From contig BRXU01000006.1 in NCBI GenBank assembly GCA_030267565.1, positions 2,282,001 to 2,346,000 of the forward strand: a stretch of DNA of 64,000 nt. Direction: 5' to 3'. The translations under genes were made by a program, and so were the position numbers. The stretch's first letter is position 1. Each line of letters begins with the position of its first letter. The DNA is from Pleodorina starrii (Eukaryota; Chlorophyta; Chlorophyceae; Chlamydomonadales; Volvocaceae). The notes below the pieces were generated by a model. It saw only the letters and a list, made by a program, of their open reading frames with translations, had not been told where the DNA came from and ran no database searches. Below are positions 1 through 64,000 of this stretch, in pieces.

Positions 1-587
1 TTCAGGTTTGGCTACAAAGGTAGTTGGGTGGATCCGGAGGCCACGGCACAACCGCCCGCGTATCGCAGCCGTGTTACTGCCACGCCTACGCCCGCGCCGA
101 GGAGTGACGCAAGGGAGCACGGCAGCCCCGCTCGCGTTGCATCTTGAGCCCCGAAATCGACAGTCCGCGCATGTGTTCCATGTTAAACTCGAAGCCGCGT
201 GATGATATTGATATAGATAACCAGGTAGATAACAACAGAAACTCTGCGTCGGGAATTGGGAATTTCCAGCGACGTCAGCTCGTGAGCTCTAATTCGTGGG
301 CGCGCCGCCTCGTGCTGATGCAAGCGAACTGCCGCTTGGCCTGATGAAAATCTTTGAGGGAAAAGAGACAGACGATTGAGTTCACACACACTCATTCACA
401 CGCAGACCGTTCAAAACTGCACACGTAACAGCCAGGACGGTATACGCAGCTACGCAGTTCCGCCGCCGCGCCTGGCTCTGCGAAAGGAAGGACATACACA
501 CACTTCCCGTCCCCAATCCCGTCCCAGATCTCCAGTCCCATCCCTCCAGTTCCCAATCCTCAATTTCCCGCCGCCCGGCATCTACGA
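1..587. other. 5' flank and leader region of the UGT80 gene
   Basis: I see no convincing coding segment here. Positions 1-400 are less GC-biased than the rest of the window. From about 480 the sequence becomes a C-rich leader (repeated CCCAGTCCC-like blocks near 510-560) running into the first ATG at 588. It probably holds the promoter and 5' UTR of the downstream gene. No TATA box or other named promoter element could be assigned. Confidence 0.4.
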
Positions 588-3500
588 ATGCTCTCATCTC
601 GGCTCCTGGACCCGCTACGCTCCACCGCCGCCGCCGCCGCCGCCGCGGGTACACGCACCGCGCTGGCCCTGGTGCTGTCCGCCTGCTGGTCCGCCCTCCT
701 GACGGCCTTCCTGCTGCTGCCAGCGCCCCTCAACGCCCTCATCAACGCCCTCGCGGCCGCCTCGCCCCACTCCCGTCTCTACTACCGGTACACTACCAGC
801 AACAAGGCCGCCGCCACCAGCGCCAACACCAGCGCCAGCACCAGCACCAGCAAAGCGCGGTCCGAGGACACCTCCGCCCCCTCCGCTAAGCCCCGATCGT
901 CCCGGGGGGCTTCCACACGTCCGGACGGAGACGATGGCGGCGGCGGCGGGAGCGGGAGCGGGAGTGGCGCCGGGGGTGTGACCCACGGGTCATGCGACGA
1001 CCGAGCGCTGAGCCCCGCCGGGCCGGAGGCGACGGGGACAGCAGCGGTGGCGGCAGAGGAGGAGGAGGGGCGGGTGGAGGTGGAGGTGGGCGACGGTGCG
1101 TTCCTCAGAGCAACGGGGAGCGCCGCCTCGGCGGCGGGGGTGGGCGGTGGTGGTGGTTCCGAGGGCGCGACGGGGGACGCGGGAGGTGCGGTGAGGGCGG
1201 TGTGAAGACATATTCGTGAGGTGTGGTGGTGGTGGTGATGGTGGTGGTGCGTGCGTGCGTGCGGGAGTGGATATTCGAGGGGAATCAAATAAGAAACCTT
1301 GGGAAAACCCCAAACCCATCCCCCCCCCAACCCCGCCCCTGGCCCTCCCCCCCTTTGATGGATGACGCCCCTTTCCCTCCCTGTATGCATCGCAGACGTT
1401 CCAGACACCGCGACCCCGCAGCCCCAGCCCCAGCCCCAGCCCCGGTCACGACCGCCGCAGCTTCAGCTGGTTCGCCGGGAGCTCTGGTCGGACAGGCGGC
1501 AGCAGCAGCGACCCGCGGGTCTGTGTCCGCTGCTGGGTCGGATCGCCGGCTGGGCCAGACCCTACACCGCACCGGCTGCGGCAGCGGATGGGTCGGCGGT
1601 GGCGGCTGCGGGGACGACAGCGGCTGGCGGGGACGGCTGCGGTGGTCCGGCGGGGACGGGGAGAGCGGCGCCTGGCGAGGAGCAACAGCTACAGCAGCAA
1701 CATCGTCAGCAGAATCGGGAGGAGCAGGACCAGGGGCAGTGGAAGCAGCAGGACCAGGACCAGGACCAGCAGTCGCCCGGGATGATCTGGACGTTTGAGG
1801 AGTGTATGGGGCGGTACGGCAGGGTGCCGCCGCTCAACGTACTCATCATGGTGGGTGGGTGGGTGGGGGGGTGGCAAGGGGGGGGGTAGGGTTGCGGCAT
1901 GCGGCATGCGGGGCAAGCAAGGGCAGCCCATTGCTCAGGTGCTCCACCCCCCCTTCTCCCTCACTCAGCCGCACTCCTCTTGTCGCACAACAGCACCGGC
2001 CGCTCCCTCACCCGAGGACCGACCCTAGGGCCCTTCTCTGCAACCCTCCCAACTCCCACTCTGTCCCCTCGCCGCGCTCTTGCTGCCCCCTCCTCCCCTT
2101 TTTCCCTGTAAAGGAGCGTATCACTCCCTGTCCCCCCTTTTCCCGCTTCTCCCTGCCCCATCCCACCCCCCTTTCCTCCGCGGTCCCCGCCTCGCCGCCG
2201 CACAGGTGGCCGGCACGCGCGGCGATGTGCAGCCCGCCACCGCCCTGGGGATGCGGCTCCGGAACCACGGACACCGTGTACGTCTCGCCACGCACGCGCC
2301 GTACCGCGATCTGGTGGCGGGCGCGGGTTTGGAGTTCTTCCCGCTGGCGGGCGACCCGCGGGTCATGATGGAGCTCACGGTCAAACACAGGTGGGTTTTA
2401 AAGGTTTTGGGGTTTTAGGGTTATTGGGGTTTGATTATTTTATTAAAAAATGCATCCCCGAGCGACACCCCCTCGACGCTGCGGCATTTCGCTGCTTTTT
2501 ACGTATTTACCGAGTGTACCGGTAGTATTGGTGGTGTTAGTAGTCGTAGTAGTACAGAGAGTAGATACGAGTAGCGTGCATCCCCTCGGTTCGGTTCTCT
2601 GCGTCATCGCGTTCCCTGCATCCATCCTCGCATGTTCCTCACACCGCACGCAGGGGCATGCTGTTCGGCGACCTGCGCGACTTGGCCTGGTTGAGGCGGC
2701 AGTACGGCCTCATTATGGATAGCTGCTGGGAGGCGTGCGGTGGGGGAGGGGGGGCAGCGGGCGGAGACGGAGACGGTGGAGGCGGCGGCGGTGGAGGCGC
2801 GTTCAAGGTAGGATGGACTAGCAGGGGCCCAATAGCAGGGATGCGGGCCGTGCGGTGATGCTTGGAAGGAAAGCCGCTGTGGGATGTGTGTAACTGAGTA
2901 TGTGTGTGTGGGTGGGTGGTGGTGGCTCGCCGAAAAACAATCGTACTGCGTCCGTACTTATGTCGTCTACCCTTCACCGATTCACCAACCAACAAACCAA
3001 CCAATTAACCAACCAAGTAACCAACCAACCCAACCGACCAACCAAATCGACCTAAACTCCGCCACCGCCGCAGCCCGACCTCCTGATCGCAACCGCTATC
3101 ACGTACGGTGCCGTACACTGCGCGGAGGCTCTGGGGGTGCCGCTGCACGTCATCTCCACCATTCCCTGGCGGCCCACCGGGGTGGGTACGGCGTGTGTGT
3201 GTATGTGTGTTGGGGGGGCGTCTGTGTGCGTGTATGTGCGTGTGTGTACATGTGTGTGTGTGCCTGGTTGCCTGGGGGAGAGGGTTTGGAGTGTTGGGGG
3301 AGGGAACGCCGCTCACCCGAGTTGAGGTGCCGTACCCTCTCCTCGTCCCCCAGGTCCTCCTGAAGCTCGAAAGCATGGCGGCCCCCCGTATACTATAACC
3401 GTATAATAGATAGTGGACCCGTTTGTTCATTGTTTGCCTCATGTAGGTTTGTTTGAATATTGTTTGCGTTGTTCTTTGGCTGTTGTTCTTTCGCGCATTC

Positions 3501-5238
3501 GAACGACAGGACATCTGCCACCCCTGGGCCCGCGGCTTCGATGACACCCTGGCGGGGCACTGCGGGGCACTGGCAGCGGCCGCGCTGCCCCCGCCGCCGG
3601 CATGGGCCAAGAGCACGAGGCTGGGGGCCGCGTACGGCAGGGTGCGTGGGTGGGTGGGGGTGGAGACTGGATGGGGGGGAACATGTGCGTGTGTGTGTGT
3701 CTGTGCGTGCGTGTCTGTGTGTGTCTTGAGTGGGTGGGGCTGGGCTGGGCTGCGGGGCGCGCGCGTGCGCGGCGTCCGCCTTTTGGGAGGTGCCGGTACA
3801 GGGTATAAGGTACAGGCTCGGGGGTCCGTAGTGCTGGGCGGTAGCAGTCTGAAGCGTAAATGGGTGGAGGATTGATTACCCCCGCGCATTTGCGGCGGAG
3901 GCCTTCCGCCCTTATCCCACAAAAACATTCACACCCGCCTTCCCATACACATACACATACACATACACACACGCACCCTTCCCACACCCCCCACCCACAC
4001 GCTCCCCCCCAAAAGGCCGCCGCCGCCTGCCGCGGCGCCGTGGTCCGATCCGCCAATTGGTGGAGTACGGCACTGCTGGACCACACCGCCTGGCTGGGCA
4101 TCTCCGACATTGTAACCCGGTTTCGGAGCAAGCTGGGGCTGCGCGTCGTGTCACTGAGGAACAGCGGATTCGCGCTGTACGAGTGAGTACGGCAGGTGGA
4201 GGACGGCATGCGGAGTACGGCAGGGGGAGAAAGGGGACTGCATATTGATTAACGATCGAGGTGGTGGAGGGTGGTGGTGGTGGCGGAGCGGGTGGGGTGG
4301 GGGGGAAACGCGCGCGCTCTCCCTCCCTCATACCTCTCCCTCACACCTCTCCCATCTCTCCCTCCCTCCCATTCCCATTCCTCCCCCTCCCCCTCCCAAT
4401 AGCCTGCCCACCACCTTCACCTTCAGCCCCTCCCTGGTGCCGCCCCCCCGGGACTGGGGACCCCACGTCGTGGTTTCGGGGCCGCTGCTGATGCCGGAAG
4501 AGATCATGGTGGAGCCGCCCGCGGTGGCGGAAACGGCGGAGCCGCGGCCGCTACTGCCGCCGCCGGAGCCGTCGGAGACGGCGGCAGCGGCGGCGACAGT
4601 GGCTACGGCAGCGGCAGCGGCAACAACAGCGGCAGAGTCAGCGGCGGCGGCGGCTGACGAAGCGGCGGCGGCGGTGTCGGCGGTTGGGCGGGCGGTGGCG
4701 GCAGCGGGCGGGGCAGGTGGTGGTGGTGGTGGTGGCTATGAGCCGCCGGAGGGGTTGTTGGAGTTTCTGGAGCGAGAGCCAGGTGGGTGTGTGGGTGGGT
4801 GGGATGGGTGGGTGGAGTGGGTTTTAGGGTTTGGGTTTTTTTTGGGTTTCAAGGTTTTGAAGGTCCGATCCCTGGAGCCCTTATAAACGCAACGCAACCC
4901 CGCTCACGCTGTCATCCCCTTCTGCCCGTCGCTCACTGCGCTCCGTGTTTCCTCAGATCCTCCTCACCACCAACCCCCCCTCTCTCCGCCCTCCCACACC
5001 CCCCCCCTCCCACCCCTCCAGACCGCAAGCCCCTCTACATCGGCTTCGGCAGTATGACCCTGGTGGAGGGGCGGCAGCTGGGGGCTGCCATACGCCGGGC
5101 GGTGGCGGAGACGGGCGTGCGGGCAGTGGTGTCGGTGGGCGGCTGGGGCTGCCTGGCAGGTCATCAGGAGGAGCGGGAGGAGGAGGGGAGGAAAGGGGAG
5201 GAGGGGGAGGTGGGCTGCACATCGCCTGCCGCCGTGGA

Positions 5239-5273
<35 letters not shown>

Positions 5274-6424
5274 CAGGCAGTAACGGTGATGGCGGTGGCG
5301 GCAGGCAGTGTGGCGATATCTTTCTGGTGCGGGACGTTCCGCACACGTGGCTGTTTCCCAGGTGGGGTCGCAGGGCAAGGTTGGGATGGGGCTTGGGCTT
5401 GGGTTGGGGCTGGGGGTGAGGGCTGGGGCTAGGGCAATGAAAACGATTCTGCCGTGGGGTTGGAGATGGGAAAAATCGCAGGAAGAAGGGGAAGTGGGAG
5501 GAGGAGGCGGGAGCGGCGTGAATGTTCGTCCGCCACTGAATGTGGGGCCTATGTGGGGGTGGGGGTCGAACGTTTGGGCGTCAGGGGCGGCGTTGCAGGG
5601 GGTGGGGGCAAGGGCACAACACCGTTACTCGCCACGTCGCCAGTACGACAGTGGCATGTGACAACCAACCGACCAACCGTACCGACCATTGTTCCCGCGA
5701 CTGCATCCCCAAACCCGTCCACGTGCTGATTGCTGTGTGTGTGCACTGCATGTGTGTGTATGTACGGCAGGGTGTCCGCCGTCATCCACCACGGCGGCGT
5801 GGGCACCACTGCCGCGGGTCTGCTGGCTGGCTGCCCCACCTTCGTGGCCCCGAGCTTCGGAGACCTGTTCTTCTGGGGGGAGCTGTGCGGCAGGGCAGGT
5901 GGGGGGGGGGGCGAGGAAGGAGGGTGCAATGCCGAACTGGCACTTACAGCAGCAAGCCAGCAAGCCAGCCAGGATTGATGCAGGGCGACGCGCGTTACCG
6001 GTGACTCTCGGGCGGATAACCGGCCGCACAGTACAGCAGCTATAATGTTACGTACATTACATCATCATATACAAAAAAGCTCTCACCGTCGTTTTAGCAA
6101 TTTTGATCATACAGTGCCTCCTCCTCTGCGCCGTCGTTCTTTGCGTCCTCGGCGCGCGCAGGTGTGGGTCCGCCTCCCGTGCCCATCTACAAGCTCACGG
6201 CGGCCGACCTGACAGGAGCCATCCGGGTTCTCCAGTCGGAGGGAGCGAGGGACGCGGCCAAGCGCGCGGGAGCCCGACTGCGCCAACTGGACGGACTGGG
6301 AGTGGCGGTGCGGCACATCTACCGCGGCCTGCTGGCGACGGCGACTCCGACCGCGACGGGGCCGGCGGAGATGTCAGCGCATTGTGGCGATGGAGCGCTG
6401 GAGCGTGGCTTGGCGGGGATCTGA
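588..6424 (+). CDS. UGT80-like sterol 3-beta-glucosyltransferase (GT1 family)
   Basis: Predicted to transfer glucose from UDP-glucose to the 3-OH of membrane sterols. Eleven exons agree in phase: 588-1185, 1396-1850, 2206-2390, 2654-2807, 3074-3181, 3510-3641, 4016-4182, 4403-4782, 5022-5361, 5771-5898, 6162-6424 (about 969 aa). The N-terminus has a hydrophobic stretch (ALALVLSACWSALLTAFLLL) and a long low-complexity region. The N-terminal GT-B fold begins at PPLNVLIMVAGTRGDVQP and continues with GHRVRLATH, GLEFFPLAGDP and PDLLIATAITYGAVHCAE. The C-terminal fold starts at KPLYIGFGSM, and the donor-site box is IHHGGVGTTAAGLLAGCP, then FGDLFFWGE and GVGPPPVPIYKL. Family members usually read FGDQ.FWG, so the Gln is replaced by Leu. 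Ala/Gly-rich (about 4500-4780) and Glu/Ser-rich (about 5165-5300) insertions flank the start of the second fold. Exon 1's 3' end (donor GTGCGG) is the least certain junction. A TGTAA motif follows at 6669. Confidence 0.88.
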
Positions 6425-6668
6425 ATGCGAGAATATGCCATGGGCGTGCATGTGAAATAGAAGATAAGGGTTGTGACGTATGCGCGCTCGAGGGCGGGCA
6501 GTTGGGTGAGGTCCGGCTGCGTTGATTTGAAAGAGGTAGGCTGGCGGTTGGGAGTTGGGATGGGGAATTTTCATTGAGCTCTGAAGTCTGGAAAGAAACA
6601 TGGAGACAATTTTACTTATGGTTCCTGGATGTGTTGACGCGGGTGTACACAGTAGCGTAAGCGTCATG

Positions 6669-6673
6669 TGTAA
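6669..6673 (+). terminator. Poly(A) signal TGTAA of the UGT80 gene
   Basis: TGTAA is the usual polyadenylation signal in Chlamydomonas and Volvox nuclear genes. This copy lies about 245 bases after the UGT80 stop codon, with no earlier copy in the 3' flank. The next ORF starts at 6736, so the transcript most likely ends between them. Confidence 0.5.
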
Positions 6674-6735
6674 GCCGAGGCCGATTGTGTCGTACCGCCA
6701 TGCAAAGAGGCAATCTACATAAACCTGCCGGATAA

Positions 6736-7679
6736 ATGGGCAGTAGTTCGAGCTTCAATTGCATAGGGGCATTTTACTGCAAAGTTAGCCTTATCAGGAC
6801 CGTTCCTGACTGTAAAGCGGTTGCCGGAAGCGAAGTGTGCAAGGCTACCGTAGCGGTAACCATGGATACCGCGATAAGCTCACAGCAGACTTCAACGCAC
6901 ATTCCGGCGCCGCATACAGGGCTGAAACCTTGTCAGCGTAGCTGCAGGGGGCTGCTGCTTTACTTTCCTCCCTCGCCGACAGCAGTAAACCGGGAGAATC
7001 CCTACTCATGGCGGAGCAACGAACCAGTTTGCCTGGGCCTGTCAGCAGCTCGTAAAGGCCCCAACTTGGACCTGAAAAAGCTCCACGAAGCTCGGGCAAT
7101 CCCGCCTGAGCAGCACGTCGACTTCTCTCTGGTTCTCGGCCATGCTGTTTACCAGGCCAACATTGATACAAAGGTAAAATTTCTATCAAGTAACCTGGCG
7201 ATGATTTGAGCGCTTTCCGGTCTTGGTTGTAACCGTCAATTGTCGGGTTTTTGGTGAAGGTGCTGCCGCCTGGCTGCATGACCGGCCTCGAGTTTCTGCG
7301 CTTTTGCAAGACGCCATCAATGGCGGCAGCGAACACGGCTTCTGCGACGACCGCATCTGGGTTGGACCGGGGCCTCGACAGCAGCGCGCCAAGTGTCAGC
7401 AGCAGCGCCGACACCTCAACAGCAGCGCCACAGACCACGTTTGTACAGTCCACTGTCAACTCTATCACCAGGCCGCTTAAGGCCTTTGCGAGCGGCTTTC
7501 GCATCCTCACGTCGGATGCCGACACAAACGCCCGCCTGAGCAAGACCTGGACCAGCTTAGTGGAGTTCGACCCCCAGCAATATGCGGCCAAGTTTGAGAC
7601 TCATGCGCAGAAAAATTTCGAGGCCATGTCGAAATGGCTCCGCGACCTGCAGAACGCGGTTTCGAAGCCGAAGGCCTAG
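6736..7679 (+). CDS. Small protein of unknown function, 5' end uncertain
   Basis: I do not recognise this protein. The best-supported part is two exons joined in phase 0: one ending at 7173 (reading NLDLKKLHEARAIPPEQ, then DFSLVLGHAVYQANIDTK, followed by GTAAAA) and one at 7260-7679. The second begins VLPPGCMTGLEFLRFCK, passes through a Ser/Thr/Ala-rich stretch, and ends in an amphipathic helical segment (YAAKFETHAQKNFEAMSKWL) and the tail AVSKPKA before TAG. Starting from the first ATG at 6736 gives about 285 residues. The region 6736-7050 reads poorly in that frame, and another frame looks coding around 6835-6915, so an upstream exon boundary is probably missed. A long antisense frame over the same bases is probably a shadow. 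A TGTAA motif occurs at 8496. Confidence 0.42.
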
Positions 7680-8421
7680 TGCGGCATCGCAGCGGCGTCG
7701 GCGGCGGGCCCGCGTATGGTGGTTTCTTGTCTAAATTATGTCTGCATGGCAGTCTGGTTGTGTAGCGGCTTCCCTAACCGTCACGCTTCCTTCCGGAGCC
7801 TGCCCAGCTGCCTAGGCACTACACTGCCATGGGCACAACACCGCGCCGGCGCACGAGTAAGGGGTGCGTGACCGGAGTTTTCCGTCGCTGTCTGGCATAC
7901 GCGAGCAAAGTAGATGGGGTGCATTCGTGGGATGGGCGCCGCTAGCTCGCGGCATGGTGTAGGAACGCAGGGGTTTTCTCGCTGTTTGTTAGGTTTGTTC
8001 AGGATACTATTCGTGACATGGATGGGCAGAGTTTATAGAAAGCGAGCCAAGCTCGACGGACCGGGCGCGGGGGAACGAAGGGGGGGGGGTAAGCGTTGCT
8101 TATGTCGAACGTTGTTATCCGGTTTGGACTGGGGACAAGCTATTGCCGTATTGCGTGGAACGAACCGAAACGGCACCTCTTTTAGTCACCCTGACGCGCG
8201 GTACGACTTGCATTTGATGACCCTACCCATGCATAATCTGTTTGACGCGCATTGCCTCGCGGCCGAAGGCAGCTGCGATTCGGGAATGAGTCGTCCCGCA
8301 TTGGGCGATGGCCTCCGCCGCTTGACAGTGCCCCGCTTGACAAACTCTCTCCCCAGACGAGTAGTGCAACAAACCGCTGGAGTGCTCCGCGAAGGCGCCC
8401 GGGGCGGCAGGGGCGGTGTCT
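7680..8421. other. Flanking sequence without a supported gene
   Basis: This is probably 3' UTR of the preceding plus-strand gene and intergenic DNA. Base composition is more even than in the large genes. A plus-strand TGTAA lies just beyond, at 8496-8500. I see no tRNA, rRNA or repeat array. Confidence 0.35.
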
Positions 8422-8821
8422 TTATTCTTGTGCGTGCGGCGGTGACGGCGACGGATTTGGGCGGCGGATTTGGGTTGGGCATAGTCCTGTGATTTTGTAA
8501 AGGATGCGAACGGTGGTGGCGTGCGCTTGCTCGTGAGCCATCTTTCCTCGGCTCGAAGCGTCTTCGAATTGTTGCCTCAGCTGCTGTGCCGCCGCTTGGA
8601 GACTCTGGGCAGGGCGACGCGCTCATCCGATTCCTGTCCCGGCGGTATGTACCGTGATGAGAGGCTGGCTGGTCTCTGCAGTCTCGTTTGTTAATTGTGA
8701 TCAGTGGTGGTAGGTTCGGGCTGGGCAGGCAGAGGTTCCTGGCGCTTTGGCAGACCTCCAGGATCTTTTGCATTGTATGTTCGATCGAGGTTGACTCCGC
8801 CTCCCTGTCATCTGGAACCCC
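8422..8821 (-). CDS. Possible C-terminal exons of an unrecognised minus-strand gene
   Basis: Two minus-strand segments read like coding sequence and join in phase 0. The first, 8821-8756, starts after CCCCAG and contains GVPDDREAESTSIEHTMQK. The second, 8604-8422, starts after GCCCAG and reads SLQAAAQQLRQQFEDASSRG, then KMAHEQAHATTVRILYK, ending in TAA. Joined, they give a continuous heptad-like helical stretch (IEHTMQKILE followed by SLQAAAQQL). The donor joining them (GAG/GTCTGC) is weak and I found no convincing N-terminal exon upstream, so this could be a chance frame or a gene remnant. Nothing here points to a function. Confidence 0.28.
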
Positions 8822-10213
8822 CTGGGGACACGTGCTTGTCGCCGTCCTCACCCGGGGGGCGCGAGTCTGGCACGAAATTGTGAGGCCGAGAGCTCACGCG
8901 CGCGGCTTCACGCATGTGGGCGGGGTGGCGCGCCTGGAGTGGCGCGAGCCCACTCCATTTAGGGGGGGGGTGATTGGATCGCTTTAGGGGGGTTTCTGTG
9001 GTTGGATGGCGTTAACGGATCCAGGCCATCGAAGCGCGACTTGATGGTTGATGCACTGGATTTTACCCGCAAGCCGCACAACTTGAGGCTGTTTCGGGCC
9101 ACCACGAACGGGTAGGGCGGTAGGCGGCTGCGGCGGCTTTGAGGCGCGTGTACCCTCGGGAGCACGAACCCTTATGTCGCTCCTTAAGACACCCCCAATC
9201 CGTACGACCAGTACGCGAGGCTCCGCTGTCGGCGTCCCCGCTGGCGTGTTCACTGCGTCGGACAAGCTCTCTGCCTACGACTCCACGGTACTATGTAGTA
9301 GTCGGAGAAACCTTGCACGGCCAATTGCCAGCGTCCGCCTACGGCTTGAGGCACGGTTGGTTGCGGATGTCGTACACGGCCATTGGTGTTTAGGGCCGCC
9401 GGGCCGCGGGACGATGCCGAACAGTGAACAAACGAAAATGCCGCCGTCGGTTTGCACGAGGAGTTATTTTTATGCTGCTGCACCAGAAATTTTGTGACGA
9501 CGGCAAGGGCGGGTAAGATACGAATTTCCACTGGGGATGCGCCATGCGTGAGTATGCACCCGTGGGGCCAGGGTGGGGCATTGGGAAAGGGGCGCAAGGG
9601 CATTCGTGGCAGAGGACCGGCGGGGTTAGCGGAACACCCCGAGGGAACCGGCCCCATTCGACGGGCCTCTTGCCAGGAAATGGTGGTAAAGGGCGTTCAT
9701 CGCAGCGTGGTTTGCCCGCCTCTGGTGGAAACGTGAGATTCTGTCGACGGGTTCGGTCGTTACTTGCAACCGCCATTTGACCCTGACAGTTCCCGAGAGT
9801 GCGGCCTACTGCCCCATCAGCAATATGTCCTCTAATACATCGCATGCAGTGGTCACTACAAATATTTATCTTTTGTAGTTGCTGGACTTGGGCAGGGTGG
9901 CGAAGCGGAACTCGAAAGTAGTCATTCTGCACTATTTTATTACCTCAGTTCTGAAGCACAGTACAGTGCAGTGACAAATGACCCAGATGGGTTTTAAACT
10001 GTGCTCTCATGTTGGTGTGCGTACCTTTGGTGTGCCGCGACGCAGCATGACAATTTCACTTTAGGGATGCCTAACCGCAGGGCAGCCTTGGTGATGCACC
10101 GCACAAAATAAATTCTTCAGAGGATGCCCAATTTGATGCATCTTTCCCGCAACAAGGGCTCCTGGGGCAAGGGGCATCGAACCTATCCAGCTCGAGACTG
10201 ACGAGTCTCTCAG
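8822..10213. other. Intergenic region, no supported gene
   Basis: Several open frames exist on both strands, but none has a family match I recognise or a consistent exon chain. The sequence around 9780-10200 is comparatively AT-rich. It probably contains the promoter and any missed 5' exon of the channel gene: sequence just before the chosen ATG at 10244 stays open in frame back to a possible acceptor at about 10213. Confidence 0.35.
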
Positions 10214-10243
10214 GCGTCAGCGATTGCGGCGGGCGAGGAGCTG

Positions 10244-13200
10244 ATGGCGGCAATTGATGGGCGGGAGCAGCTGCACGCCTGGCGGCTGCACTTGCAGAAC
10301 AAACGGAAGCACAACGCCGCGCCCGCTGCTGCCATCGATGCCACCCAGACGGGCTGCGCCGCGGCGCTTCGCATCACCCTTCGCATCACCCTGTCAACCG
10401 CCTGGGCAAAGGTCCGTCCCGCTCTTTGCTCCAGCCGCGTCCCCAAATACATCCCGGCCCCCCACAGCCTGGCTAACCCGGCCCGCGCCGATGCCATTGC
10501 CCATCCCCACATCCCCCGCACCGCCACCCACCGCCCCGGGCGGCTACAATCTACTTTGCTGCGCAGGCCGTGTCCTTTTACCGGACCCGCCTGGACGCCA
10601 ACGACCGCAGCTGGTGGCTGTTTTCCCGGGAGCACCCGCTTCGGTCTGCCTGTCTGCGGCTGACTGGCCACCGCTGGTTCGGTCGGGCCGTGCTGGTGCT
10701 GGTGCTGGCCAGCTGTGCGGTGATGGCCCTGGACGACCCCGGCTGTACGGAGGCGTGCAAGCAGCAGGCCGTGCTAAACAAGGTGGGCCCCTGGGTGTGT
10801 GTATGTGTGGGTGGGTGGGTGTGGGTGGGTAGGGGTGGGTGGGTGGGTGGGTAGGGGTGGGTGTGGGTGGGTGGGTGGATGGGGGGGTTGGGAAGGGAAA
10901 GGAAGGGAATGGAAGGGGTAGGCCTGCAGGCCTGCAGCCAGCAAGGGCGGGAGCAGGACTGCAGGACGACAGGACGGCCTGGACTGCAGGACTGTAGGAC
11001 TGTTGGGGCAGTTGGGAAGTAAGCAGGGGGCATTACTGCAGGGAGGCAAGGGGGGGTGGGGCGGTGGGGTTCAGGGCCCAGCAGGGCGGCTACCAGCCGC
11101 GGAAGGCAGGTCGAAGCGAGGCGGGGCCGGGGCTGTTGGGCTTTTCCGGGCCAGCCCACCAGGCCACACCGCGCCACCCCTTCGCGGGACAGCAGGTCCT
11201 GGTTGCCGCTATTGGTTGCGAAGCCGCCGCCGCCTGCCGCCCGCCGCCACCACTGCCGCCACCCGATCGCCCTGCTTGGCACGAACCTGCAGGCTGGCTG
11301 GCTCCCGGGCTGCCGGGCTCCCGGGCTCCCGGGCAGGTGGCGGTTGGGCCCCGGGCCGCTGACTGCCGGTGCCGGCACTCTCGCCCTCCCCCTGCCCCGC
11401 GCTCTCCCCCTTCCTCCCCCCACTACCCTGCCCCCTCTTGTCCGCCCCGCCCCGCTTCCGCCCCGCTCCACCCCGTCCCGCTCCGTGTCGGCCGCCCGCT
11501 ACCCTCCCTGGATGTCCGCAGGTGGTGAGTGACCGTTGCCGCCGTACGTTGCGAGCCGCACAAAAAGGTACAAGGCCCCCTTTTGGGTCTCTCTGTCCGT
11601 GCCCGTTTGCACGTGCCTGTGCCCTTGTGTTCGTGCGCGGATTGGTGCACTCGGACAACCCGGACGTTGCACGGCAGCACCCCGGCCAGCACACACACAT
11701 ATTGCATCGCATGTTGCAGGACAGCCCCCCGGGTGAAGGACAGCCCCCCCGGCTGGCTGGCAGGAAACAGCGCCGCGAAAGGACGGAGAGCTTCGGAAGC
11801 GAGCGGCGGACAGACGGACGGACCCCGCGGATATACGTGCTAACCTTTGCCGCTTTGCCGGATGGGCTGCAAAGCCAAAACAATTTTTGTGGTGGTTTCT
11901 GCAGTGGGGTAGGGCTTTTCCGACCTATCGTTAGGAGGACGGAATTAGCGCCAAGCGGTGGTGCCAGCGGTGGCCTTCTTTCGCGCACTGCGGCGGCGAT
12001 GACCTACCGACCTGCCGACCTGCCGACCTACTTACCTACCTGCCAGGGCGGAAGGAAAGGAAAGCGCAGCCCCCCAGACCGGGGGAGTGGGCTAAGCGGA
12101 ATGGCGCTGGAGGGAGGGGGCGGCGGGTGGTGGGTGCGTGGCTGGGTTGTGCGCTCTGCGCTTTGTGGGGTTGCGCCGCAACCGCTGCGGGCGGGGGTGA
12201 GGGCGGGGGTGAGGGCGGGGGTGAGGGCGGGGGTGAGGGCGGGGGTGAGGGCGGGGGTGAGGGCGGGGGTGAGGGCGGGGGAGGAGGGCGGGGGAGGAAG
12301 GCAGGAGGGAGTGTGTTGGCGGCGGTGCTGCCTGCCTGCTTCCCTTCCCCTCCCCGGTCCCCGCGTGGCCCTCCGCCCTGCAGGGCCCGCCGCGCCGCCC
12401 CGCGCGAACCAGCCGCGCAGCCGGGTCCCAGGCAGGAGGCGGCGCAGGGCCGGGCGAGGCGAGGGGCAACGGCGCTGCGTCAGCCTGGCCCCCCTCCCCC
12501 GGAAAGCTGGCAGGCAGCTGGGCAGGGCAGAGCAGAGAAGGCCAGGGCAGGCTGGGCAGGGCAGAGCAGAGAAGGCCAGGGCAGGCTGGGCAGGGCAGAG
12601 CAGAGAAGGCCAGGGCAGGCTGGGCAGGGCAGAGCAGAGAAGGCCAGGGCAGGCTGGGCAGGGCAGGGCAGAGAAGGGCAGGGCAGGCTGGCGCGGCTTT
12701 GGCGGTCACGCAAGCGCCGCCTCCGTGCGCGCATTCCTCTCTCCAGGTTACACCCCGCCCCACCCCCCACCCCCTCCTCCCCTTCGGCCCCCTCCCCTCT
12801 CCTCCCCTCACCCACCCACTCACCCACCCACCCTCACTCTCCCCCGGGTCCGTTCGCCAACGCCGTCTCCGTCTCCGCTGCGATATCTTCTTTTTACCCC
12901 CCCCCCCGCTCCGGCCTATACGTGGATGACCCCCCCCAGGCCTCCACCGTCCTAGACCTCTTCTTCCTGTCCTCCTTCACTGTCGAAATCCTGCTCAAAG
13001 CCACCGCCTCCAATCTGGCTCTGGGCCCGGGTGCCTTCCTCAAGAGTGGCTGGAACTGGATCGACCTGGTGGCCACTGCTGCCGGCTTGCTGCGATACGT
13101 GCCGCTGGGGGACGGTGGCGGAGGCGGAGGGGCGGGTGGGGGGGTGTCGGGGGTGGGGGCCCTGCGGGCGCTGAGGCCGCTGAGGGCACTCACCGCGATA

Positions 13201-13701
13201 CCAGGTAGGCGGTGTGGGTGGGGTGGGTGGGGGGATGGATTTGGGGGGGCGGTGGGGGGGCGGTGGGTTGGGGGGGGAGGGGGGTAGAGGTGAGGGTGGG
13301 AAGGGGGAGTGTGGAGGGGTGTGTGTGTGCGCGGGTGGGGGAGGGTTGGGGTTAAGAAGGACGATAAGAAAGACCCCGCCCCGCCCCCACGCCCTGGCGG
13401 CTGCACCAGCAGTGTTGGCATACACAACCCCCAACCCCACTCGCCCCCACTCGCCCCCACATATACGGTACCGTGATCCCCCCCAATTTCTCCCAATCTA
13501 TCACCCCCTCCCCCCCCCAAAAAAAAACCCGCAGGCCTGCGCATGCTCGTGGCGACCCTTCTTGAGGCCCTTCCTCTGCTGCTGGATGTCATCCTGCTGC
13601 TCACATGGGTGTTCTTCGTGTTCGGCATTGTGGCGCTCAACCTGTTCATGGGCAAGATGCACCGGAGATGTGTGGTGGTGGGGGGGGAGGATGCGGACAG
13701 C

Positions 13702-13733
<32 letters not shown>

Positions 13734-16700
13734 CTTGGGCGGCGTCTGGGTGAATGGCAGTGGTGGTGGTGGCGGCGGCGGCGGCGATGATGCGGCTGCG
13801 GGGGCGGCGATGCAGTGGCAGTGGCCGTTGGTTGAGGGGCTGGAGAACACGCCGTGTGCTGCGGGCGGGCCGGGGCTGTTCAAGTGTCCCCAGAGTGAGT
13901 GGGGGGAAGGGGGGGGTGGGGGTGGGGGAGGGTGGGGGTGGGGTCCCCAGAGTGAGTGGGGGGAAGGGGGGGGTGGGGGTGGGGGCGGGTGGGGGCGGGT
14001 GGGGTCTGGGGTGGGGTGGGGCAGAGGCGAGGGGAGGAGAGGCGAGGGGAGGAGGGGAGAGATGGGGTTGCAGAGAAGGTACCAGGCGGCTCCAAGGGGC
14101 CAGGCAAGCTGGACTGGCGAGATGATGCGGGGGAGAGGAGGGAGGAGGACAGGAGGATGGGAAAACCATACTCCACCGCGGCTTCGAAGTCCCCCACCAA
14201 ATGAATGTCCGTGGCAAATCGCACGCAGATTACAACCCTCAATTCACACCCATACCACCACCTCCTCAACCCACTGTTTCAGTCGATCCGACGCCTCTCC
14301 CACGCAAACCCACCCCTGCGCCCCGCCCCCTCCAACCCACTCCAGCCCACCCACCATCCCAACCCACCAACCCAACCCAACCCGAAAACCTCAACCCCAA
14401 CCCGCCCGCCAGATTCCACGTGCGTCGATGTCAACACCAACCCCGACTTCGGATTTACCTCCTTCGACAACTTCGGCGCCGCCGCCTTTGCGCTGTTCCA
14501 GATGCTGACACTGGACGGTTGGACGAGCAACCTGCTGTACCCGCTCATGGGCGCCGTGGGGCCGTACACCCCGCTGCCGTACTTTCTGCTGCTGGTCCTT
14601 TTCGGCGCCTTCTTTGCAATGCAGCTGCTGGTGGCCATCCTCAGCACCAAATTCGCGCAGCTTAGCGCGCAGGTAGTTGGTTGGTTGGGATTGGTTGGTT
14701 GGTCGGTTGGTTGGTTGGTTGGGGTTGCTTGGTTAGTTGGTAGGATGGGTGTGGGTATGGGTATGTGTGGGCGGGTGTGTGTATGTGTTTGTGTGCGGGG
14801 GCGAGACGTGTCCATCCGTGCGGTCCCTCCCTCCGCCCCCCACCCACCCACCCCGGTGTGTGTGTTACCCGCCCGAAACTTGGCCCCCCGTTCGGCAAGC
14901 CCACCCCGCCTCTCTCCCCCGCCGCTCCTGCCTAAACGCCTCCCAACCCCACTCCCCCAACCCCCACTCCCCCACCCCCCACCCCCCCACCCCGATGGCT
15001 GCAGCGTCCCCAAAAGAAGAAACGGAGGAGGCGGCGGCGGAGGCGTGAGACCCACACCCCGCCCGACACCACCGACGAAGAGGACGCGGAGGAGGAGGAG
15101 GAGGAGGAGGAGGGGGACCAGGAGGAGGGGGAGGGGTGCCAGGACCAGGATCAGGGGCAGGTGGACTGGGGCGAGGAGGGCGAGGAGGGCGAGGAGCCGC
15201 GTCCGCATCCTGGGCGGCTGCAGGCGCAGCGACGGCGGCGGCGGCGGCGTCCCCCTCCCCCGCTGCTGACCCGGCTTCGTCGGTGGTTTCGGCGCATCAG
15301 GTTCCGACTGCGGCGGAGGTACCTTCAGCCGCTGCGGAGGAGGGACCTGCCGGGTTGGAGGGCCGTGTAAGCTGCCGGGTATTGGGGGGCCGGGGGGGGA
15401 GAGAGGGGGGAAGAGGGGGGAAGAGAGGAGGGGAAGATAGAGGAGGGACTTGGGTTGGGGGCGGGGGTGTGTGGATGTGTGTGGGTGTGTGTTAATACCC
15501 CCTGATATCCTGGGGAAGGGGCGTGGAGAGGGAATCCGGGGAGGGGGAACCGGGGGGGGGGGAGGAAATCGTAGGGTGAAGCGGGATAGAGGGTGTATGC
15601 ATAGGGGGCTGCGCTGGAGAATGGGGGGTTATCCACGTATAGGCCGGAGCCCGTGAACGGTATGAAATCAGAAAAGTCCTTCCTGTCTGCAAAAGAAAAA
15701 CGAGGTAAACTTGCAAGCAGCAAGGGCGTTACATACAAACCGAGAAATTGAGGAGGGGAGGGGGACGGGGAAGGGATGGATGTGGCCGCGTGGTGTGTTT
15801 GCCGTACAGATGTCGCCCGTGGCAACCCTCCCTCCTTCCTCCCCGTCCGCCGTTCCCCACCCGGCTCCCCATCCCGCCCCCCCCCCCAGCCTCCCCGCCC
15901 CACCGATCTCCCCCGCCTGCCGTACCGTGCCGTACTCCACAGTTTCTGGGACGTGTCGTACAGCTTATGGTTCAACAACTTCATGATCGCCGTCATCCTG
16001 GCCAACACGGTCACGCTGGCCATGGAGTACGACGGAATGAGTCTGTCGTACGCCCGGGGGCTTCAGGTCGCCAGCCTGGGTGGGTCCCTGGGAGGACGGG
16101 TGGCGGGGCTGTGGGTGTGTGTATGTGTCTGTGTTGGGGGGGGGGGCAGGGGAGAGAGGCGCATCTTTTTCCTTTCCCCTCCCCCCCCCCGCATCCCCCC
16201 CCCTAGCCTATACGTGGATTGCCCCCCTCCCTCCCTCCCTCCACCTCCTCCACCTCCCTTCCCTGTTGCCGCAGTCCTGACCTCCTCCTTCCTGTTTGAG
16301 TTCGTCCTCAAGCACCTGGGGCTGGGGCTGGTGGGCTACTGGCGACAGCCCTGGCACTGGCTGGAGGGGGCCGTAGTGGGGGCGAGTGTGGGGGAGCTGG
16401 TGCTGATGTACGGGGGGGCGCAGGGGGGGGAGGGGAGTCAGGGGGGCGGAGGAGGTGGAGGGGGCAGTGGCGGCTCGCAGGTGCTGCGGGCGCTTCGGGT
16501 GTTGCGGCTGCTGCGGTCGCTGCGGCTGCTGGCGCGAGTGGAGGGTTTGCGGAAGCTGATGCGGCTGGTTCTCAAGGTGGGTTTGGGGCGGAGGGGGAGG
16601 GTGGGGGTGGGAGGGGTGGGAGGGTAAAAAGAAGATACCGCAGCGGAGATGGAGACGGAGACGGCGTTGGCGAACGGACCCGGAACCCAGCAATACTTAC

Positions 16701-19700
16701 CAAACATACCTGTAACCTTACCAAGACGAGAGGCACAGCGGAGGGTGGGGGGTTACATGCCCAGTCATGCTCTTTCCCACCCACCCACCCATCAAGTACC
16801 GGTACCAATTTCGCACTGCACATATATCGGTACCCCTCCCCCCAATCCCACCTTCCTCCCTTCCCGCCTTCCTCTCCCCCACGTGCCTCGACCCCACCCT
16901 CTCCCATTGTACCTCCTCCCCGCGCCTCCCCCTAAAACCTCCCCCAAACCCCCCCCCATCCCCCCAAACACACCCCCCACCCCCCCCACCACCCAGGGCT
17001 TCGCTGCCCTCAAGGACTTTATGTTGCTGCTGTTGCTCTTCATCTTTATCTTCTCAGTGCTGGGTTTGCAGCAATTTGGTGGTTCGCCGTACTTTGCTCC
17101 GAACCCCAACGGGGTGGGTTTCGCCGCCTCCTTCGACACGCTGTGGCAGTCGGGTTACAGCGTGTTCCAATTGCTGACGGGTGAGTGATGGGGGGAGGGG
17201 AGGGGGGGAAGGGAGGGGGGTGGTAAGGGGGGTTTGAAGGATGCAACAATGAAACAATGAAACAAGAAGCCCTGTGGACGTTGTAGTGCCGCAATCCTGA
17301 TCAGGCCGAACCCTGGGCCCACACCCCAAAACACCCATACCCAAACCCAAACCCAAACCCAAACCCAAACCCAAACCCAAACCCAAACCCAAACCCAAAC
17401 CCAAACCCAAACCCAAACCCAAACCCAAACCCAAACCCAAACCCAAACCCAAACCCAAACCCAAACCCAAACCCAAACCCAAACCCAAACCCAAACCCAC
17501 CGATCGTCCCCTCCCCCTCTCCCCCCTCCCCCTCTCTTCCCCCGGGTTCTCCTCAGCTGACAATTGGGTGGTTACCAGCTGGGGCGGCATGAGGGCCCGC
17601 GGACCCGCTGCCGCGCTGTACTTCGTGGCCTGGATCATCTTGGGCAACTTTGTGCTCATGACCCTCTTCCTGGCAATACTCATCACCAACTTCCAGGTAG
17701 GGGTGGAGGCGGGGAGGTGGGGGTGTGGTGGGGGGTGGGGGGATGGTGGTGGTGGGGGGGGTTCAGGGTTTTAGGGTTTCTCTTCGCGGCTGGGTGTACT
17801 CCCTCATCTTGTTGCCCCCAACCCAACCTCGAAAAAAAACGCCTTGCCGTTTGCTTGCCGCTTGCTCTTTTCCCTTGATCTTGATCTTGATCTTTCAGAG
17901 CGACGACGACGACGATGACGGCGGGAGGAAGCGGCGCCGTGACCCGGACGAGGCGGGGGAGGGGCCGGGGCAGGCGGAGGGGCAGGTGCAGGTGGACGAG
18001 GTGGATTCGCTGCTGGGCAGCAACCCCCCCTTCGGCCCCCCCGGGGAGGACCGCTCCACTGGTGGGGGGGGAAGCAGTGAGGGGGGTGAGGGCGGCGGCG
18101 GAGGGGGAGGAGGGGGAGGAGGGGGAGGAGGGGGAGGAGGGGGAGGAGGAGGGGCAGGGAGACCTGGAGGCGGGGGCGGGGGCGGTGGTGGTGAGGCGCT
18201 TCGTAATGCGCTGCAGGCGCGTATCGCCCGGCGCACCGACCCCGCGGCGGTGCTTCGACTGAAGAAGTGGATGGTGCTGGTGGGGTACCACCACGGCATG
18301 ATGCAACATGAGGTGCGTGGGGGGCGTGTGTGTGCGTGTGTATGTGTGTGTATGTGGGGGCGGGGGGGAGGTGGGGGAGAGGAGATGGGGTTTGGGGGAG
18401 GGGGAGGGGGTCGCTTGGGGGGGGGGGGTTGTGTGTGCGTGGGGTAGGGGATGCGGAAAGTGGTGTATCTGCGTGTGTATTTGTGTGTCTTGTGTGTCCT
18501 TCCACCCCCCACCCCCGCCCCCGCCAACCCCTTGCGCCCCCCCTCTCTCCTTGCAGAAGGAGGACATCGTTCAGCGGATGGACGCACTGTACGACATCGA
18601 GCCCGACGTGTTTGCCCCTGGAGCCCAGCCCTCCATCCTAGACCCGGACGACCTCCTCGCGCGCGTCCTGGATCAGGCGGCGCCCGAACTCGACTCCGAC
18701 CCACGGGTCGGCAGCGGCACCGGCGGCACCGACCAGCACTCGCCGCTCCTCGCCACCGCCACCGCCTCGCTCCCTGGCGGCGGCGGCGGCGGCGACGGCC
18801 TGGGCGGCCCCGCCGCCGCCGCGCGCGCGACGCTCAGACGCGCCAGTGTGTCGCTCAAGATGACGCTGGCGCGGCTCGGCGGCGGCATCGGCGGCGGCGG
18901 CGGCGGCGCCGCCGCCGCCGCCGCCAGCGGCCATTTCCACAGCCATGCGCCTCACCTGCACAACAGCCTCCCAGATGCCAATGCCAGCAACGTCGGTGAT
19001 ACAATGTGCTCCATTGGGATCGCATTGGGAGCCGACCCGGGCTTCACCTCCGCCGGCGCCTCCGCGCCGTCCAACATCGTGGGCGGCGGCGGCGGCGGTG
19101 GCGGCGCCGCCGCCGCCGCCAGCCGACCCATCCTCATCTGGGCCGGCGTCGGCGGCGGCAAGCGGTCCTCGGTGGGCGGCATGACGGGCGCGGCGGTGCT
19201 TGGGGCGGGGAAGAGCCTAAAGAAGTTGTTTGCGGGCGGATTCACGACGGCATTCGGCGGCGGTAGTGGTGGTGGTGCGGATTGGGGGCAGCGGGGGCTG
19301 GGCCGGCGGTCGGCGCCTCTCGCGGCCAGGGAGGCGGCGGCTGGCGGAGGCGGCGGCGCGGAGGCGGCGCCGCAAGCCCCGGGGCTGGGCCAGGCGGGGG
19401 CGGCGGCGGCGGGTATGAAGGGCTCGCGGCGCACGGTGACGGGGACTATATGGCCTTCGGCGACGGCGGCGGCGGCGGGACAGCGAGAACCCGGGGTAAG
19501 GGCGGACGTGTGTGTGTGTATTTGGGCGGTGGGGGTGAGAAGGAAGGTATAAGGCGGGAAGGGGCGGTGGGTCTGGTCTCGCTCGCTCTCGCTTATAAAA
19601 TTATAAGGGTGAAGATAAGGGAGCGAATACAGGGCCGAAGGAGGACGGGCCCCGCGCCGTGTCGGGCCGCTTCCCTCAATTGGGACCTGCATTGCCTTTC

Positions 19701-22700
19701 CCGCCTTCAGGCGACGGCGACGGCGACGGCCGCCCCTCACGGCCGTCGGACCCTCAGCCGCCACCGCAGCGCCGTGGTGCGACGAGGCGACGGCGGCGGC
19801 GGCGGAGCCGCCGCCGCCGCCGCCGGTGCCTCCGCCGGCGGTCGGCCTCCGCCGCCTCCGCCGCCGCTCATCATCACGGTGCCCACCCCCCAACGTCCTC
19901 TGGCGCCGTCGCTTCCCGCCAGCGTGGCTGCGGCCATCGCCGCCATGCGCAACTCCGCGGCATGGGCAGGAGGCCGCCTCAGCGACACAGGCATCATCGG
20001 CGGCCTGGCGGCGGCGGCGGCGGCGGCGGCAGCGGCGACGCCTGGCGGCGGCGGCGGCGGCGGCGCGGGTTTGGATCTGGACCTGGATCTGGAGAGCGCC
20101 GCCGCGGCGGCGCTGGCGCGGGCCGGGGCGGCGGCGCCGGCGCCGGCACCTCTTGGCCGCCAGCGTGGCGGCGGCACGGGGGATGAGGACGAGGAGGAAG
20201 AGGATGGGGGGGAGGAGGAGGAGGAGGGGGAGGAGGGGGAGGAGGAGGGGCGGGCGACTCCGAACACGCGGCGTCAGGCGTTCATGGACCACTGGCATCG
20301 ATGGTTCGACGACGTGGATACGGCACAGGCGTCGGGGCCGCCGCCGCCGCCGCTGTCGTACGCCCCCACGCGGGCGCACTCGCTGGAGATCGGGCCGCCG
20401 TCGCCGCCGTCGCCGTCCGCGGCCGCTGCTGCTGCTGCGGCGGCGGCGGCGGCGGTGAGACCCGTGACGGCGGGGCCGCTGGGCCAGAGGCACGGTGCCG
20501 GTGGCGGAAGGCGGGCGGAGGGGCTGGACGACGATGGGGAGTCGTACTCGGGGCTGGGGGCCGGCGGCGGCGGTGGGGGCGGCGGCGGCGGTGCCATTCG
20601 CGATTTGGAGGCGGTACTGGCGGCGAGCCTGGCGGAGGCCAGGCTGGCGGCAGCGGAGGCGGAGGCGGCGGCAGCGGTGGCGGCGGGCCGTACGGGGGAG
20701 AGAGATGGGCAGCGGCGGCGCGCGAGGCCGCCACCGACGGCGGCGAATGGGGCAGTCCGACGTCGTGCGCCGGGGGCTACGGCCGAGGAGGCTTCCGCGG
20801 CGGCGGCGGCGGCGGCGGCGGCGGCGTGGGATGCGCCCTCCACGCCCCACGACGCGGGCGACGAGGTGTCCCGTGGGTCGCGCAGCTGCTCCCTCCAAGA
20901 CGGCGGCGACGACGGCGGCGCCGCCGCCGCCGCCGCGTCGCCGCAGCTGCACACCCCCGACGGCGTCGTCGAGCGCGCGGCGTCCGTCCGCGCCGCCGCC
21001 GCCGCGTCGGCCCTGGCGGCGCCCGCCTCCTACCAGCTAGGGGCCGACTCGTTCGGCTCGACGGTCGTGACCTCATCGGCGCTTGAGGCGGTGATGGCGG
21101 CGACGGAGGCGGCGGCGGAGGCGGCCCCGGCCCCGACTTTGCAGCGCAGCGGCGTGGACGGCGCAGGCACAGACACCACGGAGCCTGCAGCAGCTGCGGC
21201 CGCTGAGGGGGAGCGGCCGGCAGGAGTGCAGCCGCTGGTCTCGCCCCTCGTCAGCCGGGCTGCTACGCCGGCGCCGGCGCCGCCGCCGCCTCCAGCCGCC
21301 GCCGCCGCCGCCGTTGCTGCAGCGGGCGGGTCCGGTGCGTCCGTTGGGTCAGGTTCGGGGTCCTGGGCGGCCTCTCAGCTTCCGGTGCCGGTGCCGGTGC
21401 CGGTGGCCGTCTCGACGTCGTCGTTTCGGCTGGGGGGCGGAAGGGAGGCAGCGGGCTGGCAGGGCAACCAGCAGCCGCCCCGGTGGCGCCAGCACCAGTA
21501 CCGCCACCACCAACAGCAGCAGCACCACCAACAGCAGTACCAGCACCACCCCCGAGGACAACAGGATCAGCAGCAGCGGGATCTGAATGAGCGCCAAACT
21601 CGGGATGATGATGACGAAGATTATCAGACGGAGCAGCAACAGGTCGACCACCACTACCGGTATAACCACCCCCACCACCCCCACCATGACCTCCTCCTCC
21701 GAGCCCAAGGCCAAGCCCAAGCCCCGGCCCCAGCCCCGGGCCCCCACCTCCCCCAGCGCCGCTTCCTGGAAGCCCAGATCGTCCACCTGAACGAACTAGG
21801 TCACAACCACCACAACCACCACAACCACCACAACCACCACCTCTACAACCACGATGAAGAGCGACGGCAGGAGCCGTACTTATACCCGCACGCCCACCAC
21901 GCCCACCCTGCCCACCGCTACGCACCGCCCCTCGCCACCAGCGGCGCCGGGCAGGGCCGCCCCAGCCTCACTTCCTCCGGCCTCCTGGACCTCGACGCAC
22001 CGCCGGGCTCCTCCTCCTCCTGCCGCCCCTCTCGCTCCGTCGCCGAGCTGGCGTCGCTGCGGCTCTGGCGCACCAACGCCGGCGCCAGCAGCAACAGCGG
22101 CGCAGCCGCGGCCGCCGCGGCCGTTGGAAGCGGCGTCGGCAGCGGCGCCGGCGGCGTCGGCGGCAGCACCGCCCGTCTGTACCAGCAGCTCATGGCGACG
22201 GCGTCGCTCCGCCGCCGCAGCGGCCAAGATCGTACCCTGGCCGGCGGCACTGAGGACGCGTCGCTGCGGCCCCGCCTGCTGACGCGACAACAACAGCACC
22301 AGCAGCCGCGGGGCCGTGGCGGCGGCGACGGCGACGGCGACGGCAACGGCGACGGCGGCTATTTTGACGGCGGCGGCGGCGACGGCGCCGTCGACTCCGG
22401 TCCCATCAGCTGTCTAAGCGATAGCAGCCCCAACGAGGGCATCTGGAGTGGGAACCTGGGGGCGGAGGGGCAGGGGCGGCGGGGAGGCGGCAGGGGCGGC
22501 GGCGGCGACGGCGGCGGCGGTGGCTTGCCGCAGCCGAGCGGAGCTGTCCCGGCTCCGCCGCACCGCCATCACCACAACCGCCACCGCTACCCAAGCCAGC
22601 AGCAGCAACAGGGCCAAGCGGCGGCGCTGGCGGCGGCGGCGGCGTCGCGGCGTGCGTTTCCAATGCCCGGGGACGGCGGCGGCGCAGCGGCCAGCGCGTC

Positions 22701-24603
22701 AGCGGCGGCGGCAGCGGCGGCCGCGGCGGTGGGCGGCGCTTCGGCCCAGCGGCACTACCAAGCTGCCATGTCCTTACAGACCCGTGGGTCGCTGCCGCTG
22801 CCGCCGCGGCGGCGGAGCTCCCCGCTGGCGGCGGCGCCGCCGCCGCCGCCGCCGCCACCACCGGCGGCGGCCAGGAGCAGCAGCGCAGACGGTAGCGGGG
22901 AGGGCGAAGACGGCGTAGGCGAGGTGGTGGATGTCGTACTGTCGCCGCCGCCGCCGCCGCAGCGGCAGCGGCGCTGGGCGGCTCACACCGACCGGCGCTT
23001 GCTTCTGAGGCTCAGCTCACTGGGGTCACGAAACGTTGGCGGACAGATGGCGGCGGCGGTGGCTCCGTCGCCGCCGCTGCTGCTGCCGCTGGCCGGCCGG
23101 AGGCTCCGAGAGCTGGCTGCCTTGCAGATGGGCCGGACGTCGGAAGGCGGCGGCGGCGCCGGCGGCGTCGACGGAACAGGCAGCGGCGCGTCGCCGACGC
23201 TGGCGTCGCTGATGGCGTCGGTTGCGGCCGACGGCGCCGGCGGCGGCGGTAGCGGCGAACAGTCGTTTGGGAGCCACAGCTCCTTTGCCTTCGTCGCCAC
23301 CGCCGGCGGTGCCGGTGCCGGTGCCGGTGGCGGCGGCGGCCGCCCCGACAGCGCCACACGCACGCCCACCCTCGCCGCCGCCGCGCTGCTGCTCGGCGCG
23401 TCGCCGTCGCGCCGGCGGATGCGTCTGTACGGCTCGCCGCCGCCGCACCCGGGCAGCGCCCTGGGACCGGGGCGGCCCGGCGGCATGCCGCCGCCCCCAC
23501 CGCTGCCGGCCCTGCATCCGCTGCGGGACCGTCAGACCCCGGCCCATACCCAGATGGAGGAGGCGCATCCGCCGCTGCCACCGGCGCTGGCGGCGGCGGC
23601 GGCGGCGCCGTGTGGTGCCTTTGCGTTTCCCACCTCGGTCAATGCCGTGGCGGCGGCGGCGGTGGCGGCCGCCGCCGCCGCTGCCGACGCGGCGGCGGCG
23701 GCGCCTGGCGCCGTGAGCACGAGCCGCAGCCTCCGTCATGCCGCCGCCGCTGGCGCGGTAGCCCTGAGCGAGTCGGGGGAGTCTTCGTCCTTGTCGGCGT
23801 CAGCCGCCGCCACCGCCGCCAACACTGCCACTGCCTCTGCCGCGCTGGCAGCTGCGGTGGCGCCGCCGCGCCACTCCTCCCGGATTCCCAGGCCGCCGCC
23901 CCAGGCCACGCCGCCGGCTCAGGCCCAGCCCACGGCTCATCCCGCGGCCCAGGTCCAGGCCCAGGTCGTGCTCGCGTCGCCGGGGCCCCGGCCCTCCACA
24001 GCCGCAGCCACAAAGCCGCCGCCGCGAGGTTCGGGCCCGCCACTGCACCATCAGCATCAGCATCATCAGCGGCCGCAGCAGGGGCTGCAGCAGCAACCAT
24101 CGGTGCTCATCAGCCCGGTGGATGCATCGGTGGGTCGGCGGCGCTGCACAGCACCGACGGAGCCGCAGCCCGCGCCGCAGCCGGCAGCGGCGTTGCTGGA
24201 CGCCCGCAGCCCCCAGACGGCAGCCAGACCCATCGGAGGCCCTGGCGGCGGCCCTGGCGGCGGCGGCGGCCCTGGCAGCGGCGGTGGCCGTGGCGGCGGG
24301 CCGTCGCGCCTTCCCGCCCCTCCACCCCAAGCGGATCCACTAACGGATTCGGATTTGGATTCGGATGAAGAAGGCGACGACTTTGACTGGCTGCCAATGC
24401 CCTTACCGCCTGCCTTCCCCGGGGCCAGCGGCGGCGGCGGCGGCGGCGGACAGTCGTTGGGCAGGCAGGCGTTGGTGGGGGCGGCGGCAGCCGGTCATGG
24501 CGGCGGCGGCGCCGCCGCCGCTGCCGCCAGGCCGACGGCGAGACTGCCCGCTCGCGGCGGCACCGCCGTCGAACGGTACGGTTCCATGCGCCGACGGGCT
24601 GAC

Positions 24604-24646
<43 letters not shown>

Positions 24647-27600
24647 GGCCGGTGGCGGAGAGCTCCGGGTGGGGGCCGCGTTGGGTCAACGGTCAACGTA
24701 ACGACGGCGACGGCGGCGCTGCTGCTGCTGCTGCGGTGTCGCTGTCCGTGAGCGCATCATGTGGTGACGGCGAGTCCGGACGGTGGTGGCGGCCGGCGGT
24801 ACCCCGTGGCGGCGGCGGCGGCAGCGAATCTGGCGGCGGCAGCTGCTCATCGTCGGCGGAGCGGGAGCGGGAGCGGGAGCCGCAGGCGCTTGCGGCGGCA
24901 CTCGGCGCGTTGTTGTACGGAGGCAAGCGTGACGGCGCCGTCGGGGGAAGCAGCGAGGGCGCCGCCGCCGTCGCCGCCCTGGCGGCCCGCACCACGAGCG
25001 CCGTACGACACGTACGGAGTCCGTGTGTCTTTGGCGGCGGCGGACTCCGCCACCGCGGCAGCAGCGCGACGCCGGCGGCAGCGGTGATGGAGGCACGGCA
25101 GCTGTACGACAGCGGCGGCGGCAGCGGTGGCGAATTCAGCGGCGGCGGCGGCGGCGGCGGCGGCGTCTACGCTAGAGGCGGCCGCCGCTGCGCGGACGAC
25201 CAAGACGATGGCACGTTCTGTGGCGACATTCATATCGACCGGGAAGGGTACGACAACTGCAACGGTAACGGTAACGGTAACGGTAATGGGCAGCACAGCG
25301 ACGCGCCGTTGGGTTTGGTGGAGTTGTACTTGGATCCGGATCGCGATTCGGCTCCGGATCTGGGGCGAAGCTGCCGCCGCGGGGAGGCGGAGCAGCGACA
25401 GCAGCGCGACGGCGCCGGCGGCAACGGCGGCGACGGCGGTGATGGCGGCGACGGTGGCGGCGGTGCGCCTGGGTCCGTCAAAGGCGGGGGTCCTTGCCCT
25501 GGGGGCGGCTCCCCTTGCGGCCCGGGTGAGATGGAGGAGCGGGTGAAGACCGCCGCCGCGGTCAAAGTGAAGCGAGGTGAGTTGTGGCTAGGGTGGGGTC
25601 GGGGTGGCGGGTGAGGGTTCGGGGTCGGGGTGCGCCCGCTCCCCAAAACACACACACACACACCTCCCCCTTTCCTCCCCCTGCGGTCTAACCTTTATTA
25701 TCCCTCTCCCCCTCCCCTCCCCTCCCCTCTCCTCCCCTCCCCTCCCCCCCCCCCGCCGGAGTTCAGCCATGGCCCGCCGCCGCCGCGTCAATGAGCTGTC
25801 GTACCTGGCCCACAGCTCCTTTTGGCTTCTTGGGCCTTATCACTCGCTGAGGATACGGCTGCAGTCGCTGGTGACCAGCAGGGGGTTCGAGGTGGGTGGG
25901 ACCGGGTGACCGTGTGTGTACCGGTATGTGTGCATGTGTGTATGTGTGTGCGTGTTTGCGTGTGTGTACGTGCGCATCTATGCCTGTATCCCTCCCGCCC
26001 CCCCCCCCCACACACACTCCTTATCAGCTTGCCCCTGAGGAATCTACCCCCCCCCGCCCCCCCCCCCCGCCCTTCTCCCTCTTCTCCCCTTCTCCCCCCT
26101 CTTCTCCCCTCCCCCCCCCCAGGGCTGCATGCTGCTCGCCGTGCTGTCCTCCTGTGTGGTCCTGGCTCTCGACCGACCCCGCACCTCCCCCTCCTCCCCC
26201 CTCGCCACCGCACTGCACTGGGCCCAAGTGGGCCTGAATGCGCTGTTTGGGGGGGAGATGCTCATGAAGCTGGTGATCAGGGTGGGTCCAGGGGGGGTTG
26301 GGTCCAGGGGGGGTGGGTCCAGGGGGGGAGGCGGGGAATTGGCGGGGGGAAACTGAGGGAGGTGCTTGGGGGTTTGGGTTTGGGGGGCTTTGGGGGGAGG
26401 GGAGGGGGAGGGAGGGGGCGCAGCCCTCGCCATCCTTTCCCCCCACTCCCTCGCTGCGGTTCCGCCTTTATCGCCACCCCTCCCCCTCCACCCTCCCCCT
26501 CCACCCTCCCCCTCCACCCTCCCCCTCCACCCCCACGCCCCACCCCCCTCCCCGCCCTTCCCCCCGGGTCCGCTCGCTAACGCCGTCTCCTTCTCCGCTG
26601 CGAAATTTTCTTTATACCCCCTCAAACCCCCGTCCAACCCCCCTCCCTCCTCCCCCTCCTCAGGGTTTCCTGCTCCACCCCGGCGCCTACTGCCGCAGTC
26701 CCTGGGACGTCCTGGACGGCCTCGTCCTGGTGGCCTCGCTGCTGCCCCCCACCGCCCCCCCCTCCCACCGGGTAGCCCCCCTGGAGTACCTCCGACTGAT
26801 GAGGTGTCTGAGGCCGCTGCGGGCTGTACGACACATCCCCTGGATGAGGACGGTGGGGGAGACGCTGATTCGGTCGCTGCCGGCGGTGACGCACGTGGTG
26901 GCGTTCGGGGGGTGAGGCGAGGGTTGGAGGGGGGGTTTGAGGGGGTGAGGGGGGTGGGGGGGTGGGGTTGAAGGAGTGGGGTTTTGTGGGGAGGGTTGGA
27001 GGGAGATAGGGGGCCGGAACCACCACCCCGTCCCCACCATCCCATCCCCACCTCCCCCACCTGCCCCATCGCCACCTGCCCCACCCACGTCCTGTCTCGT
27101 CCTTTCTCGTCCAGCTTCCTGTTCGGCGTGTACGGCATCTTGGGCACCCAGCTCTTCAGCGGTCGACTGTCCAGATGCAACCAGGCCCTGATGCCGGACG
27201 GGCAGCCGGTGTACGACAAGTCACAGGTGCGTTGTACGGCAGTACGGCAGTGACTTTCTACCCTGAGGTTGGCGCGTTTTTCTGGACGGCACGGCGCATT
27301 TCCCCCAAAAGGGGGGCCTCCGCCCAGGGTCTCCTCTCCTCTCCTCTGTTGTTCTGGTTTGCTGCCTGTTCAGTCTCGCTGCCGGCTCTCCCCTCGCTCT
27401 CTCTTTCAACCCCCCCCCCAAGCCCTCTCCGACCACCCTCGCTCCCCCCCCCCGCTCGATGTCCCGCAGTGTCCCCCCGGTCCCTTCCAGTGCTCCCCGG
27501 CCGACCTGTGCCCCGACCCCGGCTCCCCCGCCCCCCGAGCCTGGGTCACCCCCTTTCGCAACTTCGACCACCTGGGTCGATCACTGCTCACCCTCTTCAT

Positions 27601-30600
27601 TGTGGCTACATTGGACGGATACATGGACGTGTTGCAGCAGGTGGGGGGGGCCGGGGGGGTGGGGTGGGGGGGTTGTATGTGTATGTGTATGTGTATGTGT
27701 GCGTATATTTGTTTGTGTATGTGTGTATGTGGAGGGGGGTCAGGTGGGATTGCGGGGGGTAAGATCAAAGATACCGCAGCGAAGGGACGGAGACGGCGGG
27801 GGGGAGTGTGTGTGGTGGTGGTGGAGGGGGGTGGGGAATTAGGTGCCGTAATTCCGTCCTATGCTGCATGGGCCCCGTCCCCCTTCTCACCGAGCACGCT
27901 TCTACTTTCTTACCTCCGGCCCCCCCCCCCCACACACACTCCTCTCCCTCGTCCCTCCACCCCTCCGCCTTCCCCTCCTTCCCCTCCCCCCACTCCTTCC
28001 GCAGGTGATCGATGCGGTGGGTCCCGGCCTTCAGCCCCGCCCCAACCACTCCCCCGCCAGCGGCCTCTACGTCAACTCCTTCGTGGTCCTGGGCAGCTTC
28101 TGGATCAATCTGCTGGTGTCGGTGAGGAGGTGGCGGGGAGGGACTGGGGGGGGGGGGAACTGGGGGGGGGGGAAGAGGACTGTTGGGGGGCACTTGCGCG
28201 CGGCGCCCTTGTCCGGGCCTTTCACCTCAACCTCCCCCCCCCCCCCCACGCCTCCACCCCGATCCACACACACACACCGCCCTTCCCGCCCCCCCCTCCC
28301 CCCTCCCGGGTCCCCAGGTGATCATCGACTACTACTCCCGGTTGATGTTGGCCGAGGGGGATCTGTTGGACAGCAAGGAGGCTCGGGAGTGGATGAAGCT
28401 GTTGCAGTTCAGCGCGCGGCCGCAGAGGTGAGGGGGGGCAGATTTGTTCGGGGGCGAGGGCGGGTTGGGGTTTGGGGTTTGGGGGTTGGGGTGGTTTTAG
28501 GGTGTGGGGGTGCGGTTGGGAGCACGCGCCATCCGGCCACCGCCAACCACCCATATCTGGGACCGGGCCGGGTCGGGGTCGGGTTGAGGAAAGACAGCCG
28601 AACCGCAGCGGAGGAATGGATGCTGGTGGTTGGAGTGGGCTGGGTTGGGTGCTTGTTGGGTTGGGTGGTTGCTGTTGTTTCAGCGATTGGGCTTGCAGGG
28701 GTGGCATTGGGGCCCCGGGTGGCCTTGCTTAGGCTTTACCCCCCACCCACCCCCCACCCCCTCTCCTCCCCGACAGGGACTATTGGCGGTCGGTGCCGCT
28801 CCCCTCCCACCGGTTGAGGGCCCGCTGCTACCACCTCGCCTCCTCCCCCTCCTTCGACCGGCTGGTGATGGGGATCATTCTGGCGTATGTGGTGGTCATG
28901 GTGAGGGGGGGGAGAAGGAGGGAGGGGGGGGGGAAGGGTGAAGGGCAGAAATGGGGTGCTTTGCGCGTGGAGGGAGGGAGGGAGGGAGAGTATGAGGGGT
29001 TTTGGGGTCTGGGGAGGGGAACATTGGCGGAGAGTGGTGATCATGGTGAGGGAGGGGGGTTACCGGTATCCACGTATGGGCCCTCCTCTTCTCCCCTCCC
29101 CTGGTCCCCTGCCCTCTCCTCTCACAACCCCCCAACACCCCCCACACTCGTACTCCCCCAACCCAACCCGCACACAAGACCCAACCCGCACACAAGACGC
29201 AACCCGCACACAACATAACGCATCCAATCCAACCCCAGAATCGGCGCGCCTTCTCCCCCCTTTGGCCCCCCTGCCCCTTTCCCTCATCCCCGGCCCCTCC
29301 TGTCTCTCCCCCCCCGGCCCCCCCCCAGTCCCTGCCCCACTACGGCTCCAGTCCCTCTTTCGATGCGGCTCTGACCTACCTCAACGCCGCCTTCACGTTG
29401 CTGTTTGTGGGGGAGGCGGTGGTCAAGGGGGCGGCGATGGGGCCCAGGCGGTACATACAGGCGAGAGAGAGAGAGAGTGGAAGGGAGAGGGTGGGGGGGG
29501 GTGGGGGTGAAGGGTGGGGGGGTGAAGGCTGGGGGAATGAAGCGTGGGAGGAAGTGAAAGGGGGGTTTTGAAGGATGTGTGTGTGTGTGTGAAAAGGGTG
29601 GGGGTTAGCTACTACGGAAGCAGTGAGGCCGAGCGCGGAGCGGTGACCAGACCCCGGGCCGCTTCCTACCCTTCCCTCCCCCTCCCCTCCCCCCCTCCCC
29701 TTCCCTTCCCTCCCTCCCCCCTCCCCTCCAGGACTCCTGGAACAAGCTGGACTTGTTCATCATTCTGACCTCACTTCCCGACCTGTTGTCTCTGGTGGTG
29801 CCGCTGGGGGCGGGAACCACCACCGGGGGGGTGGTGATGAGTGTGTTCAGAATCATGAGGGTCGGTGAGCAGGGGGGGGCGGGGCGGGGAGGTGGGGGAG
29901 CGGGGGGCGGGGGGCTTGGCTGTCTGGACTGTGTGACTGTCGTACTCTTAACTCCCCTGTCGTACTCTCCTATCGTACTCTTATAGTTTCCGCACTCCCT
30001 CCCTTGCACCCACCTTCTCCCTTCCCCCCTCCCTTCCCCCCTCCCACCCCCCTCCCACCCCCCCCCCCCGGGCCCCCAATCCAGGCCGCATGTTCAAGCT
30101 CATCCGCAGTGCTCGCGGGCTGCGCACTCTGTCCAATACCCTCATCTCCTCCTCCCCCGCCATATTGAAGGTTGGCTCGCTGCTGTTCCTGCTCTGCTTC
30201 ATATATGCCGTACTGGGAATGAACCTGTACGGAGGGTACGGCAGTCCCTTTGATGGGGGTGGCGGCGACGGGCCCGGGGCCGCGTCCTTCAATGATGTGG
30301 GCTCCTCTCTCCTAACACTGTTCCAGGTGGGGTGGGGGTGGGGGTGGGGGGTGGGTGGGTGGGGTGGGGGTGGGGGTGGGGGTGGGGGTGGGGGTGGGGG
30401 TGGGGGTGGGGGTGGGGGTGGGGGTGGGGGTGGGGGTGGGGGTGGGGGTGGGGGTGGGGGTGGGGGTGGGGGTGGGGGTGGGGGGTGGGGGTGGGGGTGG
30501 GGGTGGGGGTGGGGGTGGGGGTGGGGGTGGGGGTGGGGGTGGGGGTGGGGGTGGGGGTGGGGGTGGGGGTGGGGGTGGGGGTGGGGGTGGGGGTGGGGGT

Positions 30601-33600
30601 GGGGGTGGGGGTGGGGGTGGGGGTGGGGGTGGGGGTGGGGGTGGGGGTGGGGGTGGGGGTGGGGGTGGGGGTGGGGGTGGGGGTGGGGGTGGGGGTGGGG
30701 GTGGGGGGGGTGGGGGGGGCGAATTTGGTGTGTGGGGGTGTGGGGAGTGTTTTTTGGGGGGGAATGGAACCCTAAACCCCTAGAAACACACACCTGCCTG
30801 GCGGCCTGTTGCCTCGCCGTGTCTCATGTCGTCCCTCACATCGCCTCGCCTGAATTCTGCAAACCCTAGCACCCTAACACCCTAGCTAACAACCTCACCC
30901 CACCTCCCCTCACACACAGACGCTGCGGCATCGTTTCCATACTCTTTCCTTCCATACTCTTTAATCTCACCCACACCTAATCCCCCCCGCCCCTTGTCCC
31001 GGTACCCCCCGCCGGATCGCAGGTGTTCACTGGTGACGGGTGGAGTGGGGTGATGGCTCAGGCGGCGGGATGCGACTCATCGGGATACCAGTGCCACACG
31101 GGGGGCCAGGCGCTGGTGGCGTGTGTGTTTTTCTGCAGGTGGGGGGGAGGGGGCGGGGGCGGGGGGTTGGGGGGGCTGGGAGCGAGGGAGCTACGGGGAA
31201 TGGCAAGGGAAAGGTGGGGGGGGGGAAGGCGGCGTGATCAAGAGGGGAGGGGACGAGGGGAGGTGCACGCGGGCCCTCCAACTCCCCAACCGGCCCTAAC
31301 TTGCCTCAACCGCCGCCCCGCAATCTGTGATGTCGTACCGCCCAGTACTGCATGCCACCCTCCGCTCCCCCTTTGTTTCCCACTTGGGGGCTCCACCTCA
31401 GTCCCGCTGTCATTTCTTGCGCCTCCTTCTCACTCCCTCCTCCCTCCACACCCTCTCACTCCCTCCTCCCTCTTCACCCCCCCACCCCTCACCTCCCCCC
31501 TCCTCCCCCCTCAACCCCACATCCCCAAACCCCCCCTGGCCCCTCCTGCCCCCCCCACCCCTCACCTCCCCTCCTCAGCTTCATCATGCTCGCCAGCTTC
31601 ATAATGCTCAATCTGGTGATTGCGGTCATTCTGGACAACTTCATTTCCAATGCGCAGGTGCGTGAGGGTCTGGGTGTGTGTGGGTCTGGGGGTGTGTGGG
31701 GGGGGTGGGTGTGTGGGTGTGGGGGTGTGGGGGGGGGTGTGGGTGTGTGTGGGTGTGTGTGGGTGTGTGTGGGGGTGTGGGGGGGTGTGGGGGTCTGGGT
31801 GTGTGGGGTCTGGGGGTGTGGGGGTCTGGGTGTGTGTGTGGGGTGTGTGTGTGTGGGGTGTGTGTGTGTGTGGGGGGTGGGGGTGGGGGTGTGTGGGGGG
31901 GTGGGGGTGTGGGGGGGTGGGGGGGTGTGTGGGGGGGGTGGGGGGGTGTGTGGGGGTGGGGGTGCGTGTGTGGGTGGGTGCGTGTGTGCGTGACTGTGCG
32001 TGTGTGCGTGTGTGGATGGCTGTGTGTGTTTTGGGTGGTGGGTGGGTGCGTCCTTGCGGGCGGTCTCGGAGAAGGGGCCCCGGGGGGCTGGGCGGCGGCG
32101 GCGGATCTGGGTTAGCAGCGGGGACCCTCCCCCCCCTCCTCAACCCCCCCTCCCTCACCCTCCTCCTCACCCCTCCCCCCCATTCAGAGCGAGGGTCTGC
32201 TCAAGAGCAGCGCCTTCAGTGAGCTCATGCGCTGCGTCATCTCTCTTCGGGTCTTTGTGCGCTGCCTCCGAGTCAGGATCGACGGAATGAGGGTCATTGA
32301 CGAACTGAAGGAGATGACGGCGGCAATGAACGCGGAGGCGGCGGCGGCAGCGGCGAATGGGAAGGGGAAGGGGAAGGGGGGACACGGCGGTGGCGGGTTG
32401 GACAGGAGGAGCAGGTGATTGGGTGCGGTGGGGGTCGGGAGGGGGGGGGGGTCGGGAGGGGGGGGGCCGGGAGGAGGGGCGGCGGTGTGCCGGGCAGGGG
32501 GGGGGTTGGGGGCTTGGTTGGGGTTTCCGATGCCGTGTCATCATGCCACACACACACAGACACCACATACACACACAGCCCCCGGCCCCCGGCCCATTGC
32601 TTCGCTGCGTTTCACTTTCACATCCACATTGCATCGCACCTCACATACGGTATCCCCTCCACCCGCACCCCAACCTTCACACCTCCCGCCTCACGCCAGT
32701 CTTCCCCCCTCTCCCCCCTCTCCTCCCTCTCCCCCCTCTCCCCCTCTCCCCCTCTCCCCCCTCTCCTCCCTCTTCCCCCTCTCCCCTACCCTACCCCCTC
32801 CCCTCCCTTCTGCCCCCAGGGCTCGCAACAAGCTGTCCTCCATGCTGCGAGGCGGAGGAGGAGGTGGAGGGGGAGGCGGAGGCGGAGGCGGAGGCGGAGG
32901 CGGAGGAGGCAGCGAGGCCGGGTCGCTGTTCCCACCCACGGACGGTTTAGGTTTGGACAGCCGAGCCGCATCGCAGTGCCGCAGCTCCCACCACAGCGTC
33001 ATCAGCAGGCTGAGAATGATGCGGGCAGCCGCCGGCGGAGGTGGCGGCGGCGGAGCCGGCGGCGGAGCCGGCGGAGGCGGCGGCGATGGCTCGGATTTCC
33101 GGTTGGGTGGCGGCGGCCGCACGCATAGCTTCGCCGGCGTCATCAGCGGACTGGGCTTCCACCACCTCGGGTCGCTGCGCCGTACATTCACGCGCCAGAA
33201 CAGCAGCGGCAGCGGCGGCGGCGGCGGCGGAACCATCAGCATCAGCGGGCTGATGCCGCGAGTGATTGCCGGCGGCGGCGGCGCCGCCGCGGGGCAGCAT
33301 ATGCGCGGGCCGATGCAGTCGGGCCCGGGCGCGTACGACGGGTACGACGGGTACAGTACGATTTCCGGCAGGAGCCTGTGGCAGTCGACGACGGCGGCAG
33401 CGGCGGCGGCGGCTGTGGTGGGGGAGTACGGCGGCGGGGAGGAGTACGGCAGTGGGCGGTTGACGCCGCCGGGTGGTGGTCGCAGGTTCTTTGGCTTCTC
33501 CGGTCAGGGTGGCGGCGGCTCCCTGAGTGGTGGTGGTGGCGGAGGGGGGCAGGAGCTCGCCGCCGGTGGCGGTGGCGGCGGCGGCGGCGGCGGTGGCGGG

Positions 33601-34083
33601 GTGGCGCGCAGCGTCAGCAGTTTCCTGCGTTTCCGTACACGCCGCTACGACAGCGTCACCGCCGGGCCGCGGGGGCCGTTTGCCTCCGGAGGCGGAGGCG
33701 GCGGCGGAAGCGGCCCGGGACTGGGGCCGGCGCGCTACGCCAGCTTCGGCGGAGGCGTCTTTGGCGGCGACGGCGGCGGCGGCGGCAGCATCTCTGGCGG
33801 CGGCGGGATCTTTGTCGGGGGGGTCGACAGCGGCGATCAGATCGGCCGCGACGTCAGCGTCGGCGGCGGCGAGCGGGGCAGCGGCGGCGTCGGCGGCCGC
33901 GGTCTGGGGTTGCATTGGGGTGGCGGCTCCGTCAGGGGGGGTCGGACGTTGGGGGGCTGGGCTGCGGCGGCGCTGCGAGTCGCCAATCTGGGAGGGTATG
34001 GGGGAGGGGGCGGAAGAGGGGGAGGACGAGGCGGAGGCGGAGGAGGAGGACGAGGTGGGGACGGAGAGCGGTTTTCGCGTTGA
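10244..34083 (+). CDS. Four-domain voltage-gated cation (Ca2+-type) channel alpha subunit
   Basis: Predicted pore-forming subunit of the Cav/Nav superfamily with 24 membrane segments. The 28 exons keep phase throughout: 10244-10411, 10567-10782, 12940-13204, 13535-13894, 14413-14672, 15005-15366, 15943-16079, 16275-16576, 16997-17180, 17557-17696, 17899-18312, 18557-19495, 19711-25576, 25767-25891, 26123-26281, 26664-26911, 27115-27226, 27470-27640, 28005-28121, 28318-28427, 28777-28900, 29329-29460, 29732-29864, 30085-30326, 31023-31138, 31579-31657, 32188-32414, 32820-34083 (about 4,323 aa). Each domain has an Arg-rich S4 and a P-loop. The four filter residues are all Asp. The II-III linker is more than half the protein. 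I see no AID (beta-subunit) motif, EF hand or IQ motif. Channels of this family enter ciliary or plasma membrane in green algae, but which paralogue this is cannot be told. The start is uncertain: the frame stays open upstream to an AG at about 10213. Confidence 0.87.
12190..12284. repeat. 12-bp tandem repeat, about 8 copies
   Basis: The unit GCGGGGGTGAGG repeats almost perfectly within the second intron of the channel gene and degenerates into GGGCGGGGGAGGA at its 3' edge. Confidence 0.85.
12516..12690. repeat. 34-bp tandem repeat, about 5 copies
   Basis: The unit contains GGGCAGAGCAGAGAAGGCCA followed by GGGCAGGCTGGGCA and repeats nearly identically in the same intron. The last copy has diverged. 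Confidence 0.85.
12846..12900 (+). repeat. Dispersed repeat family 1, copy a (intronic)
   Basis: This is one of the longest copies. It carries GGGTCCGTTCGCCAACGCC, then the core TCTCCGCTGCGATATCTTC and a T-run ending in TTTTTACCCC. It sits 40 bases upstream of the acceptor of channel exon 3. A fragment of family 2 follows directly. Confidence 0.75.
15005..15366 (+). other. Channel I-II linker exon, extremely charged
   Basis: This exon follows domain I S6 in phase 0 and starts RPQKKK followed by eight Arg. Then come [15 protein letters not shown], an Asp/Gln/Glu stretch, and a second basic block ([20 protein letters not shown]). In animal Cav channels this linker binds the beta subunit through the AID motif, and no such motif is visible here. 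The exon ends at GCCGT/GTAAGC and leaves two bases that join correctly to domain II. Confidence 0.7.
15622..15712 (-). repeat. Dispersed repeat family 2, copy a (intronic)
   Basis: On the minus strand it reads TTTTGCAGACAGGAAGGAC, then TTCATACCGTTCACGGG and CTCCGGCCTATACGTGGAT followed by AACCCCC. It lies in the channel intron 15367-15942, in reverse orientation to the gene. It matches copies at 35135 and 50030. Confidence 0.7.
16623..16696 (-). repeat. Dispersed repeat family 1, copy b (intronic)
   Basis: This is the reverse-orientation copy of the 12846 element, including the core (plus strand GAAGATACCGCAGCGGAGA), GGCGTTGGCGAACGGACC and the extra outer segment CGGAACCCAGCAATAC. It lies in the channel intron 16577-16996. 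Confidence 0.75.
17334..17499. repeat. (CCCAAA)n microsatellite, about 27 copies
   Basis: A near-perfect hexanucleotide run fills the middle of the intron that interrupts the domain II pore loop (17181-17556). It is not the TTTTAGGG telomere unit of volvocine algae. Confidence 0.9.
17899..25576 (+). other. Channel II-III intracellular linker, about 2,406 residues
   Basis: Three exons (17899-18312, 18557-19495, 19711-25576) connect domain II S6 to domain III. The last is a single 5,866-base exon open for 1,955 codons. It starts [15 protein letters not shown] and includes a few ordered-looking segments such as [20 protein letters not shown] and [19 protein letters not shown]. Most of the rest is Gly, Ala, Pro, Ser and Gln homopolymer, with a Gln/His patch around 21490-21930. 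The sequence is probably disordered. Comparable linkers in animal channels are usually a few hundred residues. Confidence 0.75.
26566..26620 (+). repeat. Dispersed repeat family 1, copy c (intronic)
   Basis: It reads GGGTCCGCTCGCTAACGCC, then TCTCCTTCTCCGCTGCG and AAATTTTCTTTATACCCC, located 44 bases upstream of the acceptor of channel exon 16. Confidence 0.7.
27763..27800 (-). repeat. Dispersed repeat family 1, copy d (partial, intronic)
   Basis: The plus strand shows AAGATACCGCAGCGAAGGG and ACGGAGACGGCGG, the reverse complement of the family 1 core, inside the channel intron 27641-28004. Confidence 0.6.
28777..31657 (+). other. Channel domain IV (S1-S6 and pore)
   Basis: S1 is [16 protein letters not shown] and S2 is [21 protein letters not shown]3 is [19 protein letters not shown], and S4 is [21 protein letters not shown]5 is [20 protein letters not shown]. 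The pore is split by a 696-base G-rich intron (30327-31022) and reads [19 protein letters not shown], so the filter residue is again Asp. S6 is [20 protein letters not shown]. The S2/S3 exon junction at 29460 has a GC rather than GT donor unless ten extra codons are read through. Confidence 0.84.
30327..30712. repeat. (GGGGGT)n microsatellite, about 60 copies
   Basis: A G-rich run of nearly 390 bases starts directly at the donor of the channel intron 30327-31022, in the domain IV pore loop. It is almost perfectly periodic on the coding strand and is strongly predicted by composition to form G-quadruplexes. Confidence 0.9.
31665..32015. repeat. GT/GGGTGTG-rich microsatellite region
   Basis: Interleaved TGTGGG, GTGTGT and GGGGTGTG repeats fill most of the channel intron 31658-32187 on the coding strand. 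Confidence 0.75.
32188..34083 (+). other. Channel C-terminal tail
   Basis: After S6 the tail reads [17 protein letters not shown], then [20 protein letters not shown] and a short Glu/Met helix. It then becomes Gly-rich low complexity with Arg/Ser islands ([28 protein letters not shown]) up to TGA at 34081. No EF-hand loop or IQ motif is apparent, unlike animal Cav tails. The last exon has a (GGA/GGC) run near 32850-32915. Confidence 0.7.
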
Positions 34084-35134
34084 GGAGGGCCAGTGACTGG
34101 TGCCATTGCCCCCCGCCTGTGTATGAGTGTGTGTGTACGTGATTTTGTGCATGTGCGCGTGTGCATGTGTGTGCGTGTACGGAGCTCTGCAGGTGGGGAG
34201 GTGGTGCGCTTCACTTCCCCGGGGGAGGAGGAGGTGGGGCTGTTCCTCTGGTTACTGGTTTGGTTGCCTCGCCACCCGCCCATTCTCATCTACTGCGTCA
34301 ACGGCGCACGGCGTCAACCTTGCTGCCTCCTGCACGCACGCGTTGTACTCAGCGCCGTACCACCGTACGGCTGCCGTACCTTGACGTCCGCATCTCGGAC
34401 GTACATTGATGATCGGCTTTTGTGGGGCGTCAGCTGCGCCGGCGGGGAGGTGCATTTGGGGGGCTGTGGAGGGAGGTATGAGGGCGGTATGACTGTGGCC
34501 CCGTATAGGGGCGGATAGGGAGCGGGTGGGTGGGTTTGGGGTGGTACGTGTGGTTTGTGTCATGCGTCCTGCCAGGTCGTGTCGTGTTGTTTCATGTGTG
34601 TTGGCAAGCGCCCCGCGGCCTTCACCGCGGCTTGTCACCATCAACACATTGTTTCAGGTCAGTGATTTTGATGTTGGTGGTGACGGTGGTGGTGGTGGTG
34701 CTGCTGCTGCCAACCGCCGTCGCCGCGGCGGCGCGCCAGTTGCTGCTGCTACCGCATCAGCAAATAACGGTACCGTACAATATCGTGTGCAAACATACAC
34801 AAAAAGACGCGCGCACACGCGTATATGCTCAACGGACTTTGGGGGTGGGTGGGGGGCGGCGTCAGGCTAGTTTGTACGTCCGCCTTGCGCTGCATTGCTT
34901 TTGACCGGAACACTACGGTACCCCCCACATCCTTGTTTGCTTTTGTCGTAATACCCAGTGTCGTACTACTCCTTTAATGTGACACTTCTGCGAACTATAA
35001 TGCCACATTGTGGTATTGTATTGTATTGTGAGCTTTGCTGGTTGGTTGATTGGTCGGTTGGTTGGTTGGTCGATGTGAATGGTTGGTTGGTCGGCGTGCA
35101 CCCCCCCAACCGTGCAACGACCCCTGTTGCCCGC

Positions 35135-35230
35135 AAGTTTACTTTGCTGTTCCTTTGCAGACGGGAAGGATCATTCACTGCTACGTTACCGTGAACGGGC
35201 TCTGGCGGCCTATGCGTGGATTAACCCCCA
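35135..35230 (+). repeat. Dispersed repeat family 2, copy b
   Basis: It reads CTGTTCCTTTGCAGACGGG, AAGGATCATTCACTGC, then GTGAACGGGCTCTGGCGG and CCTATGCGTGGATTAACCCC. It is a diverged copy in intergenic DNA downstream of the channel gene. Confidence 0.65.
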
Positions 35231-36551
35231 GCGCGGATGACCAGCTGAAGGGAAGTGGAGTGAGGTGAGGTGGGGCAACGCCAGGTCGCAATTTCTTATT
35301 GCGGCCAGGGCCTTCATCGTGCGGCCAGGGTTCCGCTGTGTGTGTGTGCCTGTGTTGGTTGGGGTTGGTTAGGGTTCGGTTAGGGTTTGGATGCTCGATG
35401 GTTATTGACCCCCCGCAACACCGGTGGGGTGTGGGGGCTGGGGGTTTGGGGTTTCATCGGACGCTGGGGATGGCTGGATGGCTGCGTGGCGGTGTGCGGT
35501 CCCGCCTTGGCCACGGGACTCCAAGGATCCGATACGGTCTATACATGTATATTGTCTATGACCTGATGCGTTGAGGTGTGTTGGTGTGTTTGTGTGTGGG
35601 AGTGGTGGTGGTGGTGGTGGTGTGTCGGGGTGGTTCCCCTTGGGCGAGGATGGCTGAGCGGGTGGTTGCCTGGTACGGAAACGAACCAACCAAACGAACA
35701 AAATCAGCGAAGCTAAGTCAAGTCCAGTCAGCAGGCAGCATCAGGAGGCTCCTGGTGGGAATGCATCACATCATCCACCGCAGCAGCTCGTGTTGTGGCC
35801 GCACGCCGCCACAAGCTGAGGCGCCCCCTCCCCCACCCCCCTCCTTGCCTCCCTTCCTCCCCCCTCCGGCGGCGCAACAGCGACCGCCATCGCCTTCGCC
35901 AAACCCTCGCCATGCCCTCGACACACAACACGACACACCCACTCACACACACACAGCTCTCGGCACCCTGCCATCGCACTGGTAACTCTACGCTAGCAAG
36001 TATCTCGAAAGGACTGTCCTGAAGAAACTGTCCTGCAGTAAAAATGCTCACTCCTGCGGCCCGCCAGCGGTATCCGTACACACCTTCTCCATTACTCAAC
36101 CCCCCTGCTCCACCCGCTCTTGCGCTCTCTCCGCTGCCCGCGGTTGCCCTCCCTGGCCTGGCCTGCCGCGGGCTGCGCGCGGTCCATTCCCTCTCTGCTT
36201 GCTTTCAATTGTAGGTCCTGCCCTTAAATATACGGTAGTTGCACCAGTTCGAGGCATCCTGCGTCCTCCGGTACCAAGTCCCGCCCCAATGGGTATCGGG
36301 ACGGGCAATGCCCAACCCAGCGGTACATTTAGTAAACCCTGAAGGTACCAGCCACATGGTACGACAAGCCCCGCTTCCATCCTGCTGCGCCCGATTCAGC
36401 ATTCCTCGAGCTCCCCTGCCTTCCGGAACCCCCTCGCGCAGCGCAGCGCCCCTCCCCTGTCCCCTCTACACACACCGCCTCAAGAGCACGACACGACATC
36501 AACACGACATGACACAACACGACACGACAAGATACGCCGTATGCTGTTAAG

Positions 36552-36556
36552 TTACA
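36552..36556 (-). terminator. Poly(A) signal TGTAA of the coiled-coil gene
   Basis: TTACA on the plus strand, i.e. TGTAA on the coding strand, lies about 190 bases after the stop codon of the minus-strand gene. This is a normal distance for volvocine transcripts. Confidence 0.5.
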
Positions 36557-36665
36557 TGCCACACGCGGCATCCCCTGCGCGGCTGTCCACCCGATACCCT
36601 CCACACACAGCAGCCTCCATCGCTGCCTCTCCAGCGCCGCCGGCTCAGTCTCGGCCCCCTTCCCT

Positions 36666-36702
36666 CGTCTCCGTCTCCGCTGCGGAATCTTCCTTGTACC
36701 CC
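36666..36702 (+). repeat. Dispersed repeat family 1, copy e
   Basis: It has the core CCGTCTCCGCTGCGGAATC followed by TTCCTTGTACCCCC. It lies in the 3' UTR of the minus-strand gene, antisense to it. Confidence 0.65.
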
Positions 36703-36744
36703 CATCCCCTCCCCCGGCATCCCCCACTCCTCCCTCTTTTCCCC

Positions 36745-39700
36745 TCACAGCAGCCTCCTCTCCAGCTGCTCAAACGCAAACTCCAGCTCGTCCTCGCTGA
36801 CGTACTCGCCCCGCCGGTACCTCGTCACGATGCGGCGGCAGTACTCCAGGATCTGGGTGTCCTGCGCACGCAGCCGCTCGCGAGCCTCCGCGATGCTCTC
36901 CTCGGCGGACCGCCGCAACCGCTCGCGGGCCTGTTAAGGGCCGGGGGAGGGGGAGGGGTAAGGAAGACGGTAGCGCAGCGGAGGCACGTAGGCGACCGAG
37001 AACCCATTACTACTGTTAGGGGTGGGGTGGAGTGAGGTGGGATGATTGTTACAAGGGAAGCACACTAGGTCTGCGAGGATGATGTGTTGGTAGCCAGGTT
37101 GGGTGCGTATGCCCCCACGCTGTTGGGGCATACGCGGTTACGGCTGCAGCAACCAAACCAGCAAGCCAAATCTCGCCGTGTTCGCGAGTGCAGTCGGGTG
37201 CGGTGCAGTCGGGTGCAGTCTCGAACGCGGCCACCCAATCCAATCGGGCGAGAGAGCGTCTCTCCTCCTCCCCTTCCCACCCTTCCCAGCACATTCCCCA
37301 CGCACTGCCCTCTTGACCCCACCCACTCACGACCCACCCACCCACCTGCAAGATGCTCTCTGTTCGGTCCCCCGGTCCCTGCGGCCCCCGCTGCGCCAGT
37401 CGCTCCCGGGCCGCCGCAATGCTGTCCTCCGCGGACATCGCCGCCAGCCGACCCATGCGCTGAGCCTCAGCCTCCGCCTACAGGGACACGGGAAGGGGCC
37501 GGGGAGGGGAGGGGGTAAAGAGGGGAGGGGGGTAAAAAGAATGACGCCATGACGGCGTCATTCTCACCCACCCACCTGTCCGCATTCTCACCCACCCACC
37601 TGCCGCCTTCTCACAATCTCACCCACCCACACACCTGCCGCCTTCTCACAATCTCACCCACCCACACACCTGCCGCCTTCTCACAATCTCACCCACCCAC
37701 CCACCCACCCACCCACCTGCCGCACTCGCTGCCGCGCCTCCACCAGCGACCGCTCCCAGGGCATCTGGTAACCGCCCCCGCCGCCTCCACTGCCGTAACC
37801 CCCCGCTGCCGTAACCCCCCTGGAGCCGTAACCGCTGACCGGGCTCGGCGGCTCGGGCCAGCTGCTGCCGCTGCCGTAGACCGGCCTCTCGCTGCTGCTC
37901 GCCTGCTCCTGCCCCCAGCCCTGCTGCTGCTGCTGCTGCTGGTTGGGGTCCCCCAGCAGAGCGACCAGCTCGTTGTGCTTGTCGCCAATCAGCGCCGCGA
38001 GCTTGCCTGGATGCGGGGGAGGTGGGGTTGGAAGGGGAGGGTTTTGGGTAAGGGGGAGGGGGGAAGGAGCGCGGGGCAGGGACGTGAAGAAGGCAAGTCA
38101 AACAGAGGACGGCAAGGAAAGGAGAGGAGGGTGGAGGGGTAGGCAACGCCCGGCCGTCGTTTCCCCAAGCCAGGCAAACATATGCCGAGACACGGCAAGA
38201 CACAGTCCCTTGACCAACGCCCTCCTCTCTCTCCCCCCCTCGCCCCCGGCCCCCCGTCCATTCGGCCGCCGTCATTTTCCACACCCCCCATTTCCCCGTT
38301 CACAGACGGGTCAGGGGCCCAGACCCACCCGCGAGCGCAAAGTTGACTTGCGCCTTCGAGTTGCTCTTGTCTATGATCTCCCGCAGCGAGTTCTTCTCCT
38401 GCAACACCGTCTTCGCCCCCGCCTCGTCCCCGGTCCTGACCTTCTCAAGCGCAAGATCCTGAACAGGACATCAGCAGGACATGATTCAGCAGGACATCAT
38501 CATTCAGCAACAAGACAGCACCGCAGCCATCAGCACATCATCGCATCAAAAAGCACATCATCGCCCGCAGCCATGCCGAGGAAAGGGGGAGGAGAAGGAA
38601 GGAAAGGAGCTCGTAGGGCTAGGGACCAGGGAAAGTCCCGGCGGGCGCAGGGATGCACCGACCAACCGCGGAAGAGGACAAGACACGACAAGACACGGAC
38701 AGGACAGGACAGGACAGGACAGGGAGAGACGACCTCCCGTCTGACCACAGGTCCGGGGCACATCGAAACCGAAACCCGCATTCCCACCGCCAGGGCCCCC
38801 ATCAAGGTCCCGCCCCCGGGGCTCGGTGGTTTGGAGAGTGCGCCCGCCTGGCGCCTCGCACCTCCCTCCCTCCCCGTTACACAAAAACTCCCGAAACCGT
38901 CGCCTCCCTTCGGCCGCTGCTGCGGTTCATGCTGGTGTCTTTACCCTTCCCCCCTAACAAATCCCTTTCCCCCCCTTTCCCGCCGTCTCCTTCTCCGCTG
39001 CGAAATTCTCTTTATACCCCCCCCCCCTCCCCCCCCCCGAGCACCTCGAGCAGTTTGCTCATGTCGGTGAGGCGCACGCAGGTCTTGGCACACGACTCGG
39101 CTGCGGGGGCCACAGGAAGGGCAGGACACGTCCGTTTGGTCGCATGCTCCAAAGTCCAAACACAAAAGGGTGGCGAAAGGGTCCATATATGATGTGGGTC
39201 GGGGGAGGGTGGGCGGCGGGCCCCCCTGGAGGGATGACGCACAACGCAGGACGGCCAACGGTGAACCGTTGACATCACGCCTCCGTGCGCTTGCCTGCCC
39301 GGTCCCGATTGGGCCTGACACACCCTCACCAGTTCGGACTGCCTCGTCGCGTTCATCCTCCAGAGCCTTGAGCTCCTGGCGGAGGACATTCAGCTGAGCC
39401 TCGCGTTTCTGAGCTGTGGCACTCGGCCCGTAACCTTGCAGCGCAAGAGGTACAAAAGCAGGCAATTCACCTTTGTCATATGTTGACACAATTTCACATC
39501 GCCAATCTCATGGTTGCACAATAAAGTGTGGCAGGTGAAGGTAGGTCTACTAGCGAAAGGTTTGTTCTCGCCAATATTCACCTGCACTGCTCCTGCAGGA
39601 CGTGGTGTCTCCTCGTGAAGCATTAGATGAGGGGCAAGTCGCAGGGCGGGGCACTATGCGGCCACAAGGAGAATGGATTCCGACTTTGATTCCTGACGTT

Positions 39701-39762
39701 CTACGCAACGTAAACGTAAACTGAGCCCGGAGGTGGGCCAGATTTGCGTGGAGTAGGGACAT
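36745..39762 (-). CDS. Coiled-coil protein with organelle-type leader, function unknown
   Basis: Seven exons join in phase on the minus strand: 39762-39582, 39434-39330, 39100-39045, 38458-38329, 38006-37717, 37477-37346, 36930-36745 (359 aa). The first 50 or so residues (MSLLHANLAHLRAQ, then Arg/Thr/Ser/Pro-rich with few acidic residues) resemble a chloroplast or mitochondrial transit peptide. The body is helical and charged: EAQLNVLRQELKALEDERDE, LTDMSKLLEDLALEKVRTGD, LQEKNSLREIIDKSNSKAQ, LAALIGDKHNELVALLGD. A Gln-run plus Gly/Tyr/Ser-rich linker (exon 5) follows. Two related helical units come next (AEDSIAAARERLAQRG and AEESIAEARERLRAQD), then a tail ending EFAFEQLERRLL. I do not recognise the family. 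The helix register suggests oligomerisation; location in the plastid is inference from the leader. Confidence 0.78.
37538..37564. repeat. Perfect inverted repeat, 11-bp arms, 5-base loop
   Basis: AGAATGACGCC, a 5-base loop, then GGCGTCATTCT, inside the intron between exons 5 and 6 of the coiled-coil gene. It directly precedes the 35-bp tandem array. Confidence 0.8.
37565..37716 (-). repeat. 35-bp tandem repeats copying an exon 5' splice site
   Basis: Units contain CACCTGCCGCCTTCTCAC and AATCTCACCCACCCAC. On the coding (minus) strand each unit presents GGCGGCAG/GTGTGTGGG or GGTGGGTGGG, like the true end of exon 5 (GTGCGGCAG/GTGGGT at 37717). Donor-like junctions recur at about 37670, 37635, 37600 and 37576. 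Confidence 0.75.
38695..38732. repeat. (AGGAC)n-type short tandem repeat
   Basis: ACACGGACAGGACAGGACAGG-type units occur in the intron between exons 3 and 4 of the coiled-coil gene. They are preceded by related ACAAGACACG units. Confidence 0.7.
38982..39020 (+). repeat. Dispersed repeat family 1, copy f (intronic)
   Basis: It reads CCGTCTCCTTCTCCGCTGC and GAAATTCTCTTTATACCCC, nearly identical to the copy at 26566. It is antisense to the coiled-coil gene and abuts the donor of exon 3. Confidence 0.7.
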
Positions 39763-40688
39763 GACTAGCACCGTGGTATTGGCTTTAAACGGTAGGCCTG
39801 GGCTTCACCGCGAGTCTATCAGATTTTCTGGTTGAGTTTTCTCACTAAGGGGTGCAAACGCTATACTATATTAAAAATTGCATTCAAACGTGAGAAGATA
39901 CTACAAAATAAACACTAATGTGGGCCAAAAACAGTCGATGGTTCTGGAGCAGCGGTTCCGGAGCTGTAACTTGATCATGGCTTCTTCTCTGTTCAGACCA
40001 TCAAGGCGTGCGTGGCGTTGCCTCAGGGGCAGTTTCTCGCCCGTGGGTGACTGGCCGCCCGGGAGTGTGCGGGCGGCGAAGCAGACCTCAGCCGAGCTGT
40101 AGAGCTTCGCGAGGACACGTCTCCGCGACGTCCTCGTTCGCATATAAATGGGCGGGGTGGGGACCCAAACCGACCCTTCGCATAAACGTCTCGATAAAAA
40201 AAATTGGAACGTGTCGTTCGCATGGAAGTGTGTACCGTGGGTCACTCATCACTCGCATCACGCGGGCCGAGCACTCCGATGTTATCCGATTTTCATTTTT
40301 TGGATTGGACGCTAGGTGCAACCTGAAAGCCTGGTGACCGAGGTGCTCAAAACAAGGTGCTCAAAACAGGTCAACAACGCGCAGCGCTCCAAGGCGGCTC
40401 AGTAAGACGCCCAAAACTAGATTCTTGAAGGTCAGCGAAATATCCTCATCTCTTAGGACCTTTGCTCGCTCGAACGCCGGCTAGTTACATCACCCAGCTG
40501 CGGCGCGCGCGTGAGTTTACGCGCAGGACACGTCCAGACATCCTCCACTCCACGACACAGCACCTGAGCGCACACGACAGGACCGAGGACCGGTGACCCT
40601 CTTTTAGATTCCATTGAAAAGCGATATCCATCCGCTGCGAAAAGGCTCCTCATTCAACGATTCAAGCCGAGCGCAAGTCCCGCGCCAC
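39763..40688. other. Divergent intergenic region
   Basis: It lies between the divergent coiled-coil and acidic-protein genes, so it probably holds both promoters. It is the most AT-rich part of the middle of the window. No TATA box could be assigned with confidence, and no gene is supported. Confidence 0.4.
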
Positions 40689-40877
40689 ATGTCTGTCATC
40701 ACGGCGCCGCCCGCCGATAACTGCTGGCCGGACGAGGAGGATGAGGGAGAGTCGCTGCCCGGGGACGCTGGCGGCGGCCCGCCGCGGTCGAAAGGCCCCT
40801 TCTTCCTGCCCGCCGGGGCGCTGCCGCCGCGCCGCGCCCGAAGCGCAGGCGAGCCCGGAGGCGGCGCCGGCCGCGGA

Positions 40878-40914
<37 letters not shown>

Positions 40915-42223
40915 CCTACGACCTGCCTTCGCGCCTGGTGTTCGGGCCCCTCCGAGCGCCTTGTTCTGAGGATTTGGGGGTCGAGGGCTCAGGCTCCGAG
41001 GATGAGGGGGTCCTGATAGGTAGTGGTTTCGTGGCGGTCCCTTTGAGGCAGCCTGGCGGCGCGGCGCGAAAGGTCGGCCCGCCGCCGCCGCTGCCGCGGC
41101 TGGCGGCGGCGCTGGCGCCGGCTGGCGCGGCGGCGCCCGCGGCGGCGGAGCCTGGCCTAGGTTCCTTGGAGCCACTGGCGACAACGGCAGTGGTTTCGGA
41201 GCTCGGAGGTACGGCGCTGGCGCCAAAGCCCGAGGGCCCAGGTGCGGCAGCGAGTGAGACCCGGACGGCGCAGCTGCCTGTCGAGCGCCGCACGCGCACA
41301 CGTGGGGGCCCGGGCACGCGGATCGGCACGGGGGGGGGGTGTTACAGGTCGCCAAAAATCCGCGTCGAGTGGCCGCACGGTGCAGTACGCCTTGCCGTAA
41401 GGTTAGGTCGGGCGCCCTAGGCGCCATAGGGACGCCCGCCCGCGAGCCGTGCAGCTTTTCCGTTCCTGCGGGAGAGCCGTCAGAGGCCAGAGGTCCCGCA
41501 CCTGCACATGCCGCACGCTGACGACCTGTTCCAATGAACCCCCAAGGCAATGTGGGTCGCGCCCCCGGTGCGGTGATGCTGAGTGTGCAGATGGATTGCC
41601 CGGAAATGGGGCAGTTCAGGAGCGACGGCTCGACGCGTCGGCGCGGAGCCATCGCCGGCTGACCAACCCGCGGGTCACCCGACCCAGTGCCGACCGACCC
41701 ACATGGGTTTTCGGGGGGCAATTCCGCGATGAAGTGCTGCCAGCATGTCGGCCGCGCAAGCGCCTTCCCTGTCCCATACGCTATTGTCCCCGCAGGACCG
41801 GGAGGCGAGCCTGTCCACGACAGCTGCTGCCCGCCGTCGGCCGGCGCCGGCGACGACGACAGCACCGGCGACGACGGCGGCGGCGGAGACAGACGCAGCG
41901 CCGGCGGGATCCATGTCGTCACCTCCGCCGCCCACGGCGCGTGCCTGATCGTACGGCCACCAATGCCGCCTGCGGATGCCGTACAGCCGGTGTTGGACGA
42001 GCTGGTGGAGCTGGTGCACCAGCACCTCCTGGAGCCCGTCAGCCCGCCGTCGCCGCCGCCGTCGCCGCCGCCGTCACCGCCGCCGTCACCGATGCCGTCA
42101 CCGATGCCGCCAGAGGAGGAGGCGGACAGTGACGCCTCGGGCAGCGAGCCGCCGGGGGCGGAGGAGGTGGGGGCGGAGGTGCCGGAGGCACCGAGGGCCG
42201 TCGCACTTCGCGCCGGGGAGTAA
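40689..42223 (+). CDS. Acidic, proline-rich protein of unknown function
   Basis: Two exons, 40689-41241 and 41796-42223, join with one leftover base (donor CCCAG/GTGCGG, acceptor CCCCGCAG) and give 326 residues. The protein begins MSVITAPPADNCWPDEEDEG. It has an Asp run of eight (GDGDDDDDDDDAYDLP), a segment RLVFGPLRAPCSEDLG, then Ala/Pro-rich sequence. The second exon contains a DDDSTGDDGGGGDRR stretch, a conserved-looking helical segment (DAVQPVLDELVELVHQHLL), a [10 protein letters not shown] run and an acidic C-terminus. No known domain or signal peptide was recognised. An antisense frame of over 500 codons over the same bases is a compositional shadow. AATAAA occurs at 42333, but no TGTAA was seen. 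Confidence 0.55.
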
Positions 42224-44886
42224 GGCACGTGTGGAGGCGGTGGCCGCGGACCCAGCGGGGCGGCGGCAGGGGAGGGGCGGGTCTCTTTTCAAGCGGGCGC
42301 ATCGGGCAGTGGCCGCGCTGCGGCCTATCGCATCAATAAAGGCGTTCGTTGTCGGCTGGTTGTTCCTTTCGTTCGGCCTTGTTCGGCCAGGCCAGCAGCG
42401 GTCTTGAGCTTTGGGATGTGAAGGGATACGTGGAGGGCTGTCTCCGGGAGTATCTCGGGATGCCCCCGCGGGCGGGTTGCTGCTGCAAAAGCCCGCTTGG
42501 TGTGACGGGCCAGCCCCCTACCCCCCTCCCCCTCTCCGCTGCGGTATCTTCTCTTTACCCTCCCTCTCCCCCGCGCAACGGCGCTGCGGTGCTGCTGGTG
42601 TTGCAGCCGTGTGGTGGTGGCTCTATCTCCTGGTGGGCTGAGGGCCAGCCGGGCGAAGGGAAGCGGCGGGTGCAGGCTTTTACAACCACAACCTACTGCT
42701 TCTACATCAGCAACACTCCACTTGACACCCAGTAGTTAGTTCAAATCGATCCCATTCTCATGAAGGCCGGCAACCTTAAAATGTCCTCAAGCGGGGTGTC
42801 CTGCCCCCCGGATGGAGAGGGGTGGCAGGACGACACCCGACATCCGCCGGCGCACCTCCTGGCCCCCGGAGGGCCGTCGCTCAGCACCGGACCGCGGCGC
42901 GGCCTTGCGAACCAACAGCCCGACGGACCGGACCGGACTGGACCGGACTGTCAGACGGGTGGGTGGGTGCCGAGGTCACTGTGCGGGGTGCTCGTCGGCG
43001 AGGGTTCGCCGGCCTGGGGGTGTACGGTATTGGGGCGTACCGTGCCGTGTCGTACCGTACCGTATGTCGGGGGGAGGAGGGGGAGCCGGGCGGCAGGTTG
43101 GCAGTTAGGGATGAAGGCCCATCAGCACTCATGGGCAGATGGAGCGGGAAATGCAGATGGGGGGCTGGAAGGGGTTGCAAGGCAGTGGTGTGTGTGAGGG
43201 TGCTGTGTGGATGGACTTGGTGGCTTTGGTGCTTCGTCGTTGCGGTCGTGTCGGTGCGGTTGTGGCGTTGGTTCAGACGGGGCGGACGACAGGCGAAGTG
43301 CGAAGTGCGAAGGGCGGATGGCGCAGCAGGTGGCACTGGAAGCCGGGGGGCGCGGGGGCACAACAGGCGTTTGTAGGGTCCCAGCACGGCACGCTTGCGC
43401 TGTTGTGCAGCGCCAGGAGCATGTGCGCTGCCGGGTGCGATGTGTCCGCAGGCTCACCTTCTGAGCTGTGGGCCTGACACAGCGCGTCAGGCGCTGGTAT
43501 CTCGCCGGCTGCGGCTAGCTAGCTGCCGCAGCCGCCCTTGGGTTAAGATGGTCGGCTGGGCGGGTGGCCAGCTGGTGCAGGGCGCGGCGTGTAGGCGCAG
43601 GCGTACTGGAAGGCCGGCTCGCGCGACTTTGGCCGCCCGGCGCATTGGCGAAAGACATTCATGACACCTCGTGCAGCAGCCTGCGTCGCGAAGGGAAATT
43701 TGGGTCGGGTTGGGAGATGAAAGTTAGGGGTTGGGGGTAAGCTCCGCTGCTCTTGTTGTATGAATGCCAGGTCGGCTGCGCCGCTATTGGCACGGAATTG
43801 CACTGCACGATGCGGAGTCTGGAGAACGCCGCGACGTTGCCTCAACCCTTTCCACTCGGAACGTCATTTGCTGGGCATGTGTGACCGCCACACGCCTTAC
43901 GTCCACGAGGTTGATGATAAGTCACAGCACCATTGCGTTTGTGCCTCAGATGCCAATGCTGAGGCAGTCTACCGTGGCCAAAGAAGTGCTCCTGTCAAGG
44001 GCGCCTCTTGTTGTAAGCTAAGTGAAGCTTTGCTTAAGCTTATTAAGACTTATACACTGTGTCAAAATACTTGTAATGGAGAGCACCGCGGTCCTTTTAT
44101 AGTTACGTTCTGGGCGTCTACCTATCTATCCCGTCCGTCATCCTTTGGTTGTGCGTTTCCCAAAGCTAGTCAATTTCCAGAAATTCCCGGAATTTACATA
44201 TGCCTCGTGTAACGGGCAGGATGCCAATCGTCCTACTCCCAGGCCGGGACGCTGGCAGGACTGGACACAACGTCAGCTTTTACACGTAGTCAATTGTACA
44301 AGCTTACGTAACATTAATTGGTAAGAAAGAGGATGGAAATTGTACTTGTCGCTGCTAAGACGGGACCGGCTATCCTTCGGTGACAGCCCGTGTTTGACCA
44401 AGCTTGCCGTGAGACTCCTCCCCTTGCATGGATGCCTTGACATTAGACACTATCGCACGCCTATATTTTTGGCACCCCGCAGCGCTCAATGTCATGCACT
44501 GTCCATGCCGGAGGCCGGAGGCGGGAGCTGCTCGACAAGTCGTACACCGTTTCGTTGTGACAGGTAGGTCCGGATGTGCTCCTTCAGCTGATGAACTTTT
44601 ACTTGCACGAAAAAGATCGCAACAGTTGACGAAGGAGCACGGTCACTGCACTGAAGTGCGATCCACAGTCTGTACCACCCGTCTACAGCCCGCCATTTTA
44701 CGTTGCTGCCATTTTACCCTGATTCACACCCTTGATAGTTGTACTTGTGATGATTCTGCTAGGCCTGCAACATCCGGGCCATGAAGAGTGATCTTTGACG
44801 AAAGCGAAGATGTGGTCGTCGGTCACACCAGCTTCGGAGGAATGTCCTATTGGAAAAATGAGACAACAGGAGCTGCTGCGCTTACG
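42224..44886. other. Intergenic region, no supported gene
   Basis: A family 1 copy lies at 42525-42560. GTACCGTACCGT-type repeats occur near 43030-43070, and TGTAA motifs at about 44070 and 44208. Composition shifts to markedly lower GC from about 43850 to 45000. Open frames exist (for example 43760-44212 on the plus strand), but none shows a recognisable domain or a consistent exon chain. Confidence 0.4.
42525..42560 (+). repeat. Dispersed repeat family 1, copy g
   Basis: It reads CCTCTCCGCTGCGGTATCTT then CTCTTTACCC, in intergenic sequence downstream of the acidic-protein gene. Confidence 0.6.
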
Positions 44887-44974
44887 ATGATGAGGATTAT
44901 CTGCAGACCTAAGCGTCAAAACGGCTGGCCTCCACTGCTGTGGTTTTCCATCGTCGCCGTGACTCTCCTCACAG
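44887..44974 (+). other. Proposed signal-peptide exon of the giant surface protein
   Basis: The two adjacent ATGs begin MMRIICRPKRQNGWPPLLWF, followed by SIVAVTLLT: a basic n-region and a hydrophobic core. The single leftover base joins the next exon to read TGGHGAPLL, giving a plausible cleavage context. The large exon itself has no in-frame Met with a leader: its first candidate start is a non-ATG codon, and its frame is blocked by a stop at 45408. Confidence 0.45.
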
Positions 44975-47900
44975 GTCGGCGCCTGCTGAAAATTTCGAAC
45001 ATGTGAACGCACCTACACATCGTGAGGCATGTGATTGCGCAGTATGACTGGGTGGGCTTCACAGGAACAAGTGCGCCGGCAACGGTTGATTTCATGGCGA
45101 GCGGGTTCCAATGACGCCGAAGGGGGCGCCTGGGAGTACCGGGAAGCATGTTTCCAAAAGCATCTCACCGAAACGTCGGCGGGGGCTCCCAGCGCCGACC
45201 CATGTTCCTGACCCATGGGGCTTCAAGTCTTCAAGGCGTACGGATTTGGGTTGACCTGGGGTCCGACCGCCGTGCAATAAACTGGACGTCTCTGAATAAC
45301 TGACACTTCGCGCGTGCGCTTTTTTCCGTAGAGCCCCCGTAGAGTCGCCGAGGAGCCCCCGGGGACCTCCATGGCAACCCAGCCGCAGCTAGCGGCCTCT
45401 CTTTTCGTAGATTTACCGAACTGGCAAGCCGCCTCCTTTCCGTGCGTACAGCAACCTCCCCTCCCTCCTGTTCCCTCCTGTCTCCCCCCCTTGTCGCCTC
45501 CTGTTCCCCGCCCTCCTCGGCGCAGGCGGTCACGGGGCCCCGCTCCTCCAAGGGCGTCGCGACTCGCTCACAGCCGACACCGGCACCGGCGCCGGCGGCG
45601 CCCATCAAGACAGCGGCCGGCTGGGCACTGCCGCGCAAGCGACGATACCACAGCGCCACCACCTCCAGCGGCAGGCCAGCACCAGCGGCAGCAGCGCCAG
45701 CAGCGGCGGCAATGAAAGTAACGACATCGGTGGCGGTGACGGACGCTCCGCCTCCCTGGAGGACCGCAGTGAGACGGCGTCTCCAGGGAGGGCGTTGAAC
45801 CGCAGTCCGCCTTCGGATGGCGAGGTGGTCAGCGAGGTGGTTAGAGAGGTGGTAAGCCGGCGGAGCCTGCTGCAGGCCAGCGGCGGCGGCGACGAGCCGC
45901 CGGTGATGCCGCCCTACCCGCCCAGCTTTCCGTACTTCCCCGGGGTGGATTCGGTCCCGCCGGATGCGTATCCCCCAGAAGCAATACCACCCGACGCTCC
46001 GAACCCGCCGCCGCGGAGGCCGGTCGCCAAGAAGTCTCCGCCACCCCCACCCCGGCCGAGCCCGCGCCCGTCCCCCCAATCCCCGCCCCCACCACGTCCG
46101 CCGGGACCGCCGCCGCCACCGGTTGCGGCATCTCGGCCGCCTCCCTCACCACCGCCTCCGTCGCCACCGCCTCCGTCGCCGCCACCTCCGTCACCGCCAC
46201 CGCCATCGCCGCCGCCGCCATCGCCGCCACCGCCATCGCCGCCGCCTCCGTCCCCGCCACCGCCATTTCCGGCGCCGATTTCGCCGCCGCCGCCGTCGCC
46301 AGATCTTCCGTCGCCCCAGCCGCCGGCCAGGCCCTCGCCAGTGCCGCCGCCGCGGGGACCACATCCTGCCCCAGCAGCCCCGCCCGCCGCAACCCCGTCG
46401 CGGCCGCCGTCACCACAGCCGCCGAGCCCACCGTCCACGCCGTCACCATCGCCCCCGCTGCCGCCGTCGCCGTCACCTCCCCTGCCAGCACCGCCGCCAC
46501 CGCCGCCTTCAACCCCGCCCGCAGCCCCATTACCTTCGCCCCCACCGCCCAGGCCGCCGCCGCTACCTAGGCCGCCGTCGCCTGTCCCTGGTTCCCCGCC
46601 GATCGCGCCGTCTCCGCCGTCGCCAGCACCGCCGGCAGCCCGGCCACCGTCGCCGCCACCGTCGCCGCCGCCATCCGTGCCGCCACGGTCAGCGCCGCCA
46701 GTGAGCCCTCCGCTGCGTCCATCATTGCCGCCGCGGTCGCCGCCGTCGCCGCCGCGCTCGCCGCGGTCGCCGCCGTCGCCGCCGCGGTCGCCGCTGTCGC
46801 CGCCGCGGTCGCCGCGGTCGCCGTCGCCGCCGCGGTCGCCCCGGTCGCCGCCGTCGCCGCCGCGGTCGCCGTCGCCACCGCCGCCGTCGCCGCTGCCAAC
46901 GCCTCCATCGTTGCCGCCGGATGCGTCGCCAGTCCTGCCCGATTCCTCGCCGCCGCCATCGCAGCTAGCGGCCCCGCCGGAGACCGTTGACGCTCCACCG
47001 GCGGCCGCCGCAGAACCCCCCTTCGCACCCAACGAACCCAACAGACCCGGCTCAGCTAATGAGCCCGTCACCTTCACATGGCCCCCGGGGCAGCCACCGC
47101 CGCCTCCCCTGCCTGAGCCGCCGGCCCCACCGGATTCCCTGTCGCCGCCGCCGCCACCACCGCCACCACCACCGCCGCCCTTTGGAGTCATTGACGCTCC
47201 ACCGGCCGCCGCGGATCCCCCCTTCGCACCCAACGAACCCAACAGGCCCGGCTCAGCTAATGAGCCCGTCACCTTCACATGGCCCCCTTGGGAGCCGCTG
47301 CGGGGCCCATCCGCGCTGCCGCCGCCGCCCCAGTATGCCGCCCAGCCATCGCAACCAGATCCGCCGTCGCCGGCGCCGCCGGGGCAGCCCAGCGCGCGGC
47401 CTCCGCGCCCAGCTACGCCTGACCCGCCATCGCCGCCGTCGCCATCGCCGCCATCACCTCCCCCGCCGCTGCCATCGCCATCGCCGCCGTCACCTCCCCC
47501 GCCGCTGCCGCCGCCGCCGCCGTCACCTACCCCGCCGCCGCCACCGTCACCTTCCCCGCCGCTGCCATCGCCATCGCCGCCGTCACCTACCCCGCCGCTG
47601 CCGCCGCCGTCACCTACCCCGCCGCCGCCACCGTCACCTTCCCCGCCGCTGCCATGGCCATCGCCGCCGTCACCTACCCCGCCGCTGCCGCCGCCGTCAC
47701 CTACCCCGCCGCCGCCGCCGTCACCTTCCCCGCCGCTGCCGCCGCCGCTGCCGTCACCTCCCCTGCCGCCGCCGCCGCCGTCACCTTCCCCGCCGCCGCC
47801 GCCGCCGTCCTCGCCGCTGCCGCCGGCACCGCCGGCACCTCCCCCACCGCTGCCACCGGCACCATCGTCGCCGCTGCCGCCGCCGCCGCCGGCACCTTCC

Positions 47901-50900
47901 CCCCCGCTGCCGCCGCCTAAACCCGCGGCACCTAGCCCGCACCCAGCGACGCCCCCTCCTCTGTCGCCCGTAGCGGCCCTGGCAGTACCGCCTCCACCCC
48001 CACCGCTGCGACAATCATTGGTCCGTCCCTCGCCACCGTCCCCGCTGCCGCCTCACCCGCCGCCGCCACCCCTGGCTCCGCCACCGTCCCCACCGTTGCC
48101 GAGCCCACCGTCGCTGCCGCCGCCGCCGTTAGTGTCCGCCCTAGTCGTATCGCCGCCACCAAGGCCTCCACCACCCAAACGTAGGCCCCCGCCACCACCA
48201 GCGCCGCCGCCTTCACGTCCGCCGCCTCCGCCACCGCCACCACCGCCGCCGCCGTTGCAAGATGCCGCGCCACCGGGCTTCCCCGGCTTCGGAGACCCAT
48301 CGCCGCCGCCCCTACCAAACGATCCACCGCCGCCACCTCCACCGCCGCCGCCTCCGGGCCCACCGCTACCTCCTCCGCCATCACCACCTGACCAGCCGTC
48401 GCCGCCACCGCCACCACCGCCGCCGCCGTCTGAACAGCCGCCGCCGCCGCCACCGCCTGAACTGCCACCGCCACCGCCGCCACCACCGCCTGACCAGCCG
48501 TCGGCCCCTCCCGACGCCGCCCCACCAGAGGAGTTGCCACCGCCACCACCGCCTGACCAGCCGTCGGCCCCTCCCGACGCCGCCCCACCAGAGGAGTTGC
48601 CACCGCCACCACCGCCTGACCAGCCGTCGGCCCCTCCCGACGCCGCCCCACCAGAGGAGTTGCCACCGCCACCACCGCCTGACCAGCCGTCGGCCCCTCC
48701 CGACGCCGCCCCACCAGAGGAGTTGCCACCTGAACAGCCACCGCCTGACCAGCCGCTTCCACCGCCACCACCGCCGCCGCCGCCTGAACAGCCGCCGCAT
48801 CCGCCACCACCGCCTGAACTGCCACCGCCACCGCCGCCACCACCGCCTGACCAGCCGTCGACCCCTCCCGACGCCTCCCTCCCAAAGGATCTGCCACCGC
48901 CCTCCGCTCCAAGCTCGACGCCGCCGCTCATCCCCAGCGTCGCGGGTACGCTCGCTCCCCCGCCGCCAGCCTCCCGCCCCGCACTGCCCCCAGTCCCGCC
49001 TTCCCCGTCCGCTCGCTCCTCCGCAGGCTCGCCGCCGCCGCCGCCGCCGTACCTGCTTCCGCTGCCGCCGCCAGCCCAGCACCAGCAGCTCCTCGTCTTC
49101 AACGCGCCGCTTCCGCTGCAGCTGCCGCCCGCCGCCGCCGCCACCGCCGCCGACCCGTTCGCGCGGCTGGTCTCGCTGCGGCTGTCCGAGCCGTCGGTGC
49201 CGTCGGGCACGTTCCTGTGTTCCTACACCGCCGCCGCGCTGCCGGCCGCCGGCCTGGCCTACCTTCACCTGTCCAGCAGCCCTCCCGTCGGCTCGCTGTG
49301 GACTTCGCTGCCGCCCGAATACTCCGCCGCCATGGCGCCGCTGTCCACCATGCCCGGCACCTACTATCTGCTCCTCAGCGACGGCCTGCGGGGGCTGGTG
49401 CAGCAGCACTGCCGGCCCACCGCAGACGTGCGCGCGCGTCTGGCGGCGGCGGCGGGCGCCGCCGCCGCCGCCGCGGCGGCGGCGGGCGCCGCCGCCGCCG
49501 CCGCGGCGGCGGCGGCGGAGCCGCCGGCGGCGACGGTGGAGCTGGAGGGAGGAACGTTTGCGTCGCAGTACGTGGCGGACCTGGCGACGTCGTGGGGCGC
49601 GATGGTGTACTGCCATGTCGTACACGGTGGCGCGCTGGCGGACGAGTTGTGAGTTGCGCGCCCAGGAGGGGAAGGGGGGGGAGCGGGCGGGGGAGATGGC
49701 GGGGGTCCAGGGGACCCTGGGCGGGAGCCGTGGCCCGGTAGCCGGCTGCCGGACGTGCGTTCCTGATGGGGCGAGAGAGGGGGCGGGAGGGAGGGGGATC
49801 GCAGCACCCGCAGCACCCGCAGCATACGCACCCCGCCGCACCGCAGCTCAACGCAACTCAGCTCAACGCAACTCACGCAACCGCACCGACACCGCCACGC
49901 AGGGCGGTCCAGGCGCTGATGCTGCCCAACAACACCATCGCGCCCGTGCTCTCCAACACCACCTTCTTCGGTCCGCCGGAGCCGCAGGTGGGTCCCCCCA
50001 GCCGCCACCTGCTGCTTGAGAGCTTACCTCGCTGTTCTTCCGCAGACGAGACGGCCTTCTTCTGTTACTTTGCCGTTCACGGGCTCCGGCCTATACATGG
50101 ATAACCCCCACGGCCATCGTGGGCCCGGATGTATGTCGTCCGCGGAGGCCGGCCGCGCCTCGACCGCCGCCTCCCCCCTCGTCGCTCGCCCCGCAGGCGC
50201 TGTTGCAGTCGCTGAACCACGAGGACGTCTTCTTCTGGCCGCAAACCATCAGCCCCGCCTGCTGCAACGACACCGCCCCCGACGCCCTCGACGCCGCCGA
50301 TAACGCCCCCGATAACGCCCCCGGCTTCAGCTCCGCCTCCGGCTCAGGCGGCGGCGTGAGCTGCCCCGTGCTGCGCACCGTGTCGCCGGTCCTCTTTGCC
50401 GACACGTCCACCCCCGGCGCCGTGCCGCTGTACAGCCCCTGCACCACCACCTGGTCCCTGCGCCGCAACTTCGCCTGCCGAGTGCCCCTGGCGGTGGCGG
50501 CCGTGCCAGCGGCGGCCGCCGCCGCTGGCGGCGGCGGCGCCGACGGCGACTACGTCGTCAGCGACGTCGATCCTCGTCTGGAACTGCTGCTCTTCCCGGC
50601 GGCGGTTCCCTTTTGGAGCGCGGCGCAGCGCTGCGACCTGCAGGGCGGCCGGCTGCTGTCGCTGCCCGGTGACGCGGGGCGGTGGAGCGCCGAGGCGGCG
50701 GCGGCGTGGCCGCGCGGCACGCCGGGGGAGGTGTGGGCGCTGGACGGCGGCGTCAACTGCAGTCTGGCGGCGCTGGCGCTGGGAGGCGCCGGCGGGGCGC
50801 TGAGCGGCGCGGGCACGGCGAACTGCGATGAGTCGCGGCCGTTTGTGTGCGTGCGAGGTGAGGCTGGGGCTGGGGGGAGGTGGGGTGGGGAGGGAGGGAG

Positions 50901-53900
50901 GGAGCTGCGGGCCGCTGGGCAGCGCGGGTCCCTGTCCGGGTCCCAGTCCATGTTCCTGCCCGCCCCTAACTGAAGTACTGAAGCGCAACGAGCTGAGCTG
51001 GCGTGAGCCGCTGCGCCCACCCACTCACCCACCGCTCCGCCGTCTCCTCTCCTCTCCGGCATCCCCCGCCGCCGCCGCGTGCAGATGTGCTTCCGCCGCC
51101 ACCGCCACCTCCACCGTCGCGCCCAGCGCCCAGCATGCCCTCTGCGCCGCCGCCCCTTCACCCAGGGGCGTCCGCCAGCCCGGCACCGCAGCAGTGGTGG
51201 CCCCCTAGCTACCCCCTGCAGCCCATGTCGCAGGGAGCACCGCCGCCGGAAGCACCGCCGCCGCCTGAGTTGCCGGCGCTGCCGCCGCAGCAGCAGCCTG
51301 GCAGCGCGCCATTACCGCCGCCACCGTCGCCGGGGGTGTTGCCGCCGCCGTCGCCGCAGCCTGATAGGGCACTGCTACCGCCGCCGTCGCCGCCAGCGGC
51401 TTTGCCGCCGCCGCCAGCGCCGATATCGGTTTTGCCGCCCCCGCCGCCAGCGGTTTTGCCGCCGCCGCCGTCGCCACGGCCAGCGGTATCGTCGCAGCCA
51501 CCGTCGCCACCGCCAGTAGCGTTGCCGCCGCCGCCGTCGCCGCCGCCAGCGGCGTTGCCGCCGCCGTCGCCGCCAGCGGTGTTGCCGCCGCCGCCGTCGC
51601 CGCCGCCAGCGGTGTTGCCGCCGCCGCCGTCGCCGCCGCCAGCGTTGTTGCCGCCGCCGTCGCCGCCAGCGGTGTTGGCGCCGCCGTCGCCGCCAGCGGT
51701 GATGCCGCCGCCGCCGTCGCAGCCTGGCAGGGCGCCGCCGCAGCCACAACCTGACAGCCCGGGGGCGGATCCGCAGGTGGGGACGAGGTGAAGCGGAAGC
51801 AGAGTGGAAGGGAGGGGATAGGACGACAGGGAGGGAAGGGAAGGGAAGGGAAGGGAAGGGAAGGGAAGGGAAGGGAAGGGAAGGGAAGGGAAGGGAAGGG
51901 AAGGGAAGGGAGGGGCCAAAGTGACATTTGAGTTCCCTACGGCGGCGAAAGGCACGGGGGCCTGATGGACCGGCGCTGCACACACACACACACACACGCA
52001 CACACACACACACCACCCCGCCCCACCTCGCCCCACCCCGCGGTTTTCTCTCTTTCTCTCTCTCTCTCTCCCTCCACAGGTGGCGGCGCTGCAGCGCATC
52101 GCTGCGGCCTTCAGCACCGGCCGCGGCTCCCGTTGTGACTTGTCCCCCTGGACCGCCTCCGCCTCCGTCGGCGCCGGCGTCCTCGGCTCCCTCCCCAACC
52201 CTTGCGACTGGGCGCCGCGTGTCGACTGCGACGACGGCTCCCACGTCAGCTTCCTCAACCTGACGGCCTGCTGGGGCCCCGGCAACGGCACCGCCGTGGG
52301 CGGCATGCCCTTCCCCGTCGACGACCTCCTGCGCCTCCCCGCCCTCACCCAGCTGCTGCTCGCCGACACAGGCGTCGCCGGCTCGCCGCCGCCGGCGCTG
52401 TCGGCGCTGACGCGCCTGCAGACGCTGGACCTCAGCTACGACCGCGCCGCGGTCGCGGCGGCGGCCCGCGGCCGCGCCGCCGCCGGCGGCCTGGCTGGGC
52501 CGCTGCCGGCGGCCTGGTCGGGCCTGACGGCGCTGACGGCGCTGGACCTCAGCGGCGCGGCACTGACGGGCCCGCTGCCGCCGCAGTTCGCCGCGCTGGA
52601 GCGCCTGGCGGCGCTGGACCTGTCCGCGGCGACGGCGAACGCGACGGGCGCGCCGCTGCCGGCGCGCAGCGGCGGCAGCGGCGGCGGGCTGGGCGGCGGC
52701 CTGCCGGCCGCCTGGTCGGCCCTCTCCGCCCTGACGCGCCTTTCCGTGTCGGGACACAACCTGACGGGGCCGCTGCCTGCGGCCTGGAGCAGCCTGCGGC
52801 TCATGGCGGAGCTGGACCTGTCCCGCAACGCCCTGACGGGCCCCCTGCCGGCGGCCTGGGCCCCAAGCCTGGCCGCGTTGACCTCCCTGGACGCCGCCGG
52901 CAACCCCGGCCTGGCGGGCCCGCTGCCCGCCACCTGGTCGGCGCTGACGGCGCTGCAGCGACTGGGCCTGTCGGGAGCCGCCCTCAACGGCACACTGCCC
53001 GCGTCCTGGTCTGCTCTCAGCCGCCTGACACACCTGGCGCTGGATGCGGAGTACGACAGCGGCGGCGGCGGCGACGCTAGCGGCGGCGGCGGCGCGCTTT
53101 CGGGGCCGCTGCCGGCGGAGTGGGCTGGCCTGACGGCGCTGCGGCACCTGGGCCTGTCCGGCCAGACGGGCCTGTCCGGCAGCCTGCCGCCGGCCTGGTC
53201 GGCGCTGACGGGCCTGTCGTACCTGAACGCCCGCGGCGCGGCGCTGAGCGGCACGCTGCCGGCGCAGTACAGCGCCCTGACCGGCCTCGTGACGCTGGAC
53301 CTGACGGCGCCGGAGGCGCCGTACGACAGCGGCGGCGGCTTCACGGGCGGCCTGCCGCCGGCCTGGTCTGCGCTGGGCTCCCTGACGGCGCTGTCCGTGT
53401 CAGGTCACTTGAACCTGTCCGGCGGCCTGCCCGTCAGCTGGGGCGCTGGCCTTCGGTCGTTGGCGGCGCTCGGCCTGGCGGGGTGTGGGCTGACGGGGCC
53501 GCTGCCGCCGGCCTGGTCGGGCCTGTCGGCGCTGACGCTTCTGGACGTGTCGGACAACCAGCTGCGGGGGACGCTGCCGCCGGCCTGGTCGGGCCTGGCG
53601 GCGCTGGCGGTGCTCAGGGCGTCGGGCAATGCGGCGTTGGGGGGGCAGCTGCCGGCCACCTATAGCGCGCTGGTGGGGCTACGGGAGCTGGATGTGCGAG
53701 GCTGCAACCTGACGGGTGAGGCGGCGGAAAGGGGAGGGGAAAGGGGAAAGGGGAGGGGCGTACGGGCATGGGGTAAAAAGGAGATACCGCAGCGGAGACG
53801 GAGACGGAGCGTTAGCGAACGGACCCGGAACCCAGCAATACTGGGGGCGTGAGGTGAAGGGCTGGGTGGGGTGAGTGAGTAAAAGTAGGAGCCGCAACGA

Positions 53901-56900
53901 GCCAGAGCGAACGAGCGCGGAAGCAGAAGTGCGCCCTGGGGCACTGCGGGGGGAAGGGGAGGGGAGGATTGTGCCGCCGGTCCTTGCGTCCGCCCTCTCA
54001 CCACCGCCCTCTCGCCACCGCCCTCCCGCCAACCCAACACCTCACCGGCGGCTTTCCATGATTCCGCGTGTCGTGCAGGTGGCCTGCCGCTGCCGTACAG
54101 CCGCCTGACGTCACTGTCGGCTCTCCGCCTGAGCGGCAACGCGCTCAACGGCTCCCTGCCGGCGGCCTACTCGGCGCTGGGCGGGCTGAGGGCGGTGGAG
54201 CTTGCGGCCAACCGACTGACGCAGCGGCTGCCGACCGAGTGGTCGGAGCTGCGGGAGCTGCAGGTAGGGAGGGGGGAAGGAGGGTGGGAGGAGGGTTAAT
54301 GAGTGAATTTGCAGGAATGAAACAAGAAGCCCTGGTCGGGGGGTGGGAAAGGAGGGAGGGGTGGGGTGGTTGGGTTGGGGGGAGGGCGGTATGGGTTGGG
54401 CACTTGGGCTCCAGTCCTCCAGACCCTCTTGGAACGGTAGGGGGGGGTAGGTCGGTTCTTTTGGGGGTTTCCTCTCCGCTCCTTCATTGCCCGCCCTGCA
54501 CCCTCTCTCCCCTCCCCGCCTCCTCTTCCTCCCCCTCCTCCTCCTCGCCAGGTGCTCAACGTGTCCCGCAACGCCCTCACCATCAACCTGACCGCCGCAT
54601 CGGTCTGGGCCACCACCCTCACCCGCCTGCGCTCCCTGGACCTATCCCACAACTCCCTCACCGGCGGCCTGCCGCCCGAATGGAGCGCCCTCACAACCCT
54701 GGCATCCCTGGACCTATCCCGCGGCGGCGGCGGCGGCGGCGGCAGCCTGGCGGGCTCCCTGCCCGCCGCCTGGTCGTCCCTCCGCGCCCTCACCTCTCTG
54801 GCGATGCCGGGTCACGCGCTGGACCAGGGCCTGCCGGACTCCTGGTCGGCCCTGACCTCCCTGGAGCGACTCGACCTGGCGTCCAACTCGTTGGAGGGCA
54901 CGCTGCCGCCGTCGTACTCGGCGCTGGCGGCGCTGTCGTACCTGGACCTGTCGGACAACCAGCTGGTCGGCGGCGTCCCCGCAGGCTGGCTGCGCGGCGG
55001 CGGCGGCGGCGGCGGCATGGCGGCTCTGCAGGAGCTGACACTGGCGGCGAACCAGCTGACGGGCGGCCTGCCGGACGTCTTGGGAGGGGATGGTGTCGTA
55101 CTGCCCGCCGGCGCCGCCGCCGCTGCCGCGGCGGCGGCGGCGCCGTTGCGCGTGCTCAACATGTCGAGGAACCTGCGGCTGGGCCCGGCGGAGCTGCCGG
55201 CCGCCGTGCAGCCGTACATGTCGTACCTGGTGACGCTGGACCTGGCGGGGTGCAGCCTGACGGGCGGCCTGCCCCCCTCCTGGAGCCAGCTGTCGGCGCT
55301 GACGGCGCTGTACCTGGGGGACAATGCGCTGACGGGGCCGCTGCCGCCGCAGTGGGCTGCGCTGGGGGGAGCAGGCGGTGGGGGTGGGGATGGAAGTGGA
55401 AGTGGAGGTAGGCGCCGGGTGGCGGAGCAGCAGCCGGCGGCGGCGGTGGCGGCGGCGGCGGAGGTGGCGGCCGACGCCGTCGCCGCCACTACGCGGCTTC
55501 AGGAGGCCGCCGTGCTGCTGCCGCCGTCGGAGACGCTGGCGGAGGCGGTGCTGCCGACGGCGGTGCCGGCGGCCAAGGCGGCGGCGGCGACGGCGGCGGC
55601 GGCGGCTCCGTCGGGCCCCGGCCTGGCGGTGCTTCAGTTGCAGTACAACCAGCTGACGGGGTCGCTGCCTTCCGCCTGGTCAGCGCTGGGCTCGCTGCGG
55701 CAACTGCTGCTGACGGGCAACCGGCTGCAGGGGCCCATCCCGGCGTCCTGGGCCGTCGGCATGACGGGCCTGACCAGCCTGGACGTCTCCCTCAACACGC
55801 CCCTCCCTGGCGTCTGCGGCGCAAACCCCGGCGGCGTGCTGTGGCCCAAGAACCAGACGGGTGCCCCCCTGGAGTTGCCCGCCTGCGGCCCGGCACCGCC
55901 GCCGCCGACGCCGCCGAAGCAGCCGCTACGGCCGTCGGTCCTGCAGCCGCCGCCGCGGCCGCCGCCGCCGCCGCAGCAGCAGCGGGAGCCGCGGGAGCCC
56001 ATGGCGCCGCGCGACCCGCCGGCGCCGCCGCCGCCGTCGCCGCCGCGCCCTCCAGCGCCGCCGCGGCCACGGCCGCCGACGCCGACGCCGCCGACGCCGC
56101 CGGCGCCGGCGCCGCCGCAGGCCGTCGGCATCTTCCCCGCGCAGCCGACGCAGGGAGTGGGATCGCCGCCGGCCGCCGCCGAGCTCAATGGGGAGAGGGC
56201 AGGTGGGTGTGGGGGTGGGGGTGGGTGTGTGTGTGGGGGGGGTTAAGGGTTTAAGGAAAAGCAGTCCGGACACCGCAGGCCAGCGGTCGGTTCTTACCCT
56301 CCTTCCCTGACTGCCTCCTTGTCTCCGTCCCTCCACTCCTGGTGTCTCGTTTGACCAATATGGTTTTAGGGTTTTAGGGTTTTCTTTGGACATACACTGT
56401 GCCTGTCTGTCTGTCTGTCTGTCTGTAAGCTCAATAGCTTGTCAACTGGCGCCCCTTGGACTGTCGTACCGTACTCCACACCTCCCTCCCTCCATCCCCT
56501 CCACCCTCTTTTCCCCCACACTCGCTCACCCGCGCCCCCCCCCGTCTCCGCTGCGGTATCTTCTTTTTTACCCCCCCCCCCCCTCCCTTCCGCTTCCGCC
56601 AGTGGGTGGCACCACAGGCGACTCGAGCCGCAGCAGCAGCTTCCGACCCTGGTGGATCGGCGTCATCGTGGCGAGCATCGTGGGAGCGCTACTGCTGCTG
56701 CTCGTCATCGTTGCCGTACTGCGGCGGCGCCGCCAGCGGGGCCGAGACTACATATACGGCCAAGGCCCCGGCGGGGAGCGGAGCGCCCGATCCGCCGCCG
56801 CGGCGGCTGGCGGGCCGTCGGCGGCTTCCTTCCGCGCCAGGCAGGTGCCGTCGGGAGGACAGCCGCCGGCAGAGGCCGCGGCGGCGGGCGGGATGGGCCG

Positions 56901-57630
56901 CATCTCGCCGGGCGGAGCGCAGTGGCTGCCGCTGCCGCCGGCGGTGGGGGCGGAGGCGGCGGCGGCGGCGCTGGCGGCGGCGCCGCCGGGCCTGGACCGA
57001 CCGTCCCTGTATGCGCAGTACCACAACCCGGTGTTTGGGGGCAATGATCAGGGCGGCGGCGGCGGGGTGGCCAACTGGCAAGACGTCATGAGCGCGTTTT
57101 ATCTGGTGGAGCAAGAGGGCTACGATTCGCCGGCGCCCACGCCGCCGCCGCCGCCACCACCGCCGCCGCCGCAGCAGCCGGTGCCGTCGTCGCCGCTGCC
57201 GGCGCTCCCGACGGATGCGTCGCCGCAGCGGTCGGCCTCGCTGCTGCGGTCGCCGAGCCCCATGTCGACGCCGCCGCCCGTGCTGGCGGCGCCGCGGTCG
57301 CCGCCGCCGCTGCCGGCGGCGGCGGCAGCGGCGAGGCCGCGAAGTATGACGGCTCGTACGGCGACCGCCGCCTCGACGTCTGCCTCCACGAGGCCGCCGG
57401 TCAGTCGGACGCAATCCGTCCCGGCGGCTCCATTGGTCCAGGGGGGCCAGGCGGTCCAGGGGGGCCAGGCGGTCCAGGGGGGCCAGGCGGTGGAACTGTG
57501 GATCAACGACCCGGCGGCGGCGGCGGCGGGGGCCGCGTCCGGCAGCGGGCCGGCGGGCGGCAACAACGTGAGAGTGGAGATCGTGGCCCCCGGCGGCGCG
57601 CCTGGGGGGGAGCAGGCGACTGGCCGGTAG
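44887..57630 (+). CDS. Giant rod / C-type-lectin-like / LRR single-pass membrane protein
   Basis: A predicted cell-surface protein of about 3,382 aa. Nine exons agree in phase: 44887-44974, 45526-49648, 49903-49987, 50197-50857, 51085-51776, 52080-53715, 54079-54263, 54552-56202, 56603-57630. Order: signal peptide (PPLLWFSIVAVTLL), acidic/Ser-rich lead, a giant [10 protein letters not shown] rod, an Ala-rich region, a C-type-lectin-like domain, a second rod, a plant-type LRR cap and about 25 LRRs, a Pro stalk, one TM helix, [13 protein letters not shown] stop-transfer, and a Pro/Ala/Ser-rich tail. There is no kinase. SPPPP motifs are typical of hydroxyproline-rich wall and matrix proteins of volvocine algae. 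LRR with a single TM and no kinase resembles plant receptor-like proteins. Linking matrix to cytoplasm is inference. Exon 1 is the weakest call: the donor ACAG/GTCGGC is atypical and the exon lies 551 bases upstream. Confidence 0.78.
45895..49080 (+). other. First proline-rich rod (about 1,060 residues)
   Basis: Uninterrupted Pro/Ser/Ala-rich sequence contains [17 protein letters not shown] and DQPSAPPDAAPPEE motifs. The early segment is dominated by SPPPP, and the middle holds two copies of a FAPNEPNRPGSANEPVTFTW unit (around 47029-47090 and 47222-47285). Such stretches form extended polyproline-II rods after hydroxylation and glycosylation in algal matrix proteins; modification here is inferred. 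Confidence 0.75.
48489..48740. repeat. 63-bp coding tandem repeat, 4 copies
   Basis: The copies are nearly identical at the DNA level (starts at about 48491, 48554, 48617 and 48680) and encode PDQPSAPPDAAPPEELPPPPP. They lie within the first proline rod. Sequence identity including silent positions indicates recent expansion. Confidence 0.85.
50030..50112 (+). repeat. Dispersed repeat family 2, copy c (intronic)
   Basis: It reads CGCTGTTCTTCCGCAGACGA, GTTACTTTGCCGTTCACG, GGCTCCGGCCTATACATGG and ATAACCCCCA, inside the intron 49988-50196 of the giant surface-protein gene, in the same orientation as the gene. Confidence 0.7.
50540..50857 (+). other. C-type-lectin-like domain
   Basis: The exon's C-terminal half has four Cys in the order expected of a C-type-lectin fold: FWSAAQRCDLQGGRLLSLPG, EVWALDGGVNCSLAAL, GTANCDESRPFVCVR. 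The opening W/A/C/GG pattern and the closing C...FVC are the recognisable parts. The central WIGL region and the Ca2+-binding EPN/QPD and WND motifs are not obvious, so sugar binding is not assured. Short and Ala/Gly-diluted relative to animal domains. Confidence 0.6.
51085..51776 (+). other. Second proline-rich rod exon
   Basis: About 230 residues of PPPPSPP and PPAVLPPPPS repeats, bounded by introns of phase 1 and phase 0. It connects the lectin-like domain to the LRR domain. The AVLPPPPSPP unit repeats with little silent divergence. Confidence 0.75.
51834..51911. repeat. (GGGAA)n microsatellite, about 15 copies
   Basis: A perfect pentanucleotide run in the intron 51777-52079 of the giant surface-protein gene, followed by a (CA)n-like run at about 51980-52015 and a CT-rich tract before the acceptor. 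Confidence 0.9.
52080..55860 (+). other. Leucine-rich repeat ectodomain with plant-type N-cap
   Basis: It starts with an LRRNT-like cap: VAALQRIAAAFSTG, then NPCDWAPRVDCDDGSHVSFL with paired Cys. About 25 repeats follow with the motif LPPAWSxLxxLxxLxLSxNxLxG, as in LPAAWSSLRLMAELDLSRNA. It spans three exons (52080-53715, 54079-54263, 54552-56202), with Gly/Ala insertions at about 54724-54760 and 55375-55610. It closes with LDVSLNTPLPGVCG and a Cys pair. Confidence 0.82.
53771..53845 (-). repeat. Dispersed repeat family 1, copy h (intronic)
   Basis: The plus strand reads GGGTAAAAAGGAGATACCGC, AGCGGAGACGGAGACGGAGC, GTTAGCGAACGGACCCGGAA and CCCAGCAATACTGGG. It is a full-length reverse copy in the intron 53716-54078, almost identical to the channel-gene copy at 16623. 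Confidence 0.8.
56542..56574 (+). repeat. Dispersed repeat family 1, copy i (intronic)
   Basis: It reads CCCGTCTCCGCTGCGGTATC then TTCTTTTTTACCCC, 28 bases before the acceptor of the transmembrane exon. The same intron (56203-56602) carries two TTTTAGGG units near 56365. Confidence 0.75.
56650..57630 (+). other. Transmembrane helix and cytoplasmic tail
   Basis: The helix WWIGVIVASIVGALLLLLVI then VAVL (56650-56721) is followed by [13 protein letters not shown]. The tail of about 300 residues has NPVFGGNDQ, WQDVMSAFYLVEQEGYDSP, Pro and Ser/Arg-rich stretches and three copies of VQGGQA (57436-57492), ending EQATGR. Two Tyr-containing motifs (DYIYG, YAQYHNPVF) could serve trafficking or signalling; that is speculative. 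Confidence 0.75.
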
Positions 57631-60600
57631 GGCTCCCGCCCCTCGCCACGCAGCGGGCGAGTGAGTGAGCCGGCCGAGTGAAAACGGCTGTTCTGGACAC
57701 ATTCGTTGAGCTGCCGTGCGTTGCGTGAAGCTGCCTTGCGTACAGGGTTTTAGGTTTTAAGCTGCTTTGCGTTGAGTTGCGTTGGGTTGAGTTGGGTTGG
57801 GTTGGGTTGGGTTGGGTTGGGTTGGGTTGGGTTGGGTTGGGTTGGGTTGGGTTGCGTTGCGTTGCGTTGCATCGTGCAGAGGAAGGGATAAGGGGATGAG
57901 GCGATGAGGGGGTGCGGGGGGCCCTGCACACACGCCCCGGGCCCCCACCTCCACCGGTAGCCCAATCGATGACCCGGCCTGTGAGGGGTGCAGGGGCCCC
58001 TGCTCCATGACACCTGGGACCATACCCCCGGGGGAAGCGGGGAGAGGGGAGGGGGGAGGGAGGGGCGCGTCCGACTGGGGTCTGCTCCCGCCCGGTTGCG
58101 GTGAGTGGCACGTGGCTTGTTGGAAGTCCAGGAAAGGGGGTTAGGTGCGGGCTTTGCTGGCTCAGCTCCCCCCAGGGGTGCCACAGAGGTCACACCGCCG
58201 AACCTGGGGACGGAAGGAAGACTGCCCCGGCCTCGGCCCAGGAGGGGCTGAGGGGCCCTGCGATGTGTGCTTCAGCCTTCATCTTGCGAATTTGGGGGGG
58301 GGGGTTGCGGACGAAGAAGAACGGTGGGATAACCGGATATGGGATGGATGCCGCCGCCGCCGTCAGGCGTCTGGTAGTTAGGCTTGCTGTTGGGTTGGTT
58401 GGGTTCGTTGAGGTTGGCCCCTGGTTGGTAGAGAGTCTTGGCACATAAGGGTTGTTGCTGCGTTCGTTGAGATTGCGTTCTTTGGCGCGCTGTGGGACTG
58501 GGAAGGCGGGTGGCTGTCCTGTGGGTGTGGGTCCTGCTGTCCCCACCCACCATCACCACCACCACCACCACCACCAGCGGCGGATATGGGTGTCCCGACG
58601 ATATCCGAACAGCTCCGGCTGACGGACGCAGACCCTGAGGCCAATTTGGGGGCGGGGGAAGACGAATGTTGAGTTGCGGTTGAGTTGAGTTGCGGTTGGT
58701 TGCGCCAGGGAGGGATTGGGTTGGATTGGGTTGTATTGGGTCGGGTTGGATGAATTGGATTTGGATAGATTGGAGGGATAGGGTTGGATGTTAGGGATGT
58801 GCGTCTGGGCATGTCACCGTGCTAAGTAGCCCCCGACCCCGGAAGAAAACCCCACCGGGGACACGAGCGAGCGAGCGAGCAAACCAGCGCGAGCGGCCAT
58901 CTCGTGCGGGTGCGCTCTCCTCTTTTTCACGATTTGCGTGCTCCGCGTCTCTGTGTCTTGCCAGTGCCAGTGCCATCCGGTGTCCCGCCCCACGCCGGTG
59001 GCTGATTTTGCCCGTGTGTGTGTCCTTTCGCCCTTTGCCAGTCGCCACCGTTGCGGTGGTGGCGGTGGTGGTGATGTTGTTGGTGGTGGTGGCGGCGGTG
59101 GTGCTGGTGGTGTCTGCTGCTGCTGCGGGGGCTGCTGAGAAGGCCTCCTCCGCTGCAACACGCAGGCCTCTTCCTCCACCGCGCTGTCTGGTTCGCGCTG
59201 CAGGACGCGCGCGGGTCCCGGCGCGGGCGTGTGAACGCACTGACTGCGTCAAGTCAAGTGTGTGCCCTTTCGGCTGCTGCCACCGACCAGATACGTCTGT
59301 GCGCGTGCGTGCGTCCGCGTGCGTGCGTCCGCGTGCGCGCGTATGCGTGCAGGTGAGGTCCACAAAAGAAACCGGGCGCGCGCGTGCTCGCGCCCCAACG
59401 AGCGTATGCGTGCCGTATGCCGGTGTCTGTCCTGATGCGCCCCATCGGGCTCGGATTGGCCGCTAGCCGGTGAAGGCGTAGTGGGCGGGCGGGAGTACGG
59501 TATAGCGGTCTAAGGTGGGAAGCGAGCGAGCGAGCGAATGAGAGGCGCTGAGGGAAGGGTACCATAACGTGCGGCGGCGGCCGAGCACCGCTGCGCGGTT
59601 GGGTTGTTCCGCCGCCCCTTTGCTTAAATGCTTATCCGTTTATAGTATCTACTAAATCATCCGCCTGCTGCCTTTTGTCACAAGGGAACAGCACTGCCGT
59701 CCTGCGTTTTATGTCGTACTAAGGTATTCCGTTTGCTACTGCGCGTCGTGCTGCCAGGCACGAAGGAGAGTGGCGGTCGATAAAATGGCCAAGGCGTGCC
59801 TTACATGCCGTACTCAGGGGTGCTTGTTATTTACAATTTTAAACTTGTCCTCCTCCGCGCACACGCTGTGAGGTACGGGGGGGTGAGACTGCGATGGGAA
59901 GGGGGAGCGGTCAGAAAGAGATATCCCAACTTCCCACGAGGAAACGAAGCGGGTGCTCCGGGTAAAGCGTGCTGTGCTCCGCACCTCCAAACCTGCCTCG
60001 GCTCGTTACGGCACTGTCGGTGGCGGTGTCGATACCGATATGGCTTCCCCCTGTTGATAGTTGATACCCGTGCTGCGGCTTTGTGTGGAGGTGTGTGGGT
60101 GTGTTGGGGGGGAAGGCGCCGTCCCGTTGAGACGCGGAAAGATACAGCCCACCGAAATGCCTCATCGGGGCCTTGGCAAGGTGTCTGTATGTACGGCAAG
60201 TGTACGATCTATACGCGCATGTGTTACATCGAGCTGCATCTGGCTCAAACAACAACAATTCTCACCGCGGTCCAACAAATTTTCGCGCCGCCTCGCCGTC
60301 CTGAAGCTGCTGCCGCACCCTCCTGTTCCCAACTATACACTGCGACCAACGGCGGCTCAACGGGCGGCAAACCAAAAGCGTCATAACCCTCAAGACTGCC
60401 GAGCCATCGGGCACAACTAAATCTAGGGTTCTGGTATGGTAAAAATATTGCGTATACGTGTACCGTATATAACAAAACTGTTATGGTATGCGTGCAGCCG
60501 AAGAATATCATCTTGGTTACCCTGCAGGTGCCTTCCGATGAAGGCACCCGCCCTGAAAAGGCCCCACACTTCCCGTCGGGGAGAATGCGATGACTACCGG

Positions 60601-63600
60601 TACATCTGGCCGTGAACCTTGATGAACAGCAGCAACCTAACGGCGCTTGTGCACGTCCGCAAAGCACCCGGCAGTCTCCCCAAAACCCCTCCCCTCCCCG
60701 TGCACCGCGCCCTGCTCGTGCAAGCGAGAGCCTTAGGGACCACGGACCGGCCCCCCCCCGAAGCATCGAGGGGGGGGGCAGCCCAGTCCACGGGGGCCCA
60801 TGCTGTGCCGTGCTGTGCTATGCCGCGCACGCACCGCACGAGGGTATGAATGTTGAAGTGCAAATTCACACAATTCGCCGCCGGCCGGACAAACGCCAAT
60901 GTACCAACTGCAAAAGACCTACGGTACTGCGCAACTCGGACTGTATAACCAACATCTATCAGCACTGTCGTCATCACAATTTTGTCCTCTGCCACGGCGG
61001 ATAGGCAGCAGGTGAGAGGGGGGTGAGGCGCAGACAAAGCCTTCCAACCCACGCCAGGCGCAGCGCGGCGCTCCGAGGTTGTGCGCCCGGCCCCAGGGCT
61101 CAGGCTCCAGCGGCGCGAGTGTGCGCCCGGGAGCGAAGCGTCTCGCGCTGTCACACCTCACACGCCGCGTGCACTGAGTGCCGGTCCGGCGCAGCGTTTG
61201 GAGCCTCACGTTGAGAGCGCGGCCCCGCCCGAGAAAGGGCCGCCCAGGGCAGCCCAGCTCAGCCGCCGCACAGACCCTGGCGCTGTGAGCCTATGACGTG
61301 GTTGTAACGTGCGGCTTGCGAACCCGGAAACGCCCCAACGCCTCGAAGGACCCCTTTCTTTCACACTCCAACCCAGCATTGCGCACACCGCCCCCAAAAG
61401 CGTCGTCGTCGTCGTCGTTTGGGGTGTGTACCGGTATCCCCCCATATATCAGCTCTTTCCCGCCTTCCTCGCCTATCCCGGCGGGCGGCCCAAAACCATT
61501 GCGCCCGTGTCTGTACGTGTACGACGGCGCTCAACGAAAAAAATTTGAAAAAGAAAGCGCTGCCCGGAACCGCCGCAGCTATCCCTCATCAGCACCAGGT
61601 CATCATCGGCACCTCAATCGCCCACGTAATTGCGTTTCCGGAATCCGGATGGGTGGCGGCACGAAGACCAGTTGTCGGTCGGCGCCCAGGTGGGTCGGAT
61701 TCGAAACAGAGCGACATCAGCAGCCTGCACACCTGTCCTGCGTTGGGCACCCACCCCATCCCGCCAAGCGCCGCCCTCTCCCCGCGCCCGCGCGTCTGTG
61801 CCGTGCAGGACAAATCGTCCTTGCCGAGCCAACCCGCATTCGCCTCCCGCCATTCGAAAAATGCAGGTGGTGTGCCGCGCCCTCCTGACGCCTCCCCTCG
61901 AGGTTGCCGATGTGAAGCAAGCAAGCAAGCAACGCACAAACCTACGAATTAGGGTCCGGGGGTGGGCACCCCCATTGCGCCGCCAACGAGACGAGTCTCT
62001 TAACAAGCTTCGACGTGTGTGTCATGCTGCGGTCTCCTCCGTGATCTCCCATCTCAATGCCAACGAACCACCACCACCACCACCACCACCTCGTCTAGGT
62101 GTCCCCGAGGGATGCCGTGCAGCGGCGCTGACCACGTGCCCCAAACCCGCCCTCCCGCCACCTCCCTCTCTTCCTCCCTCCCGCCCTGCCCCATCCCATC
62201 ACAATCGGTCATTCGACCGAGCCGGGAATGCTCCTCAGTCCACACACCACCCGCCCGCGCGATGCGGCCGGGGGGCGTCCACGGCGCTCCGCTCCGCAGC
62301 GCTCCGCAGCCCCAATTTGCCAACCAGCCCTTGGCGTTCAATTCATTTCATTTCATTTCATTTCCCGGCTTGCAACCTCCACAATGCCTCCACAATGTCT
62401 CCATCAATACCGTAGCCGCAACGACAGCGCCAAGCCTACCCCCGCCAAGCCCACCCACGCGGGCGGCCCAACTCGCGCCAGGCCACCCTCATGTTTCACC
62501 ACCAAGTCGCCCCCTGGAGACCGCCTCCTCGTCCTCCGCCTTCCACATCCCTCCCTCCTTCCCCAGATCCCCACTCGTCAGTCCCACTAGCCGAGCGCCG
62601 CCGGCCCCCAGCCGCACCCGCCGCTTTCCCCACGCCCAAGGCCCACACAGTCACACACCCGCCGGCGGAGGAAAGCTCAAGCAGGAAAGCTGGAGAGGCG
62701 GCGCACCCCCACCCAACCCAACACCCCAAGGCCACATGCAGGCGGCAGCAGGGCGTCATCGAGGCGAAAAAACACCGACTTCCGAGCAGTCGGAAAAGAT
62801 TACGGCAGCAAAGGCAAGCAAAAGGCGTCCAGTCTCCCAGGTGGTGGTGGTTGTCGATATGGAAGCATGCGCATGTATCGGACTGGCGCGCTCGCGTACA
62901 TCAATCATACGATATCCCGTTTGTTGTGTTGTGTTGTTTACACACACACACACACACACACACACAGAGGCACACACGCCCATACAACCCAGCGCCCATA
63001 CCAAGCCGTGAGCCACCACAGTCGGGCCCCGACCCCTCCCTCCAAATCTTGAGGACCAACGGCGTCACACTTCCGGACCACGTCTTGTCTCACGCTACTA
63101 CTTTTTTTGAACAGGCTTTACAGCCGTACAGCACACGCTAACGAAACGGCACCGCGGCACCGCTGGCGAGCGCGCGAGCTCGCGAGAGGGGATGGGTACG
63201 GAACGGAACAAAACACGCCCAGCTACAGACGCCTAACCAGTCACAAACGCCAGGCAGGCAGGCAGCCTTCCCCATTCCGGAGCTCAATTCGAGGCTCCGC
63301 AACGGCCCCCGTCCCCCTTCCGTCTTCCCGCTAAGCGCGCGCGGAAAGGGCGGTGGTGAGGAGAGCGGGGGCGCCGTCCCCTGTCGTCGTCCGCCGCCGC
63401 CGCAGCAGCACAATCAAACGGACACACGCCGACGCCCCAATGCCGGGACAGACGGAAGGAACCGCGGAACGCAACCGCCCGGACGCCACGCCACACAGAG
63501 GTTCCCTCTTTCCCCCCCCCCGAACCGCCCTTCCCCGCAGCCCCTACAACCTCGCGGGCAGCGACAACAACGGCGGATATATGCCCATATACCAGCACCG

Positions 63601-64000
63601 GATATCGGTATCGGCGCGGCGCATTCATACTAGCGAGCGAGCGCGCCCAGCGCAGTACAGCGCGACAGGGGGCGCCGCGACTCGGGCAACGCGATTCATG
63701 CAGCGATTCATTTCGCAGCTCGCTCCGTTGCTCCGCAGCCGGCACAGACGACCGGCGGCTGCAGGATAATGCACATTGTACATGTTTGAAAAAGCGTGAC
63801 GGGGCCCACCCCACCCCATTCGCAGGCGACAGGGTAAGGTCGGCGTCGGAAGGACGGCACGCGCCAGCGACACCGTCCACGCCAAAGCCAGACCAAAAGG
63901 CACGAGAAACCACAAAACAAACAAACGGTCCACGGGAAGCACAGGAGGCCCGCGCAAGACACACCCGGCGCGCCGAGCGCCGGCCGAAGCCGGAGACGCG
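57631..64000. other. 3' flank and unassigned region
   Basis: It includes the giant gene's 3' UTR. GGATTGGGTT repeats occur at about 58700-58790, and GCGAGCGAGC near 58865-58880 and 59520-59535. GCGTGCGTCC tandem units lie at 59300-59340, an ATTTC run at 62341-62365 and a (CA)n run at 62939-62965. Open frames exist on both strands; one plus frame near 59040-59130 is strongly hydrophobic, and another near 61540-61690 looks mildly coding. None forms a gene I can support. Confidence 0.4.
57784..57854. repeat. (GGGTT)n microsatellite, about 14 copies
   Basis: A pentanucleotide run 150 bases after the stop codon of the giant surface-protein gene, preceded by TTTTAGG sequence and flanked by GTTGCGTTGC repeats. 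Confidence 0.9.

What the first reader, a model, noticed from the sequence alone, without database searches (positions are those of the whole stretch)
44887..57630. Unusual domain chain: proline rods, lectin-like domain, about 25 plant-type LRRs and one TM helix
Nine phase-consistent exons give one protein of about 3,380 residues. It combines extensin-like rods (a matrix or wall feature of volvocine algae), a C-type-lectin-like fold and a plant receptor-like-protein ectodomain, with no kinase. I know of LRR receptor-like proteins in land plants and of lectin and Pro-rich proteins in algae, but not of this combination. It could be a matrix-to-cytoplasm anchor or sensor (inference).
Basis: partly seen in the sequence, partly recalled or inferred. 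Interest (0 to 1): 0.86.

Follow-up and report, generated by a model that had tools for sequence, protein, structure and literature searches.

The report
Algal LRR–proline-rod membrane surface protein
A volvocine green alga appears to encode one giant surface protein in which long proline-rich rods, a small lectin-like domain and a large leucine-rich-repeat domain are anchored in the membrane by one helix, probably to link or sense the matrix; each part has known relatives, and the unusual thing is that they sit in one chain.

Summary
The gene model holds: nine GT-AG exons, 3,382 residues, no internal stop; GC3 is 0.87-0.96 in exons 3, 4 and 6-9. Proline rods, LRRs and one transmembrane helix are clear. 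Intron 5 is the weak point for 'one gene': nothing found argues for a split, but no transcript was available. Two corrections. (1) The lectin domain is a compact, divergent C-type-lectin-like domain (CTLD). Pfam misses it and its structure model is uninformative, but it scores 14-15 bits with an algal CTLD profile. No shuffle reaches that, and it tops 1,875 tiles of the window. The alignment lacks the long loop, where sugar normally binds (recalled). (2) The LRRs are not the land-plant subtype: 21 of 27 anchors are LPxxW, as in chlorophytes and kinetoplastids (W-majority in 12 of 15 and 10 of 10 labelled hits; land plants 0 of 21). Proteins with LRR, proline rods and a membrane anchor are known elsewhere (P0018; C. 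reinhardtii, legend). Best reading: a membrane-anchored HRGP-LRR matrix tether or sensor, a new variant of a known algal kind. Function is inferred only.

The parts
44887..44974 (+). exon 1: start codon and signal-peptide-like segment (MMRIICRPKRQNGWPPLLWFSIVAVTLLTG)
   Evidence: donor GTCGGC is unlike the GTGAGT-like others, so this is the least certain exon
45526..49648 (+). exon 2: 130-residue Ser/Gly-rich N-terminal stretch with RRSLLQ, long proline rod 1, start of an unassigned region
   Evidence: only stop-free frame of three (8, 29, 0 stops)
45915..49088 (+). proline rod 1, residues 160-1217 (55% Pro, 24 SP3+ and 28 SP2 motifs), about 330 nm if a polyproline-II helix
49089..50520 (+). 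unassigned region (residues 1218-1540; introns 2-3 included in the span), includes poly-Ala
   Evidence: no Pfam match over cut-off; CTLD1 candidate 1366-1532 not supported (57 and 203 of 1000 shuffles reach it)
49903..49987 (+). exon 3
   Evidence: GC3 0.96
50197..50857 (+). exon 4
   Evidence: GC3 0.91
50521..50857 (+). compact C-type-lectin-like domain (residues 1541-1652), long-loop region missing
   Evidence: against:
51085..51776 (+). exon 5: proline rod 2 (residues 1653-1880, 50% Pro)
   Evidence: 2, 5, 0 stops
52080..53715 (+). exon 6: Cys-containing LRR N-cap (Cys 1902, 1925, 1933, 1947) and first LPxxW LRRs
   Evidence: (LRR_8 8.7e-23)
54079..54263 (+). exon 7: LRRs, in register with exon 6
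54552..56202 (+). exon 8: remaining LRRs with a low-complexity insert of about 84 residues, C-terminal Cys pair, proline linker (rod 3)
   Evidence: (LRR_8 2.3e-29)
55887..56202 (+). proline linker, rod 3 (residues 2936-3010 are 55% Pro), and start of the juxtamembrane segment
56603..57630 (+). exon 9: juxtamembrane segment, transmembrane helix, cytoplasmic tail, stop
56662..56718 (+). single transmembrane helix (residues 3061-3079)
   Evidence: KD 3.26, next best window in the chain 1.68
56731..57630 (+). cytoplasmic tail of 299 residues, Ala/Pro/Gly-rich
   Evidence: nothing over cut-off in exon 9 (weak TM_ErbB1, E 0.023, on the helix)

Best explanation
One gene of a volvocine green alga encodes a single-pass membrane protein of the HRGP class. 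The secreted N-terminal part is a rod that would be hydroxylated and glycosylated into a stiff polyproline-II stalk of up to about 330 nm, then a compact C-type-lectin-like domain, a second rod of about 70 nm, a large LPxxW-type LRR solenoid near the membrane, one helix and a 299-residue tail. Most likely it ties the plasma membrane to the extracellular matrix: the rods lodge in the HRGP network, the LRR binds a partner (protein ligand or co-receptor) near the membrane, and the tail reports or anchors inside. Shown: reading frames, domain order, rods, LRRs, membrane helix. Inferred: that all exons are one transcript, glycosylation, tethering, sensing and signalling.
For: Gene model without stops, GT-AG throughout, GC3 periodicity. 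LRR register continues across introns 6 and 7. Split at intron 5 disfavoured: that 303-base intron has one ATG, opening a 57-codon frame whose first 25 residues are not hydrophobic; the first Met of the exon-6 ORF (codon 114) lies after the N-cap cysteines; no TGTAA (volvocine poly-A signal, recalled) lies between 44208 and 56424. Same kind elsewhere: P0018 (LRR, SPPP rods, TM, tail), P0014 of Tetradesmus (LRR, TM, Pro-containing tail, no kinase in its Pfam list). Polyproline-II helices spanning hundreds of nm on a membrane-anchored CTL protein are shown for MST3 (PMC11015965, passages). LRX proteins are thought to anchor by the extensin part and bind by the LRR (PMC4477543, abstract).
Against: No transcript, and no protein with the full order found: none of 2,647 scored candidates, none of 7,991; both are limited by protein length and need shared exact words, so distant relatives are not excluded. 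No partner, ligand or localisation is known. No TGTAA follows the stop codon for 3.6 kb, while one lies in intron 8, so the 3' end may differ. LRR paralogue loci in the genome do not help: Pro-rich frames near them are background.
Confidence: 0.5

Rival explanations
1. Two genes: an upstream secreted rod-lectin HRGP (exons 1-5, ending in the read-through stop just after exon 5) and a downstream LRR-TM receptor-like protein (exons 6-9) with an undetected first exon.
For: Exon 5 read through meets a stop at the fifth codon; the LRR N-cap at the start of exon 6 is where a stand-alone LRR protein would begin; chlorophyte LRR-TM proteins without rods of this length exist (P0014, P0016).
Against: Intron 5 is 303 bases with one ATG and no clear signal peptide (a mild AVFSLSLSLS stretch lies 26 residues in); no TGTAA from 44208 to 56424; phases agree at all eight junctions, worth only about 1 in 3 each.
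Confidence: 0.2
2. A purely structural extracellular-matrix protein: LRR and rods are assembly modules, and the helix only serves delivery or is removed; no sensing.
For: HRGP with lectin-like domains is reported in the algal zygote wall (reference title, mention and title). A TGTAA and a stop after 14 codons in intron 8 would allow a soluble form without helix.
Against: Strong TM helix followed by RRRRQRGR and a 299-residue tail in exon 9 with GC3 0.87, more tail than a mere anchor needs (inference).
Confidence: 0.2
3. An immune-type pattern receptor (like LRR-RLP or SRCR/CTL receptors) that recognises microbes.
For: C. reinhardtii has more than 30 genes with SRCR and/or CTL domains, with suggested immune or chemoreceptive roles (PMC8226300, passage).
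Against: Land-plant LRR-RLP features tested are not met; only five places with LRR similarity were found outside this gene (a lower bound), unlike an expanded immune family.
Confidence: 0.1

Closest known systems
MST3, mastigoneme axial protein of Chlamydomonas (PMC11015965; 9b4h_X)
   Same: Giant, polyproline-II rod, C-type lectin domains, membrane anchored
   Different: MST3 ends in a PKD2-like domain; here one helix, LRRs, one compact CTLD. This genome has a separate MST3-like gene at C1:6089656: two of its CTLDs are 54% and 56% identical to MST3 domains 2 and 3
C. reinhardtii proteins with partial PKD2-like domains (Figure S7 legend of PMC11015965)
   Same: Poly(proline) regions in six of seven; LRR, SRCR and SEA are among the ectodomain types named
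   Different: PKD2-like multi-pass membrane part; I saw the legend only, not which domain sits in which protein
P0018, unnamed environmental sequence of 940 aa
   Same: LPxxW LRRs, SPPP rods, one TM helix at 785, tail
   Different: LRRs come first, rods after; no rod of 1,000 residues; CTLD not looked for
Leishmania PSA (PMC2584048) and GP46-like proteins
   Same: 24-25-residue G(T/S)LPxxW repeats (passages); here G at -2 in 25 of 27, W in 21 of 27
   Different: T/S after G in only 8 of 27; PSA is secreted or GPI/TM-anchored with a Thr/Ser-rich stalk, not proline rods
Land-plant leucine-rich-repeat extensins (LRX)
   Same: LRR plus SP3-5 extensin part, wall anchoring
   Different: Order reversed, TM helix present, LRR subtype differs; no LRX found in the four algae examined, V. 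carteri and C. reinhardtii among them (PMC4769139, passage)
Polycystin-1
   Same: LRRs and a C-type lectin domain in one membrane ectodomain (PMC7728438, passages)
   Different: 11 TM helices (PMC9672506, abstract in listing), PKD and REJ domains, no proline rods (recalled)

Membership tests
Land-plant LRR receptor-like protein (LRR-RLP) | LRRs of the land-plant GxIPxxL type (type recalled) | tested here: not met
   21 of 27 anchors are W, 1 of 27 begins with I; 0 of 21 labelled land-plant hits are W-majority
Land-plant LRR receptor-like protein (LRR-RLP) | Island domain with Yx8KG or Kx5Y before the last four LRRs (common, not universal: over 75%) | tested here: not met
   Motifs absent; a low-complexity insert of about 84 residues does lie before the last LRRs, with 2 anchors after it
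Land-plant LRR receptor-like protein (LRR-RLP) | GxxxG in the TM helix, acidic outer juxtamembrane (in most) | tested here: not met
   No GxxxG (GVIVA, ASIVG, SIVGA only); LNGERAVGGTTGDSSRSSSFRPWW has 2 acidic and 3 basic residues
Land-plant LRR receptor-like protein (LRR-RLP) | Single TM helix and no kinase | tested here: met
C-type-lectin-like domain (CTLD) | Pfam Lectin_C match | tested here: not met
   PF00059 not reported at E<=10; own-genome PF00059 search found 4 other places, not this one (8 candidates scored)
C-type-lectin-like domain (CTLD) | Ordered Cys / WIGL-like / Cx7C signature and profile similarity | tested here: met
   1 of 667 window ORFs, 30 of 20,000 shuffles (pattern written with this sequence in view); 14 bits, 0 of 1000 shuffles; best of 1,875 tiles, 8 of 8 segment limits. 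Against: with 1218-1654 as one piece the signal is lost (15 and 850 of 1000)
C-type-lectin-like domain (CTLD) | Long loop with calcium/sugar-binding motifs | tested here: not met
   Alignment jumps from profile position 33 to 95 over 27 residues; motif positions recalled
C-type-lectin-like domain (CTLD) | CTLD fold | tested here: inconclusive
   Single-sequence AlphaFold2, pLDDT 40
Leucine-rich repeat extensin (LRX) | N-terminal LRR followed by C-terminal extensin domain | tested here: not met
   Main rods precede the LRR; a TM helix follows
HRGP / chimeric extensin | Repeated Ser-Pro3-5 modules | tested here: met
   24 SP3+ motifs in rod 1, 4 in rod 2
HRGP / chimeric extensin | Hydroxyproline and O-glycans | not testable with these tools
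   needs protein
PSA/GP46-type LRR | 24-25-residue repeat with G, P, W at fixed places | tested here: met
   G 25/27, W 21/27, 18 of 26 spacings 24-25; subtype of repeat only, not family membership
MST3 / polycystin-like | PKD2-like channel domain | tested here: not met
   One TM helix, no channel family in exon 9

The most novel reading that the evidence does not exclude
A kinase-free wall/matrix tension sensor evolved in volvocine algae by joining an LPxxW LRR-TM receptor to a rod-CTLD-rod stalk of several hundred nm: a single-helix counterpart of what MST3-PKD2 may do on cilia and LRX plus FERONIA do in land plants, with a soluble form made by ending in intron 8.
Probability: 0.2. Interest if true: 0.68.

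Novelty: new variant of a known kind. Interest (0 to 1): 0.45.

Why it matters
How volvocine cells sense and hold their protein-based matrix is open; PMC6704257 (passages) proposes surface sensors and points to SRCR proteins with lectin and Hyp-rich parts. This gene gives one concrete, testable candidate in an LRR form. It also shows that the LRRs of many chlorophyte surface proteins share the LPxxW repeat with kinetoplastid PSA/GP46-like proteins and not with land-plant receptors, which bears on claims about the origin of plant receptors.

Full report
What is there. The window lies on contig C6 of a 136-Mb, 95-contig genome. The nine exons splice to 3,382 residues with one terminal stop, GT-AG at all eight introns. 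GC3 is 0.87-0.96 in exons 3, 4 and 6-9; exons 1, 2 and 5 have 0.66, 0.73 and 0.79, but exons 2 and 5 are open in only one frame each.

Anatomy. A signal-like start in exon 1 (by eye) is followed by about 130 Ser/Gly-rich residues, rod 1 (160-1217, 55% Pro, 24 SP3+ and 28 SP2 motifs), an unassigned region with poly-Ala (1218-1540), a compact C-type-lectin-like segment (1541-1652), rod 2 (1653-1880), a Cys-containing N-cap and LRR array (1884-2935), a proline linker, one transmembrane helix (3061-3079) and a 299-residue tail. At 0.31 nm per residue (recalled) rods 1 and 2 would be about 330 and 70 nm long as polyproline-II.

LRR. Pfam LRR_8 matches exons 6 and 8 at 8.7e-23 and 2.3e-29. There are 27 anchors, 14 spacings of 24 and 4 of 25; 2,000 shuffles never exceed 4 anchors. 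The exon 6-7 and 7-8 joins keep the repeat register, which supports those introns independently. In the protein search 340 of 7,993 scored candidates passed and 120 were listed, lengths limited to about 300-950. Rank 1 is a trypanosomatid, the first named chlorophyte rank 8, the first named land plant rank 28. W-type repeats form the majority in 44 of 120: 10 of 10 labelled kinetoplastids, 12 of 15 chlorophytes, 0 of 21 land plants. The PSA paper gives G(T/S)LPxxW as that family's signature (PMC2584048, passages). The N-cap aligns with pieces of a Chlamydomonas schloesseri and a Tetrabaena protein at 22-31% identity (five sequences, limits chosen by me).

Lectin-like domain. Against: no Lectin_C match, no PDB sequence match, hhalign over 14 columns, unusable model. 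For: a signature drawn from five CTLDs of this genome, but written with this sequence in view, occurs in 1 of 667 window ORFs and in 30 of 20,000 exon-4 shuffles. A profile from those five plus MST3 and LY75 domains scores 14.3 bits (14.1 with six more sequences), above all of 1000 shuffles. With eight different segment limits, whole exon 4 included (10.6 and 10.7 bits), 0 of 500 shuffles reach the real score. Among 1,875 tiles of 114 residues from all window ORFs the best is this domain (14.8), the best tile elsewhere 5.8 or 7.9. Only when 1218-1654 is scored as one piece is the signal lost (15 and 850 of 1000). The alignment lacks the long loop, so canonical calcium-dependent sugar binding is unlikely (inference).

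One gene or two. Intron 5 is the place to doubt. Its single ATG opens a 57-codon frame that begins with Arg, His, Thr and Pro; a mild AVFSLSLSLS stretch follows. The exon-6 ORF has no Met before codon 114, beyond the N-cap cysteines. No TGTAA occurs between 44208 and 56424. TGTAA does occur in intron 8 at 56424 and next at 61303; a read-through of intron 8 stops after 14 codons. So a soluble form is possible and the 3' end of the long form is not located.

Relatives. In the same genome the LRR exon finds five places outside this gene, on C11, C7, C25 and two on C12. Frames around them show LPxxW motifs, Pro-rich stretches and, at C7, C12 and C25, hydrophobic segments; no CTLD profile match at E<=1 on the strand searched. 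Pro-rich frames are common in this genome, so these loci do not show further rod-LRR fusions. In other organisms P0018 joins LRR, rods, TM and tail, and P0014 joins LRR, TM and tail. In C. reinhardtii, seven proteins with partial PKD2 domains carry poly(Pro) (six of seven) with LRR, SRCR or SEA among the domain types (legend), and SRR16 is a predicted 797-kDa TM protein with 14 CTL domains (PMC3757049, passage). No LRR-RLK was found in five green algal genomes (PMC5296948, passages), yet two Tetraselmis hits carry kinase and LRR Pfam domains (P0025, P0048).

Conclusion. That I know of no paper with this combination rests on search listings (open-access library only), of which I opened passages of twelve papers; the one paper holding all terms (PMC6019070) was not opened.

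Noticed in passing
window 56203-56602 (TGTAA at 56424): Intron 8 holds a TGTAA and an in-frame stop after 14 codons; no TGTAA follows the final stop until 61303. Possible soluble isoform or a misplaced 3' end.
   Followed up: partly
window 11935-28318: Ion_trans pieces at 11935-13284 and 14205-15266 (profile positions 23-115 and 158-238) and one below cut-off at 27254-28318, with a 2,115-residue low-complexity ORF at 19267-25614 between: perhaps a giant cation channel gene.
   Followed up: no
window about 48500-48740: Four near-identical tandem copies reading PPPPPPDQPSAPPDAAPPEEL in rod 1, and a separate duplicated block around FAPNEPNRPGSANEPVTFTWPP: recent rod expansion.
   Followed up: no
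G000 C1:6089656 (L003, L019, L020): MST3-like gene: two CTLDs 54% and 56% identical to MST3 domains 2 and 3, a 2,555-residue ORF next to them.
   Followed up: partly
G000 C17:70000-99999 (L015-L017): Cluster of CTLD-like exons; in one piece (L017/L005) the profile match skips about positions 65-98, so it too seems short of the long loop.
   Followed up: partly
G000 C11:2571550, minus strand (L031): LPxxW LRR paralogue frame running into a long WDGMG/WMG tandem expansion.
   Followed up: no
P0025, P0048 (Tetraselmis): LPxxW LRR proteins with kinase Pfam domains, although LRR-RLKs are reported absent from five green algal genomes.
   Followed up: no
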